Assembly: GCA_030737835.1 (NCBI GenBank)
Contig: CM060851.1
Span: 10,778,154-10,842,153 of the forward strand
Origin: Acorus gramineus
Lineage: Eukaryota > Streptophyta > Magnoliopsida > Acorales > Acoraceae
Direction: 5' to 3'
DNA: 64,000 bases
Below are positions 1 to 64,000 of this stretch, one piece after another. How positions within the stretch are numbered: position 1 is the stretch's first letter; every line of letters starts with the position of its first letter. A program made the position numbers and the translations under genes. The notes under the pieces are model-generated. The model was given only the letters and a program-made list of their open reading frames with translations. It searched no databases and was not told the origin of the DNA.

Positions 1-551
1 ATTTATGCAGCCCAAAATAATCACCAAAGCAATCCGAAAAATATAAAAACAAACAAACCACTAAGCAACACCAAATTTAACGTGATTCGGCTTAAGCCTA
101 CATCTACGGGACACTTCAACACCAATCCACTATATTAAAAATATAATGAAAAATAATGTCTTCTCAAGTTTTACTCAAAACTTGAGGAATACAAATATAA
201 GAGAGAGATATAGGGTTACCACAAGAAGAACCCTAAACATGATCTTCTAAATAATATGAAGGAGAAGACCACGTTGAACAACGTCGGAATCCATGAAGAA
301 GACGTCATGAAGAGAACTGCTCCTCTCTCTCTCTCTCTCTCTCTGTTTTGCCGAACAAAAGCTGCCGCTCACAATTCTCTCTTATGTCCGTCTAAAACTA
401 TTAAAGAGAAAGGAAGACCTAATAAACATTATGCACTGTTCACGTGCATCACCTCATCCATGCATGGGTACCAATCTATGTAATCAAAAGAAGGGCCCAT
501 TATGGGCTGGACCAAAAGAAAGGCCCATCTGGGCTGGGCTCACACCCAACA
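1..551 (-). repeat. Copia-1 3' LTR (partial)
   Basis: Matches 14466-15001 over most of its length and ends in CA at 551, right before the reversed purine tract. It carries about 75 bases near 230-305 that the other LTR lacks, and a CT microsatellite at about 325-345. The outer end lies before position 1. Confidence 0.9.
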
Positions 552-563
552 ATCTCCCCCTCC
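552..563 (-). other. Copia-1 polypurine tract
   Basis: On the minus strand a run of G and A directly precedes the 3' LTR start (TGTTGGGTG). This is the usual plus-strand priming site position. Confidence 0.75.
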
Positions 564-597
564 AGCCCAATGAGGGGGGAACCCGGTCCGTGACTCC

Positions 598-2175
598 TCA
601 CCTGGAGTCCATGCTAGCCAACTTCTTGCAAAGCTCGAACTTGTTCTTCGGAACAACTTTTGTCATCGCATCTGCGGGATTACGGTCGGTGTGAATCTTC
701 TTCATCTTCATCAAGTTTTTCTCGATGGCATCACGGATCCAATGATATCTAATATCAATGTGCTTCGTACGAGAATGATAAGTAGCATTTTTACTCAAAT
801 CCAAAGCGCTCTGGCTATCACAAAATACTACATACTCGTCTTGCTTCAAACCCAGTTCTTGGAGAAAACGTTTCAACCATATCATTTCTTTACTTGCTTC
901 GGTAGCTGCAATATACTCTGCTTCTGTCGTAGACAAAGCAACACACTTTTGCAGTTTTGACTGCCAAGAAACAGCTCCCCCTGCGAAAGTAAATAAGTAT
1001 CCCGATGTTGACTTTCGTTGATCAAGATCACCTGCCATGTCAGCATCTGTAAAGCCTTCCAACACTGGTTTTGAACTGCCGAAACTCAAGCACAACTTCG
1101 AACTGCCCTTTAAATACCTGAAGATCCACTTCACTGCTTCCCAATGATCCTTTCCAGGATTCGCAAGATATCTGCTCACAACACCAACTGCATATGATAT
1201 ATCTGGCCGAGTGCATACCATAGCATACATCAAACTTCCTACTGCAGAGGAGTAGGGAATTTTCTTCATCTCTTCCTTTTCTTCATTGGTCGAGGGACAC
1301 GAACTTCTGCTCAATTTTAAATTTTCTGTGATAGGCGTGCTAACGGCATTGGCACCTTTCATATTGAACCTTTCAAGAATTCGTTCAATATATTTTTCTT
1401 GTGACAACCACAATTTCTTAGCTTTCCTATCACGAATAACCTGCATGCCCAAAATCTGTCGTGCTGATCCTAAGTCTTTCATTTCAAAAGACTTAAATAA
1501 CTCCTGTTTTAATTTTGTGATCATCATAGCATTCTGTCCGATTATGAGCATATCATCCACATAGAGCAAAAGAATTATGAAATCACCTTTAGTGGACCTT
1601 TTGAAATAAACACAAGGGTCTGCAGTTGTCTTTTGGTATTCCTGACTCACCATGAAGGAGTCGAACTTTTTATACCACTGCCTTGGTGCCTGCTTCAGTC
1701 CATAGAGACTTTTCTTTAATCTGCAAACCATGTGTTCTTTTCCTTTGACTTCAAATCCCTCTGGTTGCACCATGTATATCTCTTCCTCCAAATCGCCATG
1801 GAGGAATGCAGTCTTTACATCGAGCTGTTCAACCTCAAGATCAAGGCTAGCTGCTAAACTGAGAATTGTTCTGATGGAAGTCATCTTCACCACCGGAGCG
1901 AATATCTCATCGAAGTCTATTCCGTGCTTCTGTCCAAAGCCTTTGACCACTAGTCGAGCTTTGTACTTCACCAAATTCTCGTTCCCATCTCTTTTGAGCT
2001 TGAACACCCATTTATTTTGCAAAGCTTTTCTATCCTTAGGAAGTTCAACCAACTCATAAGTATTATTTTTCTGTAGAGAGTTCATCTCATCATGCATGGC
2101 CCTAAGCCATTTTTCTTTTTCTTTATGAGTTTGTACCTCCTGAAAACTTTCTGGCTCCCCCTCTTCAGTGAGCAA
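598..2175 (-). pseudogene. Copia-1 pol, reverse transcriptase and RNase H part
   Basis: This 525-codon open stretch is the C-terminal half of a copia polyprotein. The RT begins near residue 55 (KWVFKLKRDG), keeps the QLDVKTAFLHGDLEE block near 117-131 and has the catalytic YVDD at about 205-208. The copia RNase H follows, with FTDADMAGD near 375 and a TKHIDIRYHWIRD block near the end. It stops at 598, close to the purine tract, as expected for the polyprotein end. It is separated from the integrase part by a one-base frameshift near 2200, where a single A seems to be missing, so it cannot be made as part of a full polyprotein. The enzyme family copies retrotransposon RNA into DNA. Confidence 0.93.
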
Positions 2176-3700
2176 AATATACTCAGAGGTGGGGTATTTG
2201 ATGTTGGCCTGTGCTCTCTGGATGATTTTCTAATCTGAGTATCTGTAGTCTCTGACTGACTATGCTGCTCCCCCTGTTCAGGAACTTCCTGTTCTGGCTC
2301 TTCATTGTTGTTAGGAATTTCTGGCACCACATCAATGTCTTCACTTCTCGTCTCCTCTCCATCTGTAGCCGGCTGTCCTGGAGAGGGAATAGGTGTAAGG
2401 TCTGCAACACCATCAACTGATTTCGTAGTTCTGTCGAAATCTTTAATACTCTGACTCTCGTAGAAGACCACATCTCTGTGCCGAATCACCCTTTTCTTTA
2501 TCGGATCCCAAAACCTGTAGCCAAATTCTTCACCGCCATAGCCAATGAAGATGCATGGAACTGCTTTATCATCAAGCTTCTTTCTCTGCTCTTTGGGTAC
2601 ATGCACGAAAGCCTTACATCCAAAGACCTTCAAATGTGAATACGAAACCTCCTTTCCGGACCAAACTTTCTCTGGAATATTAGAATCCAAAGATACTGTC
2701 GGTGATCTGTTTATCAAGTAGCAGGCAGTCGAAACAGCTTCACCCCAGAAGGTTCTAGGCAAATTTGCCATCTTCATCATACACACGACTTTTTCAACGA
2801 TGGTGCGATTCTTCCGTTCTGCAACACCATTATGCTGTGGAGTACCAGGTTCAGTTCTTTCGTGTCGAATGCCGTGACGCGAGCAATAATCTCTGAACTC
2901 TCTCGAAGTGTACTCTCCTCCATTATCTGTCCGTAGTGACTTTAATTTTCTTCCTGTCTCCCTTTCCACCATGGCATGAAATTTTTGAAAGTGCTCGAAG
3001 ACCTGATCCTTCGTTCTCAACAAATAGACCCACACTTTCCTGGATGCATCATCAATAAAAGTAACAAAATACCTATGGCCACCCAGAGATTCAACCTCAA
3101 ATGGACCACAAACATCAGAATATATCAAATCAAGAATATTTAATTTTCTTTCTAATGTTTTTCCGAATGAAACTCTATGATGCTTTCCAATCAAACAATG
3201 TTCACAAGAGCTAAGAGGCATACCTTTGGAAAAGGAAATTAGAGACTTCTTTGCCAGAACTTGTAACCCCTTCTCGCTCATGTGACCAAGCCGCCTATGC
3301 CATAAATCTGGAGACGAATTTTCTTCTGCTGTATTCATTCCATCACTGCATACCTTTAAATGAGTCTTGTACAAAGTGCAACAACTCTTTCCTCTTGCAA
3401 CAATCAACGAGCCCTTAGTAAGCTTCCATTTTTCATTGCCGAAATGACTTTCGAACCCTTGTCGATCCAAAGCAATCCCCGAAAGCAGATTGAGGCGTAA
3501 ATCAGGAACATGACGAACATCTTTCAAAATTAATGTGTGTCCTACATCAGTTTGTACGCACACATCACCAATCCCTGCAATCTTTGAGTGGCTGGTGTTA
3601 CCCATTTTCACGGTGCCAAAGTCTCCTGCTCTGTACGAAGTGAAAGACCCCATATTAGGAGTCGCATGAAAAGATGCTCCTGTATCTACCACCCACTCAT
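2176..3700 (-). pseudogene. Copia-1 pol, protease and integrase part
   Basis: An open frame runs from 3692 down to 2082; the meaningful part ends near 2200 at the frameshift. It starts at the copia protease motif VVDTGASFHATP. A GAG-pre-integrase zinc-binding segment follows at about residues 129-175 (LWHRRLGH, CEHCLIGKHH). The integrase core then shows the DDE triad at about D193 (YSDVCGP), D256 (TDNGGEY) and E292 (NGVAERKNR). A Tnt1-like segment follows (FGCKAFVHVP, IFIGYG). The protein continues upstream at 13554 on the other side of Gypsy-1, where the sense strand reads GTE before the gap and WVVDTGA after it. Confidence 0.92.
3696..3700. repeat. Target-site duplication of Gypsy-1, left copy
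   Basis: CTCAT here pairs with CTCAG at 13554-13558. Removing Gypsy-1 and one copy restores the Copia-1 reading frame across the junction. One base differs, so the left copy has probably mutated. Confidence 0.75.
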
Positions 3701-4792
3701 TGTCACGCCCCAGGCCGGCCGCACCCGGGACGCGGCAGGTGTATATAAAATATCAGAATCTACACAGGAGGTCAATAATATATATCATACACAAGCAACC
3801 AGAATGACACACAGACAACACAGAGGCTGACATGATATATACACCAAATGCGGAAGCAAAAGACTGAATCTGTAAATAAACATACTACAGACTCGATACA
3901 CAATCATATGTCCTGTGAGAGCCAATATACACAATACAACTGAATATACACCAACGCGTGCCCAAGCACGGAAATAAATACATACAGTCAAGAAAGGGAT
4001 GCTGATAGCTTCTGGCACTCGCGGAACGTAGCGCTGCTCCGCTACTGAAGGAATCCCTCGAACGGCTCCACCTGCTGCTCCGGCTCCAGCTCAGGCTCAG
4101 TGGCAACTGGGGAAAAACATATGCGAGGGGTGAGCCACACGCTCAGTGAACAGCACAACCCATGCATCACAGACAATATTGACCACAATTCATTTATTTA
4201 TCCAGCCTCTAAGTGGCATAACACATAACCCAGTGGGTCGCTCCATCGACGACCCACCACACCCTCACCCTCACCCTCAACAGGTGACGCGGGATATTGG
4301 GACTGATAATCATCCAATCACAAAACCAGCGGGTCGCTCATCGCCAACCCACTACTCCCTCACCCTCACCCTACCACGGGTGACATAGGATTTTGGGACT
4401 GACTAGGCTGTTGGCCACCCTTGGTCCACCGATAGTCTCTCCTCCACTCCGTAGGCCGCTTGGTCTACTCCCACATTCAGCACAGTCCGAAACCAAATCA
4501 GGAGGTGCCTACTGATGGGAGCCCTCACCACAACTTCAGCACAGTCCGAAACCAAAATCAGGAGGCGCCTACTGATGGGAACCCTTGGAAGGGACGGCCT
4601 TTCTAACGCTGGGGCAGCCTCTACCGGATCCAACGAAGGGGACAGAACAACCTATCCATACGCACATGATCCACTCGGATCCGCCGACTACACACCTCAA
4701 CGACTCTAATGTCCTGAATTCCTCAGAATTCCTCCAGGGCGCATAACCAAGATGCGGGGAACATGTACAATAATAGCAAGGGTGGAATATTA

Positions 4793-5110
4793 CTGGGGGA
4801 AAGAAACTTGGGAGGGCAGCGTGAGTTCTCGATATAGGACACCCCGACAACCAAACAAGGAACACGGAGTACCCTAACCCGGGTCTCACCGCTGTCCTCG
4901 CAAGGCCCCTCCCCTATAATATTCACTAATATGCTAATAATCATACCATGGATAAATCATTAATTATCAACTAGATATATAATATTATTGGGACAAGAAC
5001 CTTGGAAGGGCAGCATGAGGTCCCGATACAGGACATCCCGACAACCAAACAAGGAACACGGAGTACCCTAACCCGGGTCTCAATGTTGACCTCGCAAGGC
5101 CCCTCCCTAT
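4793..5110. repeat. Duplicated 120-bp module inside the Gypsy-1 LTR
   Basis: Two diverged copies (about 4793-4915 and 4985-5110) share GGGA-AAGAA-CTTGG, CCCGACAACCAAACAAGGAA and CGCAAGGCCCCTCCC blocks. The same pair is in the other LTR (about 11155-11277 and 11346-11470), and a further diverged copy lies in the core at about 7840-7955. Confidence 0.85.
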
Positions 5111-5559
5111 AATATTATCTAAAGCATGCAATTAAGCATATACTAGCATTTAATTTAATAAATAAACTAGTAGGACACATGCATAGGCCAAGGCTTCCTA
5201 GCATGAGAACAGGGGGACAAGATACAGGGCTCTTACACCTATCCTAAGGGTGCAAGTCCCTAACATGCAAGTCTAGGGTAGCATGCATTCTACACATAAA
5301 TCATGCAGCATGGATTAATATTTATAACAGGCTAATATACATCCATGGTGCCCCAGGGGAGGGCAATACACTCCCAAGTGAGTAGTATGCCTCCCTACTG
5401 GGTTGGATTGTCCCACTCACCAGAAACCGGGTCGTCGCGCGACCGTCCGTCAAGATCTGCAAGACAGGGTAGTAACTTGGTGAGTAAAACCCAAAAACAC
5501 ACAAAATATACCAAGCTACACAAATAAATACCCAACACTCGGGCAAACGTACATACGAC

Positions 5560-6550
5560 CCGTACGCACGCTAGCCCGAGCACCCCGACACACTCCCGCA
5601 CCCCCGGCAACCATCCGCACGGCCAACCGCCCCCGGATGCGCCGCCGCGCCTCAGCCCGCGCACCCAGGCGCACCGCCGGGCCCCTGCCCGCCCGCCTGG
5701 ACATGCAGCCGAGCCACCCGGTGCACCGCGCGCCCACTGCGCCCCGCCGCAGCAGCCCGCGCGCACCCCGCACGCCCCCGCGCACCACGCGAGCACATCG
5801 CACGCCCCGCGCGCCCAGCGCCTCGCCCCACCCCGCGCGCACCACCAGCGCGCGCACTCCGCGCGCACCACCAGCCTCTACCGCGCGCACGCCTGCGCCT
5901 CTGCCCTCCTCACCGCGCGCACGCCTGCGCCTCAGCCCAGCGCCCCGCGCGCATACTCCTCTGCAGTGCCCAGCGCCCAGCGCTCAGCACCCTCGCCCAG
6001 CACCCGGTATCCGCGACCCAGCGCCCGACGCTCAGCGCCCAGCACCCGGGACCCTCACCCAGCGCCCACGCGCACGCCCGCGCAACACGCGCCCAGCGCG
6101 CCTGCCAGCCTGCCCGCGCTGCTGCCCGCGCTGCCTGCCTGCGCGCATCGCCGAGTGGCCCGAGCACCGCTCGCCTGCACGCCCGGCACTGCCCGCCTGA
6201 TGCCCGAGCACCTCCTACCCAGCACGCCTGCGCGCCTAGCCTGCCTGCCAGCACGCACAGCCCAGCCAGCCTACCCTGCACGCCTAGCCCTGCCGGCCCT
6301 ACCCAGCGCGCCCAGCACGCCCGCAGCACCACCCGAGCGCACGCCTGCGCACGCCTGCGCGCACACACTCGCGCGCCCGGCCACCTGGTGCGCCTGCCTG
6401 CTGCGCCCGTTGCCAACCCTCTCGGGACTGCTAGCCTCCCTGCCGAGCTCCTCTACCACCAACCACCGGCCACCCCAAGGCCTCCGACCACCACCCACAG
6501 CCCTCCGACGGCCACCCACCGCCGCCGACCACCACCCAACCTCAAATCCA
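5560..6550. other. GC-rich, CpG-dense low-complexity block in LTR
   Basis: About 1 kb dominated by CGCGC, GCCC, CAGC and CCACC words, in sharp contrast to the AT-rich surroundings. The other LTR has the matching block at about 11920-12920, and a shorter version sits in the solo LTR at about 47340-47590. The long alanine/arginine/proline-rich frames seen here are not credible proteins. Confidence 0.85.
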
Positions 6551-7187
6551 CCCTCCTAACATACATCTAAGCATGAAAAGAGAGGAAAAAGGGCTTACCA
6601 AGGGGAGGAAGAGATGTTCGGTTGCTCTCCGCGCACCGAAACCTTTCCCCAAAGGCCTCCAACGCCGGGATCTTCCTTGGCCCTCGAATTGGCCCAAATC
6701 AGAGGAGAAAAGAGGGGGGATGGAGGGGCCAATCTTCTCGAAATTCGAATCCGAGAACACCGGGGCGTAGATCGGGACCCGATCTACTCTTTCTATGTTA
6801 TGGGTTTTGAGTTTCAAGCCCTCCAAGGGGCTTAAAAGCAAGAAAAATGGAGAAGGAGAGAGAGAGAGCTCAAGGAGGAAGATGATGAATAGTGCATGAC
6901 TTTTCTCACCCCTCTTATATAAAGTCAACTCACTTAAAAACCCGGATACGCCCCGGAACTGTGAAATTCCGGAAACGTTGCCGGAATTCGATGAAATTTT
7001 CGTGAGAGGCCTAAAATGGCACCAGGACACCAAATATGCAGTTAGATTTCCAATCGGATTCCTCTAACTCAGGACGATAGCTAACAGTCCAAAAATTAGC
7101 GGTTCCGATCGAAAACCGAAAAAAAATGAAAAACTGCCAGAACGCTCCAACGGTTACCAGCAGGCTAAAAGTGACACATATATAACA

Positions 7188-7200
7188 TTCTTCCCCCCTT
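7188..7200 (-). other. Gypsy-1 polypurine tract
   Basis: On the minus strand AAGGGGGGAAGAA lies directly before the 3' LTR start (TGTTATATATG). This is the standard plus-strand primer position. Confidence 0.8.
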
Positions 7201-7261
7201 AGGAAATTTTGTCCTCAAAATATGCAAAAACATCTAGGAGGGGAAAAGATGCGGATACGCG

Positions 7262-7768
7262 TCACACCTGGCATCCTTGAGCTCCTAAGTGTCCTCGACA
7301 CCGGAACGGTGCTGCCATCGCACCTCGACCAACTGGACGGTCTTGGTGCAGAGCCTCCTCACGCGGCGGTCCATGATCACAATCGACTGCTCCACGAATG
7401 ACTGTCCGGCTCAGAGACGAGCGGCTCGAACGGGATGACGTGAGCAGGATCGTGGACACACCTTTACCCAACTGCGAACCCACCCTCCAAGACGGAAGGG
7501 TAAGAATTGGCGCTGAGGTGAGCCTCCGATAAAACTCCAGGAAGCTCTCCTCGCAAGACGGGGACCACTCGAACCGGACATCCTTCCAAGTAAGGCGGTT
7601 AAGAGGAACAGCTATCTTCGAGAGACCCTCGTCAAGCTTCCTGCAATAACTCGCCAAACTCGGGAAGCTCCGAATCCTAGCAGGGTTCGACGGTCGACGC
7701 CAATTTGACGCGACGAGCGTCTTGCCCGGGTCCACAGATATGCCTTCACCAGAAATCACTCGGCCCAA
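7262..7768 (-). pseudogene. Gypsy-1 pol remnants: end of RT plus pol C-terminus
   Basis: Two separate scraps of pol are joined here. The first (about 7768 to 7480) reads like the RT thumb/RNase H connection of Ty3/gypsy elements: GRVISGEGISVDPGK, then FPSLASYCRKLDEGLSKIAVPLNRLTWK and FEWSPSCEESFLEFYRRLTSAPILTLP. The second (about 7405 to 7262, in another frame) reads MDRRVRRLCTKTVQLVEVRWQHRSG, the chromodomain-like end seen in Tekay/Del-type pol. In that end a stop codon stands where a conserved tryptophan is usual. RNase H and integrase between the two are gone. No product is expected. Confidence 0.8.
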
Positions 7769-7789
7769 AAGGCCTTAACCCCACCAAAA

Positions 7790-8480
7790 CTCACACCTGA
7801 TCTTCCATCCATTTGATGCTTCCATGGTATCCCTTGCCTGGGAAAAGAAACCTCGAGAGGGCACCATGAAATCCCGATATAGGATACCCCGACAACCAAA
7901 CAAGGAACACGAAGTACCCTAGCCCGGGTTTCAACGCTGACCTCACAAGGCCCCTTAATCCAGAAAGGAACACTAGAAGAAGACATCATTTAAAGAACAC
8001 TACTAACCCCTCCGGATCATCTATCTCTAGATGATCACCCAACGATGTCCTTCAACATCATTTACAAGACCGAACCCAACATCATCGGGAATGGTCGAAT
8101 CAACAATTTGGTCACGAGCGACCCGTCTTCGCCTCATCCACACCCTCACTCCCGAAAGGAGACATTTTGGGACTTTGGGAGAGACTTAGACTGCTCTACA
8201 CCCCTGGTCCACCGGTAGCCTCTCCCCGCTCCGTAGCTCGCCTGGTCCTCTGACCGGGAGCCTGTCTAACGCCGGGGCTGTACTACGCGGATCCAACGAA
8301 GGGGAGAGCGATTCCACGCTCGCGGCACCATTCAATAATCTCTCCCGGGTAGCCCCTACCTGGTATACTCCCAGATTCAGTACCCCTCCGACTGCATCGG
8401 TGGTACCTACTGATGGGAACTCTCTGCCAGGACGGCTACAACCCGGCTTCCTTAACCCAAACAACCGTTCTTGACACTCA
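7790..8480. repeat. Diverged, reordered LTR-like block inside Gypsy-1 core
   Basis: The core between the pol scraps and gag contains sequence related to the element's own LTR. About 7840-7955 matches the 120-bp LTR module, and about 8160-8440 matches the LTR part around 4390-4650 (TTTTGGGACT, GGTCCACCG-TAG, GGATCCAACGAAGGGGA, CCTACTGATGGGA). The order of the two parts is the reverse of that in the LTR. The block stands where protease and most of RT should be. It may be a piece of a related LTR brought in by recombination. Confidence 0.7.
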
Positions 8481-9950
8481 CTCACCAAAATACCACACAC
8501 ACTTGCATAACAGTAACCAAACACACACCCACTCATATATCCTATTACTAGAGAGCTGGGAACACAAGATAATACCTCGAACCATGATACCCGAAGACTG
8601 CGCCTCCTCGGCCGTAAGCGCTGCAACTCTGCCCTGGACCAACCGCGGCTGAGGAGCAGGAGCACGTCTCGCCGGCTGCACTGGCTGCCTCCACTGGTCA
8701 ACTCGACCATCCTGTGGCTGCTGCTGACGCTGAGGCTGCTGCTGCTGGCGCGGAAGCTGCTGCTGTAAGAACTGCGGCTGCTGAGGTAGCACTCGGGGTC
8801 GGCCAGCATCAGGGCAATTGCATCTGATATGCCCGATGCGCTGACAATGGAAACAGCGCCGCCTCTCCGGCTGCACGGACTGGATGGGCACTGCTGCAAT
8901 GGGTGCTGGATCCCACACTGGCACCGCATCAGCTGGAGGAGAGGCAGCCGCTGACTGATCGAAGCGGGGCCTCTTCTTCTTGCGCTGCCCCTGGTCCCGA
9001 CTCCCGGAAGGACCCTGATCTGCAGAAGGGGTCGGAACCCCCACGATGATCCCGAGATCTCGCTCGACCGTCTTCGCCCGAGACACCAAGTCCGAGAACC
9101 TCGAGAATGCCTGGGAGGTGACGTGCACCCGGATGGCGCTGCTGAGACCGAGCTCGAATCGACGGCACCTCGTCTCCTCGTCCATCACCAAGGCTGGAGC
9201 AAATCTGGAGAGCCTCGTGAAGCGCGTAGAGTAGTCAGCAACCGACATGGAGCCCTGCGTCAACTGCTCGAACTCCCGCATCACGATCTGGCGCGTCGAG
9301 AACGGGAAGTACTCCTCCAAGAAATACCTCCGGAATCCCGCCCAAGAAAGCTGCTCCACTCCCTCTGGGATGTCCACCACTCGGGTAGCCCACCAGTCGG
9401 CGGCGTTACCCTTCAGCATAAAGGTGGCCAGGGAAACTCGCTGGCGATCGGTGCAAAGCATGGCCACGAAGATCGTATCCACCTCCCTCAACCAACGCTC
9501 TGGCGCAAGAGGATCTGCCGACTGACCATGGAACTCGGGAGGGTGGAGCTTCAGAAAGGCGTTGAGGCCGCTCTGCTGCACTCGCGCCGCCGCCTCTAGC
9601 TCCTCCTCCCTCTCCAGGGGATCCTCAACTCCTACTGCCGGAATCGCCACGGGGACTGGGGGTACATCGGGTACCACAGGCGGATCTGCCACCAAGGGGA
9701 CCTGCGGAACTGCCTCGCGAGCCGCCCTCAGCTCCTGAATATCTCTAGCCTGCTCTGCTAATGCTCTGGTCTGGGCCTCCAGCGCCCTCGTCTGTGTCTC
9801 CACCAAATCAGCCAACCGAGCGAAAGCACGCTCCCAAGCAGGAGGCTCCTGCGCCAAGGACTCTCCGGTAGCATCCTCGTCTCTGGTAGGTCCGGAAACC
9901 TCCAAAGACCGAGAGGGACCTCGTCCGCGCCGTCCTCTGCGAGGAGGCAT
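8478..9950 (-). CDS. gag: Gypsy-1 Gag polyprotein
   Basis: An open frame with an ATG at 9950 (MPPRRGRRGRG), next to the primer site as expected. It begins with a basic stretch. A coiled-coil-like run follows at about 50-80 (QTRALEAQTRALAEQARDI). The Retrotrans_gag domain is at about 130-290 (LHPPEFHGQSADPLAPERWL, WWATRV, FRRYFLEEYFP). A CCHC zinc knuckle lies near 367-380 (CFHCQRIGHIRCNC), then a Q/P-rich region. The last conserved Gag/protease-linker residues (ALTAEEAQSSG) appear near 445-455. The frame then runs out through non-homologous sequence into the LTR-like block, so the last 40 or so residues are probably not original. Gag forms the particle that packages element RNA. Confidence 0.9.
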   Translation of the reverse strand: MPPRRGRRGRGPSRSLEVSGPTRDEDATGESLAQEPPAWERAFARLADLVETQTRALEAQTRALAEQARDIQELRAAREAVPQVPLVADPPVVPDVPPVPVAIPAVGVEDPLEREEELEAAARVQQSGLNAFLKLHPPEFHGQSADPLAPERWLREVDTIFVAMLCTDRQRVSLATFMLKGNAADWWATRVVDIPEGVEQLSWAGFRRYFLEEYFPFSTRQIVMREFEQLTQGSMSVADYSTRFTRLSRFAPALVMDEETRCRRFELGLSSAIRVHVTSQAFSRFSDLVSRAKTVERDLGIIVGVPTPSADQGPSGSRDQGQRKKKRPRFDQSAAASPPADAVPVWDPAPIAAVPIQSVQPERRRCFHCQRIGHIRCNCPDAGRPRVLPQQPQFLQQQLPRQQQQPQRQQQPQDGRVDQWRQPVQPARRAPAPQPRLVQGRVAALTAEEAQSSGIMVRGIILCSQLSSNRIYEWVCVWLLLCKCVWYFGE

Positions 9951-10050
9951 ATCAGCACCCTAAGAAAACCAGACACTAGGATCAGAATACTCATATAGAA
10001 ATCCTAGGACTCATCTCTACGAAAGGAAGACTATTGGCTCTGACAGGACC

Positions 10051-10064
10051 AGGCTCTGATACCA
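10051..10064 (-). other. Gypsy-1 primer-binding site
   Basis: On the minus strand TGGTATCAGAGCCT lies six bases inside the 5' LTR. It matches the 3' end complement of plant initiator tRNA-Met, the common primer of plant LTR elements. Confidence 0.85.
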
Positions 10065-10069
10065 ACTTT

Positions 10070-13000
10070 TGTCACGCCCCAGGGCGGCCGTCCCCGGGAC
10101 GCGGCAAGTGTATATAAAATATCAGAATCTATACAGGAGGTCAATAATATATCATACACAAGCAACCAGAATGACACACAGACAACAAAGAGGCTGACAT
10201 GATATATACACCAAATGCGGAAGCAAAAGACTGAATCTGTAAATAAACATACTACAGACTCGATACTCAATCATCTGTCCTGTGAGAGCCAATATACACA
10301 AATACAACTGAATATATACAAACGCGTGCCAAGCACGGAAATAAAATACATACAGTCAAGAAGGGATGCTGATAGCCTCTGGCACTCGCGGAACGTAGCG
10401 CTGCTCCGCTACTGAAGGAATCCCTCGGACGGCTCCACCTGCTGCTCCGGCTCCAGCTCAGGCTCAGTGGCAACTGGGGAAAAACATATGCGAGGGGTGA
10501 GCCACACGCTCAGTGAACAGCACAACCCATGCATCACAGACAATATTGACCACAATTCATTTATTTATCCAGCCTCTAAGTGGCATAACACATAACCAGT
10601 GGGTCGCTCCATCGACGACCCACCACACCCTCACCCTCAACAGGTGACGCAGGATATTGGGACTGATAATCATCCAATCACAAAACCAGCGGGTCGCTCA
10701 TCGCCAACCCACTACTCCCTCACCCTCACCCTACCACGGGTGACATAGGATTTTGGGACTGACTAGGCTGTTGGTCACCCTTGGTCCACCGATAGTCTCT
10801 CCTCCACTCCGTAGGCCGCTTGGTCTACTCCCACATTCAGCACAGTCCGAAACCAAATCAGGAGGTGCCTACTGATGGGAGCCCTCACCCACAACTTCAG
10901 CACAGTCCGAAACCAAAATCAGGAGGCGCCTACTGATGGGAACCCTTGGAAGGGACGGCCTTTCTAACGCTGGGGCAGCCTCTACCGGATCCAACGAAGG
11001 GGACAGAACAGCCTATCCATACGCACATGATCCACTCGGATCCGCCGACTACACACCTCAACGACTCTAATGTCCTGAATTCCTCAGAATTCCTCCAGGG
11101 CGCATAACCAAGATGCGGGGAACATGTACAATAATAGCAAGGTTGGAATATTACTGGGGGAAAGAAACTTGGGAGGGCAGCGTGAGTTCTCGATATAGGA
11201 CACCCCGACAACCAAACAAGGAACACGGAGTACCCTAGCCCGGGTCTCACCGCTGTCCTCGCAAGGCCCCTCCCCTATAATATTCACTAATATGCTAATA
11301 ATCATACAATGGATAAATCATTAATTATCAACTAGAGATATAATATTATTGGGACAAGAACCTTGGGAGGGCAGCATGAGGTCCCGATACAGGACATCCC
11401 GACAACCAAACAAGGAACACGGAGTACCCTAACCCGGGTCTCAATGTTGACCTCGCAAGGCCCCTCCCTATAATATTATCTAAAGCATGCAATTAACATA
11501 TACTAGCATTTAATTTAATAAATAAACTAGTAGGACACATGCATAGGCCAAGGCTTCCTAGCATGAGAACAGGGGGACAAGATACAGGGCTCTTACACCT
11601 ATCCTAAGGGTGCAAGTCCCTAACATGCAAGTCTAGGGTAGCATGCATTCTACACATAAATCATGCAGCATGGATTAATATTTATAACAGGCTAATATAC
11701 ATCCATGGTGCCCCAGGGAGGGCAATACACTCCCAAGTGAGTAGTATGCCTCCCAACTGGGTTGGATTGTCCCACTCACCGGAAGTCGGGTCGTCGCGTG
11801 ACCTCCGTCAAGATCTGCAAGACAGGGTAGTAACTTGGTGAGTAAAACCCAAAACACCACAAAATATACCAAGCTACACAAATAAATACCCAACACTCGG
11901 GCAAACGTACATACGACCCGTACGCACGCTAGCCCGAGCACCCCGACACACTCCCGCACCCCCGGCAACCATCCGCACGGCCAACCGCCCCCGGATGCGC
12001 CGCCGCGCCTCAGCCCGCGCACCCAGGCGCACCGCCGGGCCCCTGCCCGCCGCCTGGACATGCAGCCGAGCCACCCGGGTGCACCGCGCCCCCACTGCGC
12101 CCCGCCGCAGCAGCCCGCGCACCCCGCACGCCCCGCGCGCACCACGCGAGCACATCGCACGCCCCGCGCGCCCAGCGCCTCGCCCCGCCACCCCGCGCGC
12201 ACCACCAGCTCCGTCCCGCGCGCACTCCGCGCGCACCACCAGCCTCTACCCGCGCGCACGCCTGCGCCTCTGCCCTCCTCACCGCGCGCACGCCTGCGCC
12301 TCAGCCCAGCGCCCCGCGCGCATACTCCTCTGCAGTCCCAGCGCCCAGCGCCCAGCGCTCAGCACCCTCGCCCAGCACCCGGTATCCGCGACCCAGCGCC
12401 CGACGCTCAGCGCCCAGCACCGGGACCCTCACCCAGCGCCCACGCGCACGCCCGCGCAACACGCGCCCAGCGCGCCTGCCAGCCTGCCCGCGCTGCCTGC
12501 CTGCGCGCATCGCCGAGTGGCCCGAGCACCGCTCGCCTGCACGCCCGGCACTGCCCGCCTGATGCCCGAGCACCTCCTACCCAGCACGCCTGCGCGCCTA
12601 GCCTGCCTGCCCGGCCTGCCAGCACGCACAGCCCAGCCAGCCTACCCTGCACGCCTAGCCCTGCCGGCCCTACCCAGCTAGCCCAGCACGCCCGCAGCAC
12701 CACCCGAGCGCACGCGCGCCACGCCTGCGCGCACACACTCGCGCGCCCGGCCACCTGGTGCGCCTGCCTGCTGCGCCCGCTGCCAACTCACCCGGGACTG
12801 CTAGCCTCCCTGCCCGAGCTCCTCTACCACCCACCACCGGCCACCCCAAGGCCTCCGACCACCACCCACAGCCCTCCGACGGCCACCCACCGCCGCCGAC
12901 CACCACCCAACCTCAAATCCACCCTCCTAACATACATCTAAGCATGAAAAGAGAGGAAAAAGGGCTTACCAAGGGGAGGAAGAGATGTTCGGTTGCTCTC

Positions 13001-13553
13001 CGCGCACCGAAACCTTTCCCCAAAGGCCTCCAACGCCGGGATCTTCCTTGGCCCTCGAATTGGCCCAAATCAGAGGAGAAAAGAGGGGGGATGGAGGGGC
13101 CAATCTTCTCGGAATTCGAATCCGAGAACACCGGGGCGTAGATCGGGACCCGATCTACTCTTTCTATGTTATGGGTTTTGAGTTTCAAGCCCTCCAAGGG
13201 GCTCAAAACCAAGAAAAATGGAGGAGAGAGAGAGAGCTCAAGGAGGAAGATGATGAATAGTGCTAGACTTTTCTCACCCCTCTTATATAAAGTCAACTCA
13301 CTTAAAAACCCGGATACGCCCCGGAACTGTGAAATTCCGAAAACGTTGCCGGAATTCGATAAATTTTCGTGAGAGGCCTAAAATGGCACCAGGACACCAA
13401 ATATGCAGTTAGATTTCCAATCGGAGTCCTCTAACTCAGGACGATAGCTAACAGTCCAAAAATTAGCGGTTCCGAACGAATAACGAAAAAAATGAAAAAC
13501 TGCCAGAACGCTCCAACGGTTACCAGCAGGCTAAAAGTTACACATATATAACA
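10070..13553 (-). repeat. Gypsy-1 5' LTR
   Basis: 3,484 bp, the partner of 3701-7187. Differences are scattered single bases and short indels, most of them in the GC-rich block (about 11920-12920). It ends in ACA at 13553, next to the CTCAG target copy. Confidence 0.95.
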
Positions 13554-14424
13554 CTCAGTGCCCGGATTTGAAATATGAAGGCATTCATCCTCTCCGAATG
13601 AGAAGACTACCAAATCATCTGCAGATGTAATAGCCGCAGTGTTCTTGTCGTCATCCTTTTTCTTCTGATCATGTCCCTCTTTCTGTTCTCTTTTAAAAAT
13701 TCGGCAATACGTTTTAATGTGACCTGTTTTACCATAATGGTAACACGCAAAATCTCTGGACATTGATTTGCTTCTAGATCTGCCATGACCCTTTGGTCCT
13801 CGACTCTTGCTCCTCCCCCTGTTATCTATAACAAGTGCTTGTGGACTGTCTGAAGCCGTTGATTTTCTCCTTGTTTCTTCATTTAGCAAAGAGCTCGTAA
13901 CCGTACTCATAGACAATACACCTTCTGGAGTAGAATTACTCAACGTGACAACTAATGTCTCCCAACTGTCGGGCAAAGATCCCAAAAGCAACAAAGCCTG
14001 TAACTCATCATCTAGAGTCATCTTCATCGTGGTCAACTGGTTCACTAAGCTTTGAAACTCATTCAGGTGCTTTGTAACACTGTCACCTTTGAACTTTAAG
14101 TTCACGAGTTTTCTGATTAAAACACCTTGTTACTCGTAGTCTTTTTCTCATACAAAGACTGTAACGTTTTCCATAGAGTATGCGCATTCTTCTCATTAGC
14201 AACGTGATGAAATATGCTGGCATCAATCCATTGTCGAATAGCGGCAACACATCTTCTGTTCAACTTGGTCCAATATGCTTCTGACATTTTTTCTGGTTTG
14301 CTTTTATTTCCTCAATTGGTTCATACAAATCCTTATAGTAAAGGATGTCCTCCATCTTGGGCTTCCATATCAACCAATTGAAATTATTCAACTCAATCAT
14401 CTTTTCAATAGTATTATCTGCCAT
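13554..14424 (-). pseudogene. gag: Copia-1 gag
   Basis: Gag of the interrupted copia element. An ATG at 14424 opens MADNTIEKMIELNNFNWLIW, followed by a typical MEDILYYKDLYEPIE stretch. The frame is lost near 14115, where one T seems to be missing before the LIRKLVNL segment. It then continues in the next frame as VNLKFKGDSVTKHLNEFQSL through the UBN2-type Gag core to a zinc-knuckle relic. The knuckle reads CYHYGKTGHIKTYC, so the second cysteine of CxxC is a tyrosine or shifted. The segment ends in FGEDECLHISNPGTE at the Gypsy-1 junction; the protein resumes at 3700 with WVVDTGA. Confidence 0.88.
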
Positions 14425-14445
14425 CTCATACAAAAAAATCTGAAC

Positions 14446-14460
14446 CCTGCTCTAATACCA
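14446..14460 (-). other. Copia-1 primer-binding site
   Basis: The minus strand reads TGGTATTAGAGCAGG, one base away from the usual TGGTATCAGAGC complement of initiator tRNA-Met, five bases inside the 5' LTR. Confidence 0.8.
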
Positions 14461-14465
14461 CTTAT

Positions 14466-15001
14466 TGGGATTTTTAACAATTTTATTTGAGTGAAATAAA
14501 TAATTCTAATCGCGGAAAAATATTTATGCAGCCCAAAATAATCACCAAAGCAATCAGAAAAATATAAAGACAAGCAAACCACCAAGCAACACCAAATTTA
14601 ACATGGTTCGGCTTAAGCCTAGATCCACGGGGCACTCCGGCAGCAATCCACTATATTAAAAATATAATGAAAAATAATGTCTTTTCAAGTTTTATCCAAA
14701 ACTTGAGGAGTACAAATATAAGAGAGAGATATAGGGTTATCACAAGAATTCTGAAGAGAACTACTCCTCTCTCTCTCTCTCTCTCTCTCTCTTTTGCCGA
14801 ACAAAAGCTGCCGCTCACAATTCTCTCTTCTGTTTCTGTCCGTCTAAAACTATTAAAGAGAAAGGAAAACCTAATAAACATTATGCACTGTTCACGTGCA
14901 TCACCTCATCCATGCATGGGTACCGATCTATGTAATCAAAAGAAGGGCCCATCATGTGCTGGACCAAAAGAAATGCCCATCTGGGATGGGCTCACTCAAC
15001 A
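14466..15001 (-). repeat. Copia-1 5' LTR
   Basis: 536 bp. Starts TGGGATTTTTAAC and ends CAACA on the plus strand, matching the left LTR. It contains a CT microsatellite at about 14767-14791. Confidence 0.9.
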
Positions 15002-15530
15002 CAAATCCCCTCCTCCACACCTCCTCGCGCTCGAACAGCTTCTCCATCACGTCCTTCCTGTCCTCCGTCGCCGCCGCCGCCGCCGCATGCACGGCACTCG
15101 ACCCATTCGACTCACCTTCTCCACACGCGTGCCTCAGCCCCGCCTCGAGCAGCACATCGAGCACATCCTTGCGGTTCTCCGCCGCTCCCATGAGCGACGT
15201 CACCTCGTCGCGGATGAGGTCTGAGACGAGCGATCTCTGCCGCCTCAACAGGTCCCGCACCGCCACTGCATTGCCCACGGGCCACGGCAAGGGTGTTTGC
15301 TCAAGATTAAAGAGTATAAGAGTTGTTTGATGAAATGCGTGAAAGGGACGCTTTTTCATGGGTGCGAGTTCGGGTGGGGGAGGGCGGTTGGGGTGAGGAG
15401 TGGGAGCGCGAACAAGTTCGACGGGAAGGTGACAGCGTATCCGGGGAGGGAGGGAAGGGGGAAGCGCGGATCTTGAGATATGTCTGTCACCGGAAACCAT
15501 GGCCGCCTTTGAAGCGGATGCGGAGTTCAT
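15002..15530 (-). pseudogene. Ankyrin-like coding fragment interrupted by Copia-1
   Basis: A GC-rich stretch with an ATG at 15530 and an open minus-strand frame that runs into Copia-1 after REEVWRRGF. The last 80 or so residues resemble ankyrin repeats: DEVTSLMGAAENRKDVLDVLLEAGL, then SSAVHAAAAAATEDRKDVMEKLF. The pattern recalls the N-terminal ankyrins of plant CCCH zinc-finger proteins, but this is only a family-level guess. The first 60 or so residues are proline- and arginine-rich and may not be coding. The downstream part of the gene would lie left of the window. With a 15 kb retrotransposon in the frame it is most likely a dead or truncated copy. Confidence 0.6.
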
Positions 15531-16187
15531 GTCGGCGGTGTCGGCTTCAGGGGATGTTTTGTGAGTGTCTTTTTTCTTCTTACAAGATGGAAATGAAAAG
15601 CTTGTTTACTGTGTAGAAGATAATTGCTTTGCTTTATGATTAAAGTCACAAGACTAGTGCAGATTAATGTTTTGAATTCAATTAGGTGAAAGTATCACAT
15701 GTTTGGCAGGGTGTCGTCCCGATATGAGTGAATTAAGATGGGCCTTGGCCAACCTATAAAGTGGGGCTGATTCATTTACACTAAAAAAAAGTTTAAATGT
15801 AAAAAAACGTAATCAAAGTTAAAACAAAAATGTTAAATAATAAATGAAGAATAATAAATTTTAAAAACATATGTTTGAAACAACAATAGACAAAAAAACA
15901 GAAACAAAACAACAAAAAATAAAACAGATATTGAAAAACTAAAACTTATTCAAAGAGAAAAACTCTTTTTTTTTTTTAATGAACAAAAATAAATTATTAA
16001 ATCAAGGGATTTCTTGTTAAAAAAAATAATTTATTTATAAACAGATAAATAAATTTTATAAAATAAAAATAAAATATATAGATAAGATTTTTATAAATTA
16101 GAAAAAATGAAATTAAATAGATGAGTGGACATGTTAATTTATAAAAAAATAATTTTTTTATCATGAGTTTTAATATATATATATAAA
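15531..16187. other. Gene-free AT-rich stretch
   Basis: A-rich and T-rich runs and no credible reading frame. It could include upstream sequence of the ankyrin-like fragment, but I see no defined promoter. Confidence 0.6.
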
Positions 16188-18967
16188 CAGTGCTGCTACC
16201 TGGGCCCCAGAAATTAAGCCCCATTGGTGAGCCCTAATAGGTGGCACTCTCCTATTGGTTCTCTGTTTGACTTTTTCAAACCACCAAAATGACAATGACA
16301 TGACTACCCTTCTAAGATTTTTAAAAATTAGCTCTAACTAACTAATATCACAATTAATGCTCGTAATGGAATCCTAAAAAAGGGGATCATTGAATCATCT
16401 CCCCATCATTAATCCACGTAACAGAATCCCAAAAAAAAGGGGGATCATTGAATCCTCTCAGCCGATTGAACATATTCCAAAAAAAATTTAAAACTTAGGG
16501 TTTCCAAATTGGGTAAAACCATACGAACAAAAAAAAATCGACTATAAAGAGTTCATATCATCTGATTCTCTTCCCCAAACAGATCGTCAACAATGGCGAA
16601 AAAAAATGTTAGATTTCTTGCCACAATCGAAACTTCACCGTCGCGGTTTTTTTTTTTTTTTGGGGGACGAAATATCTGGTTTTCAAAATTAAATATGAAA
16701 CCATTCCCTTCCGTTTTCTGGTCTCCTGTTAATCTGATTGAATCTGAAATCCATTTGAAAAATCAGTGTTTCAGATAAGTGCATCTGAAATATAAAAAAA
16801 GATTGGTTTGAAATCAGTGTTTCAGATACATGTATCTGAATCCAAACAAATCTAAATTTTTTTTTAGGTTTGGAAGCATGTGCTAAATCTCTAATATATA
16901 ACGAAATTGTTTCTGCTACATTGTCTTTTTGTATGCCAGTGTATCTAGATTAAAGGAAAAAAATTGACATTTTTCAATTGTTTTAGGGTTTCTCGTGTAC
17001 ACAGTTCATTTTCTGAGGAAACAAAAAAATGATAAACGAATACATAAGTCAAAGACATGTATCTGAAAATGTATATAATATGCAGTTATTTTTTAATTTA
17101 GTGAAACAAAATCTGATTGAATGAGCAATTGAAAATAACCAAATGAAATGTTTGAAATGTCATATAAATGTAGATCATGTATTATTATCTTATATTTGAT
17201 AATTAGAATATATTGGTTTGATGAAAATATCTTAATGTTTTTGTAAACAATATATGTATCTGAATCAACTGTATCTGTATCTGAAAACCTGTTAACCAAA
17301 TATATCTGAATCTGAAACAATTATGTAGAAACAGAGATCTCATTAGTCACATTATATGCTATTAAGAAGTTGTATGTGCCGTAAATCAAAATGTATATTG
17401 TATTAATATCTTCAAACTTATAATTTGGAATACTCAACTGTATTTGAAATGTTATACTCATGTTCTATTAAAACATATCTAAATCCCTTGATGAAAATGT
17501 CTTAATGTTTTTGTAAACACTTTATGTATCTGAATCAACTGTATCTGAAATTGTTGTATAAAACATGTTGATCAACCATGTTCATCAACTTGTTTCTAAA
17601 GCTTCACGATAGCTTCTTTTGTTGCCGCGATTTCTGCATCTTAAAAAACAAGTTGCATCTCGTATACATTTTGCTGACCAGCCACAACAAACAATTCATT
17701 CGACAAACTGGTTTTCACAGAACATGAATCATTGATGTCGTCCAAATGAATTGAGTCTTCACATGTATCCTCCATAAAATTACCATCACTGCCTGGTGAA
17801 AAATCAGAACATCAATCACATATTAACAAATTAAGATACAATAATGTATCTGAAAATTCAAATGTACAATTATGGTCTACATGCTAGTGAGCATTGCATA
17901 GAAAATCCATAAAAGGTCTTCAAAATATTAGCAATAAGCAATTAGATATTAATCAGCTATACATTAATTAAATCCATGGAAATATAAATAACAACCTTCA
18001 AAATGGGCTGGATATCAAATTCAGATACAAGTGTATTTGGAATTTGAATTATCAAATACGCATTCCATACAAGTGAATGTGCAATGTATTTGAAAAATCT
18101 TAAATTTGAATGAGTCGAATAATGCTGATACAAAGCTAAAAAATATCATGAATGACACATTATGTATAATTATATACAAACACACAATCATAAAACAACT
18201 GTACAGATCATACCTGGTACACAACAATGCATATAAATCAAGATACACATGCAATTTAAATTAAATTCAGATCCAAACTTAAAAACACAAAAATGCATCT
18301 AAATCCAGTTACACATCATGTATCTGAATTTAATTTAAATTTGATATAAAAAAAGTATATGATGATTCAAAAGAATTATAAAAAAATCAGATCAACATGA
18401 ATTATTCAGATGAAAAAAGGCTTAACTTGAATGAATCTCCATTGTTTACACCACGATCAGGTTGCAAACAAAATAAATGAATCATGTAATTCTTATATTC
18501 TCCACCGATCAAACTGAAAAAAAAAAAAAGAGATTTCGATATTTGTTTTCGTTTCCACTGATCAATCTGGATCTAAAAATTGTAAATCGTGATTTTGTTG
18601 AAGTCCGAAAAAGCCTAACCTAGAGATTGCACCACAAATCAAAATCACACAAATAAAAAACGTTGAAATCTTCTCTTCTCCGCCGATCAAATCTGAATGA
18701 AAAATTGAAATTGATGTTTGTTTTTATTACAACATATCAATGTGTACAAAAAAAAATCGTGATTTTTAATTTTTTGATCGTGCAATTGAATAGAATATTG
18801 AAAAATAGAAATAAATCACCCCAAATCGTAACTGTCTTAGCATTTATTAGACCGGTTATGAAAATATCTGTGAGATTAGTTAGGGGGGTAATATGAATAA
18901 TTCAAACTTACTATCTCGTGGGATTTAGGATGAGGTCTAGCAATTGGGGTCCGAAAATCATTATTGA
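16188..18967. mobile_element. Probable Mutator-like DNA element (non-autonomous)
   Basis: The left end (CAGTGCTGCTACCTGGGCCCC) and the inverted right end (CAATAATGATTTTCGGACCCC) align along their length. They are flanked by the same 9 bases ATATATAAA (16179-16187 and 18968-18976); a 9-bp duplication is typical of MULEs, although this one is AT-only. The interior is AT-rich and repeats TATCTGAA words on both strands many times. A short minus-strand open stretch at about 17640-17800 (SPGSDGNFMEDTCEDSIHL) could be a relic of a captured or transposase-linked gene. No transposase is recognisable. Confidence 0.5.
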
Positions 18968-19036
18968 TATATAAAATCTCATATTTTGGAGTTCTTTTGG
19001 AGGAGGGGGCTCTAGGCTACACAGATTAGTGCGGAA

Positions 19037-19713
19037 CACTTTAACTGGACACACAAATGAGCTGGACATTTTCAGATAGATTTCCCGGTTCTATAAGTTC
19101 ACAAAAAGACCCCTGCATGTGCTATGAATAAGTCCCTCATACTTACAGACAGGTCCCTGAGAAAAAACGGCTGGTTTTGTCCTTTCCTGGGCTTTCTGCA
19201 GATCCAACCTTCGGTTCTACCATTTTCAAAAACAAATCCCTCAGATTTACAGACAGGTCCCTGAGAAAAACAGCTGGGTTTGTCCTTTCCTGGGCTTTCT
19301 GCATATCCAACCTTAGGTTCTACCAGCTTCACATATTTTGGGTTTAGGGACCTGTTTATAAATTTTAGAATCGGATAAAGGATCTGTTTGTAACACAGAT
19401 AGGGTCTAGTTGTGAAGCTGGTAGAATCTAAGGTTGGATCTGCAGAAAGCCCAGGCAAGGACAAAACCAGCCGTTTTTCTCAGGGACCTGTCTGTAAATA
19501 CGAGGGACTTTTTTGTGAAAATGGTAGAACCTAAGGTTGGATCTGCAGAAAGCCCAAGAAAGGACAAAACCAGCCGTTTTTTCTCATGGACCTGTCTGTA
19601 AGTACGAGGGACTTATTCATTGCACATGCAAGGGTCTTTTTGTGAAACTTATAGAACCGGGGGATCTATCTGAAAAATGTCCAGCTCATTTGAGTGTCTG
19701 GTTAAAGTGTCTG
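19037..19713. mobile_element. Foldback element with about 310-bp arms
   Basis: The left arm (about 19037-19330) reads CACTTTAACTGGACACACAA inward, and the right arm (about 19410-19713) is its near-exact reverse complement, ending GTTAAAGTGT. A loop of about 80 bp separates them. Each arm holds two copies of a module of about 100 bp (GATCCAACCTT, CTTTCCTGGGCTTTCTGCA, ACAGACAGGTCCCTGAGAAAAA). The whole would fold into a long hairpin. No coding potential is seen, and I did not find a clear target duplication. Confidence 0.8.
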
Positions 19714-21821
19714 TATGGAGAGATTGAGTTTGTGTACATTTTACTTTGAAAAGTTACTGCACCACTAGTGGTGGGAAAGGATTTTCAGGTGGGTGGAGGG
19801 TGGTGGGAAGGGTTCTGGTGGTGGGTTTAAAATAAAACAAACTGAAAAATAAAATAGGCTTTTTGGTAATTATATGGGGCGAGTTTAAAAGGAGTGGTGG
19901 TGGGTATATCCGCCACCGTATCAAAAACCCAAAGTTTGGTAGCTAGCTGATGGATGAGTGTCATTGGTTCTTGATTTAGCACGTGTGTAAAAGAAGAATT
20001 CAAAAAGGAGCTCCATTACACCCAAGTTCTTTTTAGTCCAAAAATATATTTTCAAAAAACAATTAAATAAATTTAACATTAATAATTTACATGCCTTATT
20101 TTGTATGCCCTATATAAGTCTGGCACAAGTGTTTGATACCTATTTTATCAATTCTGTCTTTTTTAATAATTATTTCTTATAATTAATGAGTTGGTTACAA
20201 ACTTACAATGGCTGATGTGTCATGATTTTTTTAATTTGGCCCCGTTTGGTTGCACATTTGGGGCAACTTTTACTTTTCACCGTGCAGCCAAACAGGGGAG
20301 CTTTATTCAGAATTAGAAGCTGGATTCCTTTTAATTTTTCCCTCGAAATCCGCGTTTTGAAAAGCTCAAAAATAACGTTTTTTTGTCGGAATCGATTTTT
20401 TAAATTGAAAAGCAATTTTTCTGCCAAATATTAACTGCTTTCAAATATTGATCCCTGAATTAAAAAAAAACATCCCAACAAAAATCAAGGTCTAAAATCA
20501 TCTTAAAAATCAGTTTTATTCCAAAAGCTACTTTTCAATCTGTGTTGGAAGATCAAATCCCATGATTTTTTTGTAATTAATAGTCTTCTCTCTTTTGTAG
20601 ATGCAAAAAAAAACATGATCTGTCTGTCTGTCTGTCCATCCACAACTTCTTTTTCTTCTCCACCTAAAATAAAATTTGTATTTGGGTCACATTCCTTGTT
20701 TTGCATTTGTTACAATTTTTTATTATTGAATTTGATGCTAAATGTTAAATTTGATATCTTTTACAACATTTCTTTGAAGAACACATAGAACCATATCAAA
20801 AGGTTGTTTTGAAGGTTTTTCAAGCATTGATTTATTTTTTCGGATGACTTTTCAGCCTCCAATCATATCAGAAATCATAATTGAACGATTGGATGTCGTT
20901 TCCAATGTTTGTCTATTCAAGTGCAGCCTTTTATTTTTTGTTTGTTTTGCATTAGTTACAATTTTTTTTATTGAATTTGGTGCTAGATGTTAAATCTGAC
21001 AGCCTCAAATCTTGGGCATTTGATACTTAAATTATTTAACATTATATCTGTAAGTTAATTACATTGCAGAATGTAACTAACTTTTAATTGCTTTATACAA
21101 ACGAAGTCAGTTATATTTATAAATATAAATGACTTCTAATACAATTTATTGTTAAAATTAAGTTACATTTTATACATGTAATTTAATTTTATTCCGAACT
21201 CTAATTTTATACTGTGATTTGTGATTCATTTATGCATTTATTGAAAAAAAATTGCATCAATTACAAATACTTTGTTTTATGATTGGAATCGAAAAATTAC
21301 AAATTAACAACAATGTTTTAAAAAAAACGTTGATTATTCCTTATCACATCTTTTTCTGGTTGAATGAGATGCCGCAAATAAAAATTTAGTCTTTTTTTGG
21401 TGTTTTTGATGAAATGGGATTTTTGAATGATTTTATTTTTCAGTTTCTTTTTAAAAAACCTTAGATGATTTGAATTTTGGTTCTGTTTCATAAATGTAAT
21501 TAATGGTTTCTTTTTTTTACTGGTTAAAAAAAATGGTTTCTTGAAATGAATTGAATATGTTGATATGTTTTTCAAAAAAAGGTGGAGATGGATTTAATAA
21601 GGGAGAAAATCATGGTTTTAAATGAGTGTAATATTGTATTTTGTCTTTTTAACCTTTTTTTTTAAATCAAACAAGCAACCAATGAGATAATAACACTTCA
21701 TGGGGCTTGTGAATGGGGCGGACCTGTGTAGCAAAACTCTAATTAAAAATAAGACACCAAATCAACCATCACCCCTCTTTTATATTACCTTAGTGGTAAT
21801 AAAATTAGTATTTAAAAAAAG
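19714..21821. other. Gene-free AT-rich stretch
   Basis: No supportable reading frame. It contains a small inverted pair (GTTTGGTTGCAC at about 20246 and GTGCAGCCAAAC at about 20283) and, at about 21690-21745, a segment resembling the ends of the Mutator-like element in reverse orientation (GGGGCGGACCTGTGTAGCA). Confidence 0.5.
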
Positions 21822-22097
21822 AGTGCTATTACACACATTTTTATTCAGCCCTCAATTCTAGTCCTATATGTATCAATGGAAAATCACTGCAGCATATACT
21901 CACATTAACGAGGTATATGTTTCAATATAAATTTTTCACATTTTCTATAATGCATCCATGTAATTCATTGGAGTATATGTTTCATTTTTTATAAAAGCAT
22001 ATGCCTCATTAGATGAAGTATATTATTTTTAAATAATTCAAGACACGTGTAGACTGTAATTGAGACTAAAAAATAGGTTGTACATAACAGTATCCTT
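21822..22097. repeat. MITE-like repeat, family A copy 1
   Basis: Starts GTGCTATTACACACA and ends GTACATAACA. Inside are CACATTTTCTATAATGCAT, GGAGTATATGTTTCATTTTTTATAAAAGCATATG and CTCATTAGATGAAGTATA. The same order of words is found at 23562, 39413, 57385 and, more diverged, 59142. Confidence 0.6.
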
Positions 22098-22409
22098 AAA
22101 AAAAATGCATGGACGATACCCAAGGCAACAAAAAGTAGTTCATATTCAGTGAAGAAAATTCTTAACCCACTGTCAAAGGGCCCTTGGCATGATTAGTCTT
22201 TTTGCTCCAGCTATACATAAAATATAGGCACAGTTCAAAAACACTTCACAATTTATGCAAGGAGATGGAGATTCAAAGTGAATGGAACTACAAACCAACA
22301 TACCAATTGAAAAATCAAGATTCAACTGAACAAAAATACTAAACAACATAAAAAATCTCTATTCAAAGGGATAGAAAAAAAAAAGCACAAACAGATGACA
22401 ATGGCAATA

Positions 22410-22611
22410 TCAACTGTCTTTACCAAGGACCTGTAAGAAGAAAAGCACTTGGAGGAAGTAGTAAGAAACACCACCAATGGTGGCATACTGGAGTTTGGTT
22501 GTTCCTCTGACATCTGTGAAATCCGTGTCCCCTGTTCTGTTGAATCCCCCACCAAGCCACCCCAAATTTTTGTAGCCCCCATTGTGAAGCATGCGCACCG
22601 CGATCATGGAC
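22410..22611 (-). CDS. STR10: STR10-like exon 2
   Basis: Follows the acceptor GGTCAG. Encodes the last rhodanese helix and strand and a hydrophobic C-terminus, ending GKDS and TGA at 22410. Confidence 0.85.
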
Positions 22612-24431
22612 CTGACCATCCACATGACCAACCTCATTATCTTAAAGCTCAACATATATCAATTCATGCAATGAAATAGTTTCTGTAGTATATATGTAGG
22701 CATGTTTTAACTTGGGGAGTTTAAAGGATTGTTACTTGTCCTGAGTTTAAACCTTTTGATAGGTTGGTAGAGGTATTCCATTTTCATAGATGCTGAGAAC
22801 AACTTAACATGTAAAGAAAAATAAAAAACAAAATACTTGCCTACTAAAAAAGCTTATATTTTTAGACCCCATTTCATTGGGGATTTAATGAAATAGGATA
22901 GAGGATAGACCTGGAAACTACTCATCCAGTCATCTCCCAGCATTTGTTTGGTTGGCTTTGATTTTTTTTACGCATATCAAATTTGGTTATATTTGATGGA
23001 TTAAGTAGAAATTGTCAGGCAATGGGTAATTAACCTAGATAAATTATTCAACCACCCTCTTTGATCTTTGAATTGCTAATCCAATTAAACTTGCCAGCCA
23101 GACGGGTTTTATAAAGTTACAAGTTGTTCCCTAGTCTTTATATTTCATTGACCAACCAAACAGGGGATTAAAATGTGCAATTGAATTTCCCTACTCATCA
23201 CATTGTCTTGATTAAAGACTAGATGATAAATCACTTTCCTGCTTAATCCTGAAAATAGTCGCCCTCATTTGTTTTGAGAATAAGAATATAAGTGAAAAAA
23301 GAATAGATGCACTCCTGAGAAAGATGTTTGTCTAGTGTGGATAAAATGTTGGTTGCTATAGTTGGGGAAACATGTGTAATTTATTCTTTTGCTATTCACA
23401 AGGCCCGGAGGGGGGGGGGGGGGGGGGGGAACTATAAACCAACCTCTTCTACACAGGTCATTTGCTAGCCAAATATACAAGTGATGTGCATTATGGTATA
23501 CAAAACACACATCCATGAGACAATACTGTTTCTATTCTTTAGATTGAATGATATCAAGCATAGTGCTGTTACACTCAAGTGTTTTACACCCCCCAAGATG
23601 CAGTCCCAGGTATCTCAGTAAACTCCTTCACTCACTGGAACGAGTATATTATTTAATTAATTGAAGTATATAATATTATAATTCATGTTTTTTAAAAGTA
23701 CATACCCATTAGATGAGGAATATGATTTAAAAAAAAATGAAAACATAGATAGATTATATTTTGCACAGTAAAATGAACTGAATGTAACAATTTCATATCA
23801 ACTATATCCTCATCCAATTGAAACCCCTCTTTCACTTCTTCCATTCTACATTCTTCATTGGAAAAAGAATCCCCCCAAAATACTCTAATCAAGAAAGCAT
23901 GCACATTTATAGGCAAGCTCTAAATTGATATGCAATTCCAAACAATTCAAACCAACCTGAGCCCTTCCCCACAGGCAACAAGCAACTTCTCATCCTTGTT
24001 GGGCACCTCTGCCTCCACCTGCTCCAAGAACCCATCATTAATGGTGGTCAGGCACTGTCCCGTCCAAAGCCCGATGTATCCGAAGTGCACCCACTTCTTC
24101 AAAAGCGTCACCGGCCCGACGTCGGTGTCCTCCACGAAGAGAGGCACGTGCATCGAATCCTTCACGTACGCCCTCTCCCTCTCCCACTCCGGTCTCACGT
24201 CCAGCAGTCTGAACCCCTCGGATGTCAGTACTGATGATGCGTCTTTGGGAGGCACCGCGCGCACGACGCCTGAGCTTATGAGCTGCTGAGAGGTGGTGCT
24301 GTTTGAGGTTGCGGAGACCTTCACATTTGCTCTGTTTGGGAGGCTTGTTTTGGGTTTGTCATGGTTGGGTTTCAGCAGTGGGGATTGTTGGAACTGGTTC
24401 ACATGCATTGCCATTTTTTTTTTTTTGTTCA

Positions 24432-24432
<1 letters not shown>
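22410..24432 (-). CDS. STR10: Rhodanese-like domain protein 10 (STR10-like), two exons
   Basis: Exon 1 is 23957-24432 and exon 2 is 22410-22611; the 1,345-bp intron has GT and AG ends. The join CTC-AG|G-TCC keeps frame and gives GEGLRSMIAVRML. The product is 225 aa, close to Arabidopsis STR10. The first 40 or so residues are rich in N, K, S and T and look like a plastid transit peptide. A rhodanese domain follows: LLDVRPEWERERAYVK, HVPLFVED, GYIGLWTGQ. The CGEGLRS loop carries the candidate active cysteine, with YKNLGWLGGGFNR behind it. The C-terminal IGGVSYYFLQVLFFLQVLG is hydrophobic and may bind a membrane. I chose ATG 24432; a second in-frame ATG at 24414 is equally possible. Family members are thylakoid or stromal sulfurtransferase-like proteins of uncertain substrate. 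Confidence 0.88.
22867..23166. repeat. MITE-like inverted repeat in the STR10-like intron
   Basis: The left end CCCCATTTCATTGGGGATTT and the inverted right end CCCCTGTTTGGTTGGTCAAT can be aligned, and both run on into AATGAAATA. About 300 bp, no coding. I could not fix a target duplication. Confidence 0.45.
23405..23431. repeat. Poly-G tract in intron
   Basis: An uninterrupted run of about two dozen G on the plus strand, inside the STR10-like intron. The exact length should be treated as uncertain in any assembly. Confidence 0.9.
23562..23790. repeat. MITE-like repeat, family A copy 2
   Basis: Starts GTGCTGTTACACTCAAG and ends GAATGTAACA, with the same internal words as copy 1 (TTAGATGAGGAATATGATTT). 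It lies in the STR10-like intron. Confidence 0.6.
23957..24432 (-). CDS. STR10: STR10-like exon 1
   Basis: Encodes the transit-peptide-like N-terminus and most of the rhodanese fold. The donor site after CTCAG is GTTGG. The 5' side is a TG/AG microsatellite. Confidence 0.85.
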
Positions 24433-24471
<39 letters not shown>

Positions 24472-24472
24472 T
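24416..24472. repeat. T, CT and CA microsatellite at the STR10-like 5' end
   Basis: A T run, then CT and CA dinucleotide repeats. On the gene strand this is TG then AG repeats leading into the start codons, so part of it is probably 5' leader and the A-rich part encodes the K-run at the N-terminus. Confidence 0.85.
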
Positions 24473-24788
24473 GTCATCTTATCTTGATTGTTCAATCTTG
24501 TTCTCATATTCTTGGTTGGGTGGGGGTGGGGTCGGTGAGATCGGCTTAGGTCCAATGCCAATACAATCGTGATTGTCAGATTTTATTATTTTGATATACA
24601 CAATTTAATTAAATTTTAAATTTTGAATTCTAAATTTAATTTTAAAATCTTATAAAATATATCAATCACAACAAAATGAGAAAATTAGACGATCACGAAT
24701 GCGTTGAATAATCAAATTAATCAATGCATGTTGAACCTAACCCGGACTGAGAATGCTGATATACTCAATCTTTTTTCCAGTCTCATTT

Positions 24789-24793
24789 GCAGC
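24789..24793. repeat. Target-site duplication of the Tat element, left
   Basis: GCAGC, identical to 38796-38800. Confidence 0.9.
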
Positions 24794-25679
24794 TGTAGCG
24801 AACAAAAATGTCCCTTACAAATTTTAAAGATGATGATATGCTCGGAGAGCAAATCAATACATAAAAAGGTGACGTGGGTACAACTCGATCTTTTAATCCT
24901 CTGATCCTCGGTCTCCTTTAAAGAGTGTCTCGAGAATTACAACTTCAGAGATTTTTACAAGTTTGTGAAAATTTAAAAGGAAGATGAAGAGGCTTGCGGT
25001 GCGTGATCCTTCGGGCCTTTTGAGTTTGAGCCTTGTTGTTTAGGACCAGCGGTGCTTTGTTCTTCACCCTTCTTGGATTTCTGAACTTGTAATTTGATTT
25101 GAAGCCGCTTTTTCTTGATCTTCCCTTCTCTGGACTTTCTCCTTCGTGAACAAAGTGAAGATATTCTTCAAGAAGAAGGTGGAATCGAGGGAGAGTTAGT
25201 ATTTCTCTCCCTTGGATTTTCTCCACACTTTTCTTTAAGAAGAAGGTGGAATCGAGGGAGAGTTAGTATTTCTCTCCCTTAGATTTTCTCCACACTTTTC
25301 TTTTTCTTCTTCTTTGGCTTTCTTGACTTCTCCTTCTTTTGGTGGGTTCTTCAAGAAGAAGATGGAATCGAGGGAGAGTTTGTATATCTCTCCCTTGGAT
25401 TTTTCCCCACACTTCTTCTTCTTCTTCTTGCTTTTGCTTTCTTCCTTCTCTCCCTTAGGCTTTTTTTGTTCTTGCCTTTCTTCCTCCTTTTTTTTTTCTC
25501 CCCCCCCTCCCTCCTATTTATAGAGGAAGGGAGGGGTGGTTATAAAAGGTAATGGGTAGTTTTAGGGGGTATGGGTAGTTAGGAAATTTTTTTTGACTTT
25601 TTATTTATTTATTTATTTGATTTGATTTAATTAAATTTGACTAATTCCTTTTCTTTTTTTTTTTTTTTTTGTGTCTACA
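24794..25679 (-). repeat. Tat element 3' LTR
   Basis: 886 bp. Longer than its partner because it has three copies, rather than two, of a module of about 70 bp (GAAGAAGGTGGAATCGAGGG, TTTCTCTCCCTTGGATTTT) at about 25160-25410. Confidence 0.93.
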
Positions 25680-25694
25680 AATTGCCCCCTCAAG
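25680..25694 (-). other. Tat element polypurine tract
   Basis: The minus strand reads TTGAGGGGGCAATT directly before the 3' LTR. Confidence 0.7.
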
Positions 25695-26208
25695 GATGGA
25701 TAAAAGAGTCCAAGGACGAATTTTGTCATCCTTGATTAATTAATTAATTAATTATTTATTTTTATTTTATTTTATTTTTAATTCAAACTTGATTTCATTT
25801 AGATAGGGATGACATAACTATTAAGTATGTTAGGATGTTAAAATTTTAAATTTTGAATTTGATTTCATTAAGATATAGATGGCATAACTAAAATGTTTGT
25901 TGTGATACTCAATATTTCAAGTTTAAATTTTATCTGTTTAGATATATATAAAAACTTATGGAAAAAGTGGCTATAAATAGGAGTTACTCTCTTTCACAAA
26001 ACTATTAAATTAAATTAAAAGAGATAGAGAAGAAAGAGTCAATTTCCTCAACGAAACCATCTTGAAGCCATTCGAGGTTAGTATATGTGAATATAGGAAT
26101 TCTTTGATTTGATTTGTTTACTTCAAAGATAGCATGATGCAAACATAGATAATTCATGAATTTATGTTTTCATTCATACTAAAGAGTATATGCATATTTA
26201 TTTATTTA

Positions 26209-26253
<45 letters not shown>

Positions 26254-26728
26254 AAAAATTATTATTATTAAAATCTTTGAATGAATGCATGGCAGCAATC
26301 TCACGTTAAGATCAACGTGGATCTTCATGTGTGGTTTACTAAGATCAAATTTTTTTTTAAATGTCGGTGATTTATACACATCATAAAATAAATCTCAAAA
26401 TGAATTAAATGATATCAAATCTGATTTTATTAACATAGGGTCAATAGTTTGTTATTTTTTTTTTTTGAAAATGACAAAACTTCATATTAAATTGATTGTA
26501 ATCAAAGATTGATTTATTTATGGAGTTATTAAAGATTCAAAAGCTGTATTATCATTGTTGTTCCTAATATTATTATGATTATTTTATCTTTTTTTTTTTT
26601 TTTGAGAACCCTGTATAGTAGGGCCGGACTGGGCCCTGCGAGGCAGGGCCGTTCTGGGCCCTGGGAAGCAGGGCTGATCGTTTTTTATTTTTTATTATTA
26701 TTATTTGATACCTGTATTGTTTTTGTAG
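25695..26728. other. Non-coding part of the Tat element, 5' of the antisense ORF
   Basis: AT-rich, with a TTA microsatellite at about 26213-26244 and a short GC-rich group of GGGCC-CTG repeats at about 26618-26675. A TTTTTGTAG acceptor-like sequence stands right before the antisense start codon, so a leader intron is possible. Confidence 0.5.
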
Positions 26729-29700
26729 ATGACACGAAGGAGCTTCCGCGGTAACATGTTTTCTCAAAATATCCAACCTTCGTCTGGCGAGAAAAATATA
26801 GAATACGTTCATCTTCCTTCTGATGGTTGGATCGTGGAAGAGGTAGTCAAAGGAGTCAAATATTTACTTTTTCCCAATGTGATGATTGCGCGACATGGGA
26901 CAGTATCGAAAGAGAATCGTACGACATTGTCGCGTCTGAGGCTGATAGTTCATGGATGGCATGATCCAGATGGTGTACAATTTGACCCCAGTCTGTCTAT
27001 GCCATATATAAGCGAAAATATGCGTTCAGACAAAGAACCTCTTTCAGCTCATCCAAGACCTCTCTTATCACTTCCCTTTCATCATAATGAAGTGGAGAGT
27101 CATCCAATTCCTCTCATAGCATCTCGGATCTGCTCTCGTTCAGCTCGCTGGGGTGAGAGAATAAGGAGTCGAGGCGACATTCAGTATTTGAGCGGTTTTT
27201 GTGAATGGATGACTGAAGTCTATGAGGGGCTAGCAGCTCGGCAGGAGACCAAATCTTTTAGCCATTTTATGGAGCCAGCTTGTTTCGAATATTGTCGTCC
27301 TGATAGTATGTACAGAGCTCTTTGCGAACTTTGGTGCCCGGAGACGAATTCATTCGTTACAAGTGATGGAGAAATTAGCATCTCAATTTTTGAGATCAGC
27401 TTGATTTCTGGATGCCCCTTGGGAGGAAGCTATTATGAAGAGTCCGTGGTTGACTTACAGCGTATGATGGAGTTACCTGAATCACGTATTTGCTTGCTTT
27501 TGTATCGTGCATACGCTATCCTTACTGCCACACATCGCTCTGACAGAATCAAGCATTTCGACTGGATGGAGTTTTGGTATAGAGGTGACTTTCGCTTTCC
27601 AAATCCTTTGTGATCGCATATAGTAAGGAATGCGAAGGTAAAGCGGGCTTCTGATATCAAGAGACCATTACTCGTTTACAAGGGCGAAAAATGTTCGCAA
27701 TACGGAAAGATGGACCCCTTTGATCTTCTTAATGTTCATAAGGGAAGCAAAGAGGGCAAGGCAGTATATGAAGCAGCCTGTATCGTTCTTTTCCTCTGCA
27801 GATTTGCACTGCCTCAGAGCGGAGACTTAATTCGTCCGGGCACTTTTGTTTCTGCTGCACGTATAGTGACCGGGTTCCATTACAATTTCACGTCTGCCAT
27901 CCTTTGTAGCTGTATAAAGGGTTATCTCGTACTTATACAAGTTTGTCGACACTATCTTCCGCTCGTGGTGAAATCGGTCAAGCTACATCTTATTGTCCTC
28001 TCCATTACCTTTATGGTTGGATTGGGCTTCATTTCAGGAAGGGAGTATATGGTATAGTGAAATCCAAAAGTAGATTCCCCTTTTTGCCCAGCATCGCTGG
28101 TGCTCTAAATGCTTATATTGACTGGGAACCGTCCTTCATTGAGCCTCGTGCATTATTGCGTCGCACAAATAAAATAGGCTTCAATTTCTGTCCCAGAAGA
28201 TCAATTATGAATTTTGGCGAAGTTAGCCTTCTCGATGACCAAGATATGCCGCTGGATGCCTTTTATTTTTCTATCAGCTGCAGACCAGGGTATCTGATTT
28301 ATCGTCGTGGAGACGTAATTGATGTGGAGTCTTATAACCCACACCGGTTTGCACGACAACATGGTTTTGGACAAGACACTCCTGGAACTCCAATACGATT
28401 AATAGATCCAGTTGGTCCTTCACGAGCAATTCAGTTTTTCATGGCCCTTTTTAGAAGGAATGGATTGAGCTGGTTTACACCGCCGGGTTCTTTGACAGGC
28501 TCGAAGAATGCACCTTCTATAGAATATGACAGATGGCTTCGTGAAAAGATAAGACCCATGCTTGCTGATTTCTCGATTGAAATCCTTTTGGAGAGTGAAA
28601 AAGCTTCTTTCGAATACAACAAGAGTGAGGGGATAAGAGATCGCCAGCGCATCAACCCTGGTCCTTTACGGTTTAGATCACCTCAAACTTCTAAATCGGG
28701 AGATGTTGATATAACCACTAAAGACCAACAATCATCTTCCCATATTGCCAGAGATGGTGATGTCCCCAAGGTATTTACTGGGAAGCGAAAGAGATTGGCG
28801 AAACGATGCTTACAAATTCAGGCGGCACCATCCGTTTTATTAGAACCAACGCCGCTAATCGATGCTCCTCCAGTGACTACCTCAGAACTGATTCCCAAAG
28901 ATGTGTCATCCCAGGGAATTGCTTTAGAGGTTGTCAGCGATGGTGAATCTGCATTAGGAGCTGTTGATGAAGTTCCTTCTGCGAAAAAGATGGGTAATTT
29001 TTTTTTTTATGATTACCCTATATCCTTCTATTTTTTTTTGTGTGCACAGTTCCGCCTGAGCATATGTCTAGCTTGGGTCTACCCATTCCTTTAGACGATC
29101 TGGACAATATTGGCTTTGATAATTGGGACGGAGGTCGTGACTTTTCCATGTTACGGGACTTTATAGAGAACAGCCACCATGACAATGATGCAGAAGGTGC
29201 ATCGAAGGCTGCTGCTGATATGACTGAAGCTGAGTCTCAAGCAGTACATGTTGAAATTCAGCTTGAACCAGTTGAAGAGATTTCACTCGAATTTTTAGTG
29301 GTAACAAGAAACAAGTCATGTACAAGAGAAGATTTTAGGCGTTCTACGGCGCCTGTGATGCTTGGATTTTGCCGTCAATTCATTGCTGCTACTCTTGAAC
29401 CTTACTTGAATGCCGGTTTCACTGCTTTGAAGAACTGGTGGAGCTCGACGGGAATATTTTTTTGCGAGCAACTTCAGAAGTTTGATGTAGATGATCATGC
29501 TTTTGCTACTCACATGGAGTCATTCCTTTCTGACTGTGATGCCTACCATACCGCTCGAGCGACGCTCACTATGAATGCTGTTTCAGACACAGATGGTCAG
29601 CTTTCCTCCCTTGGTGAGGAAATCAGATCTTTCACTGAGAGTCGTGATGTAGCCATGTCTGAACTTGCTGCTGCCAAGTCGGAGCTCGATACTGCAAAGT

Positions 29701-29942
29701 CGGAGGAAGTGGCCGCTAGAATTATATTTGAAGAGGCCCAGGCTCATGTCACTGCTGCATCTAACATTGTTTCTATGAAGAACAATGCACTGAATACTTG
29801 GGATATTGCTTTGACTGACAAGCAGAATAAACAGGATCATCTTCGACAGTTGAAAAAGGCGAGGGTTACGGACATCCGCAATGTTGACGTTAGGAGAAAG
29901 GAGTTGATGCAGCGCCTTCAGAACTTTAGCTCCATATATTAG
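26729..29942 (+). pseudogene. Antisense ORF with plant mobile domain, one intron
   Basis: Runs opposite to gag-pol and converges with integrase. Starts ATG at 26729 (MTRRSFRGN). The first part has plant-mobile-domain features (PF10536-like): FCEWMTEVYEGL near 157, LWCPETNSF at 201-209, then GEISISIFEISLISGCPLGG. An in-frame TGA at 27611 interrupts it; the same frame stays open to about 27950. There the frame shifts and the domain continues as ARGEIGQATSYCPLHYLYGWIGLHF. A GT-AG intron of 56 bp (28994-29049) lies after SAKKM and restores the frame as VPPEHMSSLGLPIPLDDLD. The end is a predicted coiled coil (ESRDVAMSELAAAKSELDTA). Without the breaks it would be about 1,050 residues. Such mobile-domain ORFs occur in Tat-type elements and in MULEs; related host proteins include MAIN. 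Its role in the element is not known. Confidence 0.8.
28994..29049 (+). other. Predicted spliceosomal intron in the antisense ORF
   Basis: GTAATTTTTT at the start, a T-rich interior and TGTGCACAG at the end. Splicing joins ATG-G to TT-CCG and links two frames that otherwise do not connect. 56 bp is short for a plant intron. Confidence 0.65.
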
Positions 29943-30254
29943 CTTCTTTTCTTTTTTTTGTGTATATCCTCTCTTTTTTTTTGTTATGAATTTGTAATAA
30001 AGAATTGTGGATGATGATTGATGGTGATATATATTTATTTTTTGTTCAAATTAAACCTGATATAATTTCTTAGGCTATTTGCATGAAGATTTGGTAAGTG
30101 GTGATTTTTTGTCTGGACTGGACCTGATGTAACTTCTCAGGCTGCCTACGTACCCTTACTTAAGGCATCAAGTCACACGTAGTTCCCCCTTTTTTTTTTA
30201 TCCTTCCAACAAAGCGTTCAAGTTTTAGCCAGGCCGGGTTGGAACTTTTTTTTT
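29943..30254. other. Intergenic part between the antisense ORF and integrase
   Basis: T-rich, no reading frame. Since two convergent frames end here, transcript ends from both strands would fall in this stretch. Confidence 0.5.
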
Positions 30255-31487
30255 TTATGGATAGTACCTTTTGAGGAACTTTCCATTGATTGGACCAAGT
30301 TGAGTCCCTCCAGGAGTAGTTAATAGGTAAGCACCATTGGTGTAGACTTCTTTGACAATATGGGGGCCATCCCATTTAGCATCGAACTTCTTCCCTGCTC
30401 TATGGGACATGATGATAGGCCGTTTAACCGCCAACACAAGATCGTCCTTTTGAAAGGATCGAGGACGCACTCTCTTATTGAATGCGCGAGAAAGACGTGC
30501 CTGGTAGCATTCGATGCGTTGTTGTGCTTCAAGTCGCTTTTCATCTAAAGCTTCCAGTTCCGTTAGACGAAGCCGGACGTTGTCATCTTGAGTAAGCCCT
30601 TCTTGAATAGCAATTCTTAATGAAGGAATTTGAAGCTCGAGAGGAAGAATGGCTTCTACTCCGTATACAAGAGAATATGGGGTTGCTTGTGTAGGAGTTC
30701 GGAATGATGTACGGTAAGCCCAAAGAACTTCGCCTATACGTTCATGCCAATCCTTTTTCGACTTGGAAACTACTTTTTGTAGTAGTTTACACAAGGTCTT
30801 GTTGAAGGCTTCCGCTAATCCATTGGCTGGGGCATTGTACATCGTCGAGCGCCTTTGTATGATCTTGAACTTGGCACAAAATTGGTCCATGGCAGCATTT
30901 TTGAATTGTTTACCATTGTCTGTCACAATGAAGCGAGGAATGCCATATTAGAAAATAATATTATCTTGGATAAAGTTAATGACCGAATTCCGATTGACTT
31001 CTTTGAGAGGAATCGCTTCAGCCCATTTAGAGAAGTAATCTGTTGCGGCTAGGATATAGCAATGTTGTTTAGATGACTTTGGCAGGGGTCCGACTATGTC
31101 GAGTCCCCAACTATCGAATGGCCATGAAGCAACAGTAGGATGTAGGGGCTCTGGAGGCTGATGAATATAGTCCCCATGGAATTGGCAAGCTTGACACCCT
31201 TTTGAAAATTTCATGCAGTCTTTAACCATAGTAGGCCAATAATAACCCATTCTTTTGATATGAAGATGAAGCTTTGGCCCAGATTGATGTGTGCCACATA
31301 TACCAGAATGTGCTTCTTTGAGAGCTGTTTCTGCTTCTTCTTGCCTTAAACATCTCATCAAGACGCCATCATAACCACGACGATATAACTCGTCGTTAAA
31401 ATGAAGGAACCTCGATGCACGACGACGAATATCAATTTTGTGTTTTGCGTCATCTGGAAGCCTGCCGCGAGTAAGATAATTTATCAT
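30255..31487 (-). pseudogene. Tat element pol, integrase part
   Basis: Continues the pol frame after one in-frame TAG (31497-31499). It opens INYLTRGRLPDD, then the HHCC zinc motif (H in SGICGTHQ, CQACQ) and the integrase core: GLDIVGPLP, TDNGKQF and AEAFNKTL carry the DDE residues. A C-terminal segment follows (VLWAYRTSFRTPTQATPYSLVYG, KWDGPHIVKEVY, LKRYYP). A second in-frame stop lies at about 30945-30947, between DNIIF and YGIPRFIVTDNG. Both stops keep frame, so they are simple nonsense changes. Confidence 0.9.
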
Positions 31488-31496
31488 TGGTTGCCT

Positions 31497-34400
31497 CTAA
31501 TATTTCTCTTCTGTCATAAATACATGGACCACATCTGTTTGTACTGGAATTTGATTGCTTGTATCATCTGTGACAACCACCCACTTGCGACAAAGAGGGA
31601 TGACCAAGCGGTTAGTGTCCGGGAGAGTAAGAGTAGTAGCCAAATTTGCCAGAGCATCTGCTTGTCGGTTGAGGCCCCTTGGAACATGTTGAATAGTGGC
31701 ATCATCAATAATATGGAACAATGTCAATGCCCTTGTATGATACGGTATCAAGTCTTCTTTATTAACTTGATATTCCCCCATAATCTGACAAATAACAAGC
31801 TTTGAATCACCATGAATTTGGAGTTCTCGAATACCCATATCGACAGCGAGTTCGAGGCCGATAATTAATGCTTGATATTCTGCCATATTATTAGAACATG
31901 GTTCGGATAGGACGAAAGAAAATGGGAGAACTTCATCTTTAGGTGTGACAAAGACGATTCCTGCCCCTGCCGCTTCACGTCTTGCAGCGCCGTCAAAGAA
32001 CATCTTCCAAGATGGAACAATGTCAATAGAAAGCACTTCTTCGTCAGGAAAATTTTCAGTCAATTCCCATTCAGCAGGGATTGGATAATCTGCTAGAAAG
32101 TCGGCCAATACTTGTCCTTTTATAGCCTTTTGAGAGACAAAGATGATTTCAAACTCACTCAGAAGGAGAGCCCATTTTGCTAGCCGTCCTGAGAGAACTG
32201 GCCTGGACATAATATACTTGAGGGGATCTGCTTTAGAAATAAGTCTGATCGTGTGTGCGAGCATGTAATGCCGAAGTTTCTTCGTGGTGAAAATGAGTGC
32301 AAGACACATCTTCTCAATTGGCGAATAGTTTAATTCGGCACCAATAAGAGTACGACTGAGATAATAGCACGCCACTTCTTTGCCAATATGATTTTCTTGA
32401 GCAAGGAGTGCCCCGATAGAGTGTTCTTGAGCACTAATATATAGAATAAGGGGTACACCAGGAACTGGAGCAGATAGAACTGGTGGCTTTAATAAATATT
32501 GTTTGATGCTATTGAGGGCGTTTTGGCAAGTAGCATCCCACTTGAAGATGGTATCCTTCTTCATGAGTCGGCTAAAGGGGTGACACCTTCCAGCCAAATT
32601 TGAAATAAACCTTCTGATGTAAGCCAAGCGACCTTGTAGACTTCTAAGGTCATGTAATGATTTGGGTTCGGGCATGTTGAGAACAGCATCAATTTTGGAT
32701 TGATCTATCTCAATGCCACGATGCCTAACAATGAAGCCAAGAAATTTCCCCGAAGTGACTCCAAATGCGCATTTGAGCGGGTTCATTCGAAGTTGATATC
32801 TTCGTAGACGATTGAAAATATGTCGAAGATCATCAAGGTGAGAGGTCCTTTGTTTAGACTTCACAACGAGATCATCAACGTAACATTCAACCGTTTGGTG
32901 GAGAATATCATCGAAGATCTTTTGCATGGCGCGCTGGTAAGTAGCACCTGCGTTCTTCAAGCCAAATGGCATCACTTTATAGCAATAGATGCCTTTTGGA
33001 GTGCGAAAAGCTGTGAGTTCTTCATCTTTGGGTGCCATTCGAATCTGATTATAGCCAGAAGATCCATCCATGAATGATAGCGCTTCATGACCAGTTGTCG
33101 CATCCACCATAAGTTCAGTAATTGGCAATGGAAAATCATCTTTAGGACACGCATTGTTCAGATCTCTGAAGTCTACGCATATCCTGATTTGTCCATTCTT
33201 CTTTTCTACTGGTACGATGCTCGAGATCCAAGTAGGATATTTGACCTCTCGGATGAAGCCGGCTTCAATTAGCTTGTTGACTTCATTCTCGATTTGTGGG
33301 ATTAACTCGGGTCGGTAGCGTCTTTGCCCTTGTTTAATAGGGCTAGCGCCATGCCGAACAGCAAGTTGGTGTACAGCAATTTTAGGATCCAATCCTGGCA
33401 TCTCTTTATAAGACCATGCAAAGACGTCTTTGTACTCCTGAAGAAGTTTAACATATGCAGCTTCTTCTTCTAGAGCTAGAAGTGCACTAAGGAAGGTTGG
33501 GCGTGGATCTTCTTCGGTGCCCAAATTGACTTCTTTTAAGTCATCTACGGTGGATCGTTCTCTTTCATCAAGATCAGGCTGTGCGTCCAGCAATTCGTCG
33601 TCCGAATGAGAAGTATTCTCAATGTTTGGCTCGTCATGAATGGAATTGTGGTTGACGGAGACAACAATGGATGTAGAAGAATCATCCATAGGGGCATCAG
33701 AAGGTGGACGAGTAGTGATGACTACTGTCCTTGGCTTGACACAAGAAGGATCATTCGATGCAGACACTTGAATGGTAGTAAGCTTCGAGGAGAACGGATA
33801 CATAGGGCTATTTGAGGATGTCGTAAGTTGTCGACCCTCTTTGTGATTGCCCCCAAGTCGGCGACGTTGTCGGGTGGGGCGAGTGGGCTCCATGGTTGTC
33901 TTCGAAATGGGAGCGATCGGTCCCAAACGACTGAATACTGACTGTCGAGTCGATGGAGCATGGACAACCTTGGATTTCGTCTTTGACTTTTCAGGCCTTC
34001 GGGATACTGAAGTAACCCTTTGTTTGGGGTTTTGTTGTACAAAATGAAGCTCTTGAATGACTTCATCATGCCCCCCAAGCCTAGCTTGATGTTGTGCTTG
34101 TCTGCCTCGTCTTCTTGTACGCCTGGATTTTGACTGAGTATTGTTGATGGACGCCGATGTTGGATTAACTTGAGGTGATTGCGACTCGGACGTGGAAGAA
34201 TTGTTCGTCATTTCCACTTGAATATGATTAGAGGAGAGGTCTCCTCTGATGGCTGACTTAACGACGATTGGAGTTGGCACAAAGCCCAGGCCACGTCTGG
34301 ATATAGGTATCTTTTCTCCGGCATGAATGAGGTGAGCTTGAGTCTTGGTCATCCCGCACGGGATTGTTTTTGGGGGAAGCGTCCCTAGAGATGCCATATC

Positions 34401-36260
34401 GCTAATGTGGAAGCCCGCCTTTTGTAGCAATTTTGACGACTTCTTGCTCCAATGACCTTCTGGTACGAAGCCTGACAATGGAGGAATTGTCACTGATGTA
34501 GGTGTCAAGGCATGCAAGGGCAAAATCATCTTTTGCTGAAGTGCGACAATGTCAGCTTCGGTGAATAATGACTGCAATTTCGTAGCTGCTGATGTGAATA
34601 GTGGTTGTTCTGATGTACGATGCGCTTTGGAAATGAGGCGTAACACAGGGCCAACTTGAGCATTGGTTGGAGGATGTGGATTGATTCCCCGTACATGCTT
34701 GATTCGCATCTTTCTGTTAGAAGTAGATGTAGTTTGCTCTTCAACATTTTTCTTGATGCCGTGTGGAGTTTTCATCGGCAATGCTTCGGCGACTACACCC
34801 GTTGCTTGATAGAATTTAGCATCAGCAAGATGTATTTCTGTTTTGGTGAAGGGTTTGCTGTCAGCAGCGACACATTTTTCCACACCGTCTTTATAATATT
34901 TGAAGCATTGGTGCCAAGTAGAGACGACTACCCCATTTTCATGTAGCCATGGCCTCCCCAATAGAAGACGATATGAAGTTCTACAATCAATGACATGGAA
35001 GAGAATCATTGTATCAAGTTCGCCAATTGAGAGCTTTAGGCGTATGATACCAATAGTAGATTGTCCGGCTTGGTTGAACCCTTGAATAACCAATTGGCTT
35101 TGAGAAAGCTCACTGGTTGTAATGCCTAATTGTTCCATGGTCTGGACAGGCATGATGTTGACAGCAGAACCACAATCTAGCAATATGCGAGTTATTTGCT
35201 TCTCTCTGATGTATCCTGACACATAGAGGGGCCTATTGTGAAGGCGGACTCCAAGTTGCAGGTCTTCATCAGAGAAAGATATGGTGAAGTTGCAAGACGG
35301 TGATGCCCCCTCTTCTTGATGCGCTTCAGATTCTCTCTTATAATCATCAGGGTTGGTCAAGACTGCTGCCATGGTGAGGCGTGCTTCTTCTGAGAGATGC
35401 AACGCTTCAATGAGAGGTAGATGAAGAATAGCCTCCTGGTAGGAAGCAGAATGATCTTCAGTAGCTTGTGGGCTGACGAGGGCCTTTTCATCATCGGAAT
35501 GGTCAACTTTGGAAGACTCCGCCAAGCTAGAGGTAGTAGGGAGCATTTCAACGCTCTTTTCTAAATCATGGACCTCCACCATATAGCAAGTCTCCGTGGG
35601 AGAGGTTGAAGAAGAACTGGAAGGAGGGAGTGTTTCAAGGGCGTCGGCTTCAATGGAATTTGCCAGAGTAGGTGGACCCGGGAGATTCTTTTCAATAAGA
35701 TCTGCAGGGTCTGTCTGGGTTGCTTTGGATATTTGCCCTGTAGCCATCCTCCTTACTTGAGGATCTGGGAAACACGACTCCTCATTGCGCATCTTCATAG
35801 TCCATTCTTCTTTGTCGATAAGGTCTCCCTCCCTTGGAGTTTGGGATTCCAATGCTTCGCCTCCCCACCCATCAGGGGCAGGATGTACTTCTGGTTCTGG
35901 CATAGGAGTGACATCAGTGTTAAGAGGAAACAACTCCCCTGAAGCAACTCGAGCAGGGAGAGATGGAGCATTTGGGGCAAAGCCTTCTAAAATATTCTTC
36001 TTCTTTAAGAGTTCTTTTGTCAATCTTGAGACGGTGTGTATTCCTCCCGAATGCTGAAACTTGATATTCATCCCGCGAAACGCGTTCCAGATGTGGATCA
36101 TATCGCATACGAGCATGTGTGCAATTACAAGTTGGCAATGGCTTTGGTGGATCAAGCTCCTTTGGGATTTGAACAGATGAGAAGAAACCGAAGGAGACTG
36201 ATGTTGTATTTGCTGATGCGACATCTCCCAAGTCAAGCTCAATTTTTCCCTGACGTGCAA
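31497..36260 (-). pseudogene. Tat element pol: protease, RT, RNase H, second RNase H
   Basis: A very long open frame, overlapping the end of gag in another frame. The first 70 or so residues are probably not coding; the frame becomes protein-like near KFQHSGGIHTV. The retropepsin motif LLDCGSAVNIMP lies near 358. RT starts near 990 (KLIEAGFIREVKYPTWISS), with VDFRDLNNACPKDDFPLP and the catalytic YVDDLVV near 1127. The usual RNase H follows near 1270 (SIGALLAQE). A second, archaeal-type RNase H lies near 1417-1545 (MFFDGAARR, MAEYQALIIGLELA, GDSKLVICQ, HVPRGLNRQADALANLA). This second RNase H marks the Tat lineage. A long low-complexity spacer lies between protease and RT. It ends at a nonsense codon before integrase. 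Confidence 0.92.
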
Positions 36261-37920
36261 GATCCATCACCTTCTCTTTGAACACGAAGCATTGCTCAAT
36301 GGGGTGGCTAACTACCCTATGATATTTGCAGTATAGCAGGTCATTGACACGATCTGCTTGTTCAGGCCTCTTTGACTCGGGGAGTTCAATCATCTTCTCT
36401 TTGAGTAACTGATCGAACATGGTGGAGACTTCAGAGTCTGGGAAAGGGTACACCTTGGCTTTAAGTTCCTCAAGGGTCATTCGTGGCGCTTTCTTATGAG
36501 AGGAGCCTGGATCAAGTTTGCTTTTGTCTGCTGCACCACTCGTCCCCCATGGTTTTGAGGAAGACGCGATATTGACGACATTCACATGCTTCTTCTTAGG
36601 CGCAGATGCTTTGTCTTTGTCATCTTTTGCAAAGTCCTTCGGCTTGAAGTCTCCGTGAGTGGCCAGGCTAATCTCCATATCGTGCGCTCGAGTAGCCAAT
36701 TCTTCAAAGGTATGAGGTTTGATTCCCTTGAGAATATAGAGAAGGCCCCAATGCATGCCTTGGATGCACATTTCGATTGCTGAAGTTTCTGACAATCGAT
36801 CTCGCGAATTAAGAGCAAGATTCCTCCACCGGTCAATGTAATCGATCACCGATTCTTCCTTGCGTTGTTTAACTGCAGCCAACTCCACCATGCTGACAGT
36901 ACGGCGAGTGCTATAGAAGCGAGTGAGAAATTCTCGTTCTAAAGCCTCCCAACTGTCGATTGATGCGGGCAAAAGATCGACGTACCAATCGAATGCATTC
37001 CCCTTTAGGGAGCGCACGAATTGCTTCACCATCAAGTCGTCATAAGTGCCAGCATTGTTGCAGGTTTCGATGAAATGGGCAATGTGTTGTTTTGGATTGC
37101 CCTTCCCATCAAAATGCTGAAATTTTGGTGGTTGGTATCCCGATGGAAAGCGGAGCTGCTGGATACGTTGAGTGTACGGCTTTGAATATCCTGCTGAAGA
37201 TTGGACATATCCACCATTTTGAGTGCGGACCATGTCTGCCACTAATGACTGTAATTGTTGTACAGTCATAGCCGGAGCAACTGAAGCTTGAGACGCCGCG
37301 AGAACTGTCGTTGGAGGAATGACCATCGATTGCTCAATGGGCAAAGTTGATGCAGGGACAGCATTTGGTGACACAGGTATCTGATTCGAGACGCCGGTAT
37401 CATCCTTCGAGCCAGATTTTTGGAGAAGAATACTAATTTGACGGTCCTTCTCCATCATCATCTGAGCCATCTGCGCCATGGATTGATTGAGCTGCTTAAT
37501 TTGCTCCTCGAGTTTGGACATCGAGGGATGGTTGTGAGTGCGCCTTGCCCCCGGCGTGGGCCCATCGGATCTGGCGTTGGCGTCGTCATCGGAGATGTAA
37601 TTACGACGAATTACAGTCTCCACTTCATCTTCGGTACGCGATACTCGAACATGAGCACCAAGATCATTTGAATCGTCATGCACTTCCTGTGCTGTTGCAT
37701 TATTGGCATTCTTCATCGTACCTTCGTCTTCCATTTCTGGAACGAGGGTTGATGTCGTAGCTCTAGCTCGCCTAGTGTAGACGCGCATGCCAGGAGTGGT
37801 GACTGGTATTGCATCGTGCGCCTCCTGGAAAAGATTTTCCAAACCTCCTTGTTGAAGTGAAGTAGGGTCAACAAGAGGCGTTTCGCTTGCAGGAATGGCG
37901 TTGGTGTTGGCTTCGGCCAT
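35920..37920 (-). CDS. gag: Tat element Gag
   Basis: ATG at 37920 (MAEANTNAIPAS), about 95 bases inside the 5' LTR. A coiled coil is likely at about 133-167 (KLEEQIKQLNQSMAQMAQMMMEKD). The Retrotrans_gag core lies at about 250-400: PPKFQHFDGKGNPKQHIAHF, VRSLKGNAFDWYVDL, FLTRFYSTRRTVSMVEL, WRNLALNSRD. A cysteine/histidine motif of the Tat type, CKYHRVVSHPIEQC, lies near 527. After about residue 600 the frame diverges from the expected gag-pol continuation, which is in the frame used by 31497-36260, so a frameshift near 36050 is likely. Gag would form the RNA-packaging particle. Confidence 0.9.
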   Translation of the reverse strand: MAEANTNAIPASETPLVDPTSLQQGGLENLFQEAHDAIPVTTPGMRVYTRRARATTSTLVPEMEDEGTMKNANNATAQEVHDDSNDLGAHVRVSRTEDEVETVIRRNYISDDDANARSDGPTPGARRTHNHPSMSKLEEQIKQLNQSMAQMAQMMMEKDRQISILLQKSGSKDDTGVSNQIPVSPNAVPASTLPIEQSMVIPPTTVLAASQASVAPAMTVQQLQSLVADMVRTQNGGYVQSSAGYSKPYTQRIQQLRFPSGYQPPKFQHFDGKGNPKQHIAHFIETCNNAGTYDDLMVKQFVRSLKGNAFDWYVDLLPASIDSWEALEREFLTRFYSTRRTVSMVELAAVKQRKEESVIDYIDRWRNLALNSRDRLSETSAIEMCIQGMHWGLLYILKGIKPHTFEELATRAHDMEISLATHGDFKPKDFAKDDKDKASAPKKKHVNVVNIASSSKPWGTSGAADKSKLDPGSSHKKAPRMTLEELKAKVYPFPDSEVSTMFDQLLKEKMIELPESKRPEQADRVNDLLYCKYHRVVSHPIEQCFVFKEKVMDLARQGKIELDLGDVASANTTSVSFGFFSSVQIPKELDPPKPLPTCNCTHARMRYDPHLERVSRDEYQVSAFGRNTHRLKIDKRTLKEEEYFRRLCPKCSISPCSSCFRGVVSS

Positions 37921-37989
37921 GGTTGTACTTCGAACGCCTTAGAAGAAGGAAGTTCGAGCTTGATGGAAATGAGGGATGAGAGGAGATGA

Positions 37990-38012
37990 TCGTCCCACCG
38001 GGCGTGCCAAAA
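37990..38012 (-). other. Tat element primer-binding site
   Basis: On the minus strand TTTTTGGCACGCCCGGTGGG lies three bases inside the 5' LTR, the primer-site position. I could not assign the tRNA with confidence. Confidence 0.6.
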
Positions 38013-38015
38013 ATC

Positions 38016-38795
38016 TGTAGCGAACAAAAATGTCCCTTACAAATTTTAAAGATGATGATATGCTCGGAGAGCAAATCAATACATAAAAAGGTACAACTCG
38101 ATCTTTTAATCCTCTGATCCTCGGTCTCCTTTGAAGAGTGTCTCGAGAATTACAACTTCAGAGATTTTTACAACTTTGTAAAAATTTAAAAGGAAGATGA
38201 AGTGCGTGATCCTTTGGGCCTTTTGAGTTTGAGCCTTGTTGTTTAGGACCAGCGGTGCTTTGTTCTTCACTCTACTTGGATTTCTGAACTTGTGATTTGA
38301 TTTGAAGTCGCTTTTTCTTGATCTTCCCTTCTCTGGACTTTCTCCTTCGTGAACAAAGTGAAGATATTCTTCAAGAAGAAGGTGGAATCGAGGGAGAGTT
38401 AGTATTTCTCTCCCTTGGATTTTCTCCACACTTTTCTTTAAGAAGAAGGTGGAATCGAGGGAGAGTTAATATTTCTCTCCCTTGGATTTTTCCCCATACT
38501 TCTTCTTCTTCTTCTTGCTTTGGCTTTCTTCCTTCTCTCCCTTAGGCTTTTTTTGTTCTTGCCTTTCTTCCTCTTTTTTTTTTTTTCTCTCCCCCCCTCC
38601 CTCCTATTTATAGAGGAAGGGAGGGGTGGTTATAAAAGGTAATGGGTAGTTTTAGGGGGTGTGGGTAGTTAGGAAATTTTTTTTTTGACTTTTTCTTTTT
38701 TTTTTCATTTATTTATTTATTTTGATTTGATTTGATTTAATTAAATTTGACTAATTCCTTTTCTTTTTTTTTTTCTTTTTTTTTTTGTGTCTACA
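38016..38795 (-). repeat. Tat element 5' LTR
   Basis: 780 bp, partner of 24794-25679, with two copies of the 70-bp module and slightly different homopolymer runs. Confidence 0.93.
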
Positions 38796-38800
38796 GCAGC
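38796..38800. repeat. Target-site duplication of the Tat element, right
   Basis: GCAGC, identical to 24789-24793. Confidence 0.9.
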
Positions 38801-39412
38801 TTCATACACTAGAATAACATATTATATATTATGTTATCATAATGTATAACTTAAAAAAATTTTATTTTTTTAAAATAAAAAATATACTATTATATTTTAG
38901 TATATATTTTATTTTATATAACAGTATGACTTCAATAGGATAGTGTGTAATTTTTTTTTTTTTTTTTTTTTAGACAGAAGTAGATTATTAATGGGCCTGG
39001 AAATATGATTTTTCTATTCTTGGCCACCACTTTACTTTATGATCAGCATTTCTATCCGTCACTTTGGTTCTTTCGATTTATGCACCTCGAGACCACTACT
39101 TTTGTAGATGTTACAGCTTACAAGTAGGAGAGTTGACTCAACAGTTTTGCAGTCTCATCAGCAGCTTAAATGCCCTTCTCTAAGCCCCACGGTGATAATA
39201 TAATATATGCATCAGTGGAGTGTATACTATACTATCACATTATATGAAATTAATTTTTTAAAAAAAAAATTCAAGAGAAAAATATATATTTAGAATATAT
39301 TTTACTTTTTATAATAGTATGTATTTCAATGAACGAATATATATTTAAAAAAAATGGTGAGGGCAGCAGATGGGACAATACACAGGATTGGACATATCAT
39401 TTTTCTGTGAGT
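38801..39412. other. Gene-free AT-rich stretch
   Basis: T runs and TATA-like words; no reading frame or repeat I can name. Confidence 0.5.
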
Positions 39413-39666
39413 CTTGTTACACACAGTCCTGCGCCAAAGGGTTCGTTAGTGTCATATTTTCACATTAACAAATTTAAAAAGTATTTTTTTCAATAGAAAT
39501 TTTTTATATTTTTTATAAATGCATCTATACGATTTATTAGAGCATATGTTTTATTTTTTTTATAAAAGCATGTAACTCATTAAATGATGTATACTATTTA
39601 AAAAAAAAATTAAATCACATGTAGATTGGAATTGGGGCTAGAAAAAGTATCATGCGTAACATTATC
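39413..39666. repeat. MITE-like repeat, family A copy 3
   Basis: Starts TCTTGTTACACACAGTC and ends ATGCGTAACATTATCC. It shares the words TTTATTAGAGCATATG, TATAAAAGCATGTAACTCATTAAATGA and AATCACATGTAGATTGGAATTG with copy 1. Confidence 0.65.
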
Positions 39667-39832
39667 CCTTTTTTGTATATACAAAACGGGCCCTTTCAGC
39701 CCGGCCCAGTCCGTTAAGAAACCAGGCCAACAGGCTACAGGACCAACGGGCCAGCCCACCATGTTTTAAAATTTGTATATACATATATTTCTTAACTATA
39801 AACTTAATATTATACAGGACCAACGGGCCAGT

Positions 39833-39915
39833 ACACACACACACATTACATATTCATATACCACACAAACATATATATATATATATACTTGATACACACA
39901 CACACACATACACAA
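39833..39915. repeat. CA and TA microsatellites
   Basis: Three short arrays: CA at about 39833-39844, TA at about 39870-39888 and CA at about 39894-39909. Confidence 0.85.
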
Positions 39916-39931
39916 TGAGATAATACACTTA

Positions 39932-40480
39932 CCCCCGTTTGGGATGAAGCATAAACCATGGATATGAGAGAATACAGTAGAATAGCCCCCAAACAGCTGT
40001 TTATTTGATAAGAATAAACCTTGATAGCTATGTCTGGATAAGCTAGGATAAGGCCTGATAACTATTCTAAGAAAATGGTGGAATTGCTTATCAGGGTTTA
40101 TCTATGCTAATGGATAAAAATACCCTTCTCTGTCATTTTAAAAATTTTATCTAACCTAACACTCTCTGCACACATTCCAAAAACTGTCACATCTATCATA
40201 TCACACACACATCTCTCATACTTATTCCCAAACATAAATAATTTATGCAGGGGTATAGTTGTCATTTAAAAAGTTATAAACTCTTATCCATCTCTTATCT
40301 ACCATTTATCCTTACTTTATCTAAGGTGAACCAAACAACAAAAAGATCAATTTTACGTTTCCCAATGAGAATAACAGAAAAGACAACCAAACAAAAATTT
40401 ACTTATTCAGCATGGATTGTTATCTATCCTAGTATAGCTATCAAGAGCGAATAATCTTATGTCACACCCCAAACGGGGGG
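39932..40480. mobile_element. PIF/Harbinger-like MITE, copy 1 (549 bp)
   Basis: Inverted ends CCCCCGTTTGGG and, at the right, CCCAAACGGGGGG reversed, with TTA on each side (39929-39931 and 40481-40483). The 3-bp TTA duplication and G/C-rich ends fit Tourist-type elements. A second copy of equal length lies at 42119-42667. Confidence 0.88.
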
Positions 40481-40483
40481 TTA

Positions 40484-41307
40484 GAGTGAAGAAATAAAAA
40501 CCAGACAAAAAAAAAAAAAAAAAAAACATCATATTAATGTAATCATAAGATCTTGAAAAATAACAAATAGATTTTTTTCAAATACCAAAAAAGGGTTTTA
40601 AAATGAGGGGTAATAAATCTTTTCCATTTATAATTCACGTTTCATTTTTTATTTTTGGATTCATTCTAATTGAATTATTTATACATCTATAATCAATAAT
40701 TCATTTCTTTTTTAAAACGTCATTATTGTTTTTAAAAACACCTAGTAGAGAAAATGTGTATTAATGAGGGATACTTTAATATTTAGCTTTTTTGTACTTT
40801 TGTAAAAGTCAACATGATAACTAATGACATTTTGACAATTTATGGGGCATGTGGGAGGGGCCTATATGATGGAACCTGTGTAGCAAAGCTCTATATATAC
40901 TCAATGAATTAAATACATACATTTTTAGTTGGATCATGTATTAAATGATATATACTTGGATCATGAAGTGCATACTATAAAAAAAAAAGCAAGAATGATA
41001 TACATGATAATTAGATACATACATTTTTTTCGTTTTTCATAATAAATTAAATACTGAGATAATAAAATATAAATGATTTTATATAGTGTGTTGCGTGACG
41101 TGACACCTGTAGAAATAACAGCAGAAGTTATAAATGGAATAGCAAATCTCAAACTATGGTTTAGATTGTAGTCAACCTGAACTCAAATTCAACAAAAAAA
41201 AAATTAATTGGGACGCAAAAATATATATAAAAACAAACGCTGATATATTGATCATTCTAACAGTCATTTGTACTCCCAAATTTAATCTAATATATATATT
41301 AAAAAAA
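40484..41307. other. Gene-free AT-rich stretch with a MULE-like end
   Basis: An A run at about 40508-40526. About 40845-40895 (TGGGGCATGTGGGAGGGGCC, ACCTGTGTAGCAAAGCTC) resembles the ends of the Mutator-like element at 16188 in reverse. No reading frame. Confidence 0.45.
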
Positions 41308-41308
41308 G

Positions 41309-41798
41309 GGAAAAGTCTATATAACCCCTTGTAATCTTCCTGATATCCATATAACCCCTTGTAATCTCAATATATCCAAATAACCCCCTATAAACACACC
41401 ACAAATAATCCCCTGTGGTTAAAATTTCTTTAACAGAGTTAAAATATTCCAAACATATTTCATTATCTAAACAATGATTAATAAATATATATTCTTTTAA
41501 CCCTCTGAAAACAGTTAGGACTTCAAAAAAAAAACTAAAAGAATGTAAAATTAGGAATATGAGGAGTTTTTTTTTTTAAGTATTGACTGTTTTTCGGGGG
41601 TTAAAAAAATGCATATTTTTTAACTATGTTTAAATAACAAAATATGCCTTGCAATATTCCAATCTTGTTAAATAATTTTTAACTATAGGGGGTTATTTGT
41701 ATTTATGGTGTGCTTACAGAGGGTTATATGGATATATTGAGATTACAGGGGGTTACATGGATATCAGGAAGATTATAGGGGGTTATATGGATATTTCC
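41309..41798. mobile_element. Long-inverted-repeat MITE, family B copy 1
   Basis: The left 120 bp (GGAAAAGTCTATATAACCCC, then CTTCCTGATATCCATATAACC) and the right 130 bp are reverse complements with few changes. Each arm contains two or three staggered copies of the short unit ATCC-ATATAACCCCCTGTAAT. The middle is AT-rich. A related element begins at 63554. Confidence 0.85.
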
Positions 41799-42118
41799 TT
41801 TAAAAAATGGAAGGGGCGGTGTTTGATCCATTGAAGTACATTACTTATACTTAATTGTTTGTGAAGCCAAATAAATTAAATGATGTAATTAATACAAAAT
41901 ATAAAAAACCTCCAACGAGGTTACAGTGAGCGGAGGAAACTCATGAGACTACTATTTAAAATTATAAAAAAGATAAGTATATCGGTGTTCCCTAGAAAGA
42001 TTTTTTTATATCAAAATGTATTGATGCGTCTATTAAAAGGTATTTATAAGCTTTTCCATTTTTATAAATTTTTAATTGATAAAAGATTTTTAACTAGCGT
42101 GTTCGCTCTAAACATGTA

Positions 42119-42667
42119 CCCCCGTTTGAGGTGGAGCATAAACGATAAATAGGGGAGAATACAGTAGAATAACCCCCAAACAGCTATTTGTTTGGTAAGA
42201 ATAAACCTTGATAGCTATGCCTAGATAAGCTAGGATAAGGCCTGATAACTATTCTAAGAAAATGGTGGAATTGCTTATCAGGGCTTATCTATGCCAATGG
42301 ATAAAAATATCATTCTCTGTCATTTTAAAAATTTTATCTAACCTAATACTCTCTGCACACATTCCAAAAACTGTCACATCTATCATATCACACACACATC
42401 TCTCATACTTATTCCCAAACACAAATAATTTATGCAGGGGTATAGTTGTCATTTAAAAAGTCATAAACTCTTATCCATCTCTTATCTACCACTTATCCTT
42501 ACTTTATCCAAGGTGAACCAAACAACAAAAAGATCAATTTTACGTTTCCCAATGAGAATAACAGAAAAGACAACCAAACAAAAATTTACCTATTCAGCAT
42601 GGATTGTTATCTATCCTAGTATAGCTATCAAGGGCGAATAACCTTATGTCACACCCCAAACAGGGGG
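42119..42667. mobile_element. PIF/Harbinger-like MITE, copy 2 (549 bp)
   Basis: Same ends, length and interior as copy 1, with scattered base changes. TTA follows on the right (42668-42670); the left flank is GTA. It ends 284 bp downstream of the phospholipase C stop codon. Confidence 0.88.
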
Positions 42668-42951
42668 TTAATGGACATACTATATGCCATGTTTAATGCG
42701 GTTTGTCGTGCCATGCGCCTGTGCCTTATTATAATGGAATGAACTCTTTTCCTTAACTATTTTCACTACATTCCAAGCCTCATTGTGTAGGCAGCTTATA
42801 TATCTGGACTCTCTACATTATTGTTTCCATGATCTTGTCAAAAATATGTAAACACCGGAGTCCTATAACTTGTATAACATCCAAAAGACTGAATTAAGCA
42901 CTTCAGCAAGACAGTCAAAAGCATTTCTATTTACAAAGTTCCCATCAAATC

Positions 42952-43245
42952 TCATACAAACTCGAAACACATGAGAAGCTTTACGGACTTGAATTTCGAT
43001 CCCTTGTGGTCGAACAGAGGGACGGTTCGGATGCCTGTTCTCAAGTCTGAGACAGGCAAACATGTCTGCCCACCAAAATCATCCTTATCTGACATATCAT
43101 ACTCATGTACCTCAATGCGAAGCAGAGCAAGCTCAGGTACTGTCAATGGGAATGTGAACTCTTCGTCCCACACTGGTGCCCAGTCATCTTCTATAGCTCT
43201 TGTTCTCTTCATTATTGTATCAGCAGGAACTCCAGCTATGCCAAC
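42952..43245 (-). CDS. PLC: PLC exon 9 (C2 domain end, stop)
   Basis: Residues 502-598: [40 protein letters not shown] and [11 protein letters not shown], then TGA at 42952. Acceptor TTCACAG. Confidence 0.93.
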
Positions 43246-46200
43246 CTGTGAAGGGTTTGATCATTAGCATCAACTATCATAGAATTTAATTCTCTTTTTA
43301 CATGCATCTGTTGATTGCATGTACATTGCTAGATTATGCATATTATCATGGACAAAGCAGTGCATGGAGATTAAAAGACTTGATTATAAACAACATTTGG
43401 AAAAGAAAATAATAAATGTAGCTTCATAGCTTATCAGTTGAAAAATTGTAGTCTCACCCTTGCATAAAAATCTGGTGGGGAATATGTATCAAAGTGTGTT
43501 TGTGAGAAATCCATTTGCCATCCGTCCCCCATGTATACGACCACCTGATGGGGGAAGAAAACATGAGTGAATTTTCACATAGCAAACAATCTGTCAAAAG
43601 GAAAACTTATATACAGAGTGAGTGGCATATCAAATATCAAAATTCACCTTCAAGGTTTTCCTCACTGGTAACCATGCTTTGGGATCAAAGACCTGGTTAT
43701 GTTCTCCAACTTTTAGAAGAAAATCAGGCTTTTTCACGTAACCACACTCTCCATTGGCTCTAAATAAACCATGCATCAGCCAAAGAGACCTACCATTACC
43801 CTGTCATTTCGGGAAGTGGTAAACTGCTTCTTAAATCAAAAATTGTACACGAAGTTTTGAAATTAATGGAATGCAAAAAATAAGCTCTAGCTATAGCACA
43901 GAAACTATAAAATTTAATGCACCATACTTGTGTTGTATTCTATTATATAAATCTTACTGTGCTGATTGCTACTATTTTCACTTGGTACCCGCTTAAACAT
44001 AAAATTTCTACAGACATTATTTCTTTATTATTAACATAAAGATTAAGAAATCTCCTTTTCAATTGATGTTTCAATTGAACAAGTCGTGATTAAATTTTTC
44101 CAAAAGTTTAGCCACCAAGAACCCAATATCAAACTGACAAGTCTGGATAAGCTATCTACTATAGGATGCTCAAAATTCTCCATTATAATGCAAGGAGATG
44201 TGGTCGAATTAGTGTTCTGGATGTTAGAATGCTCACATAATGGTGACGGAGAGGTATTTATTTTCTTGTTAGATCTAAATATTTTTTAGTCATTTGGTGA
44301 CATTTCACAATTTATCATGGAAGAATTCCATATTCTTCTCTTGATTTATTTAACTAATGGTTCTCGTACACATACCCTACAAGAGTTCTTACTGCAGTGG
44401 CCTTTTTTTTTGAGTGTGAGACATCAATCATCACTAGAATCATGTTTCTCAGTTCTGTTTATTGTACGGATTGAAAATTGTTTTTTAAATTTTAAATTAC
44501 AATGGCCTCATTGCATCATGTGCGATGCCGATTTCTAGTTGAGTATTAATGTTACCTTGTAATGATTGATGCATAAATCAAGTATTACTTTATCTGACCT
44601 CCTTAGGTGCAGGACACAGTACAAACTTGCAGACATTCTTGAGAAGAGGTCCATGCATTATCCAATTTGTATATGATGGATGTAGTTAAGTCACTGGAAC
44701 CTTATCAATCAACAATCTATAGACAAAACAGAAATGGCTGTCCTCTAATGTTGAAACCTGTTTAAGGAGCATGCCTTTTTATATTTAAGAACATGCCCAT
44801 AGGAACATAATAAGATATTCTTGTATAATCTTATATTTAAATACATATCCAGAGTATCAGAACTGAGATTATATGGTTTCAGAAAGGCTGTTTGATAAAA
44901 CTACCTTTATATTGGAGTTATTGGATAGGCCTATTGTTGGGCCTATCCCCGGAGGCCCGGGGGTTGGGGGGGGGCAACGCCCCCCATGGGCCGCAGTACA
45001 TCTTGTAACCATATAAGGGACCTTTCGTCCTCCATTACATAATACCTTTTACATTATTCCATTTATATCTTCTTGGTATCAGAGCCACAAAAAATCCTAG
45101 GGTTTCACGATCTCCATTATCTTTTCCTCTCTCCGGTCGAGTTTTGAGGTTCGGTATGGACAAAACGCCGAAGGACCCCACGCCACTGTCGGGTGTGGAG
45201 ATCAAGGACACCACCATTCCGTTAGGGCACAATTCTCATGCTCAACGGATTACCACCGTGCTTCTTGATGGACGAAATTATCCGTCCTGGTCGCGTTCTG
45301 TTCGATTATATTTGGGTAGTCGAGGTATGTCAGGCCTTCTTCTTGGCACCATTAACAAGCCAGCAGAAACCGATACGACTTTCAATCAGTGGGAGATCAA
45401 CAACTCTACGGTTCTAGGTTGGCTTTTCAACTCCATGGAGACCCGGATCTACAATATGTTCATGTATCATGATACGGTCGACTCTCTATGGGCTGCGTTG
45501 AAGAAGACCTATGGTCATGCCAGGAATGACTCACGGATCTATGAGTTGTACAAGGATATTGCCCAGGCCACCCAAGGTACCCAATCGGTTACCGATTATT
45601 TTGGATTTTTGCAGGCTCAATGGGTGGAACTTGCCCACTATGAGCCTCTCTCGGAGTTGCCTAAGGAGGCTGCCACGATTGTGGTTGGCCGACTACAACG
45701 CCAACAGACATATGCGTTTCTTATGGGCCTTCGATCAGAGTTTGAATCTCTTCGTGTTCAGATCTTGAATACCACACCACTTCCTTCTCTATTCGAGGCA
45801 TTTGCTATTATTGAGGGTGATGAGCATCAGGGCATGAAAAAGTCAGATGTTTTCTTTTGTACCCACACTTGATGCGATCTCGCAATGTTGGAGCTCCTTC
45901 GTCTGCCCCTCGTGCTGCTGTTGCTGATGCCTCGGTTCCGGGTGATGCCCCCTTTGCTCCATCTGGGTCCTTTGATATGCGCTGCTTCTTCCTCTACCTC
46001 AGGTATCCCCTCCGCCTACCATGTTAACCAATCAAGGTCTCCTACTTGGGTCATTGATTCAGGCGCTACAGAACACATGTCTGGTGAGTCTCAATTGTTT
46101 GTTCCCTTGACATCACCTTCTATACACAGAGAGGTACGCCTTGCTGATGGCTCACTTACACCTGTCATCAGTAAGGGTACCGTTCCTTTATCTTCCTCTT

Positions 46201-49200
46201 TATCATTACACTCTGTGTTACATGTTCCCAATCTTGCTCTTAACCTTCTTCTGTTAGCCAATTGACTAAGGTTTTGAACTGTTCATTGACTTTTTACCCT
46301 GATCATTGTGCTTTTTAGGCACAGAGTGCACGGAGGATTTTTGGCATAGGGTATGAGAGACGGCCCATGCTTCCATTTTGTCCACCGATCATTCGCATAG
46401 TTTTTCTTTACAATCTCTAGATTTATGGCATGCTCGTTTAGGACATGTCAATTTTCAGCATCTATGTTCTTTATTTCCTACTTTTCGCTCTTCATGTAAG
46501 ACTCATAAATTTCAATGTGCTGTGTGTGAGCTTTCTAAACATACCCGTACTACTTATATTTCTCGCATGAATAAAGCTTCTTATATGTGCCACCTTTAGC
46601 CTACTAGTCACCATTGGCGCATACTGGCATTATTTCAACTTTTTCTTTTTTCGATCGGAAACGCTAAAATTTTGGACGAGGACTCCGATTGAAAATCTGA
46701 CTGCATATTATGTGTCCTGGTGCCATTTCAAGCCACTCACAAAAATTTCATCGAATTCCGATAACGTTTTAGAATTTCACAGTTCCGAATCGTATCCGGG
46801 TTTTGACTAAGCGAAAAGTCATTGGGAGACTTGACTTGGTCAATGTTGACCCTTGACTTGGTCAAAATATTTTGTTTTCTAGTGTGGTTAGGTTGACCCA
46901 AGTCAAAGTGCACCTAAACCTAGCTTAACCTAATTTTACCCTAAGTGTAAGTGAGTGGTGAGTGTGTGAGTGTGTGTGTGGTGTCTGTGTGTGCTTAAAT
47001 GAAGTCCACGCCCACCTATAGTGTCTCCCCCTTCTATTCATCATCTTCTCTCTCAAGCTCTCTCATCTCCTCTCTTTATTTCCCCTTTATGATCTAGTTA
47101 GGGTGGTTAAAAAGAAAAGCCATAGAAGGAGAAAAGGAAGGTGAGGACCCGATCTATCTTCCTATGGTCTCGGATCTTCATTCCCCCTTATGTAACCTCC
47201 TCTCTTACCTCCTTTTCTCCTCTGTTTTCAGCCCCTTTTAGGCTGAGAAGAGGGCTTGGTGGTGGTGGTCTTGGTGGTGGCAAATCGGTGCGCGAAGAGC
47301 ACCCAAAGATCTCTCCTTTCCTTTCCTCCCTTGGGTAAGCTTTATGCGCGGGCGTGCGCGGGGAGCGCTGCGCAGGGGCGCAGTGCGTGCGGTGCGCGCG
47401 GGGTGCTGCGCAGGGGCGCAGTACGTGCGGGTAGGCGCAGGGCTGGTTGCGCAGTGCGCGCGGGCGTGCGCGCGCGGCAGCGTGTCTGGGCGTGCAGGCA
47501 GGGGCGCGGCAGCGCGCCTGGGCGAGCGGGCTGGGGCGCGGCAGTGCGCCTGGGGCCGGGCTCGCGTGCGTGCGGGCCGTATGCATGCTTGTCCGAGTGT
47601 AGGGTATTTCTAGCGTATTTCTAGCGTATTTCTTGTGTATTTGTGTATTTTACTCACCATTTTGGTTTCCCATGTCTTGCAGATCTTGACGAGCGGTCAT
47701 GCGACGACCCGGGTATTGGTGAGTGGGACAATCCAACCCAGTAGGGAGGCGTTCGATGCACGTAGGCGTGCATTGCCCTCCCCTGGGGCACCATAATTGC
47801 GTATTACTTTGTAATCTGTGCATGCATGATTATTATGTAGTATCCATGCCACCCTAGGCCTTGCATGTTAGGGATATGCACCCTTATGATATGTGTAAAG
47901 GCCCAAGCATCCTGATACCATGTTTTCATGCTAGGGAAGCCTCGACCTACACATGTGTCCCATTTAGTTTAATTTATTTAAATCAAATGTGAGTTTTGTG
48001 CTTAGCATGCCTTAGAGAATATTATAACCTCGTGGTTATAATATATGCTTCCCCGCATCTTAGTTATGCGCCCTGGTAGAATTCTGAAGAATTCATGACA
48101 TTTGTAGAGTTGAGATCGGTGTCGGCGGATCCAAGTGGATCGTATCCGTGTGGGTAGGCTGTTTCTCTTCCCTTCGTTGGATCCGTGTAGGGACTCCTCA
48201 GCGTTAGACAGGCCGTCCTGACAGAGGGCTCCCATCAGTAGGCACCTCCTGATTTGGTTTCGGACTGTGCTAAATCGTGGGAGTAGAAGCTACGGTGTGG
48301 AGGAGAGGCTATCGGTGGACCAAGGGTGATTAACAGCCTAGTCAATCCCAAAAGACCATGTCACCAGTTTGAGGGTGAGGGTGAGGGTGTAGTGGGTTGG
48401 CGATGAGCGACCCACTGGATTGTGTAGTTATTGCCACTTAGAGGCTATAAATGATTTGAGGTTAATATGAATTGTGATGCATGGGTTGTGCTATTCACTG
48501 AGCGTGTGGCTCACCCCTCGCATATATTTTTCTCCAGTGATATCTGAGTCGGATCCGCAGGAGGAGCTCCTCGAGACACATCAGCAGTAGCGGAGCAGCG
48601 TCACGTTCTGCGTGCGAGAGGCCATTCAACATCCCCCTTTGATTGTATGTATTGTATTCCGTGCTTGGGCACACATTTGTATTATATTTGGATGTCGTGT
48701 ATATATTGGCTCTCACAGGACAGTTGATTATGTACCGAGTCTGTAATATATCTTTGAATTACAGACTCAGTCTTTTAGCTTCCGCTATTTGTGTATATAT
48801 TATGTCAGCCTCTTTGTTGTCTGTGTTGTCATTGTTGATGTTGTTTAGAGTATATTATTGACCTTTTGTATAGACTGCTGATATCATATATACCATTGCC
48901 GCAATTTGATTCATTCTGATGTGTGGGGTCCCTCTCCTGTTACTGCTTTTGGTGGTCATAGATATTACTTGACATTCATTGATGATTTTTCTAGATATAC
49001 TTGGGTTTATCTTCTTAAATCTCGGTCTGAGGTATCCTCTCAGTGTATTAATTTTTTACGCATGATTAAAACACAGTTTAACATTACTGTCAAGAGTATC
49101 AGGTCTGATAATGGGGGGGAGTATGTCTCGGATTCTTTTCGGTCTCATTTGAATGAGTTGGGAATCCTTCAACAGTTGACTTGTCCATATACACCTGAGC

Positions 49201-52200
49201 AGAATGGGGTGGCGGAACGCAAGAATCGTCATCTCATGAATGTGGTTCGTTGTCTCCTTCGAGGAATGAGTGTTCCAAAGTCCTATTGGAGTATGACAGT
49301 CCTCACTGCTGCCTTTTTGACTAATCGGACTCCCAGTCGTACTTTAGGAGGTCAAGTTCCCTTCCATGTTTTGTATCCTGGTCGTACTCTTTTCCCCATC
49401 ACTCCTCGAGTCTTCGGGTGTACTTGTTTTGTTCAGGATAGGGGGCCTTCACGCACCAAGCTTGATGATAAGTCTATACGTTGTGTTTTCCTTGGTTATT
49501 CCACCATGTCCAAAGGATATAGATGCTATGATCCTATTTCTCGGAGATTGTTCCATTCCCTTGATGTTACATTTTTTGAGGATGTGCCATATTTTTCTGA
49601 CACGGTTCTGCAACATTCTTCTTCACCAGTTCGACCGGCATCATTTTTTCAGCCATTGCCTTTGCCACAGCCACGGTCGCCACCACCACAGTCGTTCCAT
49701 CCACAGTCATCACCACCACAGTCTCCTCTTATTGTATACACTCGTAGACCTCGACCACCTCTCTCTCCTGCTCACTTGTCGACATCCTCCTCGGACTCAG
49801 GTATATCCTCTTCCTTGATCACTCCATATTCTGTTTCTGATTTGCCTCCATCTGACTCTGATGTACCTATTGCTCTTCGCAAAGGTCGTCGGAGTTGTGT
49901 CACTGCTCATCCTCTTGCCCAGTTTGTTTCTTATCAGGGACTTTCAGATTCCTACAGAGCTTACCTAGCTGCTACATCGTCTATCCGTATTCCTCGTACT
50001 GTAATTGAGGCATTACAGGATCCTCTTTGGACCGCCGCTATGACCGCAGAGATGGATGCCTTGCAGAAAAATCATACGTGGGCGTTAGTTGATCTTCCAC
50101 CAGGGGAGAGAACTGTTGTGTCGATGGGTTTTCACAGTAAAATACAAGGCTGATGGGGCTGTTGAGCGCTATAAGGCACGCCTTGTTGCAAAAGGTTTCA
50201 CTCAGACTCCAGGGAAGGATTTCCATGCTACATTTGCTCCTGTTGCCAAGCTGACTACTGTTCGGCTTCTTGTCTCTCTTGCTGCTTGTCACAACTGGCC
50301 TCTTCATCAGATGGATGTGAAGAATGCTTTTCTTCATGGCGACTTGACAGAGAAAATTTATATGGATCCTCCGCCTGGTTTTCGTCTTCAGGGGGAGTAT
50401 TCCGGGAAGGTCTGTCTTCTTCTCAAGTCTCTATATGGACTGAAGCAATCACCGAGAGCATGGTTTCAAAGATTCAGTGTAATCATTCTCTCTCTTGGAT
50501 TCACTCGTTGTCATGCTGATCATACTTGCTTCATTCGTCGAAGTAATGGACGGTGCACCATTGTTCTAGTTTACGTGGATGATATCATTATCACAGGAGA
50601 TGATGCTGATTACATTGTTAGAGTGAAGACTGAGCTTGGACATGCGTTTGATGTGAAGGATTTAGGTCCTCTTCGGTATTTTTTGGGGATTGAGATTGCT
50701 CGCTCACGCCATGGTATTTCACTCTCCCAGCGAAAATACACTCTTGACCTTCTTGAGGATACCGGTATGCTTGGATGTCGCCCTGCCACTTCTCCTATGG
50801 ACCAGAACCATCGCCTTCATGTTGAATCAGGCGACCTTCTACCAGATCCTTCTTTGTATCAGCGTCTAGTGGGACGTTTGATTTACTTGACGAATACTAG
50901 ACCTGATTTGACTTTTGCTGTCAGCGTGGTGAGTCAATTCATGCATGCCCCACGGACTTCTCACCTAGATGCTGTTTACCGGATTCTTCGATACTTGAAG
51001 TCATGCCCAGGTCTTGGCTTATTCTATGCTACTAGTGCTCAGCCTATCATTTCTTGTTACACTGATGCAGATTATGCTGGTTCACTCACTGATCGTCGAT
51101 CCACCTCCGGTTTCTGTACTTTCCATGGGGACAACCTTATTTCCTGGAAAAGTAAAAAACAGAGTGTTGTCTCTCGTTCTTCTGCTGAGGCAGAATATCG
51201 TGCCATGGCCCAAGGCACATGTGAGATCATTTGGTTGCGCTCTCTTTTGACAGAGTTGGGATTCCCTGTAGCTGGTTCATCTACTTTGTTTTGTGATAAC
51301 CGATCTGCCATTATGCTTGCCTCAGACTCAGTTCTTCATGAGCGGACCAAACACATTGAGGTTGACATTCACTTTCTTCGAGAGAAAGTACAGTCAGGCG
51401 CCATTGACACAGCATTTGTCTCTTCCAATGAGCAACTTGCTGATATGTTCACCAAGTCCGTTGGTCCCTCTGTTCTTCGTTCTAGCTTGATCAAGTTGGG
51501 CTTGATTGATATCTTCGCTCCAACTTGAGGGGGAGTATTGGAGTTATTGGATAGGCCTATTCCTGGAGGCCCGGGGGTTGGGGGGCAACGCCCCCCATGG
51601 GTTTTTGTCATGGGTATTTTGGTCTTTTTCTGTTTTAGGGTTTGTACATCTTGTAACTATATAAGGGACCTTTCGGCCTCCATTACGTAATACACATTAT
51701 TCCATTTATTTCTTCTTATACCACTTGTAAGAATTAGTTGTATACTTGTAGCTATTTCAGCATCCTAAATTTTTTATTTTCTGCATTTCTGTCACCTGTA
51801 CCCAGACTGCACACAGTTCAAATGGTTATTGTTTATAACCTCATGAACAGGAGAGAAGCAAGATTTGAAATTGGATGGAAACATATAGAGGCTCCTGGGA
51901 AAAGCCAAAAGATCTGAATATTTCCTCAAATGTTAGTGGAGTGAGAAAGCAAATGGATTAAGAAAAGCAAAATGTGGTAATCATTGAGGAGGGCTTCATC
52001 CATATACTCCCCTATGTTATGAAATAATTTATGTTTCTTCTGATCAATGAAATATATCTCTAAGCCCTCGCTTGGGGTGCAACATAGCCTTGTTTAGGAA
52101 GATTATTATTTTAGGATAAATAGCTATCCGTGCAATTTCTGTTTGGTTGCATTTTTCTTATTCTATCATCATTATTTGTCTTTAGTGCTTCTTTGGGTTG

Positions 52201-55200
52201 TATAAGGCATGGATATGTTATTTCAGCCTCCCTTGGAAAAACTATAAGGACTTATGCTAACTTATCCGAGCATAGCTATCTTTTTGGTTGTTCCTGACTT
52301 TATCCGACTGTTATTCAATACCCCAATCAGGGGCTGAGTTTTTTTTCCCTGTCCACTGGAGACATTTATAGGTTAATCATTTGTTTGTTGATAGATCAAT
52401 GAATCACTTTATTCAACTAACATAACCTACAATAGACTATTCTATTTTTGCTTATCAAGTCACTTAAGTGGCATTTTTTATCCTTTAATCATTATTTTTT
52501 TTTATCTATTCAACTATAATGGACTATACCTTTTTGGTTATCAAGGCACTTCAGTGACATTGAAAAAATTACCGCTGACAATGTCTATAATTGATTAGAT
52601 TGCCTAAAATGGCGCATTCTTTGAGAAGAAGAAAGCATGTATGAATTTCATAGGCATGTGAAATATACAACAAAGAGAAGATATCTCTACAAATGACAAA
52701 AACAAGAAACTATAAAAACAATGGAGCAGAGAGACTAACCTGCATGTTAAATGCAACCATTTGAGCACCATACATCCACCCGAATAATGGGTTGTAGTTT
52801 GAGGAATCGACTCGCATAGCTTTAGGGAATATCCTTAGCAGATTCTTCTGGGTGAACCTATAAAAGAAATTGAACACAACATGTTAAGAACTTGGAAATC
52901 ATTGCAAATTAAAAATTTGCTGATCGCCGAAGTGATTATATGGATTTCAATCACTCCTACAAACTGATCCAATGAAGAAGAGCAGACAAAAGTTGGGTGC
53001 CAACATCTTGTTATATTGAAAAATGTTGTAACCAATTTTAAAAATATTTTTTTTTTCTTAAAAGCTTCTCTCAACCAGCTTTATCACAAAGCTACTCTCA
53101 ATCAGCTTTTTCAGAAGGCTGTTTTGTTGACCTTGAACACAAAAAAAAAACCAAAAGCTAAAGTTTAAATAAACCTTGGAATTGATTTTATAAAATTGAT
53201 TTCACAAAAACAGAATCCATTTGAACATTGGTTTCAACAAGGACTTATTCTCCAACAGTAAATTCACTAATTACACAAGCTATATAAGTATGATAGACAA
53301 ATATGAGGACTGGATTTTTCCCACATGCAATTCATACCTGACAAGATCATCTCCATGAGATGCTACAGCTTTTTCAAAAGCTTGCTCATTTAAACTAAGA
53401 CGAGTAACTTTATGAGGATCCACCCTTAACTGTTCATTCAACCCACCCTTCCTTTTTCCTGCCATAATAGCTATGAGACGCCTGTATTCAGGTGCAGAGT
53501 TCTGTTGCACCTTATAGTCCCCATCATCAGGATATGGTCCAGGAAGCTCATCATCATGACAATTTTCTTGAACTCTATTTTCTTCCTGCTGGAAAAGAAG
53601 AAATTTGAAAAAATAAATTGTTCATTAAGATATCAGCTCAACCAAAGGCTGACAACAGAACACTGCAATTACTTCTTTAATAAACCTACATCAAGTTTGG
53701 GAATATTGTTTGCCAACTCCTTTCCCCATGAATCTTCTTCACTTGAAATCTTTTCCTTCTGAGATGGATTATACTCATCCTTGAAGCCTTTTGATTCAAG
53801 GTACTCTTTTGGTGGCTTTGTTGAAACAATGATTCTTTTCATCAATGCTTCTGGTGAAGGGAATTCCTCCAGAGATTCTGTGGTTGGGCAGTATAATAAC
53901 TCTCCGAATGTTTGTGTGAGCATCTAAATACAAATTTATACTAAGTTGGTCATTATAATTGGCAGGTGAAATGTATAATTAAAATGGCTGGGTACCACCT
54001 GAGCAACTTTAGCTTGAAGATCTGGGGTAAGATGGTCTTCTAAAGTTATAATGACAGGATAAGAAGATGCAAAAAAAGCATATTCTTTTATTGACTTCAG
54101 ACATTTGTTAAGTTCCACAGGAGATGTCAGAGTCCTGAGAATGCGAAACGAAAATGTTTTATATTAGTAACTTGAACATTTGTCTTCTAAAGTATAGAAG
54201 AATTTCTTTCAGAGTATGCACTGATCAGCAAGAAGTAGAGCCATCAAAGAAAAACGATATGAATATCATAAAATTTTAAGAACATAGAATAATATCAGTT
54301 AGTCAATGATTTCTGTTAGCAGGTTCAGTAAGAAGATTATGAACCATGAAATCATCCTTGATATCCTTCCTTGCAGCCTCTATCCGGATCTATTTAATCC
54401 TTCCCATGTGTGTTTGATACCATGTGAGCAAGTGGTTGAGACAAACTAACTCAACATAGGATTCTCCAAACAGTTTGGGCGGCTTTAAATGACCATAAAA
54501 TTTTCAGCAGAATTCATAACCAAAAACGTGTATTATCTTTCATATCCTTCCTTACAACCTCCATTCATGATTTATTTTAGGCTTATCTCTTCTCCCAGTG
54601 CTACAGACATCAGTCTGCTCAAATTTTCATACAGATTGGACCCATAGTAAACATTGCACATGCCTTTACCACAAAAACAATTTTTGCACGCTATTAATTT
54701 TCTAGTACACGGTTTACATATCCAAATTTTTGTTATTTTCACTGGACAACCCAAAATATATGTTGATTTTTAAACAAACTTCATTATTCACACAATATAG
54801 TTGGCTTAATTGTCATTCTACAAAATTTCCCCTACAATTCTTTGTACACATTTGTCACACATCAGCTGCTAAATCACACTTATTTTATTGAGATGATCAT
54901 TAAATTCCCAATCCTGTTGTAAATTATCCAACAATAGAAGTTAAGAATTTCAATTATTTATTCTTGCTTATAATGATATACAGGCCCCTTACACTGAGCA
55001 CATTCCTCCCATCTCCAACAACTTGGTATCTCTGCCCACTCTTGGCATGCCAGGGATATTTATCCTATACAGAAGCAGTTGATTCATCCATTACAACTGC
55101 AAGATGTTTAGGGATTAATTTTACCCTGCAAGTTGAAATTTCACTAATTTCTCCATATTAGCAATCATATACATCTTTATCAATATTAATGCAACAGTGC

Positions 55201-58132
55201 AACTTTATCATTTGACTTTTAAAGGAACTGAATACCATGTTGATGAGCTTCATACACTGAGAACATTTTCATGGCCATCCAATGAAGAACATTGCTTCCA
55301 TGGTCTAACTTCTGGTAAAAAGAGCCAAATTGATTACAAATGCTCTTGTTTTGTGTTAACCAATGTTTCATCATTTACTCCTGGAGTTTCATTCTTGTTC
55401 ACTTTTTTTTCTTGTTAAAATTGAGTAAGGAAAAACATCTTAATAGCATGATTTTTTTTTCTTTGTTTTGTTCGGAGATCCCTTGTTTCCACATGTTCGA
55501 AGGGTAACATCTTTTAATATGATTGCTCAAATCTTCCTTTCAAAAAAAAAAACAATTGTTAAATAAATAATCCATACTATATTTCAATATTTATGGCAAT
55601 AATTTTCCTCCATTCCCAAGGAACATTGATCAAGCATCTTGTCAAAGAATTTATTTAGAACATCAATCCTTCACATCCACATAATCATCTAGATCACCAG
55701 TAGCCTTATAAAGTAATTGGGCAGGAGAACCAAGTTAATTATGTAATGAAAGTTGTTTTCATTCTACTGGCTTTATGGGGAAAAAGATTGAAAGATTTAG
55801 ATCATGATGATAATATATAAATTACAGGAGAAATTTCCTTTCAGTTGTCATTCACAAGGTGAAAAGAATTTTGAATGTCACGAAAGGAAACTATTAGCAG
55901 TGACAATTGACATATATGCCTAGGTTCTATTTTCCATCATCGCAATGACCATTATGAAAAATATGACAGATCTATGAGCATCACCATAAAATCAATTTCT
56001 GCTTAATCAGCTTGCAGGAATCTTCACACAGAAATAAAAATATTGCTACAAACTAGAGTAACGCTTCAGTTGTCAACTATACCTTCCATGAAGAATATCT
56101 ACATCATCTTTTGTAGAATTTGGCCACATATCCAGCTCTATGACTCTCACCCCTCTCTTTAATGCATTTATTATTGGTACATCACTGCAGGTGCTGCTGA
56201 GTTGGTTCCCGGTTAGGTAGGAATTGTGACCCGTATATATGTAATAGTGGGACAATGGAGCGGTCATATCGTGGTAAACCTGATGTAAAAGATTTATTTT
56301 CATGAAGAAAGTTAAGAATAGATCATGGTAAGTTAATGAGAATCGAACTTGAAGACAAGTGAAATAGAGGTCAGTAATTTCTTGATATTTATTTAATGCA
56401 AGTGGAATAGAAGATGCAGTAAGATTAGCACAATGTACATAGAACAGTAATGTACTTTAAACAGGTTTCTATATATGCATTGAATAGGTAATTTTCCCAT
56501 TACTTTTAAACAAATCAAAATAAGGATTAAAATAGTAAAATGAGGTTTTTAAGGAGAGCAATTGTTAGCATAGTCATCTCTGGTCTTCAGAACTTTTGAC
56601 CTGAGTTTTCCAGATTTTTTGGTTAATGGAATTGAATGCCATGTGCTCACTTTGTCTGAAATCAAGATGGAAATGACTGCCTTGCTCATTTTTGGATCAT
56701 TGAAGTAACCGATGCCAAAACTGTACAGGCTTGGTTTCTCAGGTAATGAATAAAAACTGCCTCAGATTGAAAGCTGAAGGTCCTATGAGTCTTCATGGCT
56801 TCTTTATGGGCCCTGTCTTGGTTTCCCAAAATTCGTATACTGATATCTAGCAAAACACCAGTAATCAGCAGTGCCAGCAACAAACAGCAATTCAGACAAC
56901 CTTTACAGCAGCCATATTGATGTGAGCTGGAGGAGTTGAACATTAGAAAGCCTATTTCAACACTCAAGCTACGCGAATTCATGAGGGCTTGACAGTGTAT
57001 CGGGGCAGGATGAACACGCATAAGTATTCTGGTGCGTCTCGACGCACTCAAACACGTGGGTGCTGGATATCATGATTTTACACCAGAAGAGGTGTCCCCA
57101 CCATCACCATCTCAACAATCAATCAAGAAAACAAATTGAGATTCCTATGTAGTGGAGAAGAAAAGCATGTTATTCAATAATTTCCAAACCTCCTACAAAT
57201 GGGACCATAATCAACACCATACAGAATAATCACCCTCCCGCATATAACAACTCACTTTAACCTACATCTCAGTGATGGAAAGTGATCCGTTTCATGAAAA
57301 CACCATAACCAGGAAACAGGATTCATGTCCTTTTTTTTTCTTTTTTTTTTCTCTTTTAATTTGTATGTCTTATTAAAAATTCGAGAGCTCTGTTACACTC
57401 ATTGAAATTTTTTCACATTTTCTATAATATCATTCAATTCTTTAGTATATACTTCATATTTTATAGAAGTATATAACTCTTTTTTTTTTTTTAAGCAAAA
57501 AAGCATATACTTCAGTATATGATTTTAACAAAAAAATGATAACATGTGTGGTTTGTGTTTTGAACTATAAAATGGACTGCGTGTAACATTTTCCAAAATT
57601 CCAACGCCAATCCACGCTCAAATCACCATAAGCCCTACAAGCTCCAATTTTCTACAAAGATTCATCGAACAAAAGAATCCTTTCAATCCCAAAATTCAGA
57701 GAAATAAAAAACTCCAAATCTATGAATTTCCCATGGCATCAAAGCACAAATCCCATAAAAAGCACCAGAAACAGAATCAAGCACATAATTTACTCAATCC
57801 CCTACCTCGGAGCGGAGGGGAGGATTAAGGTCCTCGGAAAAGAGATAGTGAAAGAAATCATCAATCCCGATCCCATGCATCCTCGAGAGCTTCCCGATGT
57901 GATGGTGCCTCCTCCTCTGACTCACCTGCTCGAATACTCGCGCAGCCTCCGATGCGGTCACCCCTTCCTCCCCCTGGAATTCCATTATGAACCTGTGGAG
58001 CTGGTCAGGGGTCATCTGCCCGTCGGATGACGTGCAATACGTCGAGAACGCCTTCTTCACGTCGGGAGGGGGTTGCGCCTCGCTCCACCGGTATCTCCGT
58101 TTGAAGCAGAGGCACATGGTATAGCTCCCCAT
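42952..58132 (-). CDS. PLC: Phosphoinositide-specific phospholipase C, nine exons
   Basis: Exons on the minus strand: 57806-58132, 56083-56279, 53999-54134, 53690-53923, 53338-53588, 52740-52857, 43648-43800, 43458-43544, 42952-43245. All junctions are GT-AG and keep frame, giving 598 aa, normal for plant PI-PLC. The start is ATG 58132 ([16 protein letters not shown]); a TTG two codons upstream is not used. It has an EF-hand-like N-terminal lobe (1-109), the catalytic X box (about 110-255) with His127 in YTGHNSYL, Glu157 and Asp159 in IELDMW, and His173 in DILHGR, an acidic linker, a Y box (about 330-450; [22 protein letters not shown]) and a C2 domain (about 467-598; [11 protein letters not shown]). 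The enzyme cleaves PIP2 at the plasma membrane in calcium-dependent signalling. All catalytic residues are present. Intron 6 (8.9 kb) holds an antisense copia element. Confidence 0.95.
43458..43544 (-). CDS. PLC: PLC exon 8 (C2 domain start)
   Basis: Residues 473-501: [20 protein letters not shown] and SPPDFYAR. Acceptor CCATCAG, donor GTGAGAC. Confidence 0.93.
43648..43800 (-). CDS. PLC: PLC exon 7 (end of Y box)
   Basis: Residues 422-472: [20 protein letters not shown] and on to RKTLK. Acceptor ATGACAG after the long intron, donor GTGAATT. Confidence 0.93.
44907..44911. repeat. Target-site duplication of Copia-2, left
   Basis: TTATA, identical to 51716-51720. Confidence 0.75.
44912..45072 (+). 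repeat. Copia-2 5' LTR
   Basis: Matches 51538-51715. Lacks about 40 bp around TTTTGTCATGGGTATTTTGG that the 3' LTR keeps, and carries about 14 extra bases near 44934. Its ends are TTGGAG and CTTC rather than a clean TG-CA. Confidence 0.8.
45074..45086 (+). other. Copia-2 primer-binding site
   Basis: TGGTATCAGAGCC, the complement of the initiator tRNA-Met 3' end. Confidence 0.88.
45156..45872 (+). pseudogene. gag: Copia-2 gag
   Basis: ATG at 45156 ([13 protein letters not shown]). The N-terminal half has the copia Gag start ([20 protein letters not shown]) and a UBN2-type core ([56 protein letters not shown]). The frame is lost near 45840, before a zinc knuckle would be expected; I see no intact knuckle. 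Confidence 0.88.
45873..46578 (+). pseudogene. Copia-2 protease and GAG-pre-integrase remnants
   Basis: The protease motif [16 protein letters not shown] is at about 46036-46085, and the flap-side segment [17 protein letters not shown] follows. The frame stops at 46263. The GAG-pre-integrase part is recognisable at about 46405-46575 ([30 protein letters not shown]). It is then cut by the solo LTR. Confidence 0.85.
46579..48902 (+). mobile_element. Diverged solo LTR of a Gypsy-1 relative, reversed
   Basis: The reverse complement of the Gypsy-1 LTR can be followed from end to end: TATATGTG and TTTAGCCT at the left, GGACTCCGATTG, ATTTCATCGAATTCCG, a shorter GC-rich block at about 47340-47590, CTTGCAGATCTTGACG, CACCTCCTGATTTGGTTTCG, CACTGAGCGTGTGGCTCACC, and GATATCATATATACC-TTGCCGC at the right. 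It is about 2.3 kb, shorter and much more diverged than the Gypsy-1 LTRs. The last 30 or so bases (CCCGGG to GTGACA) are missing. No internal domain accompanies it, so it is a solo LTR or fragment. The copia protein resumes right after it ([10 protein letters not shown]). Confidence 0.85.
48903..50145 (+). pseudogene. Copia-2 integrase
   Basis: Opens with [21 protein letters not shown] directly after the solo LTR. The DDE residues are in [14 protein letters not shown] and [11 protein letters not shown] later segment ([20 protein letters not shown]) and a serine/proline-rich linker lead to the start of RT ([21 protein letters not shown]). The frame is lost near 50120, at ERTVV, and resumes one frame over. 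Confidence 0.9.
50120..51528 (+). pseudogene. Copia-2 reverse transcriptase and RNase H
   Basis: Open from the frameshift to the stop at 51528. RT motifs are [40 protein letters not shown] and the catalytic [11 protein letters not shown]. RNase H shows [40 protein letters not shown] and a [15 protein letters not shown] end. Confidence 0.92.
51525..51537 (+). other. Copia-2 polypurine tract
   Basis: TTGAGGGGGAGTA directly before the 3' LTR, overlapping the RNase H stop codon. Confidence 0.8.
51538..51715 (+). repeat. Copia-2 3' LTR
   Basis: 178 bp, the fuller of the two LTRs. Contains a short G-rich and C-rich inverted piece (CCCGGGGGTTGGGGGG, CCCCCCATGGG). Confidence 0.85.
51716..51720. repeat. 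Target-site duplication of Copia-2, right
   Basis: TTATA, as at 44907-44911. Confidence 0.75.
52064..52334. repeat. Small PIF/Harbinger-like MITE in PLC intron 6
   Basis: The left end GCCCTCGCTTGGGGTG pairs with the inverted right end GCCCCTGATTGGGGTA. It is flanked by TAA and TGA. Inside, ATAGCTATCC, CTTATCC and CATAGCTATC recall the interior of the 549-bp MITEs. 271 bp. Confidence 0.55.
52740..52857 (-). CDS. PLC: PLC exon 6 (Y box)
   Basis: Residues 382-421: [20 protein letters not shown] through VAFNMQ. Acceptor TTTATAG, donor GTTAGTC, which opens the 8.9 kb intron. Confidence 0.93.
53338..53588 (-). CDS. PLC: PLC exon 5 (linker, start of Y box)
   Basis: Residues 299-381 and two bases of codon 382. 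Includes [18 protein letters not shown]. The acceptor reads TTCCAGCAG, so two in-frame acceptors three bases apart are possible. Donor GTATGAA. Confidence 0.9.
53690..53923 (-). CDS. PLC: PLC exon 4 (end of X box, linker)
   Basis: Residues 221-298, with [19 protein letters not shown] and [15 protein letters not shown], then the acidic linker. Acceptor TATTTAG, donor GTAGGT. Confidence 0.92.
53999..54134 (-). CDS. PLC: PLC exon 3 (X box)
   Basis: Residues 175-220, including [16 protein letters not shown]. Acceptor TTCTCAG, donor GTGGTACC. Confidence 0.93.
54135..56082. other. PLC intron 2
   Basis: 1,948 bp, AT-rich, with no element I can name and no credible reading frame. Confidence 0.7.
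56083..56279 (-). CDS. PLC: PLC exon 2 (X box, both catalytic histidines)
   Basis: Residues 110-174 and two bases of codon 175. Holds His127, Glu157, Asp159 and His173. Acceptor CATCAG, donor GTATAG. Confidence 0.95.
57385..57594. repeat. MITE-like repeat, family A copy 4, in PLC intron 1
   Basis: Starts AGCTCTGTTACACTCATTG and ends GCGTGTAACATTTTCC. Shares TTTTTTCACATTTTCTATAAT and TATATACTTCATATTTTATA with copy 1. Confidence 0.65.
57806..58132 (-). CDS. PLC: PLC exon 1 (EF-hand-like lobe)
   Basis: Residues 1-109, from [10 protein letters not shown] to NPPLRSE. Donor GTAGGGG. Phase 0. Confidence 0.92.
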
Positions 58133-58419
58133 CTCCAAAGGTCCTCCTCTTCTCCCTCCCTATTGGGCTCTCCTTCTTGGTGTTCTTGGTGTTTTTTTTT
58201 TTTTTTGCTATATTTGGGATTTCTTGTTGTTTTTGGTGTTGTGTTTATATGATGCCTCGTGTGAATGTTTTGTGGAGGGAGGTGCAATCATGTTCATGCC
58301 TTTTTTCCCGCCTTTGTTGGTTAAATTTCCGTTGGGGAAAGTTGGTGTCGGTGGTTCTAGTCACCTTCCGGTGAGTGAAAGTTTGGGATCTCACTCGCCC
58401 CTTGATGGGTCTCTCCAAA
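58133..58419 (-). promoter_or_regulatory. PLC upstream region and probable 5' leader
   Basis: Purine-rich leader (on the gene strand GGGAGAAGAGGAGGACC) directly before the ATG, and an A run at about 58190-58205. No defined TATA element can be asserted. Confidence 0.4.
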
Positions 58420-58997
58420 TAGGTGTGCAGCCTTGGTCGAATAAACCGAACTTGAACCGATCAAACTAAATTTGAACCGATCCAAACCAATTTTTTTCAA
58501 ATTTGGGTCAATAGTTTTATGGTTTAGTTTAGATATGTATTGAAAAATTAACAAACCGATCTATATTGATTTGAGTTTGATTTTTACTTTTAAAAAAACT
58601 AAATTAATTGAACCGAATCGAATTAAATTTAAACACATGACTATTTATAATCAATATTCATTTAAATCATTTTTTTATATTAAAAACTATATAGTTGTCA
58701 ACTTATTATACCGTTAATATTCATAAAAAAATGAATATATTAATTTATACAATCAATCCAGTCATTTTCTTATTTATATAAAGTTATAAACCCGACTGCC
58801 AGAAAACTCTAATCAACCATAAACCTTTAGCAGTTGGTTCGATTTAGTTTGGGTTAACCAAACAAAAATTGGTTCAATTCATTTTTGAATTTTCAGTTAA
58901 CTTTCGGTTCTATTTGATTTTAGGGTTATATGTGAATATAGTTTAGTTCAATTTGAGTTTGTAAAAAACCGGATCAAATCGATTAAATTGCACCCTA
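58420..58997. mobile_element. Inverted-repeat element upstream of PLC
   Basis: The ends TAGGTGTGCA and (inverted) TAGGGTGCA match. Inside both ends are repeats of AACCGA and GGTTC-ATT words (GAACTTGAACCGATCAAACT; GGTTCGATTTAGTTTGGGTT). 578 bp, non-coding. Confidence 0.6.
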
Positions 58998-59141
58998 TCT
59001 CTAAGTACATTAATATGGAGGTGTTTTAGCTGTGAGGATGCGGTTAAGCCTGTCAATTATTCAAAAAAATCTATATCCGATCAGAATCCGTGTCAAATTT
59101 ACAAAATTATCCAATATGTCCATATCCAAAATATTTCAGAA

Positions 59142-59390
59142 AAATGTTGCACTCACAGTCTCATTTGTTTTCATTTTTTAAAAATCACATACAATATAAT
59201 GAAGTATATATATTTTTATAAAAAAAAATAAAGTATATATACTCCATTGACTTGAATGGTGTCATTTATATAAAAAATATAAAAATTTTTTAATGAGATA
59301 TATACCTTGTTACGGTGAGTTTACAGCACTAACAAGCTATATAAAATTGGATTTTGAATTATAAAAATGTTTGAGTGTAACTGTGCTCAT
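59142..59390. repeat. MITE-like repeat, family A copy 5 (diverged)
   Basis: Starts ATGTTGCACTCACAGTC and ends GAGTGTAACTGTGCTC. The interior has ATGAAGTATATATATTTTTA and TATATACTCCATTGA, similar in type to copies 1-4 but reordered or inverted in part. Confidence 0.45.
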
Positions 59391-59844
59391 TTGAAGAAGT
59401 GATTTCACTCCAAATAGTTTTTAAAAATATATTTTTTTTAAAACACAACTTTTACCATTGGAAATTGTCTTTCGCTTTCTTCATGAATCGAACTGCTAGG
59501 AATGTTTAGAAACATACGTGGATTGATTATGATATTTGTAAAAGCAAAATCTTTAATAAAGCAGTCAAACATGCTTTCTATGATTCAATAATTATACACT
59601 CCAAATAATTTTTTTTGCTTTTACCTCTATCCAAACATAAAGTGGTTATACAAAAATAGATGTGAATATAGATGATTTTACGTTTGATTGTAATCATTTG
59701 TTAGTTTTAATAAATCTTTTTGTCTTTTGTATTCCTTTTATTACAAAAGAGCTAGTATTTGATAAATAAGTAGAAATAAACTATACTCCTATAATTTTAA
59801 CTCATCACTTTATAATTTATCTATACTAATAAACATGTTATTTT

Positions 59845-59950
59845 ATTAAATCTTCTCTTGATAAGATGAGAGAGGTACTCTAAGAACTTACATTCGAACT
59901 TTACTCTCTATTAATAAAAGAATATTTGATCAAGAAAAAAAATTTATCTA

Positions 59951-59987
<37 letters not shown>
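59845..59987 (+). mobile_element. SINE-like insertion with 9-bp target duplication
   Basis: 143 bp between two exact TGTTATTTT copies (59836-59844 and 59988-59996). It is absent at the matching place in direct-repeat copy 2. The text GATAAGATGAGAGAGGTACT with TACATTCGAACTTTACTCT resembles tRNA-derived plant SINEs, with a weak B-box-like word (TTCGAACT). It ends in an A-rich part and a TA array. Confidence 0.6.
59949..59987. repeat. TA microsatellite
   Basis: About 17 TA units at the end of the SINE-like insertion. Confidence 0.9.
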
Positions 59988-59991
<4 letters not shown>

Positions 59992-60140
59992 ATTTTCAAT
60001 ATTGTCAATTCTTCTGTTGCCCCGTTATCTTTTTCTTGATATAAACATCACTACTGCACCAAGTGGCCCCTACCCGGTGCACACTAATAGCCACACAATA
60101 AATATCCTGTACACGTCACCTTCTTCTAGCATTTTAAACC

Positions 60141-60200
60141 TGCTCTCTTTAATGACATTAGATGGGAACATGCTCTATTTAATGACATTAGATGGGAACA
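60141..60200. repeat. 30-bp tandem duplication
   Basis: Two units of TGCTCT-TTTAATGACATTAGATGGGAACA in tandem, one base different. Confidence 0.9.
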
Positions 60201-60879
60201 CAGTCCCAATCTTTTCCGTATAGTCCAAAGTCCGTATAAAGAACAGCTCCATATAGTCCAAAGTCCCTCCAGTCCCAGCTGTGTTGTCTATTGGATAAAT
60301 GAAGATTAAAAATGTTTTGTTTCTCTTCAAATACGACACTATGAAAAATAATCCCTGAAGAAGTCTTATTAAGATATTTCTATAAAGATTTAATAATATT
60401 TTTTGCTTTAATTTCATGACCTCATCATGACACAGTGCAATAGAAGATAAGATATTTGAATTACGAGCAGACTCCAATTTCTTCAACCTCATATATATTA
60501 GGTTATCTTCATATAAACTAGATTAAGATAATAATAAAAAAACTCACATGTACTTTTTTATTTTTTAGTTGTGATAGAACAAATTTCATTTATAAATTCA
60601 ATTGGTTTTCTTTGACTTATAGTTATATATAAAACAATGCTATGTGTGAAGAAAATAATTGTATGAAGTTTGATCTATCTGAGAGAAATGAAAGTTATTT
60701 TTAATGAGTAGCTTGTTTTGTTGTGTGAATTGAATGGTAAGAAAAGATAGAATCAATATCTGAAATTGAATGATGGTTTAGTGAATTGTGAATTTTTATA
60801 ATTTAAAGATCACTTATTATATATAAATTGCAATCTTAAATAATGTAAAGATCACATATTATTTATAAACTATAATCTT

Positions 60880-61150
60880 AAAAAAATATCAAGATCACAG
60901 TTCTAACCTAAACTGTGATGGTTTGTTTATTAAATATCATGTTTCATTATGAAAGCGTAATCTTTTCCTCTACAACGATCACGATTCATTCTATAATTGT
61001 GATTATTTCTCACTTATGATCACGCTTCAAAACCGTGATTAAAAATATGATATGAATGATCACACCCCCAGATATCGCTGTTTAAAACTATTATTAAAAG
61101 TCTTTAATCATGGTTTTAACTTTTAACTGTGATCAATATAAAAAATTGTA
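60880..61150. repeat. Cluster of GTGATCA/TGATCAC-type words
   Basis: Many short words on both strands built from ATCAC, GTGAT and AACCGTGATT, with alternating orientation. Such clusters occur in subterminal regions of some DNA transposons, but no ends could be fixed. Confidence 0.4.
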
Positions 61151-61185
61151 GTTGTTGTACTTTAATCATTAAACAAATAATTATA

Positions 61186-61496
61186 TGATTCAATAATTAT
61201 ACACTCCAAATAAATTATTTTGCTTTTACCTCTATCAAAACATAAAGTAGTTATACAAAGATAGATGTGAATAGATGATTTTATCTTTAGTCATTTGTTT
61301 GTTTTAATAAATATTTATTATTTTGTGTTCCTTTTATTAGAAAATAGTTAGTGTTTGATGCATAAATATAAAAAAATTATATTCGTATAATTTTAACTCA
61401 TTAATGTATAACATTATAATTTATCTACACTAACAAACATGTTATTTTCAGTCTTGTCTATTCTTCTATCATCCAGTATCTTTTTCTTGAAATAAA
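61186..61496. repeat. Direct repeat, copy 2
   Basis: Partner of 59580-60044, without the SINE-like insertion. Confidence 0.8.
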
Positions 61497-61773
61497 GTAT
61501 TGATATCTTCTTGATAAATTTATGATTTATTTACATTTTGATTTATATACTTTATTCTTGATAAAATATTACAAGATCAATAGTCCCACGGATGAAAAAA
61601 GTCACCCAATTTTTTTTTTTAAATGGGATTTTATTTATTTTATAATACGTGATTAGACCTTCTTGCATGAGTAGATAATTTTAAAGATTTTATTTTCAAA
61701 TTTGATGTGCACTTGATATTTGATATTGAATATTCCCCTGTGATTTGAATTAAACATATATATATTTTATTTT

Positions 61774-62202
61774 GGGTAAAATGCATTTTGACCTCCTTAA
61801 GTTTACAAAACTTGCAAAGACACCCCATATATTTTAAAAATATGCACTCACACCCCTTATTAATAAATTTCATTGTAACATGAAAAAAATAATAACATGA
61901 AAAATATTGTTGCTTGAAATGTATTGATGGCTTATATTAATTAAGAGATATGAATGGTTAATTTAAAATGTAATAATGTTTTAAATTACTTCAAATACGT
62001 GGATGATAGTTATAAAACATTATTTTGAGTGATAAAATGATATTTGATTATCGATTTTTCTATTTTAATGAGAAATATACAAGAGGGGGCATAAATGCAT
62101 ATTAATAAATTACAATAAGGGATTAACTGCATATTTCTAAAATATAGGTGGCATTCTTGCAGGTTTCATAAAAACTTCAATGGGTGCATATGTATTTTAC
62201 CC
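61774..62202. mobile_element. Inverted-repeat MITE (429 bp)
   Basis: The left arm GGGTAAAATGCATTTTGACC and the inverted right arm GGGTAAAATACATATGCACC match over about 90 bp (also CAAGACACC-CATATATTTTA, AATATGCA). The middle is AT-rich. Confidence 0.8.
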
Positions 62203-63245
62203 TTTTCTTTTCTAATTTTTTCTATAATATGAGACTAGATGCAAGTTTTCAAGAAAAACCCTATCATCCAAATTAAAGTGAATAAGAGGTTTATACACCG
62301 TTGATATCCACAATTCATCTTATTACATATAGTACAAAAAATTTAAATTAGTTAGAACATAATAATTTTGATTTTTTTATTACAATGAATATACACTTTT
62401 TTTTTATATATAGAAAACTGTAGATAGGGTTATAATGTCTGAATTTGGGGTGACAGAAAAGAGAGTTAAATAATATATATGAATGATGAAAAAGATAAAA
62501 TGACACAGTGATAAGCTATCATAGCTAGAAAGAAACTTTTTTTTTTCTCATCTGATGAATATATACTTTTGATTTGCATATCTCACTTATTAGAATATAT
62601 TATAATTATGTGGGTATATCTAAATTTCCATTGATTTACAAGCTTTAATTTATAATTTAACTAATAAAGTATAATTATACTGTTTCATTTTTTTATTTTT
62701 TATAATGAAGTAGACACTGAGATTGTAAAGTATATATTAAATAAAAAAAATAAATCTCATACACTGCTATAGTAATGTGATTATTACAAATAACATCCCA
62801 ATCGGACTGAATGTTCTAGTGCCAATCTATTTTACAGCTTTTTCTTCCAGTGATTTTACACTTTAGTTTATGATTTGAGAATCATGATCCACTTGGGTAG
62901 CAAAGCATGTCAAAATCCGAATATGTCATGTTTTACCTTTAAAAAGACACGGTGCAGAATTATTTGATGGAAAGTAATGAATCTGAAAGGGTATGATTTT
63001 TATTTTTATTTTCAAAACCTTTTTGAAAATGATACTTGAGTGATGAATAGATCACCATGTACTCTGAGTGGCTGTTCCCATCATCCATGGACGGTGACAA
63101 TTTCCTCCCACCTATTTGTTATATATATATATTTTTTAAAAGCATGACAAAGACCAGGAGCCTATATACGTGGTCTCTATTCAAGCAGACTGGCACAGTC
63201 CCCCAGAGCCTACCCCCCCCCCCCCTCTTTAATTGTGATTCACTT
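62203..63245. other. Gene-free AT-rich stretch
   Basis: No supportable reading frame. A C run at about 63211-63224. Confidence 0.5.
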
Positions 63246-63476
63246 GGGCTGTGTTTGATTACGTGATTGTACAGCGTTTACAATTATATAAAATTATGTT
63301 TATAATTGTACAATCAAACAATTTTACTGTAACAGCTTTCTGCACACAAATTTTAGGTAAATAGTGTCCAAAAGCTGCGATTTAAAAAAACTGAGAAAGT
63401 GAGTTTTATGTAGAATCAGTTTTAAAACCCAGATTCCTGCATAATCAGTTTTGCAATCATGAAACCAAACGCACCC
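63246..63476. repeat. hAT-like MITE (231 bp)
   Basis: The left end GGGCTGTGTTTGATTACGTG and the inverted right end GGGTGCGTTTGGTTTCATGA align over about 25 bp, with GATTG after each. Ends of this type are common in hAT-like plant MITEs. No clear 8-bp duplication was seen. Confidence 0.6.
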
Positions 63477-63553
63477 TTAGTCATTAAATAATAAATAAGA
63501 ACACTGGTTTCGATGTTAACTGATCAGTTATCAGCTTCCCATCATTTTTTTTA

Positions 63554-64000
63554 GGGAAAAATCCATACAACCCCCTGAAATCTGACTGGAATCCATATAA
63601 TCCACTGACTTCTCTTAAAATCTATATAACCCTCTGAAAACACCTAGTAAATCTAAATAACCTCTTGAATAAACTTTTTGTTAATCGATGATGAATATTT
63701 TATACATTTTGTTTAGTTAATCCTAACTAAAAACACGATATACTAAAAAATCACTACAATAGGTTAAAAAAGCAAAAAATCATATGAAAATGACGATTTT
63801 ACCATCTCTGCATATATTATAAAACTCTATCCGGAGAGGTAAAATCATTATTTATAGAAGATTTTCTATATTTTTAACACATAGTAGGTTTTTTTAGTAC
63901 ACCGTGTTTTCTATCAAGGTTAACCAAGTATAATATTCACAAAATATTCATCATCTGTAAACGTAAATTTTTTTTAGGAGGTTATTTGGATTTACTAAGT
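63554..64000. mobile_element. Long-inverted-repeat MITE, family B copy 2 (cut by window end)
   Basis: The left arm has GGGAAAAATCCATACAACCC and repeated ATCCATATAA-CC units as at 41309. The right arm begins at about 63976 (GAGGTTATTTGGATTTACTA), the reverse complement of 63638-63665, and runs off the window. Confidence 0.75.

Follow-up and report, generated by a model that had tools for sequence, protein, structure and literature searches.

Accessory open reading frames (ORFs) are an established component of Tat-lineage retrotransposons. An extra ORF carrying the plant mobile domain (PMD, PF10536) was present in 57% of the Ogre elements surveyed (Neumann 2019, PMC6317226), in an analysis that called single ORFs of at least 250 codons with getorf (PMC6317226). 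According to citing papers, the PMD extra ORFs of Ogre/Tat elements are also covered by Steinbauerova 2011. The PMD clades A1 and A2 are described as encoded exclusively by Gypsy elements, which are widespread in angiosperms (Ikeda 2017, PMC5418596). For the cellular PMD genes MAIN and MAIL1 a role in silencing has been reported, together with a nuclear location for MAIL1 (PMC5418596). Antisense accessory genes have also been described: gene23 of the maize element Grande lies antisense between pol and the 3' LTR, has its own upstream promoter and encodes a nuclear protein (Gomez-Orte 2013, via PMC7264820), and the latter source calls for a search for spliced antisense transcripts.

The window analysed here, a 64,000-nucleotide stretch of the Acorus gramineus genome (G000:C5:10778154-10842153; 398.6 Mb in 137 contigs searched), contains, on its minus strand, a Tat-type element of the Ty3 group, 14.0 kb long. 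On the opposite strand, between integrase and the 3' LTR, lies a gene that encodes a PMD followed by a coiled coil and converges on gag-pol. Its frame is antisense to gag-pol, located between pol and the 3' LTR and found in many copies, as specified for an aORF-3R. We consider it probable, on the evidence of the sequence and its relatives, that the element here carries a complete accessory gene in antisense orientation, equipped with two introns and with a promoter and poly(A) signal of its own. The features of the element and of the gene are, in window positions:

24794-25679, minus strand: 3' LTR of the Tat-type element (TG...CA)
25971-25980, plus strand: CTATAAATAG, TATA-box-like element, in 17 of 17 rows
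26002-26076, plus strand: probable 5'-UTR exon without ATG, its start site placed by distance from the TATA-like element
26077-26728, plus strand: probable 5'-UTR intron of 652 nt, GAG/GTTAGT ... TTTTTGTAG/ATG, from donor and acceptor context
26729-28993, plus strand: first coding exon, with N-terminal region, PMD and basic KRKRLAKR (frames, Pfam, copy alignment)
28994-29049, plus strand: GT-AG coding intron of 56 nt, phase 1 (window and copies)
29050-29942, plus strand: second coding exon, with conserved helical region, coiled coil and terminal stop codon (copies, structure model)
29996-30001, plus strand: AATAAA, poly(A)-signal-like, in 18 of 20 close rows and in L034, L035, L037 and L060
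30258-31496, minus strand: integrase region, with in-frame stops at 30948-30950 and 31497-31499 in the window copy
31500-36266, minus strand: pol ORF with weak protease match, RT, RNase H and additional RNase H (Pfam)
35923-37938, minus strand: gag ORF (Retrotrans_gag, 50.5 bits, Pfam)
38016-38795, minus strand: 5' LTR of the Tat-type element

The element is flanked by a GCAGC target duplication (24789-24793 and 38796-38800). Its LTRs differ by 14 substitutions in 750 aligned sites (K2P 0.019, one LTR taken a base short), which, at assumed rates of 1.3e-8 and 7e-9, corresponds to an insertion age of about 0.7 to 1.4 million years. Pfam recognises gag, RT, RNase H, an additional RNase H and integrase. 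The element fits the Tat lineage (Ogre, Retand), because the additional RNase H (RVT_3, residues 1424-1543) sits between RT_RNaseH (residues 1271-1372) and integrase, an arrangement described as a feature of these two angiosperm clades (PMC6317226). Within the lineage, the Ogre clade is characterised by an intron-like region that separates a GAG-PROT ORF from RT-RH-INT; in the window element the protease match is weak (19.4 bits, cut-off 28.2) and lies in the same ORF as RT, and the gag and pol frames overlap. Another Ogre-clade trait, an extra ORF with PF10536, is present, and Transposase_28 (PF04195), a trait of the Retand clade, gave no match at E up to 1 in the window and sister frames. 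A search for the primer tRNA detected no tRNA within the window.

A minus-strand ORF of 211 aa (23950-24582) lies about 0.2 kb from the Tat-type insertion and has no Pfam match at E up to 0.001; we take it to resemble the start of a rhodanese-like plastid protein, and the insertion may lie within or next to a host gene. A copia-type element (601-14129; pol 601-3752, gag 13434-14129) seems to be split by the insertion of a Ty3-type element that is GC-rich (gag 8481-9959) and flanked by similar GC-rich stretches, and a second copia-type element on the plus strand (45009-51525) includes a GC-rich repeat stretch near 47.3-47.6 kb. The window also contains a MITE-like inverted repeat (19098-19646, 236-nt arms, 93% complementary) and two 300-nt direct copies with 93% identity (39925-40224 and 42112-42411).

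In the window copy, the antisense gene is distributed over three plus-strand frames. An ORF at 26729-27610 ends at a TGA (27611-27613), after which the frame continues unchanged to about 27910; the next ORF (27910-29091) lies in another frame and the last (29013-29939) in the third. The first coding exon is thus broken here, by the TGA and by a frame break near 27912. The sequence-only reading had proposed a PMD and coiled-coil gene antisense within a Tat-type element, and this description is upheld by the position of the frames, by the PMD scores of the sister copies and by a helix in a structure model. In the PF10536 search, two pieces of the window match in the order of the profile, with 29.7 bits (E 4.8e-7, profile 8-99) and 16.1 bits (E 0.0067, profile 273-294), and remain short of the curated threshold of 34.9 bits, whereas all four first-coding-exon frames submitted from sister copies exceed it (59.6-62.3 bits). 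NCBIfam returned no match for the two proteins searched. The basic KRKRLAKR stretch is present in 17 of 21 rows of the copy alignment. An AlphaFold model of the last segment, computed from the single sequence, supports a coiled coil in the second coding exon: one predicted helix (residues 180-295, pLDDT 61-94 per 10-residue block) is its sole confident part, and the remainder is poor (mean pLDDT 54.6, pTM 0.25). Codon-usage scores trained on gag/pol switch their preferred plus frame at the GT-AG stretch. Through much of the first coding exon, however, the frame does not stand out by these scores, and minus-strand frames score equally high there.

A DNA query covering 28600-29500 gave 43 matches in the assembly, and the main alignment comprises the window and 20 copies (21 rows). 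The start ATG is present in 18 of these rows, the first coding exon is open in four, and the entire spliced frame is open in two, so that sister copies with an unbroken frame, as anticipated from the window alone, do exist. Within this alignment, only the window and L039 carry the TGA and the frame break near 27912. Both lesions are probably older than the insertions of these two copies, unless the L039 contig represents an allele, against which its 97% identity to the window argues. Two diverged copies of the antisense gene, L034 and L035 (G000:C5:18462421-18468205), lie in opposite orientation within about 3 kb of each other.

The coding intron was originally put forward because a 56-nt GT-AG stretch joins two frames exactly. 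The stretch is indeed present at 28994-29049 (75% AT, 57% T), but exact joining was rejected as a test for an intron, since 23 GT-AG pairs in this part of the gene would join the frames open. The support is instead supplied by the sister copies, which provide convincing evidence, at the level of aligned sequences, that the stretch has the properties of an intron. Nineteen of 21 rows show the donor GTA[A/T], one shows GTTT and one has lost the donor; the acceptor AG is present in all 21, and the length ranges from 33 to 71 nt and falls into every class modulo 3. Read without splicing, the frame of the second coding exon is reached in only four of the 21 rows, and five contain a stop inside the stretch. 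Beyond the aligned rows, L030 and L032 retain both intron ends, and one locus (L033/L038) has lost the AG. A GT-AG intron also occurs at the same place in diverged loci: in L034/L035 (two copies, 55 and 50 nt), L059 (69 nt) and L061 (35 nt). Across copies the boundaries thus persist and the length and content drift. In L060 and L037 the acceptor side alone is visible; the first coding exon seems to have been deleted there, because the sequence preceding the acceptor resembles an LTR end. The proposal that an antisense intron could not be removed by way of the sense genomic RNA is supported: none of the 21 rows shows precise intron loss, as expected if no copy derives from spliced antisense RNA.

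It is unlikely that splicing does not occur at all and that two independent antisense ORFs are separated by a T-rich spacer subject to drift, the second ORF being translated from its own ATG or by reinitiation. The stretch is short, and plant introns below about 70 nt are often poorly spliced. When retained it is stop-free in 16 of 21 rows, slippage on poly(T) would account for the length drift, and the second coding exon of the window contains an early in-frame ATG. However, this ATG is ACG in L060 and L061, which argues against separate initiation there, and in L034, L059 and L061 the tail of the first coding exon is open right up to the GT, the boundaries holding despite differing intron contents.

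The ends of the gene were examined in the leaders of 16 of the 20 copies (17 rows with the window). The TATA-like element lies about 0.3 kb inward of the 3' LTR, and an antisense promoter at CTATAAATAG is likely. A donor-like GGTTAGT is kept in 16 of 17 rows, and TTTTTGTAG directly precedes the ATG at 26729. The interval 26077-26728 is likely to be a 5'-UTR intron, because this AT-rich stretch (75% AT) holds 16 ATGs and the putative 5'-UTR exon none. In shuffle controls TATAAATA occurred in 19% of leaders, which makes this motif weak evidence by itself, compared with 7.5% for AGGTTAG or AGGTAAG and 2% for AATAAA within 100 nt of the stop. The surroundings of the AATAAA are similar in L034, L035, L037 and L060.

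The frame was expected to show dN/dS below 1 in its relatives, and this was confirmed. When the family was compared with diverged loci, all 23 HSPs that spanned 60 columns or more gave a dN/dS below 1 (0.15-0.60, with 17 values of 0.35 or less; dS 0.3-1.2); the other ten of the 33 HSPs were shorter and left out. The measure is biased toward conserved segments, and the HSPs do not count as independent observations, because the L034 and L035 loci overlap each other and L061 comprises two copies. In the close copies (18 rows, with L041, L053 and L055 dropped), omega is 0.55 for changes common to at least two copies (0.60 in the first coding exon, 0.43 in the second) and 1.01 for singleton changes; the integrase, used for comparison, gives 0.36 and 1.27, respectively. 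Off-frame controls for shared changes give 1.01, 1.05, 0.98, 0.63 and 1.07, of which the 0.63 belongs to an antisense frame and counts against a clean contrast. A 20-row version yields 0.64 for shared and 0.99 for singleton changes; in Fisher tests, shared and singleton changes differ with p 0.01 over the whole gene, 0.07 in the first coding exon and 0.04 in the second. Plain codon-position counts in the close copies, which showed no third-position excess, were replaced by replacement and silent counts, off-frame controls and diverged loci. Taken as sequence comparisons, these results demonstrate purifying selection on the antisense frame. They also render it very unlikely that the antisense transcript acts as RNA, either as double-stranded RNA or as a non-coding regulator of gag-pol, with an incidental reading frame: the transcript would converge on pol, and antisense RNA functions have been discussed for such elements (PMC7264820), yet the low dN/dS against diverged loci and the shared replacement deficit need a protein, with which an RNA role could coexist.

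The gene is not carried by all relatives. Among 40 leader-bearing places, 27 have both coding exons within 9 kb, two only the first, one only the second, and ten neither; the tally is based on 48 of 59 rows of one match list and 45 of 71 rows of the first-coding-exon protein list, and the remaining rows adjoin tallied ones by their coordinates, except C2:3157452, which has no leader nearby. In L031, a deletion fuses the T-rich parts of both introns and removes the PMD exon, leaving the leader, donor, acceptor and coiled-coil exon. In L082 (G000:C7:14112420-14114420), the gene body corresponding to 26170-30034 is absent and the promoter-like leader is kept; its pol end matches the window at 99.2% identity over 1493 bases, with an integrase frame that stays open to the end of the locus. 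The deletion junction is common to six places, including L082, with 88-100% identity. Judged from these sequences, the antisense gene is dispensable in cis, because it has been lost entirely, through this common deletion, at six places, at one of which the adjacent integrase frame is open. Such gene-less relatives speak against the gene being required for every transposition; it may work in trans, or confer a benefit only occasionally. Another deletion form, in which first-coding-exon residues up to 181 adjoin second-coding-exon residues from about 116, is shared by copies at C1:1009723-1010726, C2:29525707-29526710, C69:1024620-1025491 and C69:1039171-1040042.

The origin of the gene was addressed by comparing the first-coding-exon protein with the genome, which gave 71 matches with 35-100% identity (59 of 312 candidates scored). 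Many of them adjoin the leader or the second coding exon of the element; inspection covered part of the matches, with some diverged ones (around C7:2179501-2183158 and C2:3157452) outside it. Eight other PMD loci show 26-38% identity over 47-95 residues only, and no host gene or MULE was recognised as the closest relative among the scored candidates in the assembly. The suggestion in the sequence-only reading of a captured host or MULE gene is, within these scored candidates, not supported as far as a recent capture is concerned. It is also very unlikely that a PMD gene of the host or of a MULE, once captured or inserted, is decaying in the element as a passenger without a role. In favour of this view, most rows are broken, singletons are neutral (omega about 1) and a gene-less subfamily exists. 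Against it, purifying selection is seen both in the shared changes and in the comparison with diverged loci (dS 0.3-1.2), and L060, although its second coding exon has only 57% identity, retains the convergent position next to integrase.

A functional antisense accessory gene would operate as follows. RNA polymerase II would transcribe it from its own TATA-type promoter, and both introns would be spliced from the antisense transcript. The template of LTR retrotransposition is the sense RNA. In this RNA the introns would be present as reverse complements, invisible to the spliceosome, and they would survive transposition because the sense RNA alone is reverse-transcribed. The PMD coiled-coil protein would be likely to enter the nucleus by means of its basic KRKRLAKR stretch and might, by analogy with the host PMD proteins MAIN and MAIL1, modulate silencing or expression of the element, a function suggested by the name of the domain. 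Action in trans would explain the relatives that spread without the gene. Combined into one model, a three-exon gene with its own promoter is spliced twice; its nuclear PMD coiled-coil protein acts in trans on the silencing or expression of the family, as a convergent plant counterpart of spliced antisense retroviral genes; the introns are kept because the sense strand alone is copied, and possibly aid escape from RNA silencing; and gene-less subfamilies use the protein of complete copies. We propose this model as a whole only tentatively, as one that may well be wrong in some of its parts.

Genes that pass through an RNA stage are expected to lose their introns. The antisense gene appears to escape this rule, and the escape has held across relatives at dS of about 0.3-1.2. 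The introns would also offer a strand-specific handle on expression, as a spliced read can only be antisense, and surveys based on single ORFs would split or truncate accessory genes that bear introns. Trans action becomes testable through the gene-less subfamily, in which one copy read has an open integrase frame.

Compared with the described systems, the gene resembles the Ogre/Tat PMD ORFs in being an additional ORF with PF10536 carried by a Ty3 element of the Tat lineage. It differs in lying antisense beyond integrase and in having a coding intron and probably a 5'-UTR intron; no extra-ORF intron is described in the accessible text of PMC6317226 and PMC5418596. With Grande gene23 it has in common the antisense location between pol and the 3' LTR and, probably, a promoter upstream of the gene (PMC7264820). 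By contrast, PMC7264820, in the text available, mentions neither a PMD nor an intron for gene23 and reports no clear similarity of such proteins to others. Retand elements with Transposase_28 antisense ORFs likewise possess a conserved gene in antisense orientation, within a long region that separates pol from the 3' LTR (PMC11963269), and the word intron does not occur in the main text of that paper; the gene described here differs by its lack of a Transposase_28 match. MAIN and MAIL1 share the PMD but are cellular genes. A parallel in organization is offered by HBZ of HTLV-1 and other deltaretroviral antisense genes, which are spliced, accessory, located at the 3' end of an LTR element and encode a nuclear product (PMC10186651), splicing and nuclear location being predicted for the present gene. 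The HBZ protein appears unrelated, and HBZ is transcribed from a promoter within the 3' LTR, whereas the present TATA-like element is located inward of the LTR; the parallel would be at most one of similar working, not of relatedness. PMDs in Tat/Ogre elements, antisense accessory genes, an antisense promoter (Grande gene23) and spliced antisense deltaretroviral genes are already published. In the literature searched, which covered few subscription papers, no report was found of an intron inside an antisense plant retrotransposon gene, and it is the introns within such a gene that appear to be new.
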